From: Cordylochernes scorpioides
Taxonomy: Eukaryota > Arthropoda > Arachnida > Pseudoscorpiones > Chernetidae
Direction of reading: 5' to 3'
DNA: 64,000 nucleotides
NCBI GenBank assembly: GCA_030710605.1
Contig: CP092875.1
Span: forward strand, 65,402,623 to 65,466,622
Numbering within the stretch: the first letter of the stretch is position 1; every line of letters starts with the position of its first letter. Below the pieces are notes generated by a model. It had not been told where the DNA came from, made no database searches, and saw only the letters and a program-made list of their open reading frames with translations. Shown here piece after piece: positions 1 through 64,000 of the stretch. The translations under genes and the position numbers were made by a program.

Positions 1-675
1 AGAAAGCGTTTAAAAATTAGCTTTCATACATCCGGAACTTTCGTATACATGTTGGTCCTTCACACAACAGACGTAGATAATTAAATGAAGCCTCTAGCTT
101 GGTTTCTATGCAACTGTTGAGAGAGAGATATGCAAGTTCGAAAGCTTGCAATGAATAGTAAAGGAATAAAAGAAACGCTTCCTCTTCTTGTATAGCGTTA
201 TATTGATGAGTTAAGACGATGGTGATCTTCGTTAATAGAAGAGAAATCATAAGACGGGAAGAAGAGTTTATTTCATTTATTAACGGCTGTATAAGCTTCT
301 TCGGGCAAGACACCCTCCAACGGGTACAATAGATCAAAGAAGTAATAGTGATAAGAATTTATATATGAAGGAGTTTTTAATTAATAATTTTATTTAATCA
401 TACAAACATTACAATTATAACATAATAGAAAGAAAAAATAATGGGAAATACAGCAATCAAAATATATATGTGCTATCGAACAATTACAACAACATCAGAG
501 TGGTCAAAAATCAATAAAAATGTCATCAATGATAATAAGCTTGGAAATTAAATCCAACAATATATTTACAAAGGTGAAAACTTTTGTATGATAATAAATT
601 TAAAATTTCTCTCTATGTATATTACAAATAAAAAATATAATATAAAGTATATACCTAATTTAAAAGATTGATAAA
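1..675. other. AT-rich stretch, nothing recognised
   Basis: No gene, RNA or clear repeat is visible. The short open frames are low-complexity and AT-driven. A weak minus-strand frame (17-337) has no motif that I can name. Confidence 0.5.
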
Positions 676-1019
676 TACACTCTATAACAAAAATATCAAT
701 GCACCAATAAGGAGTTGTGCGATTTATATGAAAATACGTATACAAAAACGTTTTGACCAAACATGGAAATGATTAAAATTTGGTTGCCGATTTATGCTAA
801 TAAACCAAGAGCTCCAGCGTGTCTGTACTGCGAATCAAGCATGAGTATTCTAGACTCAAAATTCGGCGCGGCACGAGCTGATTTTCAAAAATTCCGTTCA
901 AATTTTTTACTGTATCAAAGCCTCGCCGAAAGATCCCTATACACGTTCTTCGCATACTCCAATTTTTGTCCCAACTGGACAACTCCTTCTTGGTGCGTCT
1001 ATTTTTTTTTGTTATAAAG
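676..1019. mobile_element. Short TIR element related to the Tc1-like copy at 45.6-46.6 kb
   Basis: The left end (around 680-725) and right end (around 975-1019) are inverted relatives. Both contain the core GGAGTTGT/ACAACTCC, a GGTGC step and a T-run, then TTATAAAGTGT or its relative. The right end is nearly the same as 46571-46632, which closes the decayed Tc1-like transposon, so this looks like an internally deleted member of that family. No transposase frame remains inside. The exact ends are uncertain. Confidence 0.45.
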
Positions 1020-1033
1020 TGTATATATAACTA

Positions 1034-1390
1034 TGAAAATACAATAGAAAAAATAAAAGATAAGTGGGTCAGGTGTTGATATTAAAAATAAAGAAGGCAT
1101 CTCCTGACCACGAGCACATGTGCTTTTTAGATGGCAGAGCGCCATCTAGTGGAGCAAAAATGAACTAAATGTTTATTTAGCTTGCTTCGTGATATTTGGC
1201 CTACCCAATTTCTTAATAAATCAAGAAAAGCCATCCACGAACGCGTTTCGCGCTGTTGGCGCTCGTCAGCGTGGAGAAGGTTGTAACCACTGCGACCAAA
1301 ACGATTTTCGATCCCAATGGCTTCCCGAAAAATCAAGAAATGGGTATTTAAGGCCAAATTTGCGTAAAGACGCGCTTAACACATGAATTA
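1034..1390 (-). mobile_element. Hammerhead-bearing element, family 2 (inserted in copy A)
   Basis: This insertion is absent from the matching place in segment B (around 46640), where ATAACTATG runs directly into TAAATTTACTTATAT. It contains GGCAGAGCGCCATCT near 1135, a segment with TTGGCC and AATCAAGAAA, and a hammerhead motif at 1234-1275. Relatives lie at 32400-32610 and 42590-42890. It carries no protein. By analogy with retrozymes and Penelope-like elements it would be mobilised in trans; that is inference. Confidence 0.55.
1234..1275 (-). ncRNA. Hammerhead ribozyme motif (CGC/GCG stem II)
   Basis: Read on the minus strand: stem I TCCACG, core CTGACGAG, stem II CGC with loop CAACA and closing GCG, then CGAAAC, a very short stem III, cleavage triplet GTT, and stem I partner CGTGGA. 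All conserved hammerhead core positions (CUGANGA, GAAA, NUH) are present. Stem II is CGC/GCG where the copy at 30547 has GGC/GCC, so both sides changed together. The tiny stem III is self-complementary (ACGCGT), as in minimal type I hammerheads that act as dimers. Confidence 0.8.
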
Positions 1391-2624
1391 ACTATGTAAA
1401 TTTACTTATATGCTGTGGAAAGAGGAGAACAGAATCACACAAAAAGAGAAAACCAAATACACCTCTACATGGAGAACTGGGATAAAAATTCAATACAAAT
1501 TTTCGTCAATTTTATTTTGTTATTGATGCTGTATAGTTTATTGGATACTTCCAACACCAATCTCTGGTGTAGGTTGTGGTCATAGTGAGTGTTAGAGAGA
1601 TAGAGAGGAAGGAGTATATGAAAGTCCGTAGCAGCTCTGTGTTGGAATATTGGTGACTGGGAATCTGCTTTTACATTTCTATAATGCTCAGATATTCTAA
1701 CTCCTACGGACACACGTATGTAGCTCTACACTGCTCTCAGGAGATCACGCAGGATTTGTTAAGGGGGTTAGATGGCGTATTGGTTTTGGTTAGTGAGTGT
1801 TTAAGACGGTTGGCGAGGTTAGGTGTGTTGCTAAAGTAGTTGTTGATGCATACATTTTTAGAAATAATGCTATGCTTACTGCTTGGGGGGGACTAATACA
1901 ATTGTATCTGTAGACTGTAGGGGTTGGAGGAGGTCCGGGTGTATGTCTGTTGATAAAAGTCAATGGACACGCAGCAACGGTGAGATGGCTGACTTTTTTT
2001 TTCTCTTTCGATGGTTTTAAAAATAGGGAAGGAGCAATGGGTATGGATACGTTTAGTCAATGTTTTGACTATATTAACATTGTGAGTGAGTGGGTAGTAG
2101 GAATTAAAATGGGTGTAATCAGGTTTAAAGTTTCTTTTATAATGGACTGTAGTATGGTAGAAAGATGAATATCTTATGGTCTTAAGGAGTGATATGGTTT
2201 GCTCTTTTCAGTCTCTCAAGTGGTTTTTTAATTCTTCGTATATTAGGGATCTGTCATGATCTGTAATGGAAATAAAGGCGATTCCTTGAAACTTATCCAA
2301 AGGTCTAAAATATAGAACAGCGGAAAACCAGATACAGTAGTGTAAAAGTGTCCATCAAATCTCAAAACCATCAAGAAAAATCAGTATAAGAGGAACAGTA
2401 TCATCCGTATTAAAGAACCCACTCAACCTACCCACAAGTATTCGTTCCTGACATCACGGCCTTTAAAAAGTGTAAAAACAAGAAGACAACAGTAACCTGT
2501 AACTCAGATAAGGGAACTAAAACAGTGATCACGGAATGTACTGTCTATCAGTCAAAATATTCTGGAAATACAGCAAGACAGATCAACCTTCATTTCTCTC
2601 TCTTCATAACAGACCAGGACAGAT

Positions 2625-3115
2625 CCCTGTCTTGAACAAGATATGGATAAAAGGGGCCTTGTCTCGAACAAGATTTGGCTAAAACAGGCCCTGTCTTGAA
2701 CAAATTCTGGATAAAAGGGGCCTTGTCTTGAACAAGATCTGGATAAAACGAGCCCTGTCTTGAACAACTATGGCTGAAACGGGCCCCGTCATTTGAACGA
2801 AGTCTGTCTGAACGGCCCCTGTCTTGAACGAAGTCTATGTGAACGGGCCCTGTTTTGAACGAAGTCTGTCTGAACCGGGCCCTATCTTGAACAACTATGT
2901 CTGAACGGCCCCTGTCTTGAACGAAGTCTGTCTGAAACGGGCCCCGTCATTTGAACGAGGTCTGTCTGAACGGCCCCTGTCTTGAACGAAGTCTGTGTGA
3001 ACGGGCCCTGTTTTGAACGAAGTCTGTCTGAACGGCCCCTGTCTTGAACAACTATGTCTGAACGGCCTCTGTATTGAACAACTATGTCTGAACGGCCCCT
3101 GTCTTGAATACACTC
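2625..3115. repeat. Minisatellite, ~31-32 bp unit (copy A)
   Basis: Tandem units built on CTGTCTTGAACGAAGTC followed by TGTCTGAACGGGCC. Variants carry AACAAGATCTGGATAAAA or AACAACTATGTCTGAAC. Open frames across the array are by-products of the repeat and not genes. The matching array in B is about twice as long. Confidence 0.9.
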
Positions 3116-3588
3116 TATCTAAAGTATAAACATGTTGTAAGAGGTCAAAACTATTTATTCTCCCATTATTACGTTAATATGTGTTCAGTAACCTCGGGAA
3201 ACTGAATGTTTACTGAAGACAGGTCTATCTGCTACAGGTTTTGTACATGAATTGAAATGTCTTATCATTTAGTTAATTGATTTTGTAACTTTGGTCATTT
3301 CACGTATAAATACCCCACAACACTATTACATTAACTTTACCTGTAGACCTGCTAAAGGTACTGAGTAAATAGGTGGAAATATTTTTCAAACTTCGTTTTA
3401 TTTGCTTGGTTTTAATGTATATTTACACTGCGTGTGATGTACTCAATTCAAGTAACCAAATAATATATGCAAAATGTGTAAAATTATTCTAATGGAGACC
3501 TGCTCAAGGACATAGAGAATCTGAAAAAGTTGATAGTTCAAGCTTCGTAGGAACAAATTGGCTCAAAATTGATATTTGGAACTTATAC

Positions 3589-3670
3589 CTGTGTTCGCGG
3601 CGTAATGGTAGGTATGATCGCTTTTTGATAACCATGATCTGAGATTGAATCTGGCATTGGGTTATTTGGG
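3589..3670 (-). CDS. Candidate internal exon, 82 bp (copy A)
   Basis: On the minus strand a pyrimidine-rich acceptor ending TTTTCAG lies immediately before 3670 and a good donor, AG|GTATAAGT, lies at 3589. Two frames stay open. One reads PNNPMPDSISDHGYQ then KAIIPTITPRTQ; the other reads QITQCQIQSQIMVIKKRS then YLPLRREHR. Copy B keeps both splice sites. In the first frame B has one silent change and two replacements. This could be an exon of a duplicated minus-strand gene also represented at 6.7 and 17.1 kb. I do not recognise the protein. A chance pair of splice consensuses is the main alternative. Confidence 0.4.
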
Positions 3671-3889
3671 CTGAAAATGGTCCCAATTGTTTTGTTATCT
3701 TTACAAATCAGAATGCGAAGATGAATGATCATATTTATTTTTAAGAGAGGGAACTTCCTGACTTATGGCCAATATATCAACTATATATCTACAACCTAAC
3801 TCGAGCTATATAAAACATAAACAATCATGATGATAACCTTTCTTTTTTTAAATTCTATGAATTATTTACAGATTACATCACACAAACAA

Positions 3890-4215
3890 ATAAAAGTCGG
3901 TGGATGAGTGGGTAACACCCTCGATTCCCGACAGTCATGAACCGGGATTGAATCCCGCGTTAAAATTTTGTTTAATATGTGAATAACCTTCACATGTGTT
4001 ATTCACTGTTTCAATTATCATGAACTAGGGTGCTCTTGCTGAGCGGTACCTATTAATGTGATTTTGAACCGAGATTATATCACACCAATAACTCCTTATT
4101 TTTGTACAAGAACCATCCCTACCAACGTGTGCAGATAACCAAACTAGGGGCTCTAGTACCTTGTTAATGCAATAGTTGAACTGTTCATTGTTCATTAGAT
4201 GCAGTATAGCTAATA
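3890..4215 (+). repeat. tRNA-derived SINE (copy A)
   Basis: The head (about 3896-3960) looks like a tRNA gene. It has an A-box-like TGGATGAGTGGGTAAC and a B-box-like GGGATTGAATCCC with a T-arm stem. A non-tRNA body follows, with AGATAACCAAACTAGGGGCT and TTGTTAATGCAATAGTTGAA. The copy at 31787-31990 shares both head and body, which identifies a SINE family and not a lone tRNA gene. There is no acceptor-stem pairing or CCA context for a functional tRNA. Confidence 0.7.
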
Positions 4216-4850
4216 ATAAATTCAGAGAGAGAAAATAAATTATTTATAAAAAAGGAGAATTTGAGTAAAAAATTAATAATTAAAAAGATAAATATATATT
4301 TAATATTTCAAAAATATTTTACAATAAAAAAACTAAGTGCTATAACAAAGTTTACTCTAAGGCTTCGGCAGTTGCGCGTCATAAATGCGGAATATAAGTG
4401 AAGATAGAGTATATAAAGAACTAAAGATTGCTCTATGATGATGTTTAATCAAACAAATAATATGTAAATATGTATTAAAGTTTTTTATTATGCAAATTCT
4501 ATATAAAAATTTTGTTAAATAAGAGATATAGATTATATAAAGGTTTCTAGTAAAAATTGAAGATAGCAATTGCTAATTGTGTTTTGAGATTTTTTTATAA
4601 GATAGAAACCATAATGGTTCAACCGGGGTGGAAAGAGATTGGTGTCAGGCTTTGAATCAGGGGGAACCGGGTCATACGATAGATTTTTAAAACTTTAGAA
4701 ATTGATCCACGATAACCTCTAAGTTCCTTTCATCTCTGCAGAAATTATTTTCCCCCTTTATAATATAGAGTGATAATTTTATGTTTTAGTTGGCTGAAGA
4801 ATGGCTTATCCGAAAGCTTCCTTTAATCAAGTAAATAGAAATCGCGCGCT
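4216..4850. other. AT-rich duplicated spacer
   Basis: Matches 50541-51160 with small indels. No coding signal stands out. Confidence 0.5.
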
Positions 4851-5170
4851 AGTGCATCATAATATAAATGTTCTAATAAAAGACACAATTTGATATTTGC
4901 GGAAGAGCAATTGCTCGAAGCATATTATATATTTATAATTGTATGTAATTCTACTGTCCTCAAAGCTTATGTCCATAGTTCTTCTAAAATACCCATTCCA
5001 AGAATCTAGCAACAGTATCACTATAAAAGGAAGTTCCAAAAATGCAATAAAACAGCGGTATGGTAGATTAAACTGGCGAAACCGCTGAGAGGGTTCACCA
5101 CTGATGAGCCAGGCCCTCCCATTAATTTTTTCCATTGCAGTAAGGGCAGTAGAAATTGTTTAATTCCAAA
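4850..5170 (-). mobile_element. Foldback-MITE family fragment (copy A)
   Basis: Contains the family hallmarks CTCATCAGTGG/CCACTGATGAG, GAGGGTTCACCACTGATG, GCAGTAAGGGCAGTAGAA and AGCTTATGTCCATAG that also build the full element at 30861-31476. The minus-strand frame through it is not a gene. The partner in B is 51170-51490. Confidence 0.65.
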
Positions 5171-5559
5171 AAGAATCTTACGTGTTTAAAATAGTTTCGA
5201 ATTTTGAAAAAGAGTTGTAGCGTCTTATGATTTTTTTGTAATGTGTAATAATAGAGTGAGTTTTGAGAAGATGCGAATTATGATAGGGTTTGGTTAATTC
5301 AAAGCTATTAGAGTTTTAAGAATTGAGATATCGGTCTATCTCGACATTTTAAACATTCGCTCACAAGTCTCAAGTACCAAGGGGCTCCGATTTTAACTGG
5401 CATCCCTCTGAGTGACAGATATCGTTTTTCATATAATAGGATAGATCAATAAAGCACACCGATAATCTATACAGATCTTAATAAACTATCTTATTGGAGA
5501 AAATAGAATTAATAATTTTGAATAAAGATATATTTATATACAAATATTTTATAACGAAT

Positions 5560-5800
5560 GAAGACATTAAGACACGAATGTTTCTTTTCACAAATAAATC
5601 AAACTTCTACTGTCCTTACTGCGATGAAAAAATATTGGAAGGGCCCTTGCCTCATCAATGGTGAACCCTCCAGATATATATATATATAATCTACCAGACC
5701 GCTTCTTTAAGAGATCTAATAGTGTATTGGATCATTCTGATTTTATATGAAAATAAATATTCGCGTCTTAATGTCTTCATTCGTTAAATATATATGTCGC
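5560..5800 (+). mobile_element. Foldback-MITE family fragment
   Basis: Has TTCTACTGTCCTTACTGCGA then GCCTCATCAATGGTGAACCC and a closing ATTCGCGTCTTAATGTCTTC that is inverted relative to the start (AAGACATTAAGACACGAATG). This forms a short foldback unit. Partner in B: 52120-52345. Confidence 0.6.
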
Positions 5801-5919
5801 GTTATTGCTTTGCATACAAAAATTATGTTACTTTTTAATTTAAGATCCCAATGTATTTGACATTAATCATATATCGGTTTGTATTCATACAGTATTCAGG
5901 CTCTGGGTAGTATCTATGC

Positions 5920-6250
5920 AACTAGATCATAATGGGTAGATAATCTAGCGGTTGAGCTGTTATGACCGAGAACTGATTTATAAGATATTTCTCTATCAAT
6001 TTACTTGATTTAAATATTCTAAATATAGATTAAATTAATACAACAGGTTTCTTGAGAAGAGTTGCTTTTTTATTAATGAAATCTCAAGCTTTCGGGAATC
6101 CTTGCCCGTCTACAAGAGTACATAAAACGAATAATAATAAACGGTGTTTATTATTATTCGTTTTATGTACTCCTATAGAAGATCAGAGATGCCAGAAATC
6201 TTGAGATTTCATTAATGAAGAGAAACTCATCTAAAAAATGTTGTATTATT
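5920..6250. repeat. Inverted-repeat element, right arm shortened (copy A)
   Basis: AAGAGTACATAAAACGAATA and its inverse TATTCGTTTTATGTACTC flank a short AT spacer, and AATGAAATCTCAAGCTTTCG recurs inverted outside them. B keeps much longer arms (52488-52945), so A has lost most of the outer right arm. Confidence 0.65.
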
Positions 6251-6719
6251 TCAAGATACCTATCTCTTGAATTACCTATCTGACTACATCCTTGAGTGAC
6301 CTTTATAAAATCAAGAATGTTCCAGGCCCTTCCAATATTTTACATCGCAGATAAGAATACTAGGAGGTGTGTTCTATTTGAAAATATAATACTTTAATAG
6401 TGCGATTTATCGAATATAGATGGCGCTTTGTGTTCAAAATAAAAATGCTTTAAACAGCCGTAGCTCGAATTATATTGAGAGACCTCCTCTAGAACGGACC
6501 AGGAGTATCAGTATCTTTAGGGGATCTCTTAATAGACCTTCTACAATATCGTAAATTGGATTGGTTCCCTATGCTTTCCTTGAAGAGGTTTGACCGATGT
6601 ATAATTGAGTTATCTTTAAAAAAGAACTAAGTGCATGTATCGAAGACTGAATGTCTTAAGCCAACGGCGTACTGATCATGTTTCTCTGGTTCTTAAATTC
6701 GACATATTTGCATATTGTC

Positions 6720-6968
6720 AAGAAGGTATGTAGATAGGGTGAGGAGGCATTCCTCCAGTCATGATAATACCGCGCAGAGAGCCAGCCGTTCGATTGGACG
6801 CTGGTCGCCATGACAACGGCCGCAGTTAATGATTTCAAGGCGCGCGGATGATCCTCCCACCAAAGCTTATTAGCGACTACAGGAATGTTCACGCCATTCT
6901 GCTCTTGGCTTTTAACTATGCTTTCTTCTGAATATGTTCTTAAATAGTACAGCATGTGATACGCTTAT
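6720..6968 (-). CDS. Candidate exon of an unknown protein (copy A)
   Basis: The minus-strand frame reads from MLYYLRTYSEESIVKSQEQN through GVNIPVVANKLWWEDHP, RALKSLTAAVVMATSVQ, SNGWLSARYYHDWRNASSPY and LHT, then runs to a stop near 6656. Against copy B the block from GGTATGTAG to the AGCATGTGATACGC step shows only two base differences in about 245, whereas the flanks differ every 10-20 bases. One of the two is silent (CTT/CTC, Leu) and one is Tyr/Phe. The segment is GC-richer than its surroundings. A possible acceptor, ATATTCAG, lies upstream; no strong donor is seen, so it may be a last exon. Family unknown. The middle (ALKSLTAAVVMATS) is mildly hydrophobic. Confidence 0.5.
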
Positions 6969-7240
6969 TTTACCTAAAGGCCTTTATTTTTATTGGCGTG
7001 CCCAATTATTTGATTGCATTCTGAACTTTAAAAGATTAGCGTGTTTGTATAATCTCCTTTTTTTTACATATCGATTATAGACTGTGACAACATAGGCAGG
7101 TAGCCATTCCATCCTACGATGTGAAAACATAGGCAGACGTACAGACTTCGGTCTAGGTAGCCCACTATCCAATGGCGTGACATGATTACATATCGATTAT
7201 AGACAAGAATCTTGCCACAGCCCATAATGGATGTAAAATA

Positions 7241-7280
7241 CTCGGTCTTTTGGCTAAGATCAAACTGCGTGTAGAGTAAA
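7241..7280 (+). pseudogene. U2 snRNA-like 5' fragment (copy A)
   Basis: CTCGGTCTTTTGGCTAAGAT followed by CAAACTGCGTGTAG closely resembles the conserved 5' end of U2 snRNA (CTCGGCCTTTTGGCTAAGAT, then CAA and GTGTAG). After that the match fades: no branch-point-recognition sequence or Sm site follows. I take it as a fragment or a U2-derived retrosequence, not a functional snRNA gene. Copy B (53955-53993) is closer to U2. Confidence 0.55.
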
Positions 7281-7439
7281 GGTATTCTCTGAAATTTTAT
7301 CTTTTTTGTCATGATGCACTAAAATAACTAGAGGCAAATGTGTGTGGAAATAAATATCTATAATCCAATAATCATCTATATCTTTAGTATACTCTCTTCT
7401 TTTAGATGTTTCTTTATACTTTGCATTCTGGACTTTGCG

Positions 7440-7900
7440 CTTGATCCTGCTTTTATCCCTAACCTTCCACTACATTCACCTTTTAACATTTTCTGCTTCT
7501 CTTCTAGACCTATTCACTCGAACTTCTCCGACCTTCAGTCCTGTCTTATTTGCAAGACCTGCTCATAAATTATCACATAGACGCTTTCCAACACCTTCTC
7601 CAGACGTGTCCTACATCTTCCATAGACGTTTTCTTACATTATTTCTTAGACCCGTTCCTATTTTCTCACCATAGCTATTTCCTACATTCTTTCTTAGACC
7701 CGTTCCTATGTTCTTCCTTCAACTATTTCATATCTAGACGTTTTACAATATTTCCCCATAGACCTGTTTCTTCCTTTTTCTCTAGACCTGTGCTCCTCCA
7801 TTGACATTTTCCCTAGAGATTTTCTTTCATGCATCTATAGACTCGATTCTACATTCTCTTTCAGCAGTTATCCTACATTGTCCCCATGACCTCTCTGAAA
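7440..7900. repeat. Degenerate pyrimidine-rich tandem repeat (copy A)
   Basis: Irregular units around TTCTTAGACCCGTTCCTA, TCTAGACCTATTCACTCG and ATAGACGTTTTC, spaced about 30-35 bp and strongly diverged. Frames across it are artefacts of composition. B partner: 54150-54560. Confidence 0.65.
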
Positions 7901-8055
7901 TTACCTTTATCACAGGAATAGCGACATTTTAAAAGATAATAATGAAAACTATTCTATATATATTGACATCTATATAATTTTCAAAGCCAGGGTTAAAAGT
8001 TCATTACCTTTTTCTAAAACCTTTCAAAGCCTATTTCTAGACCATTATATACATA

Positions 8056-11000
8056 CTAGACGAAAGGCCCGGGCAACGCCCGGGGTTTACCCGAGTGCGA
8101 ATATATTTCAAAAACGTTGTCTTGGGTGGCCGCTATAGACAGGGTGGTCTGTATAGACAGGTGGATGTATCACACAGCTGATAATAGGGTTGCCTCGAGT
8201 GACCGCTATAGACAGGGTGGTCTGTATAGACAGGTGGATGTATCACACAGCTGATAATAGGGTTGCCTCGAGTGACCGCTATAGACAGGGTGGTCTGTAT
8301 AGACAGGTGGATGTATCACACAGCTGTAGAGTGGTCGCTATAGACAGGGTGGTCTGTATAGACAGGTGTATGTATCACACTGCTGATAACAGGGTTGCCT
8401 AAAGTGACCGCTATAGACAGGGTGGTCTGTATAGACAGGTGGATGTATCACACAGCTGATAACAGGGTTGTCTAGGGTGGTCGCTATAGACAGGGCGGTC
8501 TGTATAGACAGGTGAATGTAACACACTGATGATAACAGGGTTGCCTAGAGTGACCGCTATAGACAGGGTGGTCTGTATAGACAGGTGGGTGGTCGCTATA
8601 GACAGGGTGGTCTGTATAGACAGGTGAATGTAACACACTGATGATAACAGGGTTGCCTAAAGTGGCCGCTGTAGACAGGGTGGTCTGTATAGACAGGTGG
8701 ATGTATCACACAGCTGATAACAGGGTTGTCTAGGGTGGTCTCTATAGACAGGGTGGTCTGTATAGACAGGTGTATTTATCACACTGATGATAACAGGGTT
8801 GCCTAGGGTGGTCGCTATAGACAGGGTGGTCTGTATAGACAGGTGGATGTATCACACAGCTGATAACAGGGTTGTCTAGAGTGGTCGTTATAGACAGGGT
8901 GGTCTGTATAGACAGGTGGATTTATCACACAGCTGATAATAGGGTTGCCTAGAGTGGCCGCTATGACAGGGTGGTCTGTATAGACAGGTGGATGTATCAC
9001 TCAGCTGATAACAGGGTTGCCTAGGGTGACCGCTATGACAGGGCGGTCTGTATAGACAGGTGGATGTATCACTCAGCTGATAACAGGGTTGCCTAGGGTG
9101 ACCGCTATGACAGGGTGGTCTGTATAGACAGGTGGATGTATCACTCAGCTGATAACAGGGTTGCCTAGGGTGACCGCTATGACAGGGCGGTCTGTATAGA
9201 CAGGTGGATGTATCACTCAGCTGATAACAGGGTTGTCTAGAGTGGCCGCTATAGACAGGGTGGTCTGTATAGACAGGTGGATGTATCACACAGCTGATAA
9301 TAGGGTTGCCTAGAGTGGCCGCTATTGACAGGGTGGTCTGTATAGACAGGTGGATGTATCACACAGCTGTAGAGTGGTCGCTATAGACAGGGTGGTCTGT
9401 ATAGAGGGTGGTCTGTATAGACAGGTGGATGTATCACTCAGCTGATAACAGGGTTGTCTAGAGTGGCCGCTATACACAGGGTGGTCTGTATAGACAGGTG
9501 GATGTATCACACAGCTGATAATAGGGTTGCCTAGAGTGGCCGCTATTGACAGGGTGGTCTGTATAGACAGGTGGATGTATCACACAGCTGTAGAGTGGTC
9601 GCTATAGACAGGGTGGTCTGTATAGAGGGTGGTCTGTATAGACAGATGGATGTATCACACAGCAGATAACAGGGTTGCCTAGGGTGACCGCTATGACAGG
9701 GTGGTCTGTATAGACAGGTGGATGTATCACACAGCAGATAACAGGTTGCCTAGGGTGACCGCTATGACAGGGTGGTCTGTATAGACAGGTGGATGTATCA
9801 CACAGCTGATAACAGGGTTGCCTAGGGTGACCGCTATGACAGGGTGGTCTGTATAGACAGGTGGATGTATCACACAGCTGATAACAGGGTTGTCTAGAGT
9901 GGTCGCTATAGACAGGGTGGTCTGTTTAGACAGGTGGATGTATCACACAGCTGATAACAGGGTTGCCGAAAGTGACCGCTATAGACAGGGCGGTCTGTAT
10001 AGACAGGTGGATGTATCACACTGATGATAACAGGGTTGCCGAAAGTGACCGCTATAGACAGGATGGTCTGTATAGAAAGGTGGATGTATCACACAGCTGA
10101 TAACAGGGTTGTCTAGGGTGGTCGCTATAGACAGGGTAGTCTGTATAGACAGGTGGATGTATCACACAGCTGATAACAGGGTTGTCTAGAGTGGTCGCTA
10201 TAGACAGGGTGGTCTGTTTAGACAGGTGGATGTATTACACAGCTGATAACAGGGTTGTCTATAGTGGTCGCTATAGACAGGGTGGTCTGTATAGACAGGT
10301 GGATGTATCACACTGATGATAACAGGGTTGCCGAAAGTGACCGCTATAGACAGGGTGGTCTGTATAGACAGGTGGATGTATCACACAGCTGATAACAGGG
10401 TTGTCTAGGGTGGTCGCTATAGACAGGGTGGTCTGTATAGACAGGTGGATGTATCACACAGCTGATAACAGGGTTGTCTAGAGTGGTCGCTATAGACAGG
10501 GTGGTCTGTTTAGACAGGTGGATGTATTACACAGCTGATAACAGGGTTGTCTATAGTGGTCGCTATAGACAGGGTGGTCTATATAGACAGGTGGATGTAT
10601 CACACTGATGATAACAGGGTTGCCTAGGGTGGTCGCTATAGACAGGGTGGTCTGTATAGACAGGTGGATGTATCACACAGCTGATAACAGGGTTGTCTAG
10701 AGTGGTCGTTATAGACAGGGTGGTCTGTTTAGACAGGTGGATGTATCACACAGCTGATAACAGGGTTGTCTAGGGTGGTCGCTATAGACAGGGTGGTCTG
10801 TATAGACAGGTGGATGTATCACACAGCTGATAACAGGGTTGTCTAGAGTGGTCGCTATAGACAGGGTGGTCTGTTTAGACAGGTGGATGTATCACACAGC
10901 TGATAACAGGGTTGCCGAAAGTGACCGCTATAGACAGGGTGGTCTGTATAGACAGGTGGATGTATCACACTGATGATAACAGGGTTGCCGAAAGTGACCG

Positions 11001-11389
11001 CTATAGACAGGGTGGTCTGTATAGACAGGTGGATGTATCACACAGCTGATAACAGGGTTGTCTAGGGTGGTCGCTATAGACAGGGTGGTCTGTATAGGCA
11101 GGTGGATGTATCACACAGCTGATAACAGGGTTGTCTAGGGTGAACGCTATAGACAGGGTGGTCTGTATAGACAGGTGGATGTATCACACAGCTGATAACA
11201 GGGTTGTCTAGGGTGGTCGTTATAGACAGGGTGTTCTGTATAGACAGGTGGATGTAACACACAGCTGATAACAGGGTTGTCTAGAGGGGGGCGGGCAGGG
11301 AGGTCACGTGTTTGCTGGCGGCCAATGGGCGCGCATTCTATCCGTGAGCTTCAGACAGACAGACAGAATAAGGCAAATATATAAGTAGA
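8056..11389 (-). mobile_element. Helitron (non-autonomous) with a huge internal satellite; absent from copy B
   Basis: On the minus strand it starts TCTACTTATATATTTGCC with a run of GTCTGTCTGTCTG, a usual Helitron 5' look. It ends with a GC hairpin (CCCGGGCGTTGCCCGGG), then CCTTTCGTCTAG, giving the CTAG terminus, next to host T. The flanks are A and T, the expected Helitron target. Segment B has the uninterrupted site at 54708/54709 (ATATATGTA|TATCATTTC), so both ends are fixed to the base. Almost all of the 3.33 kb is the 73-bp satellite at 8120-11285. No Rep/helicase frame is present. Confidence 0.88.
8120..11285. repeat. 73-bp satellite, ~43 units, inside the Helitron
   Basis: The unit begins GCTATAGACAGGGTGGTCTG, then TATAGACAGGTGGATGTATC, ACACAGCTGATAACAGGG and TTGCCTAGGGTGGTC. 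Common variants: ACTGATGATAACAGG, GCCGAAAGTGACC, and a 72-bp form with GCTATGACAGG. Blocks of two to four units repeat as larger groups (for example 9960-10300 against 10300-10630), which shows recent local amplification. The inverse reading CCTGTCTATAGC matches the terminal repeats of the pogo-like MITEs at 36543 and 45158. The HPPVYTDH-type frames are repeat artefacts. Confidence 0.93.
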
Positions 11390-11679
11390 TATCATTTATA
11401 AATGACGCATATTACAAAAGCAAAAAACTCATTTTCATAAATAAATAATTTAAAATATAGTACAATATAATATAATGCGGCTTGTGATTGTAAAACGACA
11501 TTTGAAATACTATCCTGCGTGTGTTTCTTTTCAACGAAAAATCAAAATTAATTTTAAGGAGAAATAACGATTATTTCTAAACTATGAGATGAGGTATGAA
11601 AAGGTGAATTGTGAAGAGTAAATGATAAACGGAAAAATAAAAGTGTCCAGAAATGGGAATATTAAAATATACTCTCAGA

Positions 11680-11948
11680 TATATCTAAATTCGGTACACT
11701 GAGGTAATATATAATAGCGCATTCTATGATATTAAAGATTAAATATAAGGCTATGTAACGCGCTTTCTATATATAAGAAATGAAAGTATTAAATCATGAA
11801 TGTTTCTTTTATACATAAAACAAACTTCTACTGTCCTTACTCCGATGACAATGAACCAAGCCCTTCCAATATTTTTCATCGCAGTAAGGACAGCTTTTTT
11901 TATGGTTAAAAGAAACATTCCTGTTTCAATGCTTCCATTTCTTATATA
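11680..11948. mobile_element. Foldback-MITE family fragment (copy A)
   Basis: AAACTTCTACTGTCCTTACT and its inverse GTCCTTACTGCGATG-like parts flank GCCCTTCCAATATTTTTCAT, showing the family hairpin. A mariner relic (11949-12375) sits in its right arm. Same arrangement at 54880-55067 in B, where the arms pair better. Confidence 0.6.
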
Positions 11949-12375
11949 CGAGGGGTGTCCCATAAGTCCGTGGCCCGACCATGAGAACGAAATATTAGAA
12001 ACTAATAAATTTTACCATATATACCTTAAAGCCTTGTATAAAGATATGTAAATTCTCAAGATTCTACAACTAACCGTTTTTTTTTTGTTACCACATGCAC
12101 CCTTTTCACCAGATCTAGCTCCGTCTGACTTCCACATATTTCCTCATTTGAAAAAATCACTTTCTGGCATTCATTTTAGGTCAGATGAAGAGGTCTGTAA
12201 CATCATTTTTTGAGTCACTTGAAACATCGTTCTTTTTGGAGGGCATAAAAGCATTAGAACATCGCTGGAAAAAATGTATAGACCTTAAAGGGGATTATGT
12301 TGAAAAATAAATCATAATCATTTTATTAATCATTTTCTTTATATGTCGGGCCACCGACTTATGGGACACCCCTCG
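11949..12375 (+). pseudogene. Internally deleted mariner transposon (copy A)
   Basis: Terminal inverted repeats CGAGGGGTGTCCCATAAGTC / GACTTATGGGACACCCCTCG are flanked by TA. Between about 12090 and 12310 the plus strand, with frameshifts, encodes the C-terminal end of a mariner transposase: HAPFSPDLAPSDFH-like, then FPHLKKSL, RSDEEV and ALEHRWKKCIDLKGDYVEK before a stop. The last Asp of the DD34D triad is within APSD. The N-terminal two thirds are deleted. The element is also in B (55068-55492), so it predates the duplication. Confidence 0.85.
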
Positions 12376-12524
12376 TATATATATGGCACGTTATAGCCTC
12401 ATAATTAAGTATTTTTATACCAAAAGAATCACCTCTTTCTTTATTTGTACAACAGAACGATGCATTGTACATCACCACAGTAAAATACTGTGTAAAGGAA
12501 ACATTCCTGCTTCAATGCTTCTAT

Positions 12525-12840
12525 TTCAACAACAAACAACAACAAAAAGGCTTTTATTAGAGCCCATTGCCCTGTAAGGATTCGCCAAACAACAACAAAA
12601 TAATACAGTAATTTTTCCTATCTTTCTCCATATGCACGTGAACCTTTGTTTGAAAAAGGGATTTATTTACACATCTGTTCTAAAACTTTCCTCACTACTT
12701 CTTTTGTGTATGAATCTATTTACAATTGATCTGTAGAAATTATAGAGTTCTATTGCTATATTTTTCTTTTCTTTAATAGTTCTCAGCGTCTGCAGCGGGT
12801 TGATAAATCTCCAGAAGGTGATTTTGAGAGTTTTTTCTCT
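12525..12840 (-). mobile_element. LINE 3' tail with (GTT)n end (copy A)
   Basis: On the minus strand: an end of coding sequence like IAIELYNFYRSI then NRFIHKRGSEESFRTD with a stop, then a conserved 3' UTR (CCCATGGGGAAAGGG-type, TGTATGGCGAATCC, GGGCCCTAATAAAAGCC) and a GTT-rich tail at 12527-12550. Copies at 55645-55950, 59430-59665 and 41957-42267. Truncated; clade not assigned. Confidence 0.6.
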
Positions 12841-12859
12841 TTTTATTTCTTACATATTA

Positions 12860-14190
12860 AAAGATTAAAAATGTTGTAAAGACGCTAGCTACCTGTTTGG
12901 AACTTGGCGCATCGGCAAGGAATTGCAGCCAACACTTAATAAGGTATGATTTTTGATTTAAAACAAAATATGTGATATTTGAGTAAATACGTAAAAATAA
13001 TACATATATGTTATTATATATTGAAAATAAATTATGTTCAATAAAAATATATACAATATTTATTATATATTTCATATATTTTAAACACACACCCACAAAT
13101 ATATTATCAAAATATGTAAAATAATTTTAAATCTAAAGAGAGAGATTGTTTTCGAATCATACACCTGTTTATATGAAAAATTATATAAAATATGATAAAT
13201 TATTATATTTATATATCAATTTCATATATAATTAAAATATAAATTGAAAATTTATCACATTAAATATACTTTTTAAATTTTAGTTTTACTTATTTTAAAG
13301 CGTTTAATAAAAAAAAATCATATTACAAATTATATATTTAGCACTATTCATCAAAGTATATTTCTAACGTATTAATTATATTTTGAAATTAATATTTTTT
13401 AAATGGGAATAAAGTATGGCTACTTTCTCTAAAGAGAAGAAACATTTCATGCATTAATAAATTCCATTTTCTCTTTAAATGTAGCCCTAATCAAATAAAA
13501 AAAAATGACGAAAGAATAAAATGTATTCTAATTGGAAAGAAATATAAAAAGAACTAACAAATAAAGAATTCATTGAAGCAGAGCTCCTTTTAAAAAAGGA
13601 ATAGAAAGCAAAAAAGAAAGATTCGATTGCTTAGAGTCTAGGGTTACTTCATTAAAAAAATCTTTTTATTTACAATAAATTTGGCTGCAAGTTTACTAAG
13701 CATAAAAAGACGATTTTTTAAGCAGAAGATGAATGGGATGCAGAAGATAGACGAGCAGGGGGGCCAAATGCTGTATGCTTCCATTTCCGGACTGTTTCCG
13801 ACATCAGTGAGCAAAAAAAAGTTCATTTGCTAGATATGGATTATAAATTAGTGAGCAACAGTGGTGCTAAATTATTTTTTAAGCGTCTCTGAAATGTCTT
13901 TTTTCCTTCTTTGGTTTTTACCTTTTAGAAAATTTATTCTGCCCCATTTTTTTCCCTTGCAAATTATTTTAACCCTTGTATATATGGCGCGTATTTTTCT
14001 TTGAATAAACACATATATTTTTCCAATTTTTATATTTGAAAAATAAAAATTATTTACCCACACACACACATATATATATATATATAGAGTTTTAACAAAT
14101 ATAAATGTATTTTCAAAAATATAAATGGTACCTGTAAAACTCGATTATATATTTATTCTTCTTTTTTTTTTCAAAATGAAAAGGCATATA
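12860..14190. other. Nearly identical duplicated block, mostly AT-rich
   Basis: Compared with 55970-57290, the stretch 13100-14170 shows only scattered single differences over a kilobase, less than most of the duplication. A frame on the plus strand within it, 13725-13830 (KQKMNGMQKIDEQGGQ then MLYASISGLFPTSVSKKKF), follows TTTTTTAAGCAG, an acceptor-like site, and ends in TAG. In B one Leu is Gln. A minus-strand frame also stays open. Neither is convincing. Confidence 0.4.
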
Positions 14191-14310
14191 CTGGATCAAA
14201 ATGTCATTTATTTTACCAATATTTCAGTTGGCTGAACGCCAACCTTTATCAAGGTGTTATCACATATTTAATATATGCCTTTTTAAATATTTTGATCGAA
14301 TATACGAGTA
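14176..14310. mobile_element. Single arm of the GGCATATA palindromic element
   Basis: AAAAGGCATATACTGGATCA, ACCAATATTTCAGTTGGCTG, AACGCCAACCTTTATCAAGG and a closing ATATGCCTTTTT. Same sequence as each arm of 34071-34300. Confidence 0.75.
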
Positions 14311-14957
14311 TGTCTTTTAATTAAAGATTTATTTATGGATTTCTCTATTTTCAAAAATATTTATTAATTGTTAAAGGGTTTGCATTTTTCATTTAAAACC
14401 TTTTGTATTTTTATTTGTCCTCTTTAATACTCTATTTTTCCATATTTTAAAGTAAATGTTTGTAAATCTCTGATTCCATGCATTTCTTATGTATATTTTC
14501 ATAAAGAAATATATTTAATATTTCGTGCATTTATTATTACACCTTCATTAAGAATGAGAATTTAGTAACCATAAAAACGATATTAAAAACTTATTAAGTT
14601 ACGATATATTTTACAGAGAATTTCATTATAATAACAGTAAAATTATTTTTGCTAAAATATATAAATGAAGCTTTTAAATAATGTTTGCAAAATAGAAAAG
14701 TTAGCAAATTTCTGAACATAAATTACAAAATATAAATTGTTTTGCAAAAAATATATATTATATTAATATTATATAATATATAAAACTTGTAAAATATAAA
14801 ATATCCTTTATACAAAGGTAAATAAATAAGGGGAATATATTTGTGAAATTAAACAAAATAAAAAAATAGAAATCCCTTCATGATTATTCAATATAATCTA
14901 CATGTCTATCAACGCATAATTCGCATCTTTTTATTAGATCAAAAATACCATTTTTAT
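14310..14957. other. AT-rich spacer
   Basis: No gene or element recognised. Part matches 57300-57790 in B. Confidence 0.5.
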
Positions 14958-15589
14958 AAAACAAAAGGATTTAAAAGCGCTAATGTTTCTTTTATACATA
15001 AAACGAACTTCTACTGTCCTTACTGCGATGAAAAAATATATTGGGAGGGCTTGGCTCATCAGTGGTGAACCCTCCCAGCGATGAGCCAAGCCCTCCCAAT
15101 ATATTTTTTCATCGCAGTAAGGACAGTAGAAGTTCGTTTTATATATAAAAGAAACATTAGCGCTTTTAAATCCTTTTGTTTTATATGTATAGATGGCACG
15201 CTATTGCTTTGTGTTAATTTATTCCTAATGACCTTGTCTTTATGGTTTGCTGAAGAGCATTGCTCGAAGCAAATATTTGAATATAATTCTACTGTCCTAT
15301 AAGCTTATGTTCATAGTTTACTTAAAAACCATTTCTAAGATTCCATCCTTCAGTGTAGCATATAAAAGCAGAATGATTCAATACAATATTAGAACTCAGA
15401 GAAGCGGTCTGGTGGATTAAATTGGCGAAACAGCTGGGAGGGTTCACCACTGATGAGCCAAGCCCTCCCAATATATTTTTTCATCGCAGTAAGGACAGTA
15501 GAAGTTCGTTTTATATATAAAAGAAACATTAGCGCTTTTAAATCCTTTTGTTTTATATGTATAGATGGCGCGTTATTGCTTTGTGTTAA
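14958..15589. mobile_element. Foldback MITE, present only in copy A
   Basis: Flanked by TACCATTTTTAT on both sides (14946-14957, 15590-15601). B has a single such site (near 57805, ATACCATTTCTATTGAAC), so this is a post-duplication insertion with a target duplication of about 10-12 bp. Inside, 14975-15195 is a near-perfect hairpin with about 105-bp arms. Further arms run to ATAGATGGCGCGTTATTGCT at the right end. The frames across it are palindrome artefacts. Confidence 0.8.
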
Positions 15590-16074
15590 TACCATTTTTA
15601 TTGAACTTTATGTATAAACCTGCAAAATATATTTTTGCAACACGTCAATCACTTCGTCATCATTCTCCAATCTCTTTGAACCTTACTCTATTTTTAGAAG
15701 ACCAAAAAATATAATCTGAAAGTTTAAGGTCAAAGCTGTGAATGTTATAGAACCTTAAACCCTGATTTTTGTTCTTTGTTAGATTCGCCGTGTGAATTAG
15801 GGAATTTTCTTGTTATTTTCCACAAATTTGCTCTTATTTTCAACTTATCATTTGATACAAGGGAATATCATTTTTCAAAATAATATTTTAATCTAAAGCA
15901 GAAAATTATTTTGATCTTTAAAATGTTTCTATGTTAAAATTCGCTGCTCTAACCTCCTATTAATTATTGTTGTACCATGGTTGCCACGCATATATTTTCA
16001 CAATGATATCTAATAATATTTTTCATATATTCTAAATATTAATTTCAAATATATATATATATTTATTCATTATC

Positions 16075-16620
16075 ATATATCAAATCAGACGCGATATCCC
16101 CACATGAAATGCTTGCGTCAAGCAACAACACTAAAACAGAGAACTATTTTACAAAAACAATTGAAACCAAAATATAACAACAGAACAACCAATGAATTAA
16201 ATACAAATATATACATAGTTAACAATTACGGTTTTTTAACCAAGAGAGAAAATCATAGATATATTTACAAAATTTCTTAAATTTTAAATATGAGTCCTTA
16301 CTGTTTATAAACATAAAAAGATCCTTGTATTCAATGTCTTCCCGCTTTCTGTAGTTCTGGAACGGGTAGTTGGCGATCTAAGGATACGCTCCAGGAGCCT
16401 GGGTTACCTTTATGTTACTACTAGTAGTTCTGGAAGATTGGACATTCAATAAGCAGGTGACTGGAATCCTGCCTTCTCTCTCCACACCCTGGATCGTCTA
16501 TAGCTTATATAACTTTGTATGATGATTGAAAAACGATCTGGAAAGACGCTATATATGTATGAGGAGAAAATTAAGGCTGACGAATCTGCCAGACTGCCAT
16601 TTGGTGCTACAATAAATATT
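16075..16620 (-). pseudogene. LINE C-terminal fragment, only in copy A
   Basis: On the minus strand the end KFCKYIYDFLSWLKKP, followed by a stop, matches that of the better copy at 40974-41411. The 3' UTR shares CAGACGCGATATCC and CTTGCGTCA. Upstream it is shifted and broken (a rearranged zinc-knuckle segment near 16440-16500). Non-LTR retrotransposon remnant. Confidence 0.7.
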
Positions 16621-16639
16621 TATATTGTTTCAATTGATT

Positions 16640-17040
16640 TAAAAATCGCCTGGGCACAAATTAAATAATTGAACATTAATTATTTTATTTTTATTATATT
16701 ATTATTCATTAATAATTTAAATATTTAATATTTATATTGTCTCAATGAATAATTAAAGAAATAATAAAATATACAAAACATATTAATAATTGGGTTTACT
16801 ATTGAATTTAATTTTCTCTAATGTAAATCACCTTGCTTGTCAACAAATATGATTGTAAAATAATTTGTAACTGTCATTTTAACACCTTTATCTTGTATAA
16901 CCAGTCTTATTTATAAATAAACATTTTGTTTAACTTATTGAACGACACCTCGTTATTACTGCCATGACAATAATATACACTTCCCGCTCTTCGTGCGTCC
17001 AATAATCTCTTTTTTACCTCTTGTACCATATATATATGAA
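16640..17040. other. AT-rich spacer
   Basis: Low-complexity AATATTTAATATT-rich DNA; partly matches 58860-59110 in B. No feature supported. Confidence 0.5.
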
Positions 17041-17051
17041 TGATAACGTAC

Positions 17052-17153
17052 CTTGCATGTTCCTAATATGGGCGTGTGGGTGGGTGTCCAAGGACCCTGT
17101 TTTAGCCATCCCCGAGATGGCATTGTGACCATAACCTGGACACATCACGACAT
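17052..17153 (-). CDS. Candidate internal exon, 102 bp (copy A)
   Basis: Minus-strand exon with a strong donor (CAAG|GTACGT at 17052) and an acceptor-like TTGTAACTTGAAG before 17153. The open frame reads VVMCPGYGHNAISGMAKTG, SLDTHPHAHIRNMQ and ends one base into the next codon. In the matching block of B (59694-59795) the only exonic difference is silent (ACC/ACT, Thr in DTHP), while the adjoining sequence has several changes. GC content is well above the surroundings. I do not recognise the protein. A plus-strand frame over the same bases lacks splice support. Confidence 0.55.
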
Positions 17154-17159
17154 CTTCAA

Positions 17160-19500
17160 GTTACAAATATTTCACCACAAGAAATTTGTGTACATAATAT
17201 ATTCAGGAATACCAGGTATTGTGACAAATTCTAATAAGGACCCACTCTCTCTCTCTCTTTTAGCTCTTTGAGATCTAAACATTTTAAACATCTCTTATAT
17301 AAGATCTTGAAGATAGAGGTTGGCATTCATTGTTTTTGAAATAACAGATTTTTCGCCTAGAAAAGTATATATATTTTTAGACGTTTTATTTTTCCTTACA
17401 AGGAAAAAGATTATTTTTGTCAAAACGTTGAAAAATTTAAAACTATAGTATCTGCTTTATATAATATATTAACAATTTTTATATATTTACACCAAGTTGT
17501 GTTCATGTGCTTTCAACTACTTTCAAACCTGAAAAGTAAATAAAAGAATTAGACTATATCTCTAGTCAATATTGGCACAAACACTACCAGCAGCCATCTC
17601 TTGACCGTATCTACAGTATCTATCAGATTGTGACACCAGCTTTGACAAAATCAGAATATGGAGACCATGGTTTCGTTAATCCTCTGTCAGTCTTTTTTTT
17701 TTTTTTTTTTTTTGAGAGAAAGAAAGAGCGAGACGAAGAGATAACCTCTTTCCCTTATTGAGATCAAATCCCCTTTAGGCAAAATTTCCATTCATATCCA
17801 TATCCATATTTTTAGAGAGAGAATATAATAAAAAAATATTCCATATTTATATGGGCTTTTAGAGAATTATAAATTATAAACGTTTCTTAATTCTCTGAAA
17901 TCCTTGCAAAAAATATATAGTGTTGGAATATTAATAAAATACATAAGATAGGAAGAAGAAGCCGCCTTAGATTAGATTTCTTTGTTTCGGTTAACGCTTT
18001 ACTGACTCTATGATGAATGATGCAAAAAATGATACATGCAAACACTATTCAATTTTTAAAAATATTTTTCATTATTTAAATAGAAAGGCATATATTGGAT
18101 CAAAATATCATATTTATTATAATATAAAATATTATTTATTTTAAGGTAAAATAAATGATATTTTGATTCAATATATGGCTTTTTATTTAAGGATTTATTT
18201 ATGGATTGCTCTATTTAAAAATATTTTCATTATATTTTATCACTATTCAGAATATTTATAAGACTATTATTACCCTATTATTATTATTATTATTAAATTT
18301 TAGCCAATATTCACAGGAATATTGCTATGGAATGGCTATGAAAAATAGCTATGAATATAATAAAATATATGAATATAATAAAAATTGCTATGAAATGGAA
18401 TTTTGTTAACCAATTCCATTCCCCACATGCATGAACGAATATGAAAGATAAACTAGAAACCATTTATCTATTTAGTTTAGCTCGGCGGTATTTATGCAAG
18501 GATTTTGAAGATTAATATATACTAATTTAGCAGCACTAAAGAGGCAGCATTCTGTGAATATTATATTTAATTATATTTGACCGTTGACCCACTTGATATA
18601 TTGCTATAAAATAGAATTCTGCTGAGATAACATCTCAAGATACAATGCTGTTTATTACTGGAAAGATGTATTATAATAGTTTTAGAACATCTCTATATAT
18701 GTGTGTTAATGTATATTTGTTGACTGCATAGTTTTAAAATATTTTGTCAAAAATTAATTAGACTAATTTCAAATATTTTCTAGTTAATAAATTTACTAAA
18801 TGCATACTTATTTTGAATATTTTCATCGTATTTTTGGATTTTGAAAGATAACATCATATAAATTTATAATATAATAATATAATATTTGATAATATTTTTT
18901 ATGATAAATATTACCAAATATTATTTCTACAAACCTTAATGCAATGTTCAAAGTTATTAAATGAGATAATAAGTCACACCCCCTCATTTAATAATTTTAA
19001 TAATTGTAATAAGGTTTGTAGAGATATTATTTGATAATAGTAACCAAAAGAAACACGTTGCCAAAATATTTTAATTAAAAATATCATTTATATTTAAGAC
19101 AGTGTGTGAAAAGTATTTATATTTCAGAAATTTATATTTTTATTCATTTATATATAAATATATATACTCTATACAGGTGTTTTAAACCTTTAAGCCAATA
19201 TTTTAAAGTATTATATATAATAACTTTTTTACAATTTTATAAAAAACTTCTTAAGTAATATTTTAATTAATTTGAAGCGTTCACACACAATTATATATAG
19301 TAGATTAATATAAAGTATTATTTTTAATTTTTAATTAAAGTATTATATATATAATCTATATTAATAATATATAATACAGAAGAAAAAATATAAATATATA
19401 AAATATAATAGAGTAATAAAGTATATCTAATATTTATAATTATAATATTTAAAGTATTAAAACTTTAAAATTTATTTAAAATATATTTAGAGTAGTGTGT
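17160..19500. other. AT-rich duplicated spacer with small palindromes
   Basis: Contains a poly-T run (17689-17714), a short inverted element at 18085-18190 (AAAGGCATATATTGGATCAA and inverse) and another near 18870-19040 (TTTCTACAAACCTTA and inverse). The rest is collinear with 59800-62630. No gene recognised. Confidence 0.5.
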
Positions 19501-19509
19501 AAAGAAAAA

Positions 19510-19790
19510 TAAACACAAATCGACCAAAAGAAAATATTTGTGGAAATTTTCCATTGACCAATGTAAGCAAATGAGAAAGCAAAGCAGAAGACCGCCACAA
19601 GATCGTTTGCAATTAATCGATAGGGGGCAGGCGAACAAAGGCAGCAGAAGACATATGTTATTTCCATCTGAGAGCTCCCCGCGTAATGGAGATCTTGGAG
19701 GAGATCGGCTGCTGCGCTGGATTTCCCGCCCTTTCTATCGGATCGTCTGATATACTTGTACTTTAAACCCTCGGCTGCTTTATTAAATTA
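19510..19790 (-). other. Ultraconserved duplicated block, possible exon (copy A)
   Basis: Apart from a few bases at its edges, I find no difference from 62632-62912 over about 270 bp, in a region where flanks differ. It is much GC-richer than its surroundings. The minus strand has a long open frame through it: YIRRSDRKGGKSSAAADLLQ, DLHYAGSSQMEITYVFCCLC, SPAPYRLIANDLVAVFCFAF and SFAYIGQWKIS. The plus strand is also open (MWKFSIDQCKQMRKQSRRPP...). Splice sites are not decisive on either strand. It could be an exon with part of a 5' UTR, or a conserved regulatory element. Confidence 0.4.
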
Positions 19791-20033
19791 TTTTGTATTA
19801 GAGAAATGCGTTTTTAAAGTTCTGCATAAATTTGGAAATAGTTTTTAGAATTTTGAAATCTACATTTTAAAATTATGCCGTTTGTGACATGGAAATATAT
19901 TTGTTTTTAAATAGTGTAACAAATATTTTAAAAGTTATTCGTAACCATTTATATGTTATATACTTTTCTTTATATATGTTTTACAGAAAGGTTTCTATGA
20001 TTGTATATTTCACATATTTGAATATTAAAAAAA

Positions 20034-20120
20034 AAAACATATATTGGATCAAAATATAATTTATTTTACCAATATTTCAGTTGGCTGAACGCCAACCTTT
20101 TTCAAGGTATTAGAACACCT
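20034..20120. mobile_element. GGCATATA palindromic element, single arm (copy A)
   Basis: ATATTGGATCAAAATATAAT, ACCAATATTTCAGTTGGCTG and AACGCCAACCTTTTTCAAGG. B partner: 63165-63250. Another copy at 20685-20780 lies next to the maT insertion and is private to A. Confidence 0.7.
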
Positions 20121-20189
20121 TGATGTGTAACATTTTACATTCGCTATAATATATATAATACAACTATAGTTAAGAATTATATTAGTTAA

Positions 20190-20540
20190 GAAAAAAGAAA
20201 AAGGCATCTCCTGATCGTAAAACTAGAAGTTGCTGATTGCTTGCGCCATCTGTCGGAATAAATAAAACTATTCTTGGGTGCTGCGCTGTATAGGAGCTCC
20301 ATCTATTATTTCTTCCAGTGGTGAATCTGTATAAAACCGGTGGTCTTAATAAAGCTTTGTGTGTGTGTGTATATAAACTATTCTTTGATTTTTTAATTAT
20401 TCCAGAATTGGCCAAATACCCATTCTTGATTAATCAAGAAAAGCTAACCACGTATGCGTTTCGGGCTGTTGGCCCTCGTCAACGTGGTACAAGGTGCAAC
20501 TTTTAGTTGCACGACAAGGAGAGAGATGCCTTTTTCTTTT
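20190..20540 (-). mobile_element. Hammerhead-bearing element, family 1 (copy A)
   Basis: Bounded by AAAAAGGCATCTCCTGATCG and its inverse ending GAGATGCCTTTTTC. Terminal repeats include the CTAGAAGTTGCTGATTGCTTG / TTTTAGTTGCACGA relation. A hammerhead motif lies at 20447-20488. A stretch at 20270-20375 (TATAGGAGCTCCATCTATTA, CGGTGGTCTTAATAAAGC) recurs inverted at 46660-46770 and appears to be a nested insertion. Confidence 0.6.
20447..20488 (-). ncRNA. Hammerhead motif with C3 changed (copy A)
   Basis: Stem I ACCACG/CGTGGT, core TTGACGAG (the essential first C of CUGANGA is T), stem II GGC-CAACA-GCC, CGAAAC, and ATA at the cleavage position. The C3 change should abolish cleavage. Confidence 0.7.
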
Positions 20541-20883
20541 TTTCTTCTTAATTTATTCACCTGATCCCATTACAATTTCAATTTTGTACTCTTTTTTTAG
20601 TATATCCTTAGTGTGTTTGCTTAAATCTTTAAATCCCTAGAAACAGCCGAAAAATATAGAATATATTATTATATTTAATTAAAAAGGCATATATTGGATC
20701 AAAAAATCATTTATTTTACCAATATTTCAGTTGGCTGAACGCCAACCTTTATCAAGGTATTATAACATATTAATGTGTGTCAACAACAAACTCAGCGCCA
20801 CATAACGTCAATAGAATTAAGTTTTAAAATATTTTTGCTTATATTCAATGAGGAGAAAAAGATTGATATATAAATTTATATTA

Positions 20884-22198
20884 CACAGTCTAGCCATAAA
20901 TTTTGTTACAAACAATTTTATAAATTAAATGATTAAGAACAAAAACTAATGGAATATAAATACAAATTTTATTAGCCAATAGGACATAGATTTTAAATAT
21001 ATACAATTATTCACAATGTCCTCCCTTATTTTTGATACAGGATCTCAAAGGTTTGGGCCACTTATCTATGGCAACACGTACCTTTTCTAAAGATATTTCT
21101 TTCATTGCTCTCACCAATGCTGATTTCAATTGATCCAAATCATGATATCTTTTAGAGCACACCTTCTCCTCTAATAATGCCCTCAAACTGTAATCAAGGG
21201 GGTTTAAATCAGGGCTTCCAGAGGGCCATCCATTGGCCTTTATGAACTCCTAAACATTCGTCTCCAACCATTGGTGAGTTGATTTAGTTTTGTGATCAGG
21301 AGCTGAATCTTTTTGAAATATCCAATGTTCTCCATTAAACATTTTTGCATTCAGAGGCTTTACTATTTGTTCCAAAATATCTTCTTGATAGTTTTGAGCT
21401 GTAGTTTTTACCCCTTTGGCACAGAAGTGGAGATCTGTTACACCTTGGTAGCTAACTCCCCACCAAACCATGACAGAAGAAGGTTGGTGACTTTTTTCAA
21501 GTCTTCTGACTTTCAAAGAAGCTTCTAGAGAGCTAGGAGCATATATCCTATCATTCTGACGATTAATCTTTTCCTCGACAGTGAAATTTTTCTCGTCTGT
21601 GAAAAGGATTCTCTCATGCCACCGATCATCATGCCGCGGCAACAACATTTTTGATCTAACCCTTCTAATATCTTTAAGAGCAGGGGTTATCAAATGACCT
21701 GTACGTCGTTTGAAAGCTCTCAGTCCAAGGACTTCGTTGATTATCCTGGAAACGGTTCTTGGAGCTAAATTCATCTGCTTTACTAAGATATTTTGTTTGC
21801 GGCGTGGATTTCGACGAATTCTTTCGCGAATGGCTTTTATAGCTGGTTGCGTTCGTTGCACGCGCGGTCGACCAGATCTTTCAAGGTCATTAATAGTGCC
21901 AGCCTTGTTGAACCTTTCAATGGTTCGATAAACAAATTGACGCGTAATATTAATAAATTATAAAAGTTTAAAAATGGATGAAGGACTTTGTCCTACCTTG
22001 TGTAAGGCTATTACAGATATACGGTTTTCTTTAACACCCCAATCCATTATCAAAAAACAAATTTATTCCGATTTTTTTCTAAACACGTGTGCACGAGATA
22101 TTCAAATAACAACTACCGTATTTTGAATACTTCACGCGGTCAAATTAAAATTTTTATCACTGATTTGGTTTTGTAACAATATTTATGGCTAGACTAAG
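20884..22198 (-). mobile_element. maT-type (DD37D) transposon, only in copy A
   Basis: Inverted ends CACAGTCTAGCCATAAA / TTTATGGCTAGACTAAG, flanked by TA (20882-20883 and 22199-22200). Length about 1.3 kb, normal for the family. Segment B has no insert at the equivalent place near 63670. It carries one transposase gene (21007-22047). Confidence 0.88.
21007..22047 (-). pseudogene. maT (Tc1/mariner superfamily, DD37D) transposase
   Basis: Starts MDWGVKENRISVIALHK. An N-terminal HTH region follows (RQFVYRTIERFNKAG, a GRPR AT-hook-like stretch LERSGRPRVQRTQ, then RTVSRIINEVLG). Catalytic residues: D in ILFTDEKNF, D in WIFQKDSAP, and D in GSPDLNPLDYS. I count 37 residues between the second and third. 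Broken by a frame loss near 21950 (after FKLL) and a TAG near 21252 in place of a sense codon just before EFIKANGWPSG. The rest is open, ending KNKGGHCE. About 345 codons, the usual length. Recently dead. Confidence 0.88.
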
Positions 22199-22299
22199 TA
22201 TGGACAAAATAAAATTTGTAAAATTTTTATATAATAAATAAAAATCCTGAGAAAAATCGACATTGATGGCCTTTTAAAAATATTTTATTCCGTTTGCTT

Positions 22300-23480
22300 T
22301 CATGTCTGTCTATCATCCTGTTTGTCCACAAATCTTATAATATTTTTAGTATACTAACAGAGAGAGCCTAGAAGTCTGAAATTTGGTTCACTTCTTCAAA
22401 CCTGGTGACCATTAAGTTGAAAAATATTCGAACTTCTGTGGCTGATCGGCAATGGACTAATTTTATTTTCTTTATTTGCTTTCAAATTTTATGATCACTT
22501 AAAAAATATATTCTTCAAAACCACACAGAAGTCTGAAAATTTGTAGACAATATCAATACAGCTAACAATTCAAGTAAAGCAAATTTCAGACTTATTGATG
22601 GTCGATAATAGAGATTGTTTCAATTATTAAAACTAATTTTGTGATTATCCGTCTTTATTTCTGTTTCTTTGATGCCAAGGTGGCGCGCTTTAGGCAATCT
22701 TTCTCTACTTTTCTTTCACCAATCTGTATTACAAGCCAAGGAAAAATCTTAAAACAAAATGTTCAGCTATTTAAGAGAACATTGAAATTTATAAATGGCT
22801 TTATAATTAAAGTGGAAAAAGAAACTTTGTAATTTAGTTGACGATAAATATAAGATAGCTATACAAGCTGACTACGTAGATGTCTAGTACTTCATAGACT
22901 CGGTCAATCCAACTAACATTGCAAGTTAACAAAATTTCAGACTTATAGGTGACCGTAGTAGTCGGGAATAAAGAATTTGTAGATTTCCTTTCAAACGAAG
23001 GTAAGTAAACGCAGCAGCTTCACTGACCGAATGAGCAGCTGGAGTTCTCCAAGGTATAAGGGTGGTCGGGACTGGACTATTTCCATATTTTCTTTCAACT
23101 TTTGTGACAAAATTTCAATATAATTCCAGACCACATAGAAGTCTGATAGCTTGCACACTTGCTCAATCCAGATAAAAATGCAAGTCTACAAAATTTAAGA
23201 CTTCTGGGTTGTCGGTAATGGACAAATTTCATATTTATTTTCTAAATTTATGATGAATATATAATGTACTTCCAGACCACAAAGAAGTATAAAACTCACT
23301 AATCAAGCTAACAACGCAAGGGTATAAAACATCAGAATTCTAGATAGCCGTCTGATGTTTCGGAATAGACTAAAATATAATTTGCATATATACCAAAAGA
23401 AGAAAATAGGTACAGCCGTTTGTGGCGTAATAAACGTCTGAAATTTCGTAAAAATAAATCGGTAGTATGAACTAGAGCTA
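22300..23480. repeat. Degenerate tandem repeat around AGAAGTCTGAAA
   Basis: Loose units at about 22360, 22520, 22880, 23130 and 23270 share AGAAGTCTGAAA..., CAATCCAGCTAAC..TGCAAG and AAATTTCAGACTT..GGTGACCG. They are interrupted at 22634-22870 by a separate repeat. B shows its start at 63740-64000. The CATGTCTGTCTATCATCCTG start is Helitron-like, but no end is identified. Confidence 0.5.
22634..22870 (+). repeat. Dispersed ~230-bp repeat, copy 1
   Basis: TTTCTTTGATGCCAAGGTGG, CTTTCACCAATCTGTATTAC and TTAGTTGACGATAAATATAA are shared in order with 24490-24715. Function unknown; no terminal repeats seen. Confidence 0.7.
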
Positions 23481-23519
23481 TACTTATTTGTGAGGTTATA
23501 TAATTCTTTTTATAGCAAT

Positions 23520-23715
23520 TATATTATGATGCATTAGCGCGCCATCTGTTATCAAAATTCGAAACTATTATAGACGTGTATGATTCTTTTAAAATATAAA
23601 CAATTTCTACTGTCCTTACTGCAATAGAAAAATTAAATTCGAAACTATTATAGACGTGTATGATTATTTTAAAAAAGAATCATACGGGTCTATAATAGTT
23701 TCGAATTTTGATAAT
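23520..23715. mobile_element. Short foldback unit of the MITE family
   Basis: TCAAAATTCGAAACTATTAT and AGACGTGTATGATT recur directly and inverted (AATCATACGGGTCTATAATA, GTTTCGAATTTTGATAA). Contains TTCTACTGTCCTTACTGCAA. Confidence 0.65.
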
Positions 23716-23719
23716 TCTT

Positions 23720-25310
23720 TTTTTTATTGAGACTCATATAGATATAAATTTGTTCAATGATATAGAATCTGAAATATATTTATCTTTACCTTTTTAATTC
23801 AATTTGAATAAAAACTTTTTAAAAATTGTGAATAAATAGTACAAATGTGATATTTTACTGAGATATAAGGTAAATAAATTACGAAAAATATATATCCTTA
23901 TCGTGCAACTTCAGTTGCACACTTAAGAGGATGCCTTTAAAAAAAAACTATTTTAAATTAATTAGTTATTACATATATAAAGATAAAAACATGTCACACA
24001 AAATGTTGCCAACAAAGTTTTCAAATAAACACAAGAAGAACATATATCTTTATCATACATTCATTCTTTTAACAAACAATATGACTAAAAATAAATCATA
24101 TATGCATATATATTAAAGTATAAAAAGTTGTAAATGAGAACAGGAGATGGATTATCTAAGAAAAGTGAAAATTACCTAGCAGACGGTTGAAATATAACAA
24201 GATGGCGGGGAAGAGGATAGAAGCAGAAGATGGAGGGCTTTGTCTCAGCCTATCTGGCGGCTTCCTAAAAACTGCGAATCGATCGGAACTCTGACATTAT
24301 CCGCAGTTATTAGGCTTGCAGCTAATTAGCAAGACAATGAAGGTCTCAAAAAAAGGAACCTTTACCTCCGCCATCTTTCTGAAAACATCGTTAGCTATGG
24401 CTCTTGTTTTTGTAGAGGGCCATTTGTACAGAAGACTTATTGTATGGTCGCTTTTATTGCTGAATCTTTTCAAGATCTTCCTCTAAATCTTTACCCGTCT
24501 TTATTCCTGTTTCTTTGATGCCAAGGTGGCTTTAGGCAATCTATCTCTACTTTTCTTTCACCAATCTGTATTACAAGCCGCGGAAAAATTTTGAAACAGA
24601 ATTTTTAGTTATTTAAGAGAAACATTGAAATTATAAAATACTTTATAATTAAAGTGGGAAAAGAAACTTTGTAACTTAGTTGACGATAAATATAAGCTTG
24701 CTATACAAGTTAATACATTCTGGCTAAGTTAACCATAACATCACACACCAACATATATTTAAATATTGTGCAATAAATTGATAAAGAGCGAGAAATCTTT
24801 CGAAAGATTTTGATAAAAAATGGCTTATTTTTCTTTACAGATCCAGATACGCCCTTTTTTATAAAAACACATATTTAAATGTGAAAAATAATTTAAATTT
24901 AAATAAAAGATTAAATCTTCACTCATTAGATTTAGCCCCATTTACATATGTATTTAGTTGGAATATGTAAATAGAAATTTTATCATTATCCTTTTGACAA
25001 GGAAGAAGATAAAATAAACATAAATTATTGATACAATTTAAAACAAGAGAATCCAACTTTTTTAAAGAATTCGTTTCCCTTATTTATTTAAAATAAATAA
25101 AATTTCATTTTAAATAACTACAGAAATATGGGGATTGTTAGTTTAGTATCCCAGTGTTTTAAAAATTCTTATAGATAGTTAGCTTATTGGCAATTTGAGA
25201 AAGCAACCATATTAACAGATAGAAGCGATATATATGTCTTGTGGAGGTTTGAACATTCAGTTATCAGTCTCATTCCTAATGACAAAAAAAGTAAAATACA
25301 TATTCACAGA
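23720..25310. other. AT-rich region with one GC-rich patch
   Basis: Mostly featureless. The patch 24180-24440 carries ACAAGATGGCGGGGAAGAGG on the plus strand and, inverted 200 bp on, AGAAAGATGGCGGAGGTAAA on the minus strand. Both have ATG in good context, but the frames are short (plus: 30 codons) and no gene can be supported. Confidence 0.35.
24490..24715 (+). repeat. Dispersed ~230-bp repeat, copy 2
   Basis: Same blocks as 22634-22870, direct orientation, about 90% identical by eye. The first copy has an extra CGCG inside GGTGGCGCGCTTTAGG. Confidence 0.7.
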
Positions 25311-25375
25311 ATAATTTTTAACGTCTTGCCAAATGTTTTAATTTTTGTTCGCTCTTGACGAGAACAAAAGATTTT
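25310..25375 (+). repeat. Tail of a CTGACGAG-type repeat
   Basis: TTTTTAACGTCTTGCCAAAT, TTTTGTTCGCTCTTGACGAG and ACAAAAGATTTTTGTC. The same stretch occurs inverted at 36000-36090. It leads straight into the minisatellite. Confidence 0.6.
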
Positions 25376-25810
25376 TGTCTATCCTGTCTCTTTCTTCTGT
25401 CTTTATCGTACATCTGTCTTGTCTATTTCTTCTATGTCTTCATCGTACATCTATCCTGTCTCTTTCTTCTGTCTTTATCGTACATCTATCCTGTTTCTTT
25501 CTTCTGTCTTTATTGTACATCTATCCTGTCTCTTTCTTCTGTCTTTATCGTACATCTGTCTTGTCTATTTTTCTTCTAAGTCTTCATCGTACATCTGTCT
25601 TGTCTCTTTCTTCTGTCTTTATCGTACATCTATCCTGTCTCTTTCTTCTGTCTTCATCGTACATCTGTCTTGTCTCTTTCTTCTGTCTTTATCGTACATC
25701 TATCCTGTCTCTTTCTTCTGTCTTCATTGTACATCTGTTCTGTCTCTTTCTTCTATGTCTTCATCGTACATCTGGGCCCTGTGTCTCTCTTCTATGTCTT
25801 TATTGCACAT
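25370..25810. repeat. Minisatellite, ~35-37 bp unit, about 12 copies
   Basis: Unit TCTTTCTTCTGTCTTTATCG + TACATCTATCCTGTC, with a longer variant using TCTATGTCTTCATCG. Because 35 is not a multiple of three, all three plus frames stay open with leucine/serine-rich peptides; these are not genes. Confidence 0.92.
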
Positions 25811-26170
25811 GAGCAGAGCAGTCGCCAATGACAACAAAGACAACAAAAGCGTCGAGAAAAGTTGAACCTAGAATGATTTACACTAACAAGTAGAGATGCT
25901 GTGTGTTCCGGTTAGTTTGACATAAAGAACAGAGCAGTCGTCGATAACAACAAACAAGGTCGTCTGCAGCTTCAAGACAAGTTAAGCCAAGAATGAAGTA
26001 GACTAACAAGTAGAGATGTTATGTGCATATTTGTGAAAACGATATAACCATTCGGGTTAGTTTGACATAGAGAACAGAGTAGTCGCTAATGACATCAAAC
26101 AGCGACATTGTCTAGACAAGTTGAATCAATAAAATATAAGACTGAAACAAGTAGAATTGTTATCTCTGAA
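25806..26170. repeat. Three degenerate ~115-140 bp repeats
   Basis: AGAGCAGTCG(C/T)CAATGACAAC, AAGTTGAACC/AAGTTAAGCC, AGACTAACAAGTAGAGATG and GTTAGTTTGACATAGAGAAC recur at about 25808, 25928 and 26070. Confidence 0.65.
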
Positions 26171-26289
26171 CACCGTTCTGCATGTTCAATTTGAACATAT
26201 GGAGAAGAGGACAATGCTCTGATGATAACGAAGAAAAGATTCCTGCAGATTGTTTGTCCATGTCCAATATGAGCAAGAAGTTATGTAAA

Positions 26290-26637
26290 TAAAGAAGACC
26301 GCGTGACCTGGCGTGAGTAATTACGTCACACGCACACCATTATCGAGCAAATAGCGCCCGCACGGTCATTTTAGGACATTGGTCCATTAGCCGCCTCCCC
26401 CCCCTCCCTCCTCATTGATTGCCCACGGTCAAATTTCAATAAACCACCTTCTGTGAATTTTCCATTTATTTTACACTGTGCTTGTTTGTTTCCCTTGATT
26501 GCCATTTGATTGAAACATTGCTCTGATTTTTGTTTCGGAATAACTACTCAGTATACCATCATTTATTATTGTAAACAGAGAGTTATCTATACATTTTGCG
26601 CAAAATTTATTTATTTATGTAATTTGAATCTGTTATA
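26290..26637. other. Mixed spacer with a GC-rich patch
   Basis: 26300-26420 is GC-rich with a C-run and a CRE-like TTACGTCA. AATAAA follows at 26438. It has LTR-like ingredients, but no paired ends are visible. Confidence 0.3.
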
Positions 26638-26998
26638 TCTATCTATATATATAAAAATCAATGTTTGTATGTTTGTTTGTTTATATGTCCGGTATACAAA
26701 TTCGCAGTAGTTCACTAATTCAAACCAAAATTTCCATACATAGGTAAAAAATACGGGGAAGACGATAGGCTATTTTTGAAAATATATTAATCAATTATTA
26801 AAACTATATATTCAAATTATTCTACTTAGCTCACGAACAGCGCCCTATATCAAAGATTAGATTAAATTATGCTGATACAAACAAATATATAATGCTAATA
26901 ACAAACAATTATAAAAAAAAATCTTATCTAAATATATATCACTCGGGTAGATATGCACACGGGTCAATCCCGGGGCGAAGCCCGGGTCACCCGTCTAG
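26638..26998 (+). mobile_element. Mini-Helitron, about 360 bp
   Basis: Starts TCTATCTATATATATAAAAA with TTTGTATGTTTGTTTG following. It has the familiar subterminal stretch CACTAATTCAAACCAAAATT. It ends with hairpin CCCGGGGCGAAGCCCGGG then TCACCCGTCTAG. The preceding base is A and the following is T. No coding capacity. An alternative start four bases later (26642) is equally possible. Confidence 0.85.
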
Positions 26999-27456
26999 TT
27001 AGATATATAGGTAAATAAAACTAGTTATACAGAGGGAGTTCAAAAAGTCTGCGTGCATTCAAAATTCTTAATACGAATTTGAATGCATATATGTAGTAAT
27101 GTAGTTTATCCTGTTGGATGACTGTAGTGTATCATGTTGGCTAGAAGCAGTCGTGGTGGTTGAGTGATGGGTGAAAGGACACACAGGAGACAGAGGCCCC
27201 GTGAGGAAATAGGTCGGGGAGGAAAGATAGAAGGACAACCCCTAGAACAACTGGCGTCGAGACCACCTCGGTGAGAACTGTCCCTTAATCATCACATCCA
27301 GCCGCTTTTAAACCGATTTAAGTAAGATAAATCCCCTAGGGTTGAAAGAAGACACTTGTTTACCAAGGGGGTTTAACCCGGTTATCTTCCCTTGTACTCC
27401 CACACAGGCCATTTTAATTATATATTCCCGAATATTACTACATATATATATATATA

Positions 27457-28876
27457 CACTGCGTGACATTGAAAATGGAACACCAAGAAATAGTGGCCAG
27501 AAAATTATGCAAATTTCAGGGTAGACGCGCCTAACCGAGTTATGCAAATAATGTAAAATGCGCAGCTCTCGTGCGCACATGGAGTAAGATATAAGGGAAG
27601 GAACTTGCAGAAAGGACAGTATTCGTGTCGTTATTTATTCAAGGAAAATCATTGTAGAAATTTTGTTCTTGTGTCAAAAGACACGTGTAATAACAGAGAA
27701 TGCCAGGTCATCGTAAACGGAGGCAGTTCAAGGAGACAGACGCTTTTACGAGGGGCATGGTGATCGGACTGAAAAGGGCAGGTTGGTCCATACGGTCAAA
27801 TCGCAGCTGATACACACCTTGGTGCGTCCACGGTGCACCGACTGTGGAGAAGATGGTTGGAACAAGGAAATGTGGCAATTTATAGGAATGTCGGTGTAAC
27901 CAGAGTGACGTCAGCACGTGTGGATCGGCGTATCCTTCGACAAGCAGTGGCGGCCCCACAAGCCACTTGTACCGCCATCCTGCAACATGTGCAAGACACC
28001 CTAGATCATTCCATCTCGACCAGAACCATTTCCCGTCGATTGGTTGCTAATGGCTTGCACTCATGCCGTCCGCTAAGAAGACTGCCATTGACCCCACCGA
28101 ATAGGCGCCAACGTTTGGAATGGTGCCGGGCTAGATCGACGTGGATGACGGAATGGCACAGGGTCGTGTTCTCAGATGAGTCGCGTTTCTGCTTGTCCAG
28201 TGATAGTCGCCGTGTACGCGTGTGGCGTCGAGGTGGAGAAAGGTCCAATCCGGCAGCAATTGTGGAACGCCCCACCGTGCGACAACGTGGAATCATGGTT
28301 TGGGGCGCAATCGCGTATGATTCCAGGTCACCTTTACTTCGTATTCAGGGCACTATGACGGCCCAACGATACGTTGATGATGTGCTGCGACCGGTGACAC
28401 TCCCCTACCTTCAGGGGGTACCCAATGCCCTTTATCAGCAGGATAACGCCCGACCGCACACTGCTCGCATTAGCCAACAAGCTCTGAAAGATGTACAGAT
28501 GCTTCCTTGGCCACCGTACTCTCCTGATCTCTCACCAATCGAGCACGTCTGGGACATCATTGGACGCCGTTTGCATGCCTTGCCACAGCCGCGTTCAGAA
28601 GACGAACTGTGACAAATGGTTGAGAGGGAATAGAGAGCCATCCCTCAGGACGCCATCCGTACTCTGATTGACTCTCTACCTAGACGTGTTGCTGCGTGCA
28701 TCGCCGTCCGCGGTGGTCCTACTTGCTACTAAGCCGACGCCGTTCTCGCTCTGTATTATGACTATCATTTTGAAATAAAGATCACTTATTGTTCGTCCCT
28801 GTCTCTCTCTGTCTGCCGAGTTTCATCACTTTCTGGCCACTATTTATTGGTGTTCCATTTTCAATGTCACGCAGTG
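27457..28876 (+). mobile_element. Tc1-like transposon, nearly complete
   Basis: Terminal inverted repeats of about 50 bp begin CACTGCGTGACATTGAAAAT and continue GGAACACCAA(G/T)AAATAG, with TGGCCAGAAA; the right end is its inverse. Flanked by TA in a TA-rich target. 1420 bp. One transposase frame inside (27700-28732), broken in three places. Confidence 0.92.
27700..28732 (+). pseudogene. Tc1-like transposase, three inactivating lesions
   Basis: Begins MPGHRKRRQFKETDAFTRG with an HTH region (GMVIGLKRAGWSI). A frameshift near 27805 separates it from ADTHLGASTVHRLWRRWL, the second HTH. Catalytic segments: VVFSDESRFCL (first D), YQQDNARPHTA (second D) and SPDLSPIEHVWD (E). I count 32 residues between the last two, against 34 in Tc1. 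After EDEL two Trp codons have become TGA and TAG, then RAIPQDAIRTLIDSLPRRV follows, ending GGPTCY and TAA. Length about 344 codons, as usual. Formerly cut-and-paste transposition at TA. Confidence 0.9.
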
Positions 28877-28979
28877 TATATATATTTATATTTCTGGCTT
28901 TAAATAAATTAATTTTAATTATAATTTTATCAGCAGCCTTTCCACAAGCCACACCAAACACATCACGCAACAATCCTAT

Positions 28980-29160
28980 ATATATATATATATATATATT
29001 AATAGTAATTTTTTTATATTTGGAAAATAGAGAAAAAGTAAACTATTAACAAACCTCACACATTTAAATTAAATAAAAAAATTTATTAATCTTAAAATTT
29101 TTCATAACTATACTATATATATATATATGATAAATAATACAAAAGTGGCATTGTACTTGG
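28980..29160. other. AT-rich spacer with TA microsatellites
   Basis: (TA)n runs at 28978-29000 and 29117-29129. Nothing else. Confidence 0.5.
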
Positions 29161-29174
29161 ATCAAGTGGATAAA

Positions 29175-29420
29175 TTAAGAAAAAGACATCTCCTGATCGT
29201 TCAACTTAGAGTTGCTGATGGCTTCCGCCATCTGTCGGAATAAATATTAACTAATAGTTGATTTTTAACTATTCTAAATAGGTCAAATAACCTTTCTTGA
29301 ATTCTAGAATAATTAAAATATCAATGATCGGTTGATATTTATTCCGTATTTATTTATTTATGATGAAAGTCATCAGCAACTTTAAGTTGCATGTTCAGGA
29401 GATGTCTTATAATAGATTTA
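29175..29420. mobile_element. Family 1 element without a hammerhead core
   Basis: AAAGACATCTCCTGATCGTT and CTTAGAGTTGCTGATGGCTT on the left; AGTTGCATGTTCAGGAGATG on the right. Terminal repeats match 30401-30752, but the central ribozyme segment is missing. Confidence 0.6.
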
Positions 29421-30400
29421 CTAGAATATTTAAAAAACATTTTACATACATATATATATTTGGCCTTATATAAAGAAGCTCTTCTCCCTGACTTGTATTT
29501 CCTTCGTCTCTTCTTACATATTAGAAATGTGGATGATATATAATGGCCAGAAAGAGGAGTTAAGAAAAGAGCCTGAAAACCCACAAATATTTCGAAGTTG
29601 AAGATAAAAATATATTGGAGTATAAGCAAAGTGGCAATAACAACGCCGTTAAAGAGCCAAAAGAATGCTATGGTTGAAGAATATTTGTATCTTAGATATG
29701 GGGAGGATAAATTTAGCTGTAATTTCATCCTCCAGAAAAATAGATCATGATAAACATACTGTAGTTTTGACGGCGTTTGAGAGATAACGTTGAAATACTA
29801 AAATAGGTTTTATACCTGTTAACATATTGGATAAAATAACATCGTAATACACATCTATTTCAATATATAGATACAAAGTTTAACCTATTTTAGTAAGTAT
29901 ATATGTGGCAATATAATAATAATGTGGGGAAAGAGAAATAATCACACCACAATTTGGTAGAGAAATCCTAGACAACCAGAGAGAGATGGAGAGAGCTGGG
30001 CCCGGCCGCCGCTGAGCGGCCGACCGTTCGTTTCGAACACAAAAAATCACCAACTGTCTTAATTAGTCCTGAGGTTCCAAGTAACGCCCCTGTGGTCGCC
30101 CCCTGGAATGTCGCTGGTGTCTCAAATGACTGGACTTTAGCTGCTGTCTCTCTCTGGGCTGACTCTAGGTTTACTTTATTATTCCTGGAAGAGTAATATT
30201 ATGACATATATGTATTATTATATTGTATTTTTAATTATTTATTACAGGAGAACGTTCGAATTCTCATGTATGGGAAATCCTCTGATATATAAGCAAATAA
30301 GTAATGGTTTTGGTTCAAATATGAAACTAACTTAAATTTTGTCTATGAGGATAGATACAAAGATCCTTCACTTACAGATTACCAAAAACTTATAAAGAAA
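29420..30400. other. No gene recognised; one GC-rich patch
   Basis: A minus-strand frame at 29354-29728 has hydrophobic stretches but starts inside the preceding repeat and has no homology I can name. 29985-30160 is GC-rich (GGGCCCGGCCGCCGCTGAGC) without a clear role. Confidence 0.35.
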
Positions 30401-30752
30401 TTAAGAAAAAGGCATCTTCTTATCGTGAAACTGAAAGTTGATGATGGCTTGCGTCATATATCGGAATAAATATAAACTATTCTCGTTGATTTTTAATCAT
30501 TCCAGAATTGGCCAAATACCCATTCTTGATTAATCAAGAAAAGCTAACCACGGACGCGTTTCGGGCTGTTGGCCCTCATCAGCGTGGTGCAAGCTGTACC
30601 TCAACGACAAACGAAAAATTGGTCATTCAGGCATTTGGCCAATTCTGGAATAATTAAAATTTAATGATAATAGTTTATATTTATTCCGATAGATGGCGCA
30701 AGCCATCAGCAACTTTCAGTTGCACGATAAGGAGATGCCTTTTTATTAATTT
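30401..30752 (-). mobile_element. Hammerhead-bearing element, family 1, best preserved
   Basis: Long inverted arms of about 115 bp: TTAAGAAAAAGGCATCTTCT, CTGAAAGTTGATGATGGC and CGGAATAAATATAAACTATT on the left have inverse partners on the right, ending GATGCCTTTTTATTAATTTA. The ribozyme (30547-30588) lies between the arms. No protein coded. Similar to non-autonomous Penelope-like or retrozyme elements in carrying a type I hammerhead, but the long inverted arms are unusual. Confidence 0.7.
30547..30588 (-). ncRNA. Hammerhead ribozyme, intact core
   Basis: Minus strand: stem I ACCACG; core CTGATGAG; stem II GGC, loop CAACA, GCC; CGAAAC; two-base loop GC; cleavage triplet GTC; stem I partner CGTGGT. 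Every conserved position of the hammerhead catalytic core is present, with the most active triplet. Stem III is only A-U and C-G and is self-complementary (ACGCGT), so activity is most likely as a dimer, as known for newt satellite and Penelope-type hammerheads. Confidence 0.88.
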
Positions 30753-30860
30753 ATGCACCTTATCTCAGTACAATATCACATTTGTACTACTTTTTAATGC
30801 TTAGACATTTATCATATCTTCGGAAATGTTCTGATTCGGCAATATGCAATTATGGTTTTA

Positions 30861-31476
30861 AATTAACACAAAGCAATAACGCGCCACCTATACATATGAA
30901 AGGATTTAAAAGCAAGAATATTTTTTTATACATATTACAAACTTCTACTGCCCTTACTGCGATGAAAAATATATTGGGAGGGCTTGGCTCATCAGTGGTG
31001 AACCCTCCCAGCGGTTTCGCCAATTTAATCCACCAGACTGCTTCTCAGAGCTCTAATACTGTATTGGACGATTCTGTTTATATACGCAGCACTGAAGGAT
31101 ATAATCTCAGAAATGGTTTTCAATAAAACTATGGACATAAGCTTATAGGACAGTAAGTTGTTGTTTGCGGAAGAGCATTGCTCGATGCAAATATTAGAAT
31201 GTAATTCTACTGTCCTATAAGCTTATGTCCATAGTTTTCTTGAAAACCATTTCGGAGATTATATCCTTCAGTGCTGCGTATATAAGCAGAATCGTCCAAT
31301 ACAGTATTAGAGCTCTGAGAAGCGGTCTGGTGGATTAAATTGGCGAAACCGCTGGGAGGGTTCACCACTGATGAGCCAAGCCCTCCCAATTTATTTTTCA
31401 TCGCAGTAAGGGCAGTAGAAGTTTGTAATATGTATAAAAGAAACATTCGTGCTTTTAAAGCCTTTCAATTTATAAC
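30861..31476. mobile_element. Full-length foldback MITE with 10-bp target duplication
   Basis: TATGGTTTTA flanks both ends (30851-30860, 31477-31486). The two arms, about 290 bp each, are inverted copies: GGGAGGGCTTGGCTCATCAG, CGGTTTCGCCAATTTAATCC, TCCAATACAGTATTAGAGCT and AGCTTATGTCCATAG appear in both. A short loop around 31150-31190 separates them. No transposase. The long inverted repeats and 9-11 bp target duplication suggest mobilisation by a Mutator-like transposase (inference). Fragments lie at 4850, 5560, 11680, 14958, 23520, 51170, 52120 and 54880. Confidence 0.85.
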
Positions 31477-31786
31477 TATGGTTTTATAGATTACATAGAA
31501 GACGTTGTGAGTTGTAGTTTTTAACGTGATTTATTATAGTAATTAGAAGAAACTTTAACTTAAATAGGTAGTTATCTCAGGTCTTACAGATTTTCACAAA
31601 GTGTTTTTGTATAAATAAGTCTTGATTTTCGAATTTTTAAAATTACCAGAAATTGTGCATTATCAATATACACGTCTGATGTCTTACAGCGTCGAAAAAA
31701 AGAATCATGAAGAAACGTTTATGCTTTTGTCACATTTTAGAAAAGAATAAAAAAATATTCACACAAAATATTCATTTATGAATTTT

Positions 31787-31990
31787 TTTGGGGGGTCGGT
31801 GGAAGGATGGTCTAAACAGTTCGTTTTCGACCTTATTCTACGACCCGGTTTCGATTCCCGCATTGGACACTTTTTTTCTGGCCCCCGATTCTTGCAAAAG
31901 TCTAACCCCACTAGCGAGTGCAAGTAACCAAAAGGGGCTTTGGCACATTTGTAAGTGCAAATTCGAACTGCTTTTCACATGTGTAGACAT
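31787..31990 (+). repeat. tRNA-derived SINE (third copy)
   Basis: The head contains GGTCGGTGGAAGGATGG and a B-box-like GGTTTCGATTCCCG. The body contains CAAGTAACCAAAAGGGGCT and GTAAGTGCAAATTCGAACTG, matching the body at 4120-4180. It is more complete in the tRNA-like head but older elsewhere. It is independent of the segmental duplication. Confidence 0.65.
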
Positions 31991-32099
31991 GTGGTGCACT
32001 TACAGTAAAAGCAGTCGCCTTCTTCTACCCATCATGATTATTATGGCTTGTACCACGTGTACTAGGGATAAGCGAAAAAATATATATGACTTTACATAT

Positions 32100-32400
32100 T
32101 AGAAACACGTCAATACACAGAGATGAGGGAATGAGAAAGGAAACCACAGAGAGAAAAAGAAGCACGGCGACGAAAGGCCCCTGACATGGTGGTCACAACG
32201 GCTCCATTAGTGCCAGACCACTTCAGCCATGATTCAGACGACAAGTGGCAGACGACCATCACATCGATCTGGGGTCGGATGATCTGATAGGGACCTTGTA
32301 GTCCTGGACTCCTAGCTCTCCTAACCCTTCACTCAGAGCCATAGCGGCACGTTGAAGAATTCTATACTAAATATGAAAAACAATAGAAAAAAATAAAAAT
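32100..32400. other. GC-richer unassigned stretch
   Basis: Balanced composition between 32150 and 32350, with no long frame, no repeat partner in the window and no terminal structure. Confidence 0.4.
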
Positions 32401-32620
32401 AAGTGGGTCAGGTGTTGATATTAAAAATAAAGAAAGCCTATCCTGACCAGGAGCACATGTGCTTTACAGAAGGCAGAGCGCCATCTGGTGGAACAGAAAT
32501 CAACTAAACATTGATTTAGCCTGTTCCCTGATATTTGGCCAACCCGCTCTGCCTTCTGTAAAGCACATATGCTCCTGGTCAGGATATGCCTTCTTTATTT
32601 TTAATACTATATATTAAGCA
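32400..32620. mobile_element. Family 2 hammerhead-element remnant without the ribozyme
   Basis: GAGCACATGTGCTTTACAGA and its inverse TCTGTAAAGCACATATGCTC, with GGCAGAGCGCCATCTGGTGG between. The arms are directly joined, so the centre that holds the hammerhead in 1034-1390 is deleted. Confidence 0.65.
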
Positions 32621-32914
32621 AAGTTTGCCATATCTACAAAAACAGTACCTCCATAGTTCCATCAAACACCTTCATCAATTATAAACTTCCAAACGATGAC
32701 TAGATAAGTAGAATTGAAAGGAGTTATAAAATGGCCTGGTATGTTAAATTGGCGTAACAGCTGGAATGTTCAGCACAAATAAGCAAATAATTTTTCTAAT
32801 CTTTTTAACCTTCTGGTTAGTATATCCACAAAAATATGTCTTATTTGATTATGGAGATATTTACGCAGAAATACTGTGATTCTTTTCCATTATAGATAGA
32901 TTGATAGGTTTGAA

Positions 32915-33430
32915 ATGTGAGCGCTCTCCAGAGATCAGGACCTCCGTTCCATCTTGAAGGGAGGTCAAACTCCAGAGATCAAGACATTCGTTCTATCGGT
33001 AAGAGAGGCCAAACTCCAGAACTTTCGTTTAGGACTTCCATTCCATCTTGAAGGGAAGTCAAACTCCAGAGATCAGGACCTTCGTTCCATCTGGGAGAGA
33101 TGTCAAACTCCAGAGATCAGGACCTTCGTTCCATGTTGAAGAGAGGGCACTCTCCAGAGATTAGGACCTCCGTTACATCTTGAATGGAGGTAAAACTCCA
33201 GAGATCAGAACCTTCGTTCCATGTTGTAGCTTGATCGAACTACAGAGATTAGGACCTCCGTTCCATCTGGGAAGGAGGTCGAAATTCAGAGATCAACACA
33301 TTCGTTTCACCGAGAATAGAGGCCAAACTCCAGAACCTTCGTTTCATCTGGGAGAAAGGTCAATCTCCAGAGAACAGGACCTTCCTTCCATCAGAGAGAG
33401 ATGTCGAACATCAGAACCTCCGTTCCATGT
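32915..33430. repeat. Minisatellite, ~43-44 bp unit, about 12 copies
   Basis: Unit CTCCAGAGATCAGGACCTTC + GTTCCATCTTGAAGGGAGGTCAAA, with steps at about 32927, 32971, 33064, 33107, 33151 and 33194. The frames (RDQDLRSIWERCQTPE) are repeat artefacts. Confidence 0.88.
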
Positions 33431-34065
33431 TGAGTCGAGGTCGACGCCCACACAAGATGGGAGATGGAGGGGGGAGAGGACAAAAACCCCCACAATAACC
33501 TGCCGCCTGTGGAATTGGGCGCCAATGCAATTTTTGGCCCCGCACCTCTAATTGGAGCTTTCAAATTTTCAAAATGGGAATTACCTAACATGCAAATCTG
33601 ATAACAACCTGTGGAAATTGACATTCTGGGCTGGAGGGATGGTTTCTGCTGGCTGAGGTTGTTGGCTCGGGGTTTTATTAATTGATATATTTTGTGTTAA
33701 GTTTTGGATCTTCAGTTGGCCCCATGGTATTTGGTAGATATTTTAACGTGCTGTTTGAAAGTGATGTTAACCTTGCTACTCAGTAGGTATAGTTATTCTG
33801 TTGTTCTTGGTATTAAGACATTGTTCCGTTGACTTTTCTTGGTTTTGTCATTATCTCCATTCTTGAACCTCGTCCATTGGCTATTCGTCTGTGTTGCATC
33901 TGTTAAGTGACTAATTCTGTATCCAACATCCCCAACGATGTTTCTACTTCTTGCAGAAGTATTATTTGTACTCGTTAACAAAACTTAAGGAACTTGTACA
34001 TTTCATCATGTATATCTGGATTCAGACAATAACTATGAAAGATATTTGATACACAGTAACCTTTT
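33430..34065. other. No feature recognised
   Basis: Unique-looking sequence of moderate GC without a supported gene. Confidence 0.45.
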
Positions 34066-34070
34066 AATTA

Positions 34071-34300
34071 AAAAGGCATATATTGGATCAAAATATAATT
34101 TATTTTACCAATATTTCAGTTGGCTGAACGCCAACCTTTATCAAGGTGTTATAACATTTTAAAGTCTTTAAAATGACTTTAAAGTAAGACTAGTAAAATA
34201 AGACTTTAAAATGTTATAACACCTTGATAAAGGTTGGCGTTCAGCCAACTGAAATATTGGTAAAATAAATGATATTTTGATCCAATATATGCCTTTTTAA
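34071..34300. mobile_element. Complete palindromic element with two ~105-bp arms
   Basis: Left arm AAAAAGGCATATATTGGATC, TTTACCAATATTTCAGTTGG, CTGAACGCCAACCTTTATCA, AGGTGTTATAACATTTTAAA; the right arm is its inverse ending ATATATGCCTTTTT. The spacer is about 30 bp. Each arm read outward contains CCTTGATAAAGG, a GTTGGC/GCCAAC hairpin and TGAAAT, a layout like a degenerate hammerhead. Single arms at 14176, 20034, 20685 and 63165. Confidence 0.8.
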
Positions 34301-34637
34301 TTAAAGATTTATTTTTATGAATTGCTCTATTTTCAAAACAGTAGTCTTTATTGAAGACACGCGAGATAACCAAGTGTGAACTAAATTTCCTCTGTCTCCT
34401 TCAAAAGAACAGATGACTGGCGACATCAAAGTTTTGTCCATGAGTGTACTTAGTGAGTGTTATTATCTTGTTTGTTAATAAGTTTAGCTGGTTAGGTATT
34501 TAGTGAACTAATATTCTTGTTTCGTGATCTTGGGCTTGTAAAGAAATAACCCTTTAGGTGGTTCGAATTTGTTTGGTGAATGTTAAATATGTACTTTCGA
34601 ATTTTTACAACATGTTGAATTTTATCATATTGCCTAA

Positions 34638-34737
34638 NNNNNNNNNNNNNNNNNNNNNNNNNNNNNNNNNNNNNNNNNNNNNNNNNNNNNNNNNNNNNNN
34701 NNNNNNNNNNNNNNNNNNNNNNNNNNNNNNNNNNNNN
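34638..34737. other. Assembly gap (100 N)
   Basis: Exactly 100 N, the usual scaffold-gap size. The true length is unknown. Confidence 0.99.
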
Positions 34738-34739
34738 TG

Positions 34740-35960
34740 GTGTATACGCTTCCAAAAATGTCTGGTACAAATTAACACAAGAAGAAAGAGTGATTTTGAT
34801 CAATGCCATCACAGAAATTTAGAAAATTCTAAATTATTGGCTACTTCTTTGTCTAATCAAGTCTCTCTTTAAAGAAATATCAATTTTATAAGAGATAGAA
34901 AAAGATAAAGATATGAAGATCGAATTGAAAGACAGAAACAATATCAACTAGCGAGGTATATTCTACTCACACACTATATATAATTGGATTTATTATATGT
35001 AAATATGTTTTATTATTTTATTCTTTGTATCTTTGGCTTACCAGGTTAATCCATGCGTGAAATTTATGTTTTCAAAAAAGACCTTCTGTGTGTGGTACGA
35101 ACCTAGTGCATAGTTCTTACTTGCCTTCATAATTCCTATAGAGGCTTGTGAAAACATTTTAACCTCGAAGTGCGGCGTCGATGAAAAATAGTCGTAACCA
35201 CTGTTTTATTTGATTATCATAGTTTCCTGAAGGATTTTATAACATACTCGGTACTGTAAAATTATTTTATAAATGAGAACATTAGTTCATCCACGTAGAG
35301 GGAGAGACAGAAAACTCATCAATATTCCATACCGAAGTATAAAAAAACCTTTTGTGTCACAAATGTTCATTCAACATTTGTAGATCTTAGTGGTGCATTG
35401 AATCCCAATGAGTTTCTAGCAAGATAATGGGAAAACCCGTTTAGGCTAGGAGATAGTCTTACAATTATTAAAACAGCTTGTTATAATTCGAACATGGAAT
35501 CTTCTGATACAATAACTATTGCGTCACTACAACAATAAAAATTATAATTTTAGCTAATATTTATATAGGTATACACAATACTTGTATGCACCTGTTACAT
35601 GCTTTGTATTTATTTATCAGAATATTCATTTTTGCTTTGAATTTTTCTTTATAGTTAGGTAGTTGGCAACATTATATGTGTTTTTTTTTTATGTGCCTTT
35701 GTATTAGTTATAACTATACTTACATATTATAGTTAAATATGTTGTTTTTAAAATAAATTCAAATCCACATACAAAAGTATATTGTTATTATCACTGATTT
35801 CTAAATAGAAAACGTTACAACACCCAAATAGGAAAAATACGCTAAGTAAACTAGAATTAAACACAAGAAATAGCCAAGACGTATATAAATGGCTGACAAT
35901 AGGTATCCAAGAAGTGAATATACAAAAAAACATAAGAAATAGATAATAAATCTTCAAATT
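34740..35960. other. AT-rich spacer
   Basis: No gene, RNA or repeat partner recognised. Confidence 0.45.
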
Positions 35961-35964
35961 AAAG

Positions 35965-36120
35965 TTACTTCGGCCAGTAAATCTTTTTTATTATCTCGAC
36001 AAAAATATTTTGTCCTCGTCAGGAGCGAACAAAAATTAAAACATTTGGCGAAGCGTTAAAAATGATTCTAAACGTCAAGACAATAAAAAAGATTTACTGG
36101 TCGAAGTATATTTAATTTGA
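35965..36120. mobile_element. Palindromic element with CTGACGAG core
   Basis: ACTTCGGCCAGTAAATCTTT and its inverse AAAGATTTACTGGTCGAAGT are the arms. On the minus strand the interior has TTTGTTCGCTCCTGACGAGG then ACAAAATATTTTTGTCGAGA. Relatives at 25310 and around 60010-60360. Confidence 0.65.
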
Positions 36121-36542
36121 AGAACTATGAATGCCGGCCAGGCAGCGTCTATCTTTACAATAAATAGATAATATATTCAGGTATGTGCACCATGTTTTAT
36201 AATTCCGAACGTTATACTAACTGGAAAGGTAAGGTCATCTATCATGGCTTGGAGAACTTCATTTTAAGATTATCAAACTCTTTGATCTTGGCTCAGCAAT
36301 GAGACAGAATGGATGATCCTCCTATGGTCCAGATGGTACAGGACATTGTCTGTGTGACATATTGGTGACAAAGATTCTCTGAACTTAGCTATTCTGACGC
36401 AGCCATGTTTTACTTATCATTCGCCTGTGTAACGACTTTTATTATATTTTATTACATGTATATTCTATATCCTGCATATTATTCCATCATATATACATTC
36501 TTTCTTATATTTTATATTACTTTAAAATATTCCTTATATATA

Positions 36543-36719
36543 CAGTTAAACCTGTCTATAGCATCCCCTCTTGGGACTCACCAAAATATGGTGCTATAGA
36601 GAGTGGGTGCTATAGACAGGTCACTTTTAATGTAAATCGCATCGTACTACGTATTTAAAATCGGGCGCTATAGAGAAGAAGGCGCTATTTAGAGGGGGCG
36701 CTATAGACAGGTCTAACTG
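36543..36719. mobile_element. pogo/Tigger-like MITE, 177 bp
   Basis: Ends CAGTTAAACCTGTCTATAGC and GCTATAGACAGGTCTAACTG, flanked by TA. Interior repeats of GCGCTATAGA. No coding capacity. Confidence 0.85.
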
Positions 36720-36729
36720 TATATTATTA

Positions 36730-37620
36730 CATTCACGTATAATATAAAAATAATATAATCTTGCCATTCAAAGAAACTTTACTGATAGCAAGGTCTCATT
36801 TCTCCCAGAATATATATCAACTGAAGTGATTTTTACTTTACGGCCTTTGCGGAAAATATATTAAAGCTATTTTTATAAATATACAGTATATTACCAATTT
36901 TATAATATATAATATTTGGTAATTTGATATCGGCATCACAAGAAGTCTACAAATCAACACAGAATGTAATAGAAACGACTGGAACAAAAAAAAGGAGAAG
37001 TAAAAAGAAAAAGCGAACCCGAAAAAAAAACTGATTAAAATGTACAACAATTACAGAAAAGAAAAACGTTATTTGAATGAAAAAGTTATCCGCAAGTTAG
37101 GCAAAAATCCTGGCGACACATTTAATTTACCTCCAACAAACACTTTTTAAAAAGCGTCCAATCAGAACTCAGGAATAAAAACGCAGACGACACTGTTTCT
37201 TTCATTTAAATCACTCCCTCCCCACAGGGAACTAACAAAAAAAACGACATTTTTACTTCATTTTTCAACGGAATTAAAATAATGAGATAGGCTGATGGGA
37301 CTGGTTTTTTACTTAAGTAAAACGGACGTATTTTCTACTCCATTTGAAGTTAAAAAAATGTTCTTTTTGTATTCACTTTGTAAATAATTTAAATGTAACT
37401 TTTGTTGATTCTAATTTTAAAATGCCCCAGTTGATGGATGATTTTAATTATCGAAGTTTGAATATATTATTTTGATTGAGTTCATATGAATATTAATTTT
37501 GCCCTTAAATTACAGACAATGACCCTAAATTTGTCAGAATTCCACTCTGTGTAAAGATTATATATGTTTAATATATTGTAAATTGTAAAAACAAATCAAA
37601 CATTCCAAAGCTTTTTACCG
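36730..37620. other. AT-rich spacer
   Basis: No gene recognised; frames are low-complexity. Confidence 0.45.
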
Positions 37621-37925
37621 TTTGGAATTACATCATATTTCCGTTCTAACTTTTATAATACCCAGTTTACAACGAATCACGGAAATTTTAAGGGATTTTT
37701 AGAAACAATTGGAGCGGTTGAGGACTCTAGCTGTCACTGTGGCAAGGGAATCCAGGACTCGAGACACCTACTGCTGGAATGTCTACTCTTCTTTATCGCT
37801 AGACAACAGAAAATAAATAATGTTGTAGATCTATATCAATTTGTAAATACTAGAGAGAATTGTGCAGATTTAACCATTTTTGTAAATGTATTTATGATTA
37901 TCTCTCTAATCTGAAAGGATCAGGT
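37620..37925 (+). pseudogene. Non-LTR retrotransposon C-terminal fragment
   Basis: The plus strand, with a frameshift, reads like RKF-GIFRNN, IGAVEDSSCHCGKGIQDSRH, LLLECLLF and then a diverged tail with VNTREN. This aligns with GHGNFGDFLF, IGAIDDPGCLCG and SSHLLLECPIF at 40974-41411, with the Cys-Cys-His-Cys positions kept. It is cut on the right by the solo LTR at 37972. Confidence 0.7.
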
Positions 37926-37971
37926 TCATAATATATCTTATTGTTTCTCTTTTATTTATTTTGTATAATAT

Positions 37972-38493
37972 TGTTACGTAAAAAAGCACATTCCAGAATG
38001 GGAGGGGGAGAGAGAATATTCTAGAACATTTAAGAATAATGTAGAAAAAGCGGAAGACAACTGATTGGCCAATCAGTAGCGATTGCGCAATGCTTAAGCC
38101 TGGCGGCTTTCTGATTGGCTAACCAACCATGACCGTTCTGGAAAGATCTACTCCGGTATATATAGGGATGAGGAACTCATGCAGAGAAGTCGAAGAACGA
38201 ATCTACGTGGTGTACTCCAAGCAAGCTGCTGTCTCAAGAGGTCGGAATGCTGCTTACCGCCGAAGCCGGTGTACTTCTTGGAAGATTCTAGAAGGATCTA
38301 CGAACTTCTGTCTCCTGTTCTGCTCCTGCTTTCCCTCACCGTGCTGCAGTTGGTGAGTTTGTAACGGCTGTTTTCTTTATTGTTGTTTTATTTTTGCACT
38401 CTTCTGTAATTATTTTATCGATTAGGCTTAAATAAAGTCCTAAAGATCCTTTGTACCCACGGAAGTTATTCTTTGTCAATCAACAACGCAACA
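37972..38493 (+). mobile_element. Solo LTR of a Gypsy-type retrotransposon
   Basis: Begins TGTTACGTAAAAAAGC and ends CAACGCAACA (TG...CA with TGTT/AACA ends), flanked by ATAT on both sides (37968-37971, 38494-38497). Contains CCAATCAG boxes, a TATA box (GGTATATATAGGG near 38154) and AATAAA near 38431. No internal retroviral genes adjoin it, so recombination has removed the body. Frames at 38129-38364 cross the LTR and are not genes. Confidence 0.82.
38155..38165 (+). promoter_or_regulatory. TATA box of the solo LTR
   Basis: GGTATATATAGGG, about 180 bp into the LTR and about 275 bp before its AATAAA, the layout expected for U3/R. Confidence 0.6.
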
Positions 38494-38579
38494 ATATATT
38501 TATAACTGTTTCTGTTTAAAAATGTAAATCGACGCAATTATCTCTAGCCGGGATATCGCGTTTTGTGTGTTGAAATAAA

Positions 38580-39000
38580 ATGAAAAATATATATAGCATA
38601 GAGAGTTACGGGAGGATGATATTCATGAATCATATAAGTGGCACTTCTCCCTTTTAAAATGCATTAAAATAATGCATTCTAGGTTAACACGCCAGTAAAA
38701 AACATCGAGTTGGTGATAAAGAATCAGCCATAACACCAGTTTTAGGAAATCCAGACAAAAAGCCAACAACCTGTATACTATGGTTTTGAGCTTTGGACTT
38801 CATCAGTATAAGGGCTGCTCCGATTTCATAATATCATACGTGGGAAGTTTTGGAATCGGTCGAATTTGTCAAAAAAGCGTTTAAGCTGTTGAAGTATCAG
38901 AGCCGATTTTCAGACCAGAATAGAGTCTAAAATTTCAGGGAATGATATTCATTTACCAAAAGATGCATCCTTCCCTTTAAATATGCATATATATATATAT
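38580..39000. other. Spacer with a degenerate hammerhead-like stretch
   Basis: Minus strand 38773-38810 reads TATACTGATGAAGTCC then AAAACCATAGTATAC, a weakened hammerhead layout. A relative lies at 44159-44190. Confidence 0.35.
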
Positions 39001-39320
39001 TATAAAAATAAATAGTTGTATAGTTTTATAGTTAAGTTTCTCACTTCTATTATTTTATATATAGGATTAGAGTATGTCTAAATGACGTGTAAAAGCCGAT
39101 ACAAAAGACGTTACGTTGTTAAATTTTATTGTTATTAATTATAAATATATAATTAACTAGATGATGTTTTAGAAGTTAAGGAATTTTTTTTTCTCTCTAT
39201 CTATACTAAATAATAACAATTTACAAATTTTATAATTTGAATTTAAATAATCAAAATAATGAAGATAATTTTAATAGAATACTTAACTATAAAACTATAC
39301 AACTATTTATTTTTATAATT
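39001..39320. mobile_element. AT-rich MITE with ~35-bp inverted ends
   Basis: ATAAAAATAAATAGTTGTAT + AGTTTTATAGTTAAGT on the left and the inverse on the right. Inside is AT-rich and non-coding. Confidence 0.75.
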
Positions 39321-39644
39321 AATTTAGATTTAGCTTGCTAATCTAACCAAATCTACTTGATATGATTTATCATTCTGATCAGTTTGCTCCTTAAGTTTTA
39401 AATGTAGTATCACTGTTATATTTTTATTATATAGTTTTTACACTATATATATATAATACATACATTAGATTTTCTCTCTGCTCAGAAGGCAAATATTCGA
39501 ATAAATGACCATGCTCAGAACATACAGATATGTATAAATGACCATGCAACAGCACCAGTTTGTCAAATTCGAACAAAAGCCAATCTCTATATATAATGAT
39601 ATTATTGCGTTGAAGAATGATATTTACGAGAAAAAGAGTACTGA

Positions 39645-39935
39645 CTTCTATATTATAGATGGAAATTTTACCTGGAGGATATTGATCTAAAGAGACTAAG
39701 GTCGCCTCTCCGCCCTAGGCTGACGAGGGCCATTAGCCCGAAACCATGGTCTCTAGGTGGACGGTTTTCAATTTGCCAAAGCTGGTGTTGTGGCTTTGTC
39801 ACCGACCCGAGGCTGCTAGTTACGGCGACGGTTAATAGATGGCATCTAGTTTTGATGTCTATTTTGACGGAAGAGGCGACCTTAATCTCTTTAGATCAAT
39901 ATCCTCGCGGCAAAATTTCCATCTATATTATAGCC
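39645..39935. mobile_element. TIR element containing a hammerhead ribozyme
   Basis: Left end TATTATAGATGGAAATTTTA, GGATATTGATCTAAAGAGAC, TAAGGTCGCCTC; the right end is the inverse (GAGGCGACCTTAATCTCTTT ... CCATCTATATTATAG). Ends about 60 bp long. The ribozyme is at 39714. No protein. Confidence 0.75.
39714..39757 (+). ncRNA. Hammerhead ribozyme, first of a direct pair
   Basis: Stem I CCTAGG, core CTGACGAG, stem II GGC-CATTA-GCC, CGAAAC, stem III loop CATG, triplet GTC, stem I partner TCTAGG. Outer bases CCGC / GGACGG extend stem I past an internal loop, the usual place for the stem I-stem II loop contact. ACCATGGT is self-complementary, fitting a dimeric ribozyme. Confidence 0.87.
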
Positions 39936-40032
39936 ATAGATTTGGCCTAGCCACCTTGCCAGCTAAATACCTCTTTGTCAGATTGTCAAGATTCCATTAG
40001 ATCCCGTGTGGATCTCATGGAATAAAGTCCGC

Positions 40033-40076
40033 CCTAGACTGACGAGGGCCATTAGCTCGAAACCGTGGTCTCTAGA
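40033..40076 (+). ncRNA. Hammerhead ribozyme, second of a direct pair
   Basis: CCTAGA, CTGACGAG, stem II GGC-CATTA-GCT (one G-U pair), CGAAAC, loop CGTG, GTC, TCTAGA. The closing pair of stem I is A-U where the first copy has G-U. 319 bp from the first copy in the same orientation, with CTTTTCAATTTGCCAAAGCT shared downstream. Confidence 0.86.
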
Positions 40077-40129
40077 TGGACGCTTTTCAATTTGCCAAAG
40101 CTGGTGTTGTCTCTTTAGATAACTTCTAT

Positions 40130-40770
40130 ATTAAAATAAATCAATGTGCATTTCCTCTCGGGATTATCTCTAGGCATAACACTTTTTGAAAGAGATTTCC
40201 CCAAGTATATGTTGTATAGGTTATGGTAATCATGGTGTTGGGTAGAGGTTTAGGACAGTCTTTACTGTCGATATACCTCTACATATAGAAATCAGTTTTC
40301 ATGACTTTGCAATGGTGGAGCTAAAGTTGACTAAGGGAGATTTTTAATAAAAGAGCTACTGAAGAAAAGGCTTAATCAAGAGTTAAGAATCTGGTAAAGA
40401 CTGATTTGTGTGTGTGTGTGTGTGTAGTGTAATGTGAATTTGAAACACGCTCAATGAGAAAGTAATGATGATTGGAAGGATTCGAAATGTGGATCTGAAT
40501 GGAAATAAAAAGATGGATTGACAGGGTAAGAGATGATGAAGTCTTGAGAAGATTAGGAAAGGAGAGAAAAAGTGGACAGAACTGGATAGGAAATATATAT
40601 TGAGAGAACCTAGTTGATATATATAAATTTGGTTAGAATCTAAAACGGCGTTTTATTATTGCTCATTTTGTACTTCTATAGAGGGGTGGTAATACCCGAA
40701 AACTTGAGAATGCAATAAAAATGACAATATTGGCTGCTTTTAAACTTTTTTTATAGATTTATTTATTTAT
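40130..40770. other. No gene recognised; (GT)n near 40409
   Basis: Includes a short (GT)n at 40408-40424. Frames are short and unconvincing. Confidence 0.45.
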
Positions 40771-40779
40771 TTATCAAAT

Positions 40780-41411
40780 CAGACGCGATATCCCTACAAG
40801 GGATGCTTGCGTCAATAACAACACTAAATTCAGATACTATATTACATTAAAAAATAATAATAATTACAAGATTTGAAAAGATAAGAAAGAGGACATTAAA
40901 ATCATTCTTGATTTTACATCACAACCAACAAAATAAACAAACCAAAAAATACATATATACAAATAGGTAATAATTAAGGTTTTTTTAACCAAGAGAGAAA
41001 ATCATAGATATATTTACAGAATTTTCTAAATTTAAAATACGAGTCCTTACTATTTACAAACATAAAAAGATCCTTGTATTCGATGTTTTCCCGGTTTCTG
41101 TAGTTCTGGAAGATTGGGCACTCAAGAAGCAGATGACTGGAATCCTGCTTTCTCTTTCCACATAAACATCCCGGATCGTCTATAGCTCCTATTCGAAACA
41201 GAAAATCTCCGAAATTTCCATGACCAGTAACGAATTGCACATTGTAAAAGTCAGGGCGGAAATATTTTGGAATGCCCAAAGGGAAAAAGAGACGAAAGTG
41301 ATCACTTGTATTAGAAAACATATCTTCCATTCTTGTTCTCAAAAATCCTTTTATAATTGAAGGAGAATGTGGACTGAACGTTCGTTGGTCTTCCTCGCTT
41401 AGTTGATCCAA
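40780..41411 (-). pseudogene. Non-LTR retrotransposon ORF2 C-terminus and 3' UTR
   Basis: A 145-codon minus-strand frame (40974-41411) contains FVTGHGNFGDFLFRIG, then a CLCG...H-LLEC zinc-knuckle segment (PGCLCGKRKQDSSHLLLECP) and ends SWLKKP. This is the usual pattern near the C-terminus of ORF2 in I/R1/Jockey-type LINEs, after the reverse transcriptase. Reverse transcriptase, endonuclease and 5' end are missing. The 3' UTR extends to about 40780. Two other fragments of the family lie at 16075 and 37620. Confidence 0.8.
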
Positions 41412-41956
41412 TTCAGATTACTTTTTGCATCTAATTATTTATTCTATAATACAGCTATTTTATATATTAAAACATAATACAACCTACATATATATTGATT
41501 ATAAAATATATAAGTGTAGAAATGATCAATTTTTTTTATATTGTAAATATATTGAAATTGAAAAAACAATTTTATAACTTTCCAAAATTTTCAATAATAA
41601 TAAAAAACCTTTTGTGAGTGCAAACACTAAAATATATTTCGAATATTAGGAGTTGAATTACTTTGTCAATTTCATTTTGGCAGCAGCAGATGAGGAGATG
41701 AATAGCTGACAACCCTGGAGTCAACATTCAGTGAGAGCTGTAATTCAGTAATTTAAATTTTGACCGTGGCCCGGTCAAACACAATAAGGGAGATGACTCA
41801 TACAACGTCCACGTGCCTTTTCCAAACACAGGGGGTCAAGATTTGGCACCCCGGACTTCTCCTCTTTCCCGGCCTGATCGTCTGCCTGTCGTCCTAATTC
41901 TGGTCGGACTTAGGATAATATGCAATACAGTATAATGCGGCTATGATTATAGAACG

Positions 41957-42267
41957 ACGTTAAAGAGAAAAAACTCTTAAAATCACCTTCTGGAGATTTA
42001 GCAACCCACTGAAGACGCTGAGAACTATTTCAGAAAAGAAAAATATAGCAATAGAACTCTATAATTTCTACAGATCAATTGGAAATAGATTCATACACAA
42101 AAGAGGTAGTGAGGAAAGTTTTAGAACAGATGTGTAAATAAATCCCCTTTCAAACAAAGGCTCACGTGCCCATGGGGAAAGGGAGAAAAAAATTACAGTA
42201 TTGTTTTGTTGTTGTATGGCGAATCCATACAAGGCAATGGGCCCTAATAAAAGCCTTTTTGTTGTTG
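41957..42267 (+). mobile_element. 5'-truncated LINE tail with target-site duplication
   Basis: Flanked by TATAGAACGACGTT and TATAGAACAACGTT, a target duplication of about 14 bp. Ends in TTTTTGTTGTTGTTGTTA. Internal blocks AATCACCTTCTGGAG, CAATAGAACTCTATAATTTC and CCCATGGGGAAAGGG match the other copies. The flanking duplication shows target-primed reverse transcription. Confidence 0.7.
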
Positions 42268-42589
42268 TTGTTATAGAACAACGTTTAACAAGTTTTACCC
42301 TGGACACTTTTATTTTTCCGTTCATCATTACACTTCACAATTAATCCTTTCATACTTCATCCCTAAGGATAGGAATAGTCATTATTTCTTCTTAAAAAAT
42401 AATTAAAATTTCGACTATTCGTTCTGAAAAAAAGAAACATTTGCGGTAAAACTTGTTAAACGTCGTTCTATAGGATATGCAAATCAAAGCTATTTTCTTT
42501 CACTGAACATATTGGAAGGCGTTTTGAAGATGAAAATAAATAACAAGATATTTCCATCTTAATAATTAGGATTATACAGGATTATATTA

Positions 42590-42895
42590 AAAATAAAAAA
42601 GGCATATCCTGACCAAGAGCACATGTGATTTACAGAAGGCAGAGAGCCATCTGGTGGAACAGAAATCAACTAAACATTGATTTAGCCTGTTCCCTGATAT
42701 TTGGCCAACCCAATTTCTTGATAAATCAAGAAAAGCCATCCACGAACGCGTTTTGCGTTTTTTGGCGCTCGTCAGCGTGGAGTAGACTGTACCTCTGCAA
42801 CCAAAAAGATCTTTGGTCCCAGAGGCTTCTTGAAAAACCAAGAAATAGGTATTTAAGGCCAAACTTGCGTAAATACGCCTAATACATGAAAAATT
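42590..42895 (-). mobile_element. Hammerhead-bearing element, family 2, decayed
   Basis: GGCATATCCTGACCAAGAGC, GGCAGAGAGCCATCTGGTGG, TTGGCCAACCCAATTTCTTG and a closing GGTATTTAAGGCCAAAC. Same order as 1034-1390. Confidence 0.6.
42739..42781 (-). ncRNA. Decayed hammerhead motif
   Basis: Stem I TCCACG/CGTGGA and CTGACGAG are intact. The second core strand is CAAAAC instead of CGAAAC, and stem II loop is AAAAAA-rich. Should be inactive. Confidence 0.6.
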
Positions 42896-42899
42896 GATA

Positions 42900-43540
42900 G
42901 AAAAAAAACAACAAAAAGGTCAGGTGTTGATATTGAACAGGAATATATATAAAGTTTTATACAGTGGATTACCTTTTTGGTGTTGATGGCTTCCTTCCTA
43001 CCTAACCACTGTAATATTCGCCTTAATATGTATATAAAATTTCATTATATTTGCATATCTTTATCCACTTATAGCTGTAGGAACAGCCTAATCATTAACT
43101 GTTTTCGTAACGACTTTTAAGTACACTTTTTTAAATTCTAAAGATATTAATGAAAATTTCAAACAAGTTTATCAATTTTATTTAGATATCTTTCAATTTC
43201 AAGTTGCATACTCAATAAGTATTGTCAAATTTCCACGAACAAACCTAGGCTATATCATTTTTTTGGTAAATATCTAACGTTTAGCTTTCATCTAACGATG
43301 GTGTATTTCGTTTTTTTTTCATAATTGTGATTTCCCGAAAGTTTGTAAAGATTAATAGAATTATTATATGACGTTATTATTATAATTCTTTTTCGTCCAT
43401 TTTCTTATTACACGCTTACTTATAAGGAACAACCTCCATTTGATCAAGTATTGACAATTCTTGTATGTGTGTAACATCAAAATATGATTTGAAACGAGAT
43501 AACGTGACCATATTTAAGAGAAGATTCGGATCACCATTGA
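42900..43540. other. AT-rich spacer
   Basis: Nothing supported. Confidence 0.45.
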
Positions 43541-43860
43541 TATGTTGTTGTTGCTTATTCCTCAATTCGTTTAAATGATCTTCATTAGGTTCCATTGTCT
43601 CAGCTTTTCTATTATAGTCCTGGGGTTTTGCTAGAGGTCTTTTTAGGAGGATTTGATACAATTGAATAGATGTTCAGGACTGGCTGGTTGGGAATCGCAT
43701 ATGGGGCATTTCGGGGATGTCTACCATTGATATGATCTTCCTAATGGTCTTTACATAGCAAGATGTCCTAGTGGTATCAGTCAATGTTGCAATATGGGAT
43801 CTTCCAGATCAACATGAGGATAAGATTAGTGTGTTGCTGCGGTAGTATGATGGTAGTTCG
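43540..43860 (-). pseudogene. Jockey-like LINE C-terminal remnant
   Basis: The minus strand reads TSPKCPICDSQPASPEHLFN then CIKSS, i.e. CPxC...HLFxC, the late zinc-knuckle typical of Jockey/LOA-type ORF2 proteins. Upstream there is TLSGFRIHSELPSYY-like sequence in a shifted frame. Stops and frameshifts abound. The 81-codon frame at 43416-43661 lies downstream in another phase and is not a gene. Confidence 0.55.
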
Positions 43861-44354
43861 GAATGAATCCTAAACCCAGATAGAGTAGCTATATCCTGTA
43901 GAGAGACCAAAATATTTCATTATTTATAGCGGTGTTCATGGAAGCTCCTACTATATCACATCTTGTGGAGTACGTCACTCTTATCTGAATTTAAACCATG
44001 AAGTTCTCGATCTTATCAGCTCAGAGCAATTTTACTTTGAAAAAATTAGGGTGCTCAAAGCAGGCTGGTGCCTGGATATTGGTGCATGGAATCAGCTCAG
44101 AGGACACATAGCTCATTAAATAAGCCACAACACGACAAATTCGAACAAAATACAACCGGTATACCATGGTATCGGGAATTTATCAGTATATCTTGCTAAA
44201 GAGAGTTGTGCAAATTGACCGAATCTGTCAAAATGGTATGTTAGGTGAATTGATGGAAGATGTTATCAAATCCCTGAATGGATGATGGTCGTGAAAATAT
44301 GGAATACAGATAGTTTCTTTCTCGAATTTGATAAAGTTGTTGTTGTGGTTTATC

Positions 44355-45150
44355 AGCTGATATGTGCGTTCAGCCCTAAGAAGACAAAGAAACCACATTG
44401 TTTCGATGTATTTTATAAAGGGAAATGTGCCCGTCTCTTATCACACATATATATATATCTCCTCTCGCGCACAAGAGTAAATAGTTAAATTTGCATATTT
44501 AAAATATACATATACATAAAAGGTATACTGGTCGTGAATCTCAACGTTCAACGCCATGAAGACAAAGTAACCACATTGTTTCAATGTATTTTATAAAGGG
44601 AAATGTATCCCTCTCTTATCACACATGTTTATCAACTCTTCCCGCACAAGAGTAAAATAGATCAATTTGGATATACGTCAACATAAAAGTTGCCTGTCGA
44701 AGAACGTCAAAGTCCGATAAACTTGCCGAATTTATAACTGTAATAAAAGAAACACGTCGCTGTTAACTTTTGTTCCTTCTTCAAGATGATGTCTGGCGAT
44801 TCCTTCTCTTGTAATAAAAGGTATACTTGTCGTGAATCTGTACGTTCAACGCTATGAAGACAAAGTAACCACATTGTTTCAATGTATTTTATAAAGGAAA
44901 ATGTGCCCGTCTCTTATCACACATGTTTATCAACTCCTCTCGCGAAAGAGTAATATAGTTAAATTTGTACATTTAAAATATACATAAACATACAAGATAT
45001 ACTAGTCGTGAATCTGTGCATTCAACGCTGAGAAGACAAAGTAACCACATTGTTTCAATGAATTTTATAAAGGGAAATGTGCCCCTCTCTTATCACACAT
45101 GTAGATAATCTCCTCTCCCAAAAGATTAATATAGATAAATGTGCACATTC
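44355..45150. repeat. Four ~165-bp direct repeats
   Basis: GTATACTGGTCGTGAATCT, AACCACATTGTTTCAATGTA, TTTTATAAAGGGAAATGTGC and TCTCTTATCACACATGTTTA recur at about 44355, 44523, 44819 and 44996. About 130 bp of unrelated DNA (44690-44815) sits between the second and third units. Confidence 0.8.
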
Positions 45151-45157
45151 AAAATAC

Positions 45158-45335
45158 AGTTAAACCTGTCTATAGCGCCCTCCCTCTAAATAGCCCCTTC
45201 CTCTCTATAGCGCCCGATTTTAAATACGTAGTACGATGCGATTTACATTAAAAGTGACCTGTCTATAGCACCACCTCTCTATAGCACACTATTTTTTTGA
45301 GTCCCAAGAGGGGACGCTATAGACAGGTTTAACTG
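45158..45335. mobile_element. pogo/Tigger-like MITE, 178 bp
   Basis: Same family as 36543-36719, inserted in opposite orientation. Ends CAGTTAAACCTGTCTATAGC / GCTATAGACAGGTTTAACTG with TA on both sides. Confidence 0.85.
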
Positions 45336-45849
45336 TATACATCAACATAAAAATAGGTAATCAAATTTCGTTTTAGTTGCATATCAATATTTGAAATTTT
45401 CAGTATTGCAGTATTTTATTTACTTTCCCAAGTTCTTCAGAATTATTTCGGATAATCAGAAGTGATTGTAAATATTCGAGGTCTTGATTGTAATTCTTTG
45501 AATTTCTTTTGATAGCAATATAAAAAAAACACAAACAGATCTCTGATCAACATAAAAAGTGTACTAACACTGAACAATTGACATCACTAATGTACGTACT
45601 GATAGATCCGACAAGATAAATAGAAAAAACCATCAACGTGCAAATAGGCGACGCCTCCCCACTAAACCCTGAGTCAACCGGTCAAAAAACAACAGAGGAT
45701 AAAAAAAGTCAGCTGCTTGGAAGTCGGTGGCACGTCTCAGATGTGTCGATTTGGCCACGCTGCCGGAAATTGTGGGGCTCTGCAGGAGTTGCCACTTCCG
45801 GTCCGTGGATTAGAGATGTCGTGGGGAGTGGAATTCTTAAATACATCTG

Positions 45850-46465
45850 GTCCCACTGTACAGATTACTGGCACCTCTGGACGGACACTCTTCAATATAT
45901 TCGGCGTTGTCTTCGAGAACGTATAATCTTTAGTGACCAGTCTCGTTTCTTACTGTGTCATGACAACTGTCGCAAATGTGTCTGGAGACATCCTGGGCAG
46001 CGTATGGATCCTTGCCCTTACTTTCGAATACCACACAGCTGCACAATAGGGCGTTATGGTCTGGGGTGCCATTTCATTTGATAGCAGGACTCCATTGGTA
46101 GTCGTTCCTGGCATCCTGACAGCACAACGGTACGTAGATGACATTCTACGGCCTGTTTTGTTGCCGTTTCTCTCCCATCACCCCGGGCTTACTTTTCAAC
46201 AAGATAATGCCCGGCCACACACGGCACGTGTTACTATGGATTGCTTCAATCTTGCCGAACTCTTCCGTGGCCAGCAAGGTCGCCTGATCTCTCACTCATA
46301 GAGCACATCTGGGACGTGATGAGATTGCAACCATCCCGGCATGTGGACAATTTAGCCCGACAGTTAGAGACAATTCGAAAAGAAATCCCGCAGCACACCA
46401 TCCGGAATCTCTATCAGTCCATGACACGCCGGGTGACAGCCTATATCCAGACCAGTGGGGATCCA
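45850..46465 (+). pseudogene. Tc1-like transposase, badly decayed
   Basis: RERIIFSDQSRFLLC holds the first D. After a frameshift MVWGAISFDSRTPLVVVPGI, LTAQRYVDDILRPV and FQQDNARPHTARV (second D) follow. After another frameshift TLPWPARSPDLSLIEHIWDV (E) is read, then TIRNLYQSMTRRVTAYIQT. At least two frameshifts. Upstream (45640-45850) only ambiguous remnants of the DNA-binding part remain. Same general family as 27700-28732 but a different subfamily. Confidence 0.85.
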
Positions 46466-46570
46466 ACGACATATCGACTTTCTCAATTTGTGACGATCAA
46501 ACTCTGGAATAAAATAATTTATTGTTCTAAAATTTTAATCGTTTTCCCCTATACATATTCTTCACATACA

Positions 46571-46632
46571 CCAATTTTTTCTCCAATCGAACAACTCCCT
46601 TTTGGTGCGTCTATTTTTTTTTGTTATAAAGT
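46571..46632 (+). mobile_element. Right end of the decayed Tc1-like transposon
   Basis: AACAACTCCCTTTTGGTGCG then a T-run and TTATAAAGTGT, matching 976-1019. No matching left end is seen near 45550, so the transposon is 5'-damaged. Confidence 0.55.
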
Positions 46633-46654
46633 GTGTATATAACTATGTAAATTT

Positions 46655-46770
46655 ACTTATATACACACACAAAGCTTTATTAAGACCAGCGGTCTTATAC
46701 AGTTTCACCACAGGAAGAAATAATAGATGGAGCTCCTATAATCCAGGCAGCGCAGCACCCAAAATTCACC
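46655..46770. repeat. Short repeat shared (inverted) with 20270-20375
   Basis: CAAAGCTTTATTAAGACC and AGATGGAGCTCCTATA are the inverse of GGTCTTAATAAAGC... and TATAGGAGCTCCATCTATTA near 20300. Confidence 0.6.
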
Positions 46771-48004
46771 TATATGCGGTGGAAGCTGGAGAGCAGTAGC
46801 AAATAAAGAAAACCAAATACAATTCTGCATGGAGGACTGGGATCGAGATAAAATTTCAGTATAAATATCCGTCAATTTTATTTTACTATTGATGCTGTAT
46901 AATTTATTGGACACTATTGCTTTCAACACCAATCTCGGTGTAAGTTGTGGTCATAGTGAGTGTTAGAGAGATAGAGAGGAAGGGTTAGCTTTAGGTCTGT
47001 AGCAGCCCTGTGTGTTGGAATCTTAGTAACCAGGAATCTCTGTTTTTACATTTCTATAATGCTCAGATATTCTAACACCTACGGACCTAGTCTCACACGT
47101 ATGTAGCTCTACACTGCTCGCAGGAGACCGCGCAGGATTTGTTGAATCGGTTAGATGGTGAATTGGTTTTGGTAAATGCGTGTCTAAGACGGTTGGCAAG
47201 GTTAGGTGTGTTGCTAAAGTAGTTGTTGACGCCATACATTTTTATAAATCTTGCTATGCTTACTGCTTGGGGAGAAAGGGAATGATTGTATCTGTAGAGA
47301 CTGTAGAGGTTGGAGGAGGTCCGAGTGTATGTCTGTTGATAAAGGTCAATGGATATACGACAGCGGTAAGATGACTGATTGTTTTTTCTCTCTTTCGATG
47401 GTTTTAAAAATAGGGAGGGAGCAATGGGTATGGATACGTTTAGTTAATGTTTTAACTATTTCGATCTTGTGGGTCAGTGGTCAGTAGGAACTAAAATGGG
47501 TGTAATCAAGTTTAAAGTTTCTTTTATAATGGACTGTAGTATGATAAAAAGATGAATATCTTGTGGCCATCAGGAGTGATATGGTTTGCTCTATTCAGTC
47601 TATTAAGTGATTTTTTAATTCTTCGTATATTAGGGATCTGTCATGCTCTGTAATGGAAATAAAGGCGATTCCTTGAAACTTATCCAAAGGTCTAAAATAT
47701 AGAATAGCGGAAAACCAGATACAGTAGTGTAAAGGTGTCTATCAAATCTCAAAACCATCAAGAAAAATCAGTATAAGAGGAACAGTATCATCCGTATTAA
47801 AGAACCCACTCAACCTACCCACAAGTATTCGTTCTTGACATCACGGCCTTTAAAAAGTGTAAAAACAAGAAGACAATAGTAATCTGTTACTCAGATAAGG
47901 GAACTAAAACAGTGATCACGGAATGTACTGCCTATCAGTCGAATATTCTGGAAATACAGCAAGACAGATCAACCTTCATTAATTTCTCTCTCTTTATAAC
48001 AGAC

Positions 48005-49012
48005 CAGGACATATTACTGTCTTGAACAAGATCTGGATAAAACAGGCCCTGTCTAGAACAAATTCTAGATAAAAGGGGCCTTGTCTTGAACAAGATTTGG
48101 CTAAAACAAGCCCTGTCTTGAACAACATATGGATAAAACAGGCACTGTCTTGAACAAATTATGGATAAAAGGGACCTTGTTTTGAACAATATTTGGCTAA
48201 AACAAGCCCTGTCTTGAACAAGTTATGGATAAAATGGGCCCTATCTTGAACAAGATCTGGATAAAACGGGCCCTGTTTTGAACAAGATCTTGCTAAAATG
48301 GGCCCTGTCTTGAACAAGATCTGGAAAAAACGGGCCCTGTCTTGAACAACTATGTCTGAACGGCCCCTGTCTTGAACGAAGTCTGTCTGAAACGGGCCCC
48401 GTCATTTGAACGAAGTCTGTCTGAACGGCCCCTGTCTTGAACGAAGTCTGTGTGAACGGGCCCTGTTTTGAACGAAGTCTGTCTGAACCGGGCCCTGTCT
48501 TGAACAACTATGTCTGAACGGCCCCTGTTTTGAACGAAGTCTGTCTGAAACGGGCCCCTTCATTTGAACGAGGTCTGTCTGAACGGCACCTGTCTTGAAC
48601 GAAGTCTGTGTGAACGGGCCCTGTTTTGAACAAGATCTGGATAAAACGGGCCCTGTCTTGAACAACTATATCTGAACGGCCCCTGTCTTGAACGAAGTTT
48701 GTCTGAAACGGGCCCCGTCATTTGAACGAGGTCTGTCTGAACGGCACCTGTCTTGAACGAAGTCTGTGTGAACGGGCCCTGTTTTGAACAAGATCTGGAT
48801 AAAACGGGCCCTGTCTTGAACAACTATGTCTGAACGGCCCCTGTCTTGAACGAAGTTTGTCTGAAACGGGCTCCGTCATTTGAATGAGGTCTGTCTGAAC
48901 GGCCCCTGTCTTGAACGAAGTCTGTGTGAACGGGCCCTGTTTTGAACGAAGTCTGTCTAAAACGGGCCCTGTATTGAATAACTATGTCTGAACGGCCCCT
49001 GTCTTGAATACA
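48005..49012. repeat. Minisatellite with 158-bp higher-order unit (copy B)
   Basis: Same 31-32 bp monomer as 2625-3115 but expanded. Between about 48400 and 48830 five monomers form a higher-order unit: the same 87-codon minus-strand frame recurs at 48402 and 48560, exactly 158 bp apart. The left part (48005-48300) consists mostly of the AAGATCTGGATAAAA variant. Confidence 0.9.
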
Positions 49013-49488
49013 CTCTATCTAAAATATAAACATGCTGTAAGAGGTCAAAACTATTTATTCTCCCATTATTACGTTAATATGTGTTCAGTAACCTCGGGAA
49101 ACTGAATGTTTACCGAAGACAGGTCTATCTGCTACAGGTTTTTTACATGAATTGAAATGTCTTACAATTTAGTTAATTGATTTTTTTACTTTGGTCATTT
49201 CACGTATGAATACACCACAACACTATTACATTAACTTTACCTGTAGAACTACTAAATGTACTGAGTAAATAGGTGTAAATATTTTTCAAAATTCGTTTTG
49301 TTTGCTTGGTTTTAATGTATATCTACACTGTGTGTGATGTACTCAATTCAAGTAACCAAATACTATATGCAAAATCTGTAAAATTATTCTAATGGAGACC
49401 TGCTCAAGGACATAGAGAATCTGAAGAAGTTGATAGTTCAAGCTTCGTAGGAACAAATTGGCTCAAAATTGATATTTGGAACTTATAC

Positions 49489-49570
49489 CTGTGTTCGCGG
49501 CGTAATGGTCGGTATGATCGCTTTTTCACAACCATGATCTGAGATTGAATCTGGCATTGGGTTATTTGGG
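49489..49570 (-). CDS. Candidate internal exon, 82 bp (copy B)
   Basis: Exact positional partner of 3589-3670, with the same length, the same TTTTCAG acceptor and the same GTATAAGT donor. Differences from A fall at three places and none introduces a stop in either open frame. Survival of both splice sites in both copies supports an exon. The encoded family is not recognised. Confidence 0.4.
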
Positions 49571-49694
49571 CTGAAAATGGTCCCAATTGTTTTGTTTTCT
49601 TTACAAATCAGAATGCGAAGATGAATAATCAATTATATTTATTTTAAGAGAGGGAACTTCCTGACTTATGGCCTATATATCAACTATATATCTA

Positions 49695-50113
49695 CTAGCC
49701 GAATGACCCGGGCAACGCCCGTTTTTTCCCGATTGAATGTTTTTATTCAAATACTATTTGTTACAATTATAAATTGGCGCCTTAAATAAATGCATATATT
49801 AGTTAATAACTATAGCCTATGTGCTTTATCTGTCTATGTACTGTTGGCTTCCGTAGGCATCTCTTACTGGGAAAAAGAAAGAGAAGATTCCATTTAGTTA
49901 TTAACTAATATATGCATTTATTTAAGGAGCGACCCGCTCCAACACAATAGTTACAAAAACGAAAAAGCGAGTGGGGGGGGGGGCAAAGGTGGCGTGATCG
50001 TAGCCAACCAATAGGAGGGCGCCATTCCAAAGAAAAAGCAAACGGTGACAGAGATGACAAATGATTAGGAGATGAAGAATTAAGAACGGATGACGCTCGT
50101 AACTGTATATAGA
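49695..50113 (-). mobile_element. Short Helitron, only in copy B
   Basis: The plus-strand left edge is CTAGCCGAATGACCCGGG then CAACGCCCG, i.e. a minus-strand 3' end with hairpin and CTAG. The right edge ...GTATATAGA is a minus-strand 5' TCTATATAC. Copy A runs through the site (near 3793, ...TATATCTACAACCTAACTCG). Internally AGTTAATAACTA and an inverted pair around ATATATGCATTTATTTAAGG form a foldback. Confidence 0.75.
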
Positions 50114-50221
50114 ATACAGCCTAACTCGAGCTGTCTCTCTATATCAAAACATAAACAATCATGATGATAACCTTTCTTTTTTTAAATTCTATGAAAAATT
50201 TACAGATTACATCAAACAAAT

Positions 50222-50540
50222 AAAAGTCGGTGGACGAGTGGGTAACACCCTCGATTCCCGACAGTCATGAACCGGGATTGAATCCCGCGTTAAAATTTTG
50301 TTTAATATGTGAATAACCTTCACATATTATTCACTGTTTCAATTATCATGAACTAGGGTGCTCTTGCTGAGCGGTACCTATTAATGTGATTTTGAACCGA
50401 GATTACATCACACCAATAACTCCTTATTTTTGTACAAGAATCATCCCTACCAACGTGTGCAGATAACCAAACTAGGGGCTCTAGTACCTTGTTAGTGCAA
50501 TAGTTGAACTGTTCATTGTTCATTAGATGCAGTATAAGCT
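50222..50540 (+). repeat. tRNA-derived SINE (copy B)
   Basis: Duplicate of 3890-4215, with the same A-box and B-box-like stretches (TGGACGAGTGGGTAAC, GGGATTGAATCCC) and body. It was present before the segmental duplication. Confidence 0.7.
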
Positions 50541-51169
50541 ATAATCAGAAATTCAGAGAATAAAAGAAATTATTTATAAAAAGGAGTAAAAAATCAATAA
50601 TTAAAAAGAGAAATATATATTTAATATTTCAAAAATATTTTACAATAAAAAAACTAAGTGCTATAACAAAGTTCACTCTAAGGCTTCGGCAGTTATGCGT
50701 CATAAATGCGGAATATAAGTGAAGATAGAGTATATAAAGAACTAAAGATTGCTCTATGATGATGTTTAATCAAACAAATAATATGTAAATATGTATTAAA
50801 GTTTTTATTATGCAAATTTTAATATAAAATTTTTGTTAAATAAGAGATTTAGATTATATAAAGGTTTCTAGTAAAAATTGAAGATAGCAATTGCTAATTG
50901 TGTTTTGAGATTTTTTTATAAGATAGAAACCATAATGGTTCAATCGGGGTGGAAAGAGATTGGTGTCAGGCTTCGGATCAGGGGGAACCGGGTCATACGA
51001 TAGAGTTATAAAACTTGAGAAATTGATCCACGATAACCTCTAAGTCCCTTTCATCTCTGCAGAAATTATTCTACCCTTCATAATATAGAGTGATAATTTT
51101 GTTTTAGTTGGCTGAAGAATGGCTTACACGAAAGCTTCCTTTATACAAGTAAATAAAAATCGCGCGCTA

Positions 51170-51490
51170 GTGCATCATATTTTAAATGTTCTAATAAAAG
51201 ACACAATTTGATATTTGCGGAAGAGCGATTGCTCGAAGCATATTATATATTTGAAAATGTATGTAATTCTGCTGTCCTCAAAGCTTATGTCCATAGTTCT
51301 TCTAAAATACCCATTCCAAGAGTCTAACAACAGTATCACTATAAAAGGAAGTTCCAAAAATGCAATATAACAGCGGTACGGTAGATTAAACTGGCGAAAC
51401 TGCTGAGAGGGTTCACCACTGATGAGCCAGGCCCTCCCATTAATTTTTCCATTGCAGTAAGGGCAGTAGAATTTGTTTAATTTCAAAAAG
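51170..51490 (-). mobile_element. Foldback-MITE family fragment (copy B)
   Basis: Partner of 4850-5170, with CACTGATGAGCCAGGCCCTC and GCAGTAAGGGCAGTAGAA. Confidence 0.65.
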
Positions 51491-51785
51491 AATCTTACGT
51501 GTTTAAAATAGTTTCGAATTTTGAAAAAGAGTTGTAGCGTCTTATGATTTTTTTGTAATGTGTAATAATAGAGTGAGTTTTGATATATGATTATATACGA
51601 ATTATGATAGGGTTTGGTTAGTTCAAAGCTATTAGAATTTTAAGAATTGAGATATCGGTCTATCTCGACATTTTAAACGTTCGATCACAAGTTTCAAGTA
51701 CCAAGGGGCTCCGATTTTAACTGGCATCCCTCTGAGTGACAGATATATCGTTTTTTATATAATAGGATAGATCAATATAGCATAC

Positions 51786-52040
51786 CAAAAATTCTACTGT
51801 CGCTATAACGAACCCAATTTTGGTCCCAAAATATTAAATTCTATCAAAAATACCATGCTTATAACGAACTTTTAATTTTAATTCTAAAATTCCAAAATTA
51901 TAATTTTCAAAACTAATTAAAATTTTGTGTGAGCTCTAGCTCACAGATTGCAATTCAAAACAAAGAATTTAGCGACATTGGGTGTTTTTATTCACGTTCT
52001 ATTTTTATACTGCGCACTTTTGTAAATTTTTCATGCCTTA
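51786..52040 (+). mobile_element. pogo-like fragment, only in copy B
   Basis: Starts TTCTACTGTCGCTATAACGA then ACCCAATTTTGG, resembling a pogo/Tigger terminal repeat. No inverse end is visible. Copy A has a short unrelated stretch here (5455-5490). Confidence 0.45.
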
Positions 52041-52487
52041 TTGAAAACTAACTATCTTATTGGAGAAAATAGAATTTATAATTTTGAATAAAGATATATT
52101 TATATACAAAAATTTATAACGAATTAAGACATTGAGAGGCGAATGTTTCTTTTCACAAATAAATCAAACTTCTACTGTCTTTATTGCGATGGAAATATAT
52201 TGGAAGGGCCCTTGCCTCATCAATGGTGAACCCTCCAGATATATATAATATAATCTACCAGACCGCTTCTTTAAGAGATCTAATAGTGTATTGGATCATT
52301 CTGCTTTTATATGAAAAGAAACATTCGCATCTTAATGTCTTCATTCGTTATATATAGATAGCGCTTTATTGCTTTGCATACAAAAATTATGTTACTTTTC
52401 AATTTAGGATCCCAATGTATTTGACATTAATCATATATCGGTATATCTTCATACAGTATTAAGGCTCTGGGTAGCATCTATGCAACT

Positions 52488-52945
52488 AGATCATAATGGG
52501 TAGATAATCTAGCGGTTGAGCTGTTATGACCGAGAACTGATTTATAAGATATTTCTCTATCAATTTACTTTATTTAAATCTTCTAAATATAGATTAAATT
52601 AATACAACAGATTTCTGGAGATGAGTTGCTTTTTATTAATGAAATATCAAGCTTTCGGGAATCCTTGCCCGTCTACAAGAGTACATAAAACGAATAATAA
52701 TAAACGCCGTTTATTATTATTATTCGTTTTATGTACTTCTTTAGAAGAGCATGAATGCCCGAAAGCTTGAGATTTCATTAATAAAAATAAACTCATCTCC
52801 AGAAATCTGTTGCATTATTTTAATCTATTTTTAGATTTAAATAAAGTAAATTGATAGATAAGTATCTTATAAATCAGTTCTCGGTCATCACAGCTTAACC
52901 GTTAGATTCCCTACCCATTATGATCTAGTCTCAATCTCATCTCAA
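52488..52945. repeat. Long inverted repeat, intact in copy B
   Basis: CATAATGGGTAGATAATCTA, GACCGAGAACTGATTTATAA and AAGAGTACATAAAACGAATA recur inverted on the right. The arms are about 200 bp with imperfect pairing, around a TAATAATAAACG centre. Confidence 0.75.
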
Positions 52946-53423
52946 GAAACTTGTATTATTTCAAGATACCTATCTCTTGAATTACCTATCTGACCACATC
53001 CTTGAGTGACCTTTGTAAAATCAAGAATGTTCCAGGCCCTTCCAATATTTTACATCGCAGATAAGGATACTAGGAGGTGTGTTCTATTTGAAAATATAAT
53101 ACTTTAATAGTGCGATTTATCGAATCTAGATGGCGCTTTGTGTTCAAAATAAAAATGCCTTAAACAGCCATAGCTCAATTTTATTGAGAGACCTCCTCTA
53201 GAAGGGACCAGGAGTATCAGTGTCTTTAGGGGATCTCTCAATAGACCTTCTACAATACCGTAAATGAGATTGGTTCGCTCTGCTTAGCTTGAAGAGGTTT
53301 GACCGATGTATAATCGAGTTACCTTTAAAAAAGAACTAAGCGCATGTAGCGAAGACTGAATGTCTTAAGTCAACCGCGTTCTGATCGTGTTTCCCACTTT
53401 CTTGAAATCAACATATTTGCATA

Positions 53424-53677
53424 TTGTCACGGAGGTATGTAGATAGGGTGAGGAGGCATTCCTCCAGTCATGATAATACCGCGCAGAGAGCCAGCCGTTC
53501 GATTGGACGCTGGTCGCCATGACAACGGCCGCAGTTAATGATTTCAAGGCGCGCGGATGATCCTCCCACCAGAGCTTATTAGCGACTACAGGAATGTTCA
53601 CGCCATTCTGCTCTTGGCTTTTAACTATGCTTTCTTCTGAATATGTTCTTAAATAGAACAGCATGTGATACGCTTAT
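53424..53677 (-). CDS. Candidate exon of an unknown protein (copy B)
   Basis: Partner of 6720-6968. The protein is the same over about 75 residues apart from one Tyr/Phe, and differs only toward the C-terminus (CKYVDFKKVGNTIRTRLT against CKYVEFKNQRNMISTPLA). Both copies then reach a stop at the equivalent place. The sharp fall in identity outside the frame is what would be expected of selection on a coding exon. Confidence 0.5.
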
Positions 53678-53954
53678 TTTACTTAAATACATTTATTTTT
53701 CATTGGCGTTCTCAATTATTTGATTGCATTCTGAACTTTAAAAGATTAGCGTGTTTGTATAATCTCCTTTTCTACATATCGATTATAGACTCTGACAACA
53801 TAGGCAGGTAGCCATTCCATCCTACGATGTGAAAACATAGGCAGACGTACAGACTTCGGTCTAGGTATCCCACTATTCAATGGTGTGACATGATTACATA
53901 TCGATTATAGACAAGAATCTTGCCACAGCCCATAATGGATGTAAAATAGAGCTA

Positions 53955-53993
53955 CTCGGCCTTTTGGCTAAGATCAAACTGCGTGTAGAGTAA
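53955..53993 (+). pseudogene. U2 snRNA-like 5' fragment (copy B)
   Basis: CTCGGCCTTTTGGCTAAGAT then CAAACTGCGTGTAG, one base closer to U2 snRNA than copy A. Downstream (AGTAAAGATATTC) it departs from U2. Both copies sit just beyond a direct repeat of ATATCGATTATAGAC. Confidence 0.6.
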
Positions 53994-54149
53994 AGATATT
54001 CTCTGAAATTTTATCTTTTTTGTCATGATCCACTAAAATAACTAGAGGCAAATGTGTGTGGAAATAAATATCTTTAATCCAATAATCATCTATATATTTA
54101 GTATACTCTCTTGTTTTAGATGTTCCTTTATACTTTGCATACTTTGCGC

Positions 54150-54560
54150 TTGATCCTGCTTTTATACCTAACCTTCCACTACATTCACCTTTTAACATTT
54201 TCTGCTTCTCTTCTAGACCTATTCACTCGAACTTCTCCGACCTTCAGTCCTGTCTTCTTTGCTAGACCTGCTCATAAATTATCACATAGACGCTTTCCAA
54301 CACCCTCCCCAGATGTTTTCTAATCTTCTATAGACGTTTTCTTACATTCTTTCTTAGACCCGTTCCTATTTTCTCCCTCTTAACTATTTCCTTAATTCTC
54401 CTCTAGACGTTTTCCTATATTTACTTCTAGACCTGTTTCTGCCTTCTTCTCTAGAACTGTGCTCCTCCATTCCTCCATTGAAATTTTCCCTAGAGGTTTT
54501 CTTGCATGTTTCTCTCTCTATATCTCTCTCCATAGACTTAATCCTACATTCTCCTTTAGC
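54150..54560. repeat. Degenerate pyrimidine-rich tandem repeat (copy B)
   Basis: Same units as 7440-7900 (TCTAGACCTATTCACTCG, TTCTTAGACCCGTTCCTA) with several unit-length deletions relative to A. Confidence 0.65.
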
Positions 54561-55067
54561 AGTTATCCTACATTCTATCCATGACTTCTCTAAAACTACC
54601 TTTATATCACAAAATAGTGATGTTTTAAAAGGTAATAATCAAAGCCATAATATAAAGCGATGGTTAAAAGTTCATTAAAACATATTTATAGATCATTATA
54701 TATATGTATATCATTTCTAAAATGACGCATATTAAAAAAGCAAAAAACTGAATTTCATAAATGAATAATTTAAAATCTGCTCTCAGAGATATCTAAACTC
54801 GGTACACGTAGGTAATGCATAATATCATTAATTTTTATATGATATTAAAGATTAATTATAAAGCTATATAACGCGCCATCTATATATACTAAATGAAAAT
54901 ATTAAATCACGAATGTTTCTTTTATACATAAAACAAACTTCTACTGTCCTTACTCCGATGACAATGAGCCAAGCCCTTCCAATATTTTTCATCGCAGTAA
55001 GGACAGTAGAAGTTTGTTTTATGTATAAAAGAAACATTCCTGTTTCAATGCTTCCATTTCTTATATA

Positions 55068-55492
55068 CGAGGGGTGTCCCATAAGTCCGTGGCCCGACCA
55101 TGAGAACGAAATATTAGAAACTGATAAATTTTACCATATATACCTTAAAGTCTTGTATAAAGATATGTAAATTTTTAAGTTTCTACAACTAACCGTTTTT
55201 TTGTTACCACATGCACCCTATTCACCAGATCTAGCTCCGTCTGACTTCCACCTATTTCCTTATTTGAAAAAAATCACTTTCTGGCATTCATTTTAGATCT
55301 GACGAAGAGGTCTGTAACCTCATTTTTTGAGTCACTTGAAACATCGTTCTTTTTGGAGGCCATAAAAGCATTCGAACATCGCTGGAAAAAGTGTATAGAC
55401 CTTAAAGGGAATTATGTTGAAAAATAAATCATAATTATTTTATTAGTCATTTTCTTTATATGTCGGGCCACCGACTTATGGGACACCCCTCG
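55068..55492 (+). pseudogene. Internally deleted mariner transposon (copy B)
   Basis: Partner of 11949-12375, with the same ends and TA flanks and the same C-terminal remnant (PHAPYSPDLAPSDFHLFPYL-like, then KCIDLKGNYVEK). Two bases shorter. Inactive. Confidence 0.85.
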
Positions 55493-55644
55493 TATATAGA
55501 TGGTATGTTATCGCCTCATAATTAAGTATTTATATAACAAAAGAATCACCTCTTTCTTTATTTGTACATCAGAACGATGCACTGTACATCACCCCAGTAA
55601 AATACTGTGTAAAAGAAATATTCCTGCTTCAATGATTCTATTTC

Positions 55645-55950
55645 AACAACAACAAAAAGGCTTTTATTAGGGCCCATTGCCCTGTATGGATTCACCATAC
55701 AACAACATAATAATACAGTAATTTTTTCTCCCTTTCCCCATGTGCACGTGAACCTTTGTTTGAAAAAGGGATTTATTTACACATCTGTTCTAAAACTTTC
55801 CTCATTACCTCTTTTGCGTATGAATCTATTTACAATTGATCTGTAGAAATTATAGAGTTCTATTGCTATATTTTTCTTTTCTGAAATAGTTCCCAGCGTC
55901 TGCAGTGGGTTGATCAATCTCCAGAAGGTGATTTTAAGAGTTTTTTCTCT
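55645..55950 (-). mobile_element. LINE 3' tail with (GTT)n end (copy B)
   Basis: Duplicate of 12525-12840, with the tail at 55646-55660 and the same conserved 3' UTR blocks. Confidence 0.6.
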
Positions 55951-58059
55951 TTCTATTTCTTACATATTAAAAGATTAAAAATGTTGTAAAGAAGCTAGCT
56001 ACCTGTTTGGAACTTGGCGCATCGGCAAGGAATTGCAGCCAACACTTAATAAGGTATGAATTTTGATTTAAAACAAAATATGTGATATTTGAGTAAATAC
56101 GTAAAACTAATACATATATGTTATTATATATTGAAAATAAATTATGTTCACAATAAAAATATATACAATATTTATTATATATTTCATATATTTTAAACAC
56201 ACACCCACAAATATATTATCAAAATATGTAAATAATTTTAAATCTAAAGAGAGAGATTGTTTTCGAATCATATACCTGTTTATATGAAAATTTATATAAA
56301 ATATGATAAATTATTATATTTATATATCAATTTCATATATAATTAAAATATAAATTGTAAATTTATCACATTAAATATACTTTTTAAATTTTAGTTTTAC
56401 TTATTTTAAAGCGTTTAATAAAAAAAAATCATATTACAAATTATATATTTAGCACTATTCATCAAAGTATATTTCTAACGTATTAATTATATTTTGAAAT
56501 TAATATTTTTTAAATGGGAATAAAGTATGGCTACTTTCTCTAAAGAGAAGAAACATTTCATGCATTAATAAATTCCATTTTCTCTTTAAATGTAGCCCTA
56601 ATCAAATAAAAAAAAATGACGAAAGAATAAAATGTATTCTAATTGGAAAGAAATATAAAAAGAACTAACAAATAAAGAATTCATTGAAGCAGAGCTCCTT
56701 TTAAAAAAGGAATAGAAAGCAAAAAAGAAAGAGTCGATTGCTTAGAGTCTAGGGTTACTTCATTAAAAAAATCTTTTTATTTACAATAAATTTGGCTGCA
56801 AGTTTACTAAGCATAAAAAGACGATTTTTTAAGCAGAAGATGAATGGGATGCAGAAGATAGACGAGCAGGGGGGCCAAATGCTGTATGCTTCCATTTCCG
56901 GACAGTTTCCGACATCAGTGAGCAAAAAAAAGTTCATTTGCTAGATATGGATTATAAATTAGTGAGCAACAGTGGTGCTAAATTATTTTTTAAGCGTCTC
57001 TGAAATGTCTTTTTTCCTTCTTTGGTTTTTACCTTTTTAGAAAATTTATTCTGCCCCATTTTTTTCCCTTGCAAATTATTTTAACCCTTGTATATATGGC
57101 GCGTATTTTTCTTTGAATAAACACATATATTTTTCCAATTTTTATATTTGAAAAATAAAAATTATTTACCCACACACACACATATATATATAGAGTTTTA
57201 ACAAATATAAATGTATTTTCAAAAATATAAATGGTACCTGTAAAACTCGATTATATATTTATTCTTCTTTTTTTTCAAAATGAAAAGGCATATACTGGAT
57301 CAATAAATGTTCGTAAAATCTCTGATTCAATACATTTCTTATGTCTATTTTCATAAAGAAATATATTTTATATTTCGGGCATAAATTATTACACCTTCAT
57401 TAAGAATCAGAAATTAGCAACCATTAATAACGATATATTTTACAGAGATTTTCATTATAATAACAATAAAATTATTTTTGCAAAAATATATAAATGAAGC
57501 TTTTAAATAATGCTTGCAAGAATATAAAGGTAGCAAATTTCTGAGTATAATTTGCAAAATATAAAGTTAGCAAATTTCTGAACATAATTTTCAAAATATA
57601 AATTGTTTGCAAAAAATATAATATTAATATTATATATAATACTTGTAAAATATAAAATATCCTTTATACAAAGGTAAATAAATAAGGTGAATATACTTGT
57701 GAAAATAAACAAAATAAAAAATAGAAATTCCTCTCTCTTGATGATTATTCAATATAATCTTAATGCTTATCAACGCATAATTTGAATCTTTTTATTAGTT
57801 TAAAAATACCATTTCTATTGAACTTTATAAATAAACCTGCAAAATATATTTTTGCATCATTTCAATCACTTTCTGATCATTCTCCAATCTCTTTGAACCT
57901 TACTCTATTTTTAGAAGACCAAAATCTATAATCTGAAATTATAATGTCAAAGCTGTGAATGCTATAGGATCTCAAACCCTGATTTTTGTTCTTTGTTAGA
58001 TTCGTCGTATGAAGTTGGGAATTTTCATGTTATTTTCCACAAATTTGCTTAGTTTTCCC

Positions 58060-58840
58060 ATCTCCTATCGTGAGAATATTATTTTTAAGCTTATTCCTAA
58101 GAATGTCGCAGTATTTTTCCTCTGTTAATTCTTTTTACTACCAAAATATCTAATGCAAAAAGCCCGATTTTATCACAGGAATTTGTCAAAAGAACATTTT
58201 CCCTTAAAGAGTTTAGAATACATGGGAGTTAAGGATCTCTGACACTTCCATTCCATAGTAGTTCTTTCAGAATCTGCGTTATAGTGTCGACAACATGTCT
58301 TATCATCTGTGAACATTTTCTTGAGAAAACCATCATCCTATTTTAAATATCTATCCAAATAAGCCTTTGCTATTAAAACCTGTTTTGTTTTTGGTCATTT
58401 GTCAGGTAGCGAGGTACACCACAGCTAAAATATTTCTTCATTTTCAGTAATTAAGTAACAATTTAATGCACAGGACCATAATTAATATTAATTTCCTAAA
58501 ATTTCAGGCTGAATTTTCAGTTGTTTGAAATAATGATTCAATCTCTGTAAGCATACTTCGTGATTTCACTTATGTGCGAAGTTTATAGGCGAGGTATTTT
58601 CGTCCATTTCCAAATTTATCAAACGATTTAATGATGTTTTCATGATAAAAAAAAGTAATTACAGACGCGATAGAGTATTCCAGATATTACAAGATTCAGA
58701 TGTTGTAATTCCTTCCTTATACAAATATCTTATAACTTATCTTTTTTCTTCAAGCATGCAAAATCCTCGAGTAGATCAGCCATTTTGTTTGTTATTATTT
58801 TCAAAAATGGCGGTTAAGAAATAAAATTTATTATGATAAT
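58060..58840 (-). pseudogene. Mariner transposase relic, only in copy B
   Basis: The minus strand, with frame changes, reads GVPRYLTNDQKQNR (mariner WVPHxLT-QK motif), then KAYLDR-like sequence, FLKKMFTDDKTCCRHYNADS (first catalytic D in FTDDKT) and ERTTMEWKCQRSLTP, then SFDKF and EEKYCDILRN. Many stops. The C-terminal catalytic part and the terminal repeats are not found. Copy A has different DNA here. Confidence 0.65.
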
Positions 58841-59429
58841 TTGATGAAGATTGTTATAATTTTGCTTTTAAATATATATATTTTATAAATGAATTTATAT
58901 ATATAATCACTGAATAAAATTAATTAAATAATATATTAGAAACAGATTAATATCTATATTCATTATTGAAATCTAATTTGCTCTAATGTAAATCATCCTG
59001 CTTGTCAACAAACATGATTGTAAAACAATTTTAACTGTGATTTTAACACCTTTATCTTGTATAACCTGCTTTATTGATAAATAAACATTTTGATTAACTT
59101 AATTGAACGACTCCTCATCATTACTACCGTGATAATACAAGGGTCACTCAAAATATTTAGCAATCCCTTATTTTTATTAAAGCTGCAATTTTCAATTTTT
59201 CAGAGTTTCTCAAAGTATTCACCCTTAGAACCTATGCAAGATTTCACCCGTGAAAACCAATTATCGAAGCACTTACACCAGTCATCTTCGGGTAGGAATT
59301 TACGGCATTGATAAAGGCTTGCAGTGCTTCATCAAAAGTGTCAAATATTATCTCTTTCAACATTAGATTAACTTTTGGAAATAAAAATCTTCTAGCTCTT
59401 CGTGCGTTTAACCATTTTTTACCTCTTAT

Positions 59430-59665
59430 GCCAACAACAACAAAAAGGCTTTTATTAGGGTCTATTTCCATGTATGGATTCGCCATACAACAACAAAACA
59501 ATACAGCAATTCCTCTCCCTTTCCCCATGGGCACGGGAGCCTTTGTTTGAAAAGGGATTTATTTACACATCTGTTCTAAAACTTTTCTCACTACCTCTTT
59601 TGTGTATGAATCTATTTACAATTGATCTGTAGAAATTATAGAGTTCTATTGCTATATTTTTACCT
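59430..59665 (-). mobile_element. LINE 3' tail with (GTT)n end, only in B
   Basis: Same family (GGATTCGCCATACAACAAC, ACACATCTGTTCTAAAAC, ATTGATCTGTAGAAATTA) inserted just downstream of the candidate exon at 59694. Copy A has no such insert near 17000, so it is younger than the duplication. Confidence 0.6.
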
Positions 59666-59693
59666 CTTATACCATATATATATGATAACGTAC

Positions 59694-59795
59694 CTTGCAT
59701 GTTCCTAATATGGGCGTGTGGGTGAGTGTCCAAGGACCCTGTTTTAGCCATCCCCGAGATGGCATTGTGACCATAACCTGGACACATCACGACAT
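59694..59795 (-). CDS. Candidate internal exon, 102 bp (copy B)
   Basis: Partner of 17052-17153. The same donor (GTACGT) and acceptor survive, and the 33-residue peptide VVMCPGYGHNAISGMAKTG + SLDTHPHAHIRNMQ is identical. The only base change in the exon is silent. A LINE tail has inserted close by on the donor side without touching the splice site. Confidence 0.55.
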
Positions 59796-59999
59796 CTTCA
59801 AATTACAAATATTTCACCACAAGAAATTAGTGTACATAATATATTCAGGAATACTAGGTATTGTAACACATTCTAATAAAGAATTTACTCTTCTCTCTTT
59901 CTTTTTACATCCTTTGAGATCTAAATATTTTGAACATCTTATATAAGATTTTGAAGATAGAAGATGCCTGGCTGGCATTCATTGATCTTGAAGTAAAAT

Positions 60000-60370
60000 A
60001 CATTTTGGCTGTCAGAGTTTTTATTTTTTCGACGTTTTGACAAAATTCTTTTGTACTCGTCAGCAAAAAATTAAAAATAAACATTATGAAAATGTAGAAT
60101 GAGACATTTGAAAATTATTCTTTTGAATTAAAAGAAACACATGCGGGATAATTTTCAAATGTCGTTCTACAATCATAAGCTGCATTATATTGTATTATCA
60201 ATTACTTTATATATTATGAAAATATGTTAAAAATATGTATACTTCAAACATGTTTTAACGGATTTTCATAAAGTTCTTTTTTTTTTCCTGACGAGAAAAA
60301 AATATTTTTATCTAAATACGTCGAAAAAATTAAAACTTTTCTGGCCGAAGTATATATATCGGTTAAATAT
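60000..60370. repeat. CTGACGAG-type palindromic repeats
   Basis: Minus strand near 60010-60075: TTTTTTGCTGACGAGTACAA, AAGAATTTTGTC, AAAACGTCGAAAA. Plus strand near 60285-60360: TTTTCCTGACGAGAAAAAAA, ATACGTCGAAAAAATTAAAA, TTCTGGCCGAAGTATA. Related to 25310 and 35965. Confidence 0.55.
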
Positions 60371-62631
60371 AAGATATTAACACTTTTTATATATTGTAGC
60401 GTAGAAATCAAGTCTTTGTATATCTGAAGGTTGGAAAGTGTTTATTGATGGCGTCACCACGACTAGTCGACAATTATCAACCCAACTATCTACAGCTAGA
60501 GAATATCGAGAAAGCAAGCTAGGCAACTAAATGATGATTTTACAAATAATAAATCTATTTCCAAATATTTTCATTGAATAATTAAATTAAATAATAAATT
60601 ATTTCGTCGCCACAATATTTACACTAAGATGTGTTTGTGCGCTTTCAACTACTTTCAAATCTGAAAAGTAAATAAAAGAACGAGATTATATCTCTAGTCA
60701 ATATTGGCACAAACACTACCAGCAGTCATCTATTGACCGTCTCTACATATCTATCAGACTGTGACACCAGCTTTGACAAAATCTGAATATGGAGACCATG
60801 GTTTCATTAATACTCCTTCAGTCCTTTTTGAGAGAAAGAAAGAGCGAGACGAAGAGATAACCTCTTTCCTTTATTGAGATCAAATCCCATTTAGGAAAAT
60901 GTTTCATTCATATCCATATCTATATTTTTAGAGAAAGGATATAATAAAATAATATAGCACATTCATATGGGCTTTTATAAATTTATAAATTATAAATGTT
61001 TTTCTAAATTCTCTGAAATCCTTGAAAACAAATATTGTAAAGGAATATTAATAAAATACATGAGATAGGGGAGGAAGAAGAAGCCACCTTAGATTAGGTA
61101 TCTTTGTTTCAGTTAACACTCTCGCTGAGTCTATGATGAATGATGCAAAAAATGATACATGCAAACACTATTCAATTTTTAAAAATATTTTTTATTATTT
61201 AAATAGAAAGGCATATATTGGATCAAAATATCATATTTATTATAATATAAAATAATATTTATTTTAAGGTAAAATAAATGATATTTTGATTCAATATATG
61301 GCTTTTTATTTAAGGATTTATTTATGGATTGCTCTATTTTAAAAAAAAATGTCATTATATTGTATCACTATTTAGAATATTTAAAATACTATTATTACCC
61401 TATTATTATTATTATTAAATTTTAGCCAATATTCACAGGAATATTGCTATGGAATGGCTATGAAAAATAGCTATGAATATAATAAAATATATGAATATAA
61501 TAAAAATTGCTATGAAATGGAATTTTGTTAACCAATTCCATTCCCCACATGCATGAACGAATATGAAAGAAACACTAGATACCATTTATCTATTTAGTTT
61601 AGCTCGGCAGTATTTATGCAAGGAATTTGAAGATTAATATATACTAATTTAGCAACACTAAGAGGCAGCATTCTGTGAATATTATATTTAATTATATTTG
61701 ACCGTTGACCCACTTGATATATTGCTATAAAATAGAATTCTGCTGAGATAACATCTCAAGATACAATGCTGTTTATTACTGGAAAGATGTATTATAATAG
61801 TTTTAGAACATCTCTATATATGTGTGTTAATGTATATTTGTTGACTGCATAGTTTTAAATTATTTTGTCCAAAATTAATTAGACTAATTTCAAATATTTT
61901 CTAGTTAATAAATTTACTAAATGCATACTTATTTTGAATATTTTCATCGTATTTTTGGATTTTGAAAGATAACATCATATAAATTTATAATATAATAATA
62001 TAATATTTGATAATATTTTTTATGATAAATATTATCAAATATTATTTCTACAAACCTTACTGCAATGTTCAAAGTTATTAAATGAGATAATGAGCCACAC
62101 CCCCTCATTTTATAATTTTAATAATTGTAATAAGGTTTGTAGAGATATTATTTGATAATAATAACCATAAGAAATACGTTGCCAAAATATTTTAATTGCA
62201 AATATCATTTATATTTAAGACTGTGTGTGAAAAGTATTTGTATTTCAGAAATTTATATATTTTTTATATATTTATATAAAATATATAAATATATATATGT
62301 GTGTTTTAAATTTTTAAGCCAATATTTTAAAGTATTATATATTATAACATTTTAATAATTTTATCAAAAACTTCTTAAGTAATATTTTTCATTAATTTGA
62401 AGCGTTCACACACAATTATATATAGTAGATTAATATAAAGTATTATTTTTAATTTTTAATTAAAGTATTATATACAATCTATATTAATAATATTTAATAC
62501 AGAAGAAAAAATATAAATTATAATAGAGTAATAAAGTATATCTAATATTTATAATTATAATATTTAAAATCGTTGAGTATTAAAATTTTAAAATTTATTT
62601 AAAATATATTTAGAGTAGAGTGTAAAGAAAA

Positions 62632-62912
62632 AATAAACAAAAATCGACCAAAAGAAAATATTTGTGGAAATTTTCCATTGACCAATGTAAGCAAATGAGA
62701 AAGCAAAGCAGAAGACCGCCACAAGATCGTTTGCAATTAATCGATAGGGGGCAGGCGAACAAAGGCAGCAGAAGACATATGTTATTTCCATCTGAGAGCT
62801 CCCCGCGTAATGGAGATCTTGGAGGAGATCGGCTGCTGCGCTGGATTTCCCGCCCTTTCTATCGGATCGTCTGATATACTTGTACTTTAAACCCTCGGCT
62901 GCTTTATTAAAT
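62632..62912 (-). other. Ultraconserved duplicated block, possible exon (copy B)
   Basis: Partner of 19510-19790 with the same open frames on both strands (minus-strand MEITYVFCCLCSPAPYRLIA; plus-strand MWKFSIDQCKQMRKQSRRPP). No internal difference found by eye. Confidence 0.4.
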
Positions 62913-63309
62913 TATTTTGTATTAAAGAAATGTGTTTTTAAAGTTCAGCATAAATTTGGAAATAGTTTTTAGAATTTTGAAATCTACATTTTAAAATTAT
63001 GCCGTTTTGACATGGAAATATATTTGTTTTTAAATAGTGTAACAAATATTTTAAAAGTTATCCGTAACCATTTATATGTTGAAAACTTTCTTTCTCTTTA
63101 TATATGTTTTACAGAGATATTTCTATGACTATATATATTTCACATATTATAATATTTAATTAAAAAGGCATATATTGAATCAAAATATAATTTATTTTAC
63201 CAATATTTCAGTTGGCTGAACGCCAACTTTTTCAAGGTATTAGAACACCTTGTTGTGTAACATATAATATTCGCTATAATATATACAATACACCTATATC
63301 ATTATTTAA

Positions 63310-63545
63310 GAAAAAAGAAAAAGGCATCTCCTGTCGTACAACTAAAAGTTGCTGATTGCTTGCGCCATATATCGGAATAAATATAAACTATTCTTTGATT
63401 TTTAATTATTTCAGAATTGACCAAATACCCATTATTGATTAATCAAGAAAAGCTAACCACGTACGCGTTTCGGGCTGTTGGGTCTCGTCAGCGTGGTGCA
63501 AGCTGCAACTTTTAGTTGCACGATAATGAGATGCCTTTTTCTTTT
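63310..63545 (-). mobile_element. Hammerhead-bearing element, family 1 (copy B)
   Basis: Partner of 20190-20540 without the nested GGTCTTAATAAAGC insertion. Bounded by AAAAAGGCATCTCCTGTCGT and GAGATGCCTTTTTC. Confidence 0.6.
63456..63497 (-). ncRNA. Hammerhead motif with damaged stem II (copy B)
   Basis: Core CTGACGAG and CGAAAC are intact and stem I ACCACG/CGTGGT pairs, with GTA at the cleavage position. However, stem II is ACC against GCC, so two of its pairs are lost. Confidence 0.7.
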
Positions 63546-64000
63546 TTTTTTTTCTTAATTTATTCACCTGATCCCATTACAATTTCACTTTTTTTCATAT
63601 ATCATTAGTGTATGCTTAAATATTTAAATCCCTAGAAACACAGCCGATAAATATAGAATAGATTAATATAGAAGAAATAAAAATCCTAAAGAAAAGTCGA
63701 AAATGATGGCTTTTAAAAAAGCTTTTATTCAATTTGCTTCCATGTCTGTCTGTCGTTCTGTTTGTCCACAAATCTTGTAATCAATTTTTAACACACTTAC
63801 AGAGAGAGCCTAGAAGTCTGAAATTTGGTTCACTTCTTCAAACCTTATGACCATTAAGTTGAAAAAATTCGAACTTCTGTGGCTGATCGGCAATGGACTA
63901 ATTTTATTTTCCATATTTGCTTGCAAATTTTATTATCACTTAAAAAATATATTCTTCAAAACCACCAAGAATTCTGAAAATTTGTAGACAATATCAATAC

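What the first reader, a model, noticed from the sequence alone, without database searches (positions are those of the whole stretch)
30547..30588. Intact hammerhead self-cleaving ribozyme in a long-armed inverted-repeat element
The minus strand carries the full core CTGATGAG / CGAAAC, a paired 3-bp stem II, a 6-bp stem I and a GTC triplet. The near-absent, self-complementary stem III predicts a dimeric ribozyme. The host element (30401-30752) has inverted arms of about 115 bp around the ribozyme and no protein, which differs from the classic tandem retrozyme layout.
Basis: partly seen in the sequence, partly recalled or inferred. Interest (0 to 1): 0.88.

Follow-up and report, generated by a model that had tools for sequence, protein, structure and literature searches.

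The report
Hairpin-shaped jumping element with RNA enzyme
A pseudoscorpion genome carries many copies of a small non-coding jumping element built around a self-cutting RNA, and the mirror-image shape of the copies suggests that Penelope-type jumping genes copy this RNA from both strands of broken target DNA at once.

Summary
A complete hammerhead core lies at 30553-30582 (-) inside inverted arms of 123 nt (90% complementary). It is one of seven related cores in the window, in three families (A, B, C). Paired changes support the fold, yet no core reaches an Rfam gathering score. The host is Cordylochernes scorpioides or a close relative.

Genome copies suggest how the arms arise. Family B copies are laps of a ~350-nt unit. 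Of 26 distinct loci, 20 start with an antisense arm (14 of these at unit position 305-311), switch to sense at an inner junction that differs each time (20 of 20), and 17 of 26 end at 347-348. Family A, to which this element belongs, has a ~43-nt tail at one end only in 28 of 30 copies. Target duplications are mostly 8-15 bp.

Head-to-head arms with a one-sided tail are described for Penelope-like retrotransposons. A GIY-YIG Penelope element in this genome also forms head-to-head pairs, and one copy is fused to 2.2 laps of family B. Best reading: retrozyme-like ribozyme RNA, circular or multimeric, copied by Penelope machinery priming on both target strands. Cleavage, circles and the enzyme are inferred; LINE controls did not complete.

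The parts
30547..30588 (-). Type I hammerhead with 6-bp stem I, 4-bp stem II and minimal palindromic stem III; predicted cut after the C at 30553
30400..30795 (+). Whole family A element; ends approximate at the tail side
30398..30520 (.). Inverted arm without tail
30630..30752 (.). Inverted arm next to the tail
30753..30795 (+). One-sided tail, about 43 nt
   Evidence: tail at one end only in 28 of 30 copies
30390..30399 (+). Left target duplication TTATAAAGAA; the right copy is missing here but present in the 98% identical paralogue L002
63306..63590 (-). Family A copy with a damaged stem II; possible duplication TAATGATATA
20188..20590 (-). Segmental duplicate of the 63-kb copy, core damaged
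29140..29420 (+). Family A foldback without the ribozyme
23838..23955 (+). Short family A palindrome without the ribozyme
1041..1388 (-). Family B monomer with an intact hammerhead; 13-bp duplication at 1028-1040 and 1389-1401
46640..46652 (+). Empty site of the 1041-1388 insertion in a segmental duplicate
42582..42938 (-). Family B monomer, circularly permuted against 1041-1388; core damaged
32363..32606 (-). Family B foldback without the ribozyme
39656..40121 (+). Family C insert: inverted arm plus two hammerheads 319 bp apart; duplication ACTTCTATATTA at 39644-39655 and 40122-40133

Best explanation
The element is a non-autonomous, retrozyme-like hammerhead retroelement. Its RNA is cut by the hammerhead, probably as a dimer through the ACGCGU palindrome, and serves as a circle or multimer for reverse transcription at a staggered break in AT-rich DNA. 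Both 3' ends of the break prime on the ribozyme RNA near its tail; the two cDNAs run toward each other, sometimes for more than one lap, and are joined. The result is a head-to-head insert with fixed outer ends, a variable inner junction, a tail at one end and a target duplication. The machinery is most likely that of Penelope-like elements (RT plus GIY-YIG endonuclease) in the same genome. Family A, to which this element belongs, descends from one such inverted insert and now spreads with its arms as part of the unit. Shown: the conserved fold, the insertion architecture, target duplications, one empty site, laps of the unit. Inferred: cleavage, circle formation, two-sided priming and the Penelope enzyme.
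For: Fold: 4 of 11 pairs changed on both sides, 0 in six slid controls; covariation score reached by 0 of 500 shuffles, although the number of two-sided pairs is reached by 22 of 500. Leave-one-out model 84.1 bits. Circular permutation of two monomers. Empty site with a 13-bp duplication. Family B architecture in 26 distinct loci: leading antisense arm in 20, 14 of these starting at 305-311, sense end at 347-348 in 17, unit junction crossed in 21, inner junctions 20 distinct of 20. Family A: one-sided tail in 28 of 30; flanking repeats at p<0.02 in 16 of 28, about 0.6 expected. Penelope link: same architecture described in rotifer Penelope, both-strand extension by a purified Penelope protein, six head-to-head pairs of a GIY-YIG Penelope element here, and one copy of it fused to 2.2 laps of family B.
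Against: No RNA or activity data. No sequence similarity was found between A, B or C and the Penelope element beyond a 26-nt match at E 0.028, nor a hammerhead in the Penelope parts read. The ribozyme is not more conserved than the rest of the unit (17 of 1150 against 104 of 5900 changed cells, p 0.62). Fetched loci are the best-scoring copies, not a random sample, and some are duplicates. Foldbacks are common in this window (28 pairs), and LINE and Tc1 controls did not complete, so the pattern is not shown to be special to Penelope. Many duplications are AT-rich. A linear multimer template is not excluded. The copy in the window itself has no complete duplication.
Confidence: 0.68

Rival explanations
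1. The same ribozyme RNA is mobilised by a LINE, and the inverted arms are ordinary twin priming.
For: LINE fragments are present; target duplications of 8-15 bp and an inverted 5' part also fit LINE twin priming (general knowledge).
Against: No poly(A) end is seen; the right end is TCTATTGTTTTTTCAT plus target in most of the 22 rows shown. The same stretch of the unit is copied in both arms in many loci. The one-sided tail is described for Penelope.
Confidence: 0.12
2. A foldback DNA transposon (MITE) that captured a hammerhead.
For: Long inverted arms, no protein, many dispersed copies.
Against: Ends are not equivalent (tail at one end in 28 of 30); duplications vary in length; sister families have multi-lap copies and variable inner junctions and circularly permuted monomers.
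Confidence: 0.05
3. Ordinary tandem retrozymes whose inverted arms arose after insertion by recombination, or in the assembly.
For: Foldbacks of 40 nt or more are common in the window (28 pairs) and segmental duplication is frequent.
Against: In several B loci and in C the antisense arm begins at the target duplication itself, so it was there at insertion; outer ends cluster while inner junctions differ.
Confidence: 0.05
4. A, B and C are pseudo-LTR pieces of Penelope elements not seen here, not a separate ribozyme family.
For: Penelope pseudo-LTRs carry minimal hammerheads without helix III (PMC7761336 and PMC6155905, passages); the architecture is the same.
Against: Unit-length inserts with their own duplications and no coding sequence; the one Penelope family read has unrelated ends.
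Confidence: 0.1

Closest known systems
Metazoan non-LTR retrozymes (Cervera and de la Pena 2020, PMC7229834; abstract, passages and section 14 seen)
   Same: Small non-coding unit with a type I hammerhead, hundreds of bases long, target duplications longer than 4 bp, tandem laps in families B and C, weak stem III as in the dimeric amphibian ribozymes
   Different: Head-to-head antisense arms, one-sided tail, and in family A a single ribozyme per copy in the loop of a palindrome; the word 'inverted' does not occur in that paper
Penelope-like elements (PMC3846280, passages and Discussion; PMC11167929, passages)
   Same: Head-to-head inverted copies, one-sided tail, short target duplications, AT-rich targets, minimal hammerheads
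   Different: No open frame for RT or endonuclease in the element; no sequence similarity found to the one Penelope element read here
Plant LTR retrozymes (passages of PMC7229834)
   Same: Non-coding hammerhead element thought to spread through circular RNA
   Different: Those have type III ribozymes, LTRs, primer-binding site and 4-bp duplications; here type I and longer duplications
Minimal dimeric hammerheads of Penelope elements (Lunse and others 2017; recalled, seen only in a reference list)
   Same: Near-absent stem III, dimer expected
   Different: Recalled, not compared here

Membership tests
Hammerhead ribozyme, type I | Conserved core CUGANGA ... GAAA ... NUH with stems I and II | tested here: met
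Hammerhead ribozyme, type I | Rfam gathering score | tested here: not met
   0 matches in the window; HH9 26.5 against 52 bits
Hammerhead ribozyme, type I | Stable stem III in the monomer | tested here: not met
   two pairs around a 2-nt gap; hexamer ACGCGU kept in 25 of 30 A and 27 of 30 B copies, which would allow a dimer
Hammerhead ribozyme, type I | Self-cleavage | not testable with these tools
   needs in vitro transcription
Metazoan non-LTR retrozyme | Non-coding unit of about 150-450 bp with a type I hammerhead | tested here: met
   about 396 bp here, 348 bp (B), 319-bp spacing (C)
Metazoan non-LTR retrozyme | Tandem repeats, dimer or more | tested here: not met
   single ribozyme in this copy; met in sister families B and C
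Metazoan non-LTR retrozyme | Linear and circular RNA of unit length | not testable with these tools
   no RNA data held
Penelope-like element | Open frame with RT and GIY-YIG endonuclease | tested here: not met
   the only frame of 120 aa or more that overlaps the element, 30731-31126 (+), has no Pfam match
Penelope-like element | Head-to-head inverted repeat with a tail at one end only and a short target duplication | tested here: met
   28 of 30 family A copies; duplications; described in PMC3846280
MITE | Equivalent terminal inverted repeats and a fixed-length target duplication | tested here: not met
   unequal ends; varying duplications

The most novel reading that the evidence does not exclude
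Animal ribozyme circles are copied into the genome by Penelope machinery that primes on both strands of the target, giving multi-lap head-to-head inserts. One such insert became a palindromic retrozyme that now replicates with its arms, so that its ribozyme loop appears in both orientations relative to the tail. This would identify the enzyme behind non-LTR retrozymes.
Probability: 0.55. Interest if true: 0.82.

Novelty: new variant of a known kind. Interest (0 to 1): 0.7.

Why it matters
A 2020 review says that animal retrozymes show no motif that would reveal whose machinery moves them, and names Penelope-like elements only as likely candidates (PMC7761336, passages). The clustered outer ends, one-sided tail, variable inner junctions and the B-Penelope chimera seen here are such a mark and can be looked for in any genome with retrozymes. 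The multi-lap arms are genomic evidence for a circular or multimeric RNA template, and bear on the open question whether head-to-head Penelope copies come from self-priming or from priming on both target strands.

Tried and rejected
Rfam at gathering scores: nothing in the window. IMG/VR scan with a degenerate core pattern: 0 matches. Pfam on seven window frames: only HTH and Tc1-type transposase domains, in two of the seven. A piggyBac-like TTAA reading of the family A ends was dropped because sequence beyond the TTAA on one side is shared between copies (read). The first target-duplication scan of family A used over-extended ends and was redone with tail-defined ends. Genome loci were not oriented; corrected from then on. 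The ribozyme interval was misplaced; redone, same negative result. A dimer energy script gave duplex energies for the palindromes (-7.5 and -11.2 kcal/mol) but its free dimer fold is not a clear hammerhead. PMC4209133, on hammerheads in Penelope elements, is not held. Literature searches in the held library in which I saw no account of inverted-arm retrozymes (listings and some passages). In one search no listed paper holds both 'Cordylochernes' and 'hammerhead', though papers with both would rank first.

Full report
What was checked. The minus strand at 30547-30588 carries the hammerhead described: ACCACG-CUGAUGA-GGGC-CAACA-GCCC-GAAAC-GC-GUC-CGUGGU. A loose core pattern occurs once in the 64 kb and never in 100 shuffles. 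With mismatches allowed, or with a pairing test, six further cores appear: near 1240-1268, 20446-20482, 42726-42796 and 63467-63491 on the minus strand, and at 39721 and 40040 on the plus strand. The seven cores together show 94.8% standard pairs and four pairs changed on both sides, against none in six slid controls. The covariation score is reached by 0 of 500 shuffles, the count of two-sided pairs by 22 of 500. A covariance model built without this copy scores it 84.1 bits, E 2.5e-23; apart from the six cores used to build it, nothing scores better than E 0.93. No Rfam family reaches its gathering score anywhere in the window.

Where it is. A reverse-transcriptase fragment at 40977-41417 (-) is 95-99% identical to Cordylochernes scorpioides proteins (three of three hits), so the window comes from this pseudoscorpion or a close relative. 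The genome held has 2.62 Gb in 24 contigs.

Families in the window. A: this element, segmental duplicates at 20 and 63 kb, and ribozyme-less copies near 29.1-29.4 and 23.8-24.0 kb. B: monomers at 1041-1388 and 42582-42938, and a foldback at 32.4-32.6 kb. C: 39656-40121 with two cores 319 bp apart. Intact cores: this element, 1041-1388 and both cores of C; the cores at 20, 42 and 63 kb are damaged. The window holds 28 inverted pairs of 40 nt or more within 1.5 kb (25 listed), so foldbacks are common here and arms alone prove little.

Family B tells most about mechanism. The two monomers are circular permutations: 42582-42938 aligns in one piece to the doubled 1034-1389 unit, 83% over 365 columns. 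The insertion at 1041-1388 has a 13-bp duplication with one mismatch, and a single copy of that sequence at 46640-46652 in a segmental duplicate, with an unrelated insert about 20 bp further on. In the genome 40 of 3448 unscored first-look candidates were scored and 30 loci fetched. Read against the unit and after dropping 4 duplicates, 20 of 26 loci begin with an antisense arm. Fourteen of the 20 start at 305-311; the other six start at 57, 77, 301, 339 and twice at 348. Seventeen of 26 end in sense at 347-348; nine end elsewhere. Twenty-one of 26 cross the unit junction, with 27 sense and 7 antisense crossings. The 20 inner junctions all differ. Example L036: antisense 310 to 2 and 348 to 293, then sense 220 to 348, 2 to 348, 2 to 348. 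In most of the 22 right ends printed the insert ends TCTATTGTTTTTTCAT or nearly so before the target; several left arms begin ATATTAAAAATAAAG where the target already ends in AT repeats. Flanking repeats at p<0.02 occur in 16 of 30 loci, several of them simple AT repeats; exact complex ones are ATAGTCAGATGT (L046), ATTTATCAAAGT (L039) and TATTTAACCTAT (L055).

Family A, the finding itself. Forty of 4828 unscored first-look candidates were scored; the 40 best places match at 85-100%, nearly full length. All 30 fetched copies hold the ribozyme region at 91-100% identity, one over 46 of 72 bases only; the core is intact in 27 of 30. They share the inner junction of the query, unlike family B, but they were selected by similarity to it. 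A tail of about 43 nt is found at the left end only in 19, at the right end only in 9 and at both in 2 of 30. Oriented by the tail, 16 of 28 copies have flanking repeats at p<0.02 and 21 at p<0.05, for example ACATACTCCATCTT (L008 and its duplicate L010), AATGATCTTAC (L020) and ACAAATATGATAA (L021). Some loci share flanks and are not independent. This copy keeps TTATAAAGAA at 30390-30399; the second copy of it is missing here but present in the 98% identical paralogue L002. L006 holds two ribozymes head to head.

Family C. Of 10416 unscored first-look candidates 40 were scored; most best matches cover query positions 54-461 of 466. Three of the 40, this copy included, reach back into its inverted arm, as do two secondary matches, so the junction is nearly private.

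The Penelope link. In the rotifer Adineta vaga, typical Penelope inserts have an inverted pseudo-LTR next to the rest, an optional 31-bp tail at one of the inverted ends and duplications of 8-10 bp where present; the most frequent arrangement is head to head, and the authors infer self-priming (PMC3846280, passages and Discussion). A purified Penelope protein from a lizard cuts and extends both target strands, starts internally on the RNA and prefers AT-rich DNA (PMC11167929, passages). Here L052 and L061 contain a Penelope element: an RT fragment whose best hits are two Cordylochernes proteins with the RVT_1 domain (Pfam itself gives only E 0.014) and a readable GIY-YIG stretch, NVIYKIPCQTCQATYIGETG (recognised from general knowledge, not by a family search). 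In L052 it is joined on its 5' side to 2.2 laps of antisense family B; a family B insert landing in a Penelope copy would be expected to bring a tail end to that joint, and none is there. Copies of this Penelope element form six head-to-head pairs within 600 nt with differing inner ends, and no tail-to-tail pair within that distance, among 45 matches (my reading). One copy is a partial direct tandem.

How it most likely works. Shown: fold, families, insertion marks, laps, clustered outer ends, variable inner ends. Inferred: dimer cleavage, circle formation, two-sided priming by Penelope protein. Self-priming, as proposed for Penelope, could also give head-to-head arms; it predicts a palindromic joint, whereas the two sides of the joint here usually lie at unrelated unit positions, which favours two separate primers. 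A linear multimer template is not excluded.

What speaks against it. There is no RNA evidence. No sequence kinship was found between the ribozyme families and the one Penelope element read, and no hammerhead in it by model R1. The ribozyme is not more conserved than the rest of the unit (p 0.62). The predicted monomer fold competes with the hammerhead core. LINE and Tc1 controls did not complete. Samples are best-scoring copies, not random ones.

Novelty. Small hammerhead retroelements of animals, minimal hammerheads in Penelope elements and head-to-head Penelope inserts are each known. What I did not see in the held library (listings, and passages of the papers cited) is the combination: ribozyme units inserted head to head over several laps with a Penelope-type one-sided tail, and a palindromic family that spreads in that form.

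Noticed in passing
window 30921-31442: A much larger palindrome (235-nt arms, 97% complementary, 52 nt apart) of another repeat family lies beside the element; relatives at 5.1-5.7, 15.0-15.5 and 51-55 kb.
   Followed up: partly
window 1-64000: 28 inverted pairs of 40 nt or more within 1.5 kb; most have no hammerhead core. They may be other Penelope-mobilised families.
   Followed up: no
window 1398-14199 and 46762-57303: Large diverged segmental duplication inside the window (about 80-95% identity), which supplied the empty site.
   Followed up: partly
window 39656-40121: A separate ribozyme family (C) with two intact hammerheads 319 bp apart, 10416 unscored first-look candidates in the genome.
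   Followed up: partly
window 1-64000: All seven hammerhead cores fall below Rfam gathering scores, so annotation by Rfam would miss these families.
   Followed up: yes
window 8116-11286: A 73-bp satellite-like array of about 37 copies with a GC content and skew unlike the rest.
   Followed up: no
window 34063-34305: A repeat also present singly at 14.2, 20.0, 20.7 and 63.2 kb occurs here as a 106-nt palindrome, 99% complementary.
   Followed up: no
L006 1297-1368 (-) and 1659-1730 (+): Two identical ribozymes head to head in one family A locus, about 290 nt apart.
   Followed up: no
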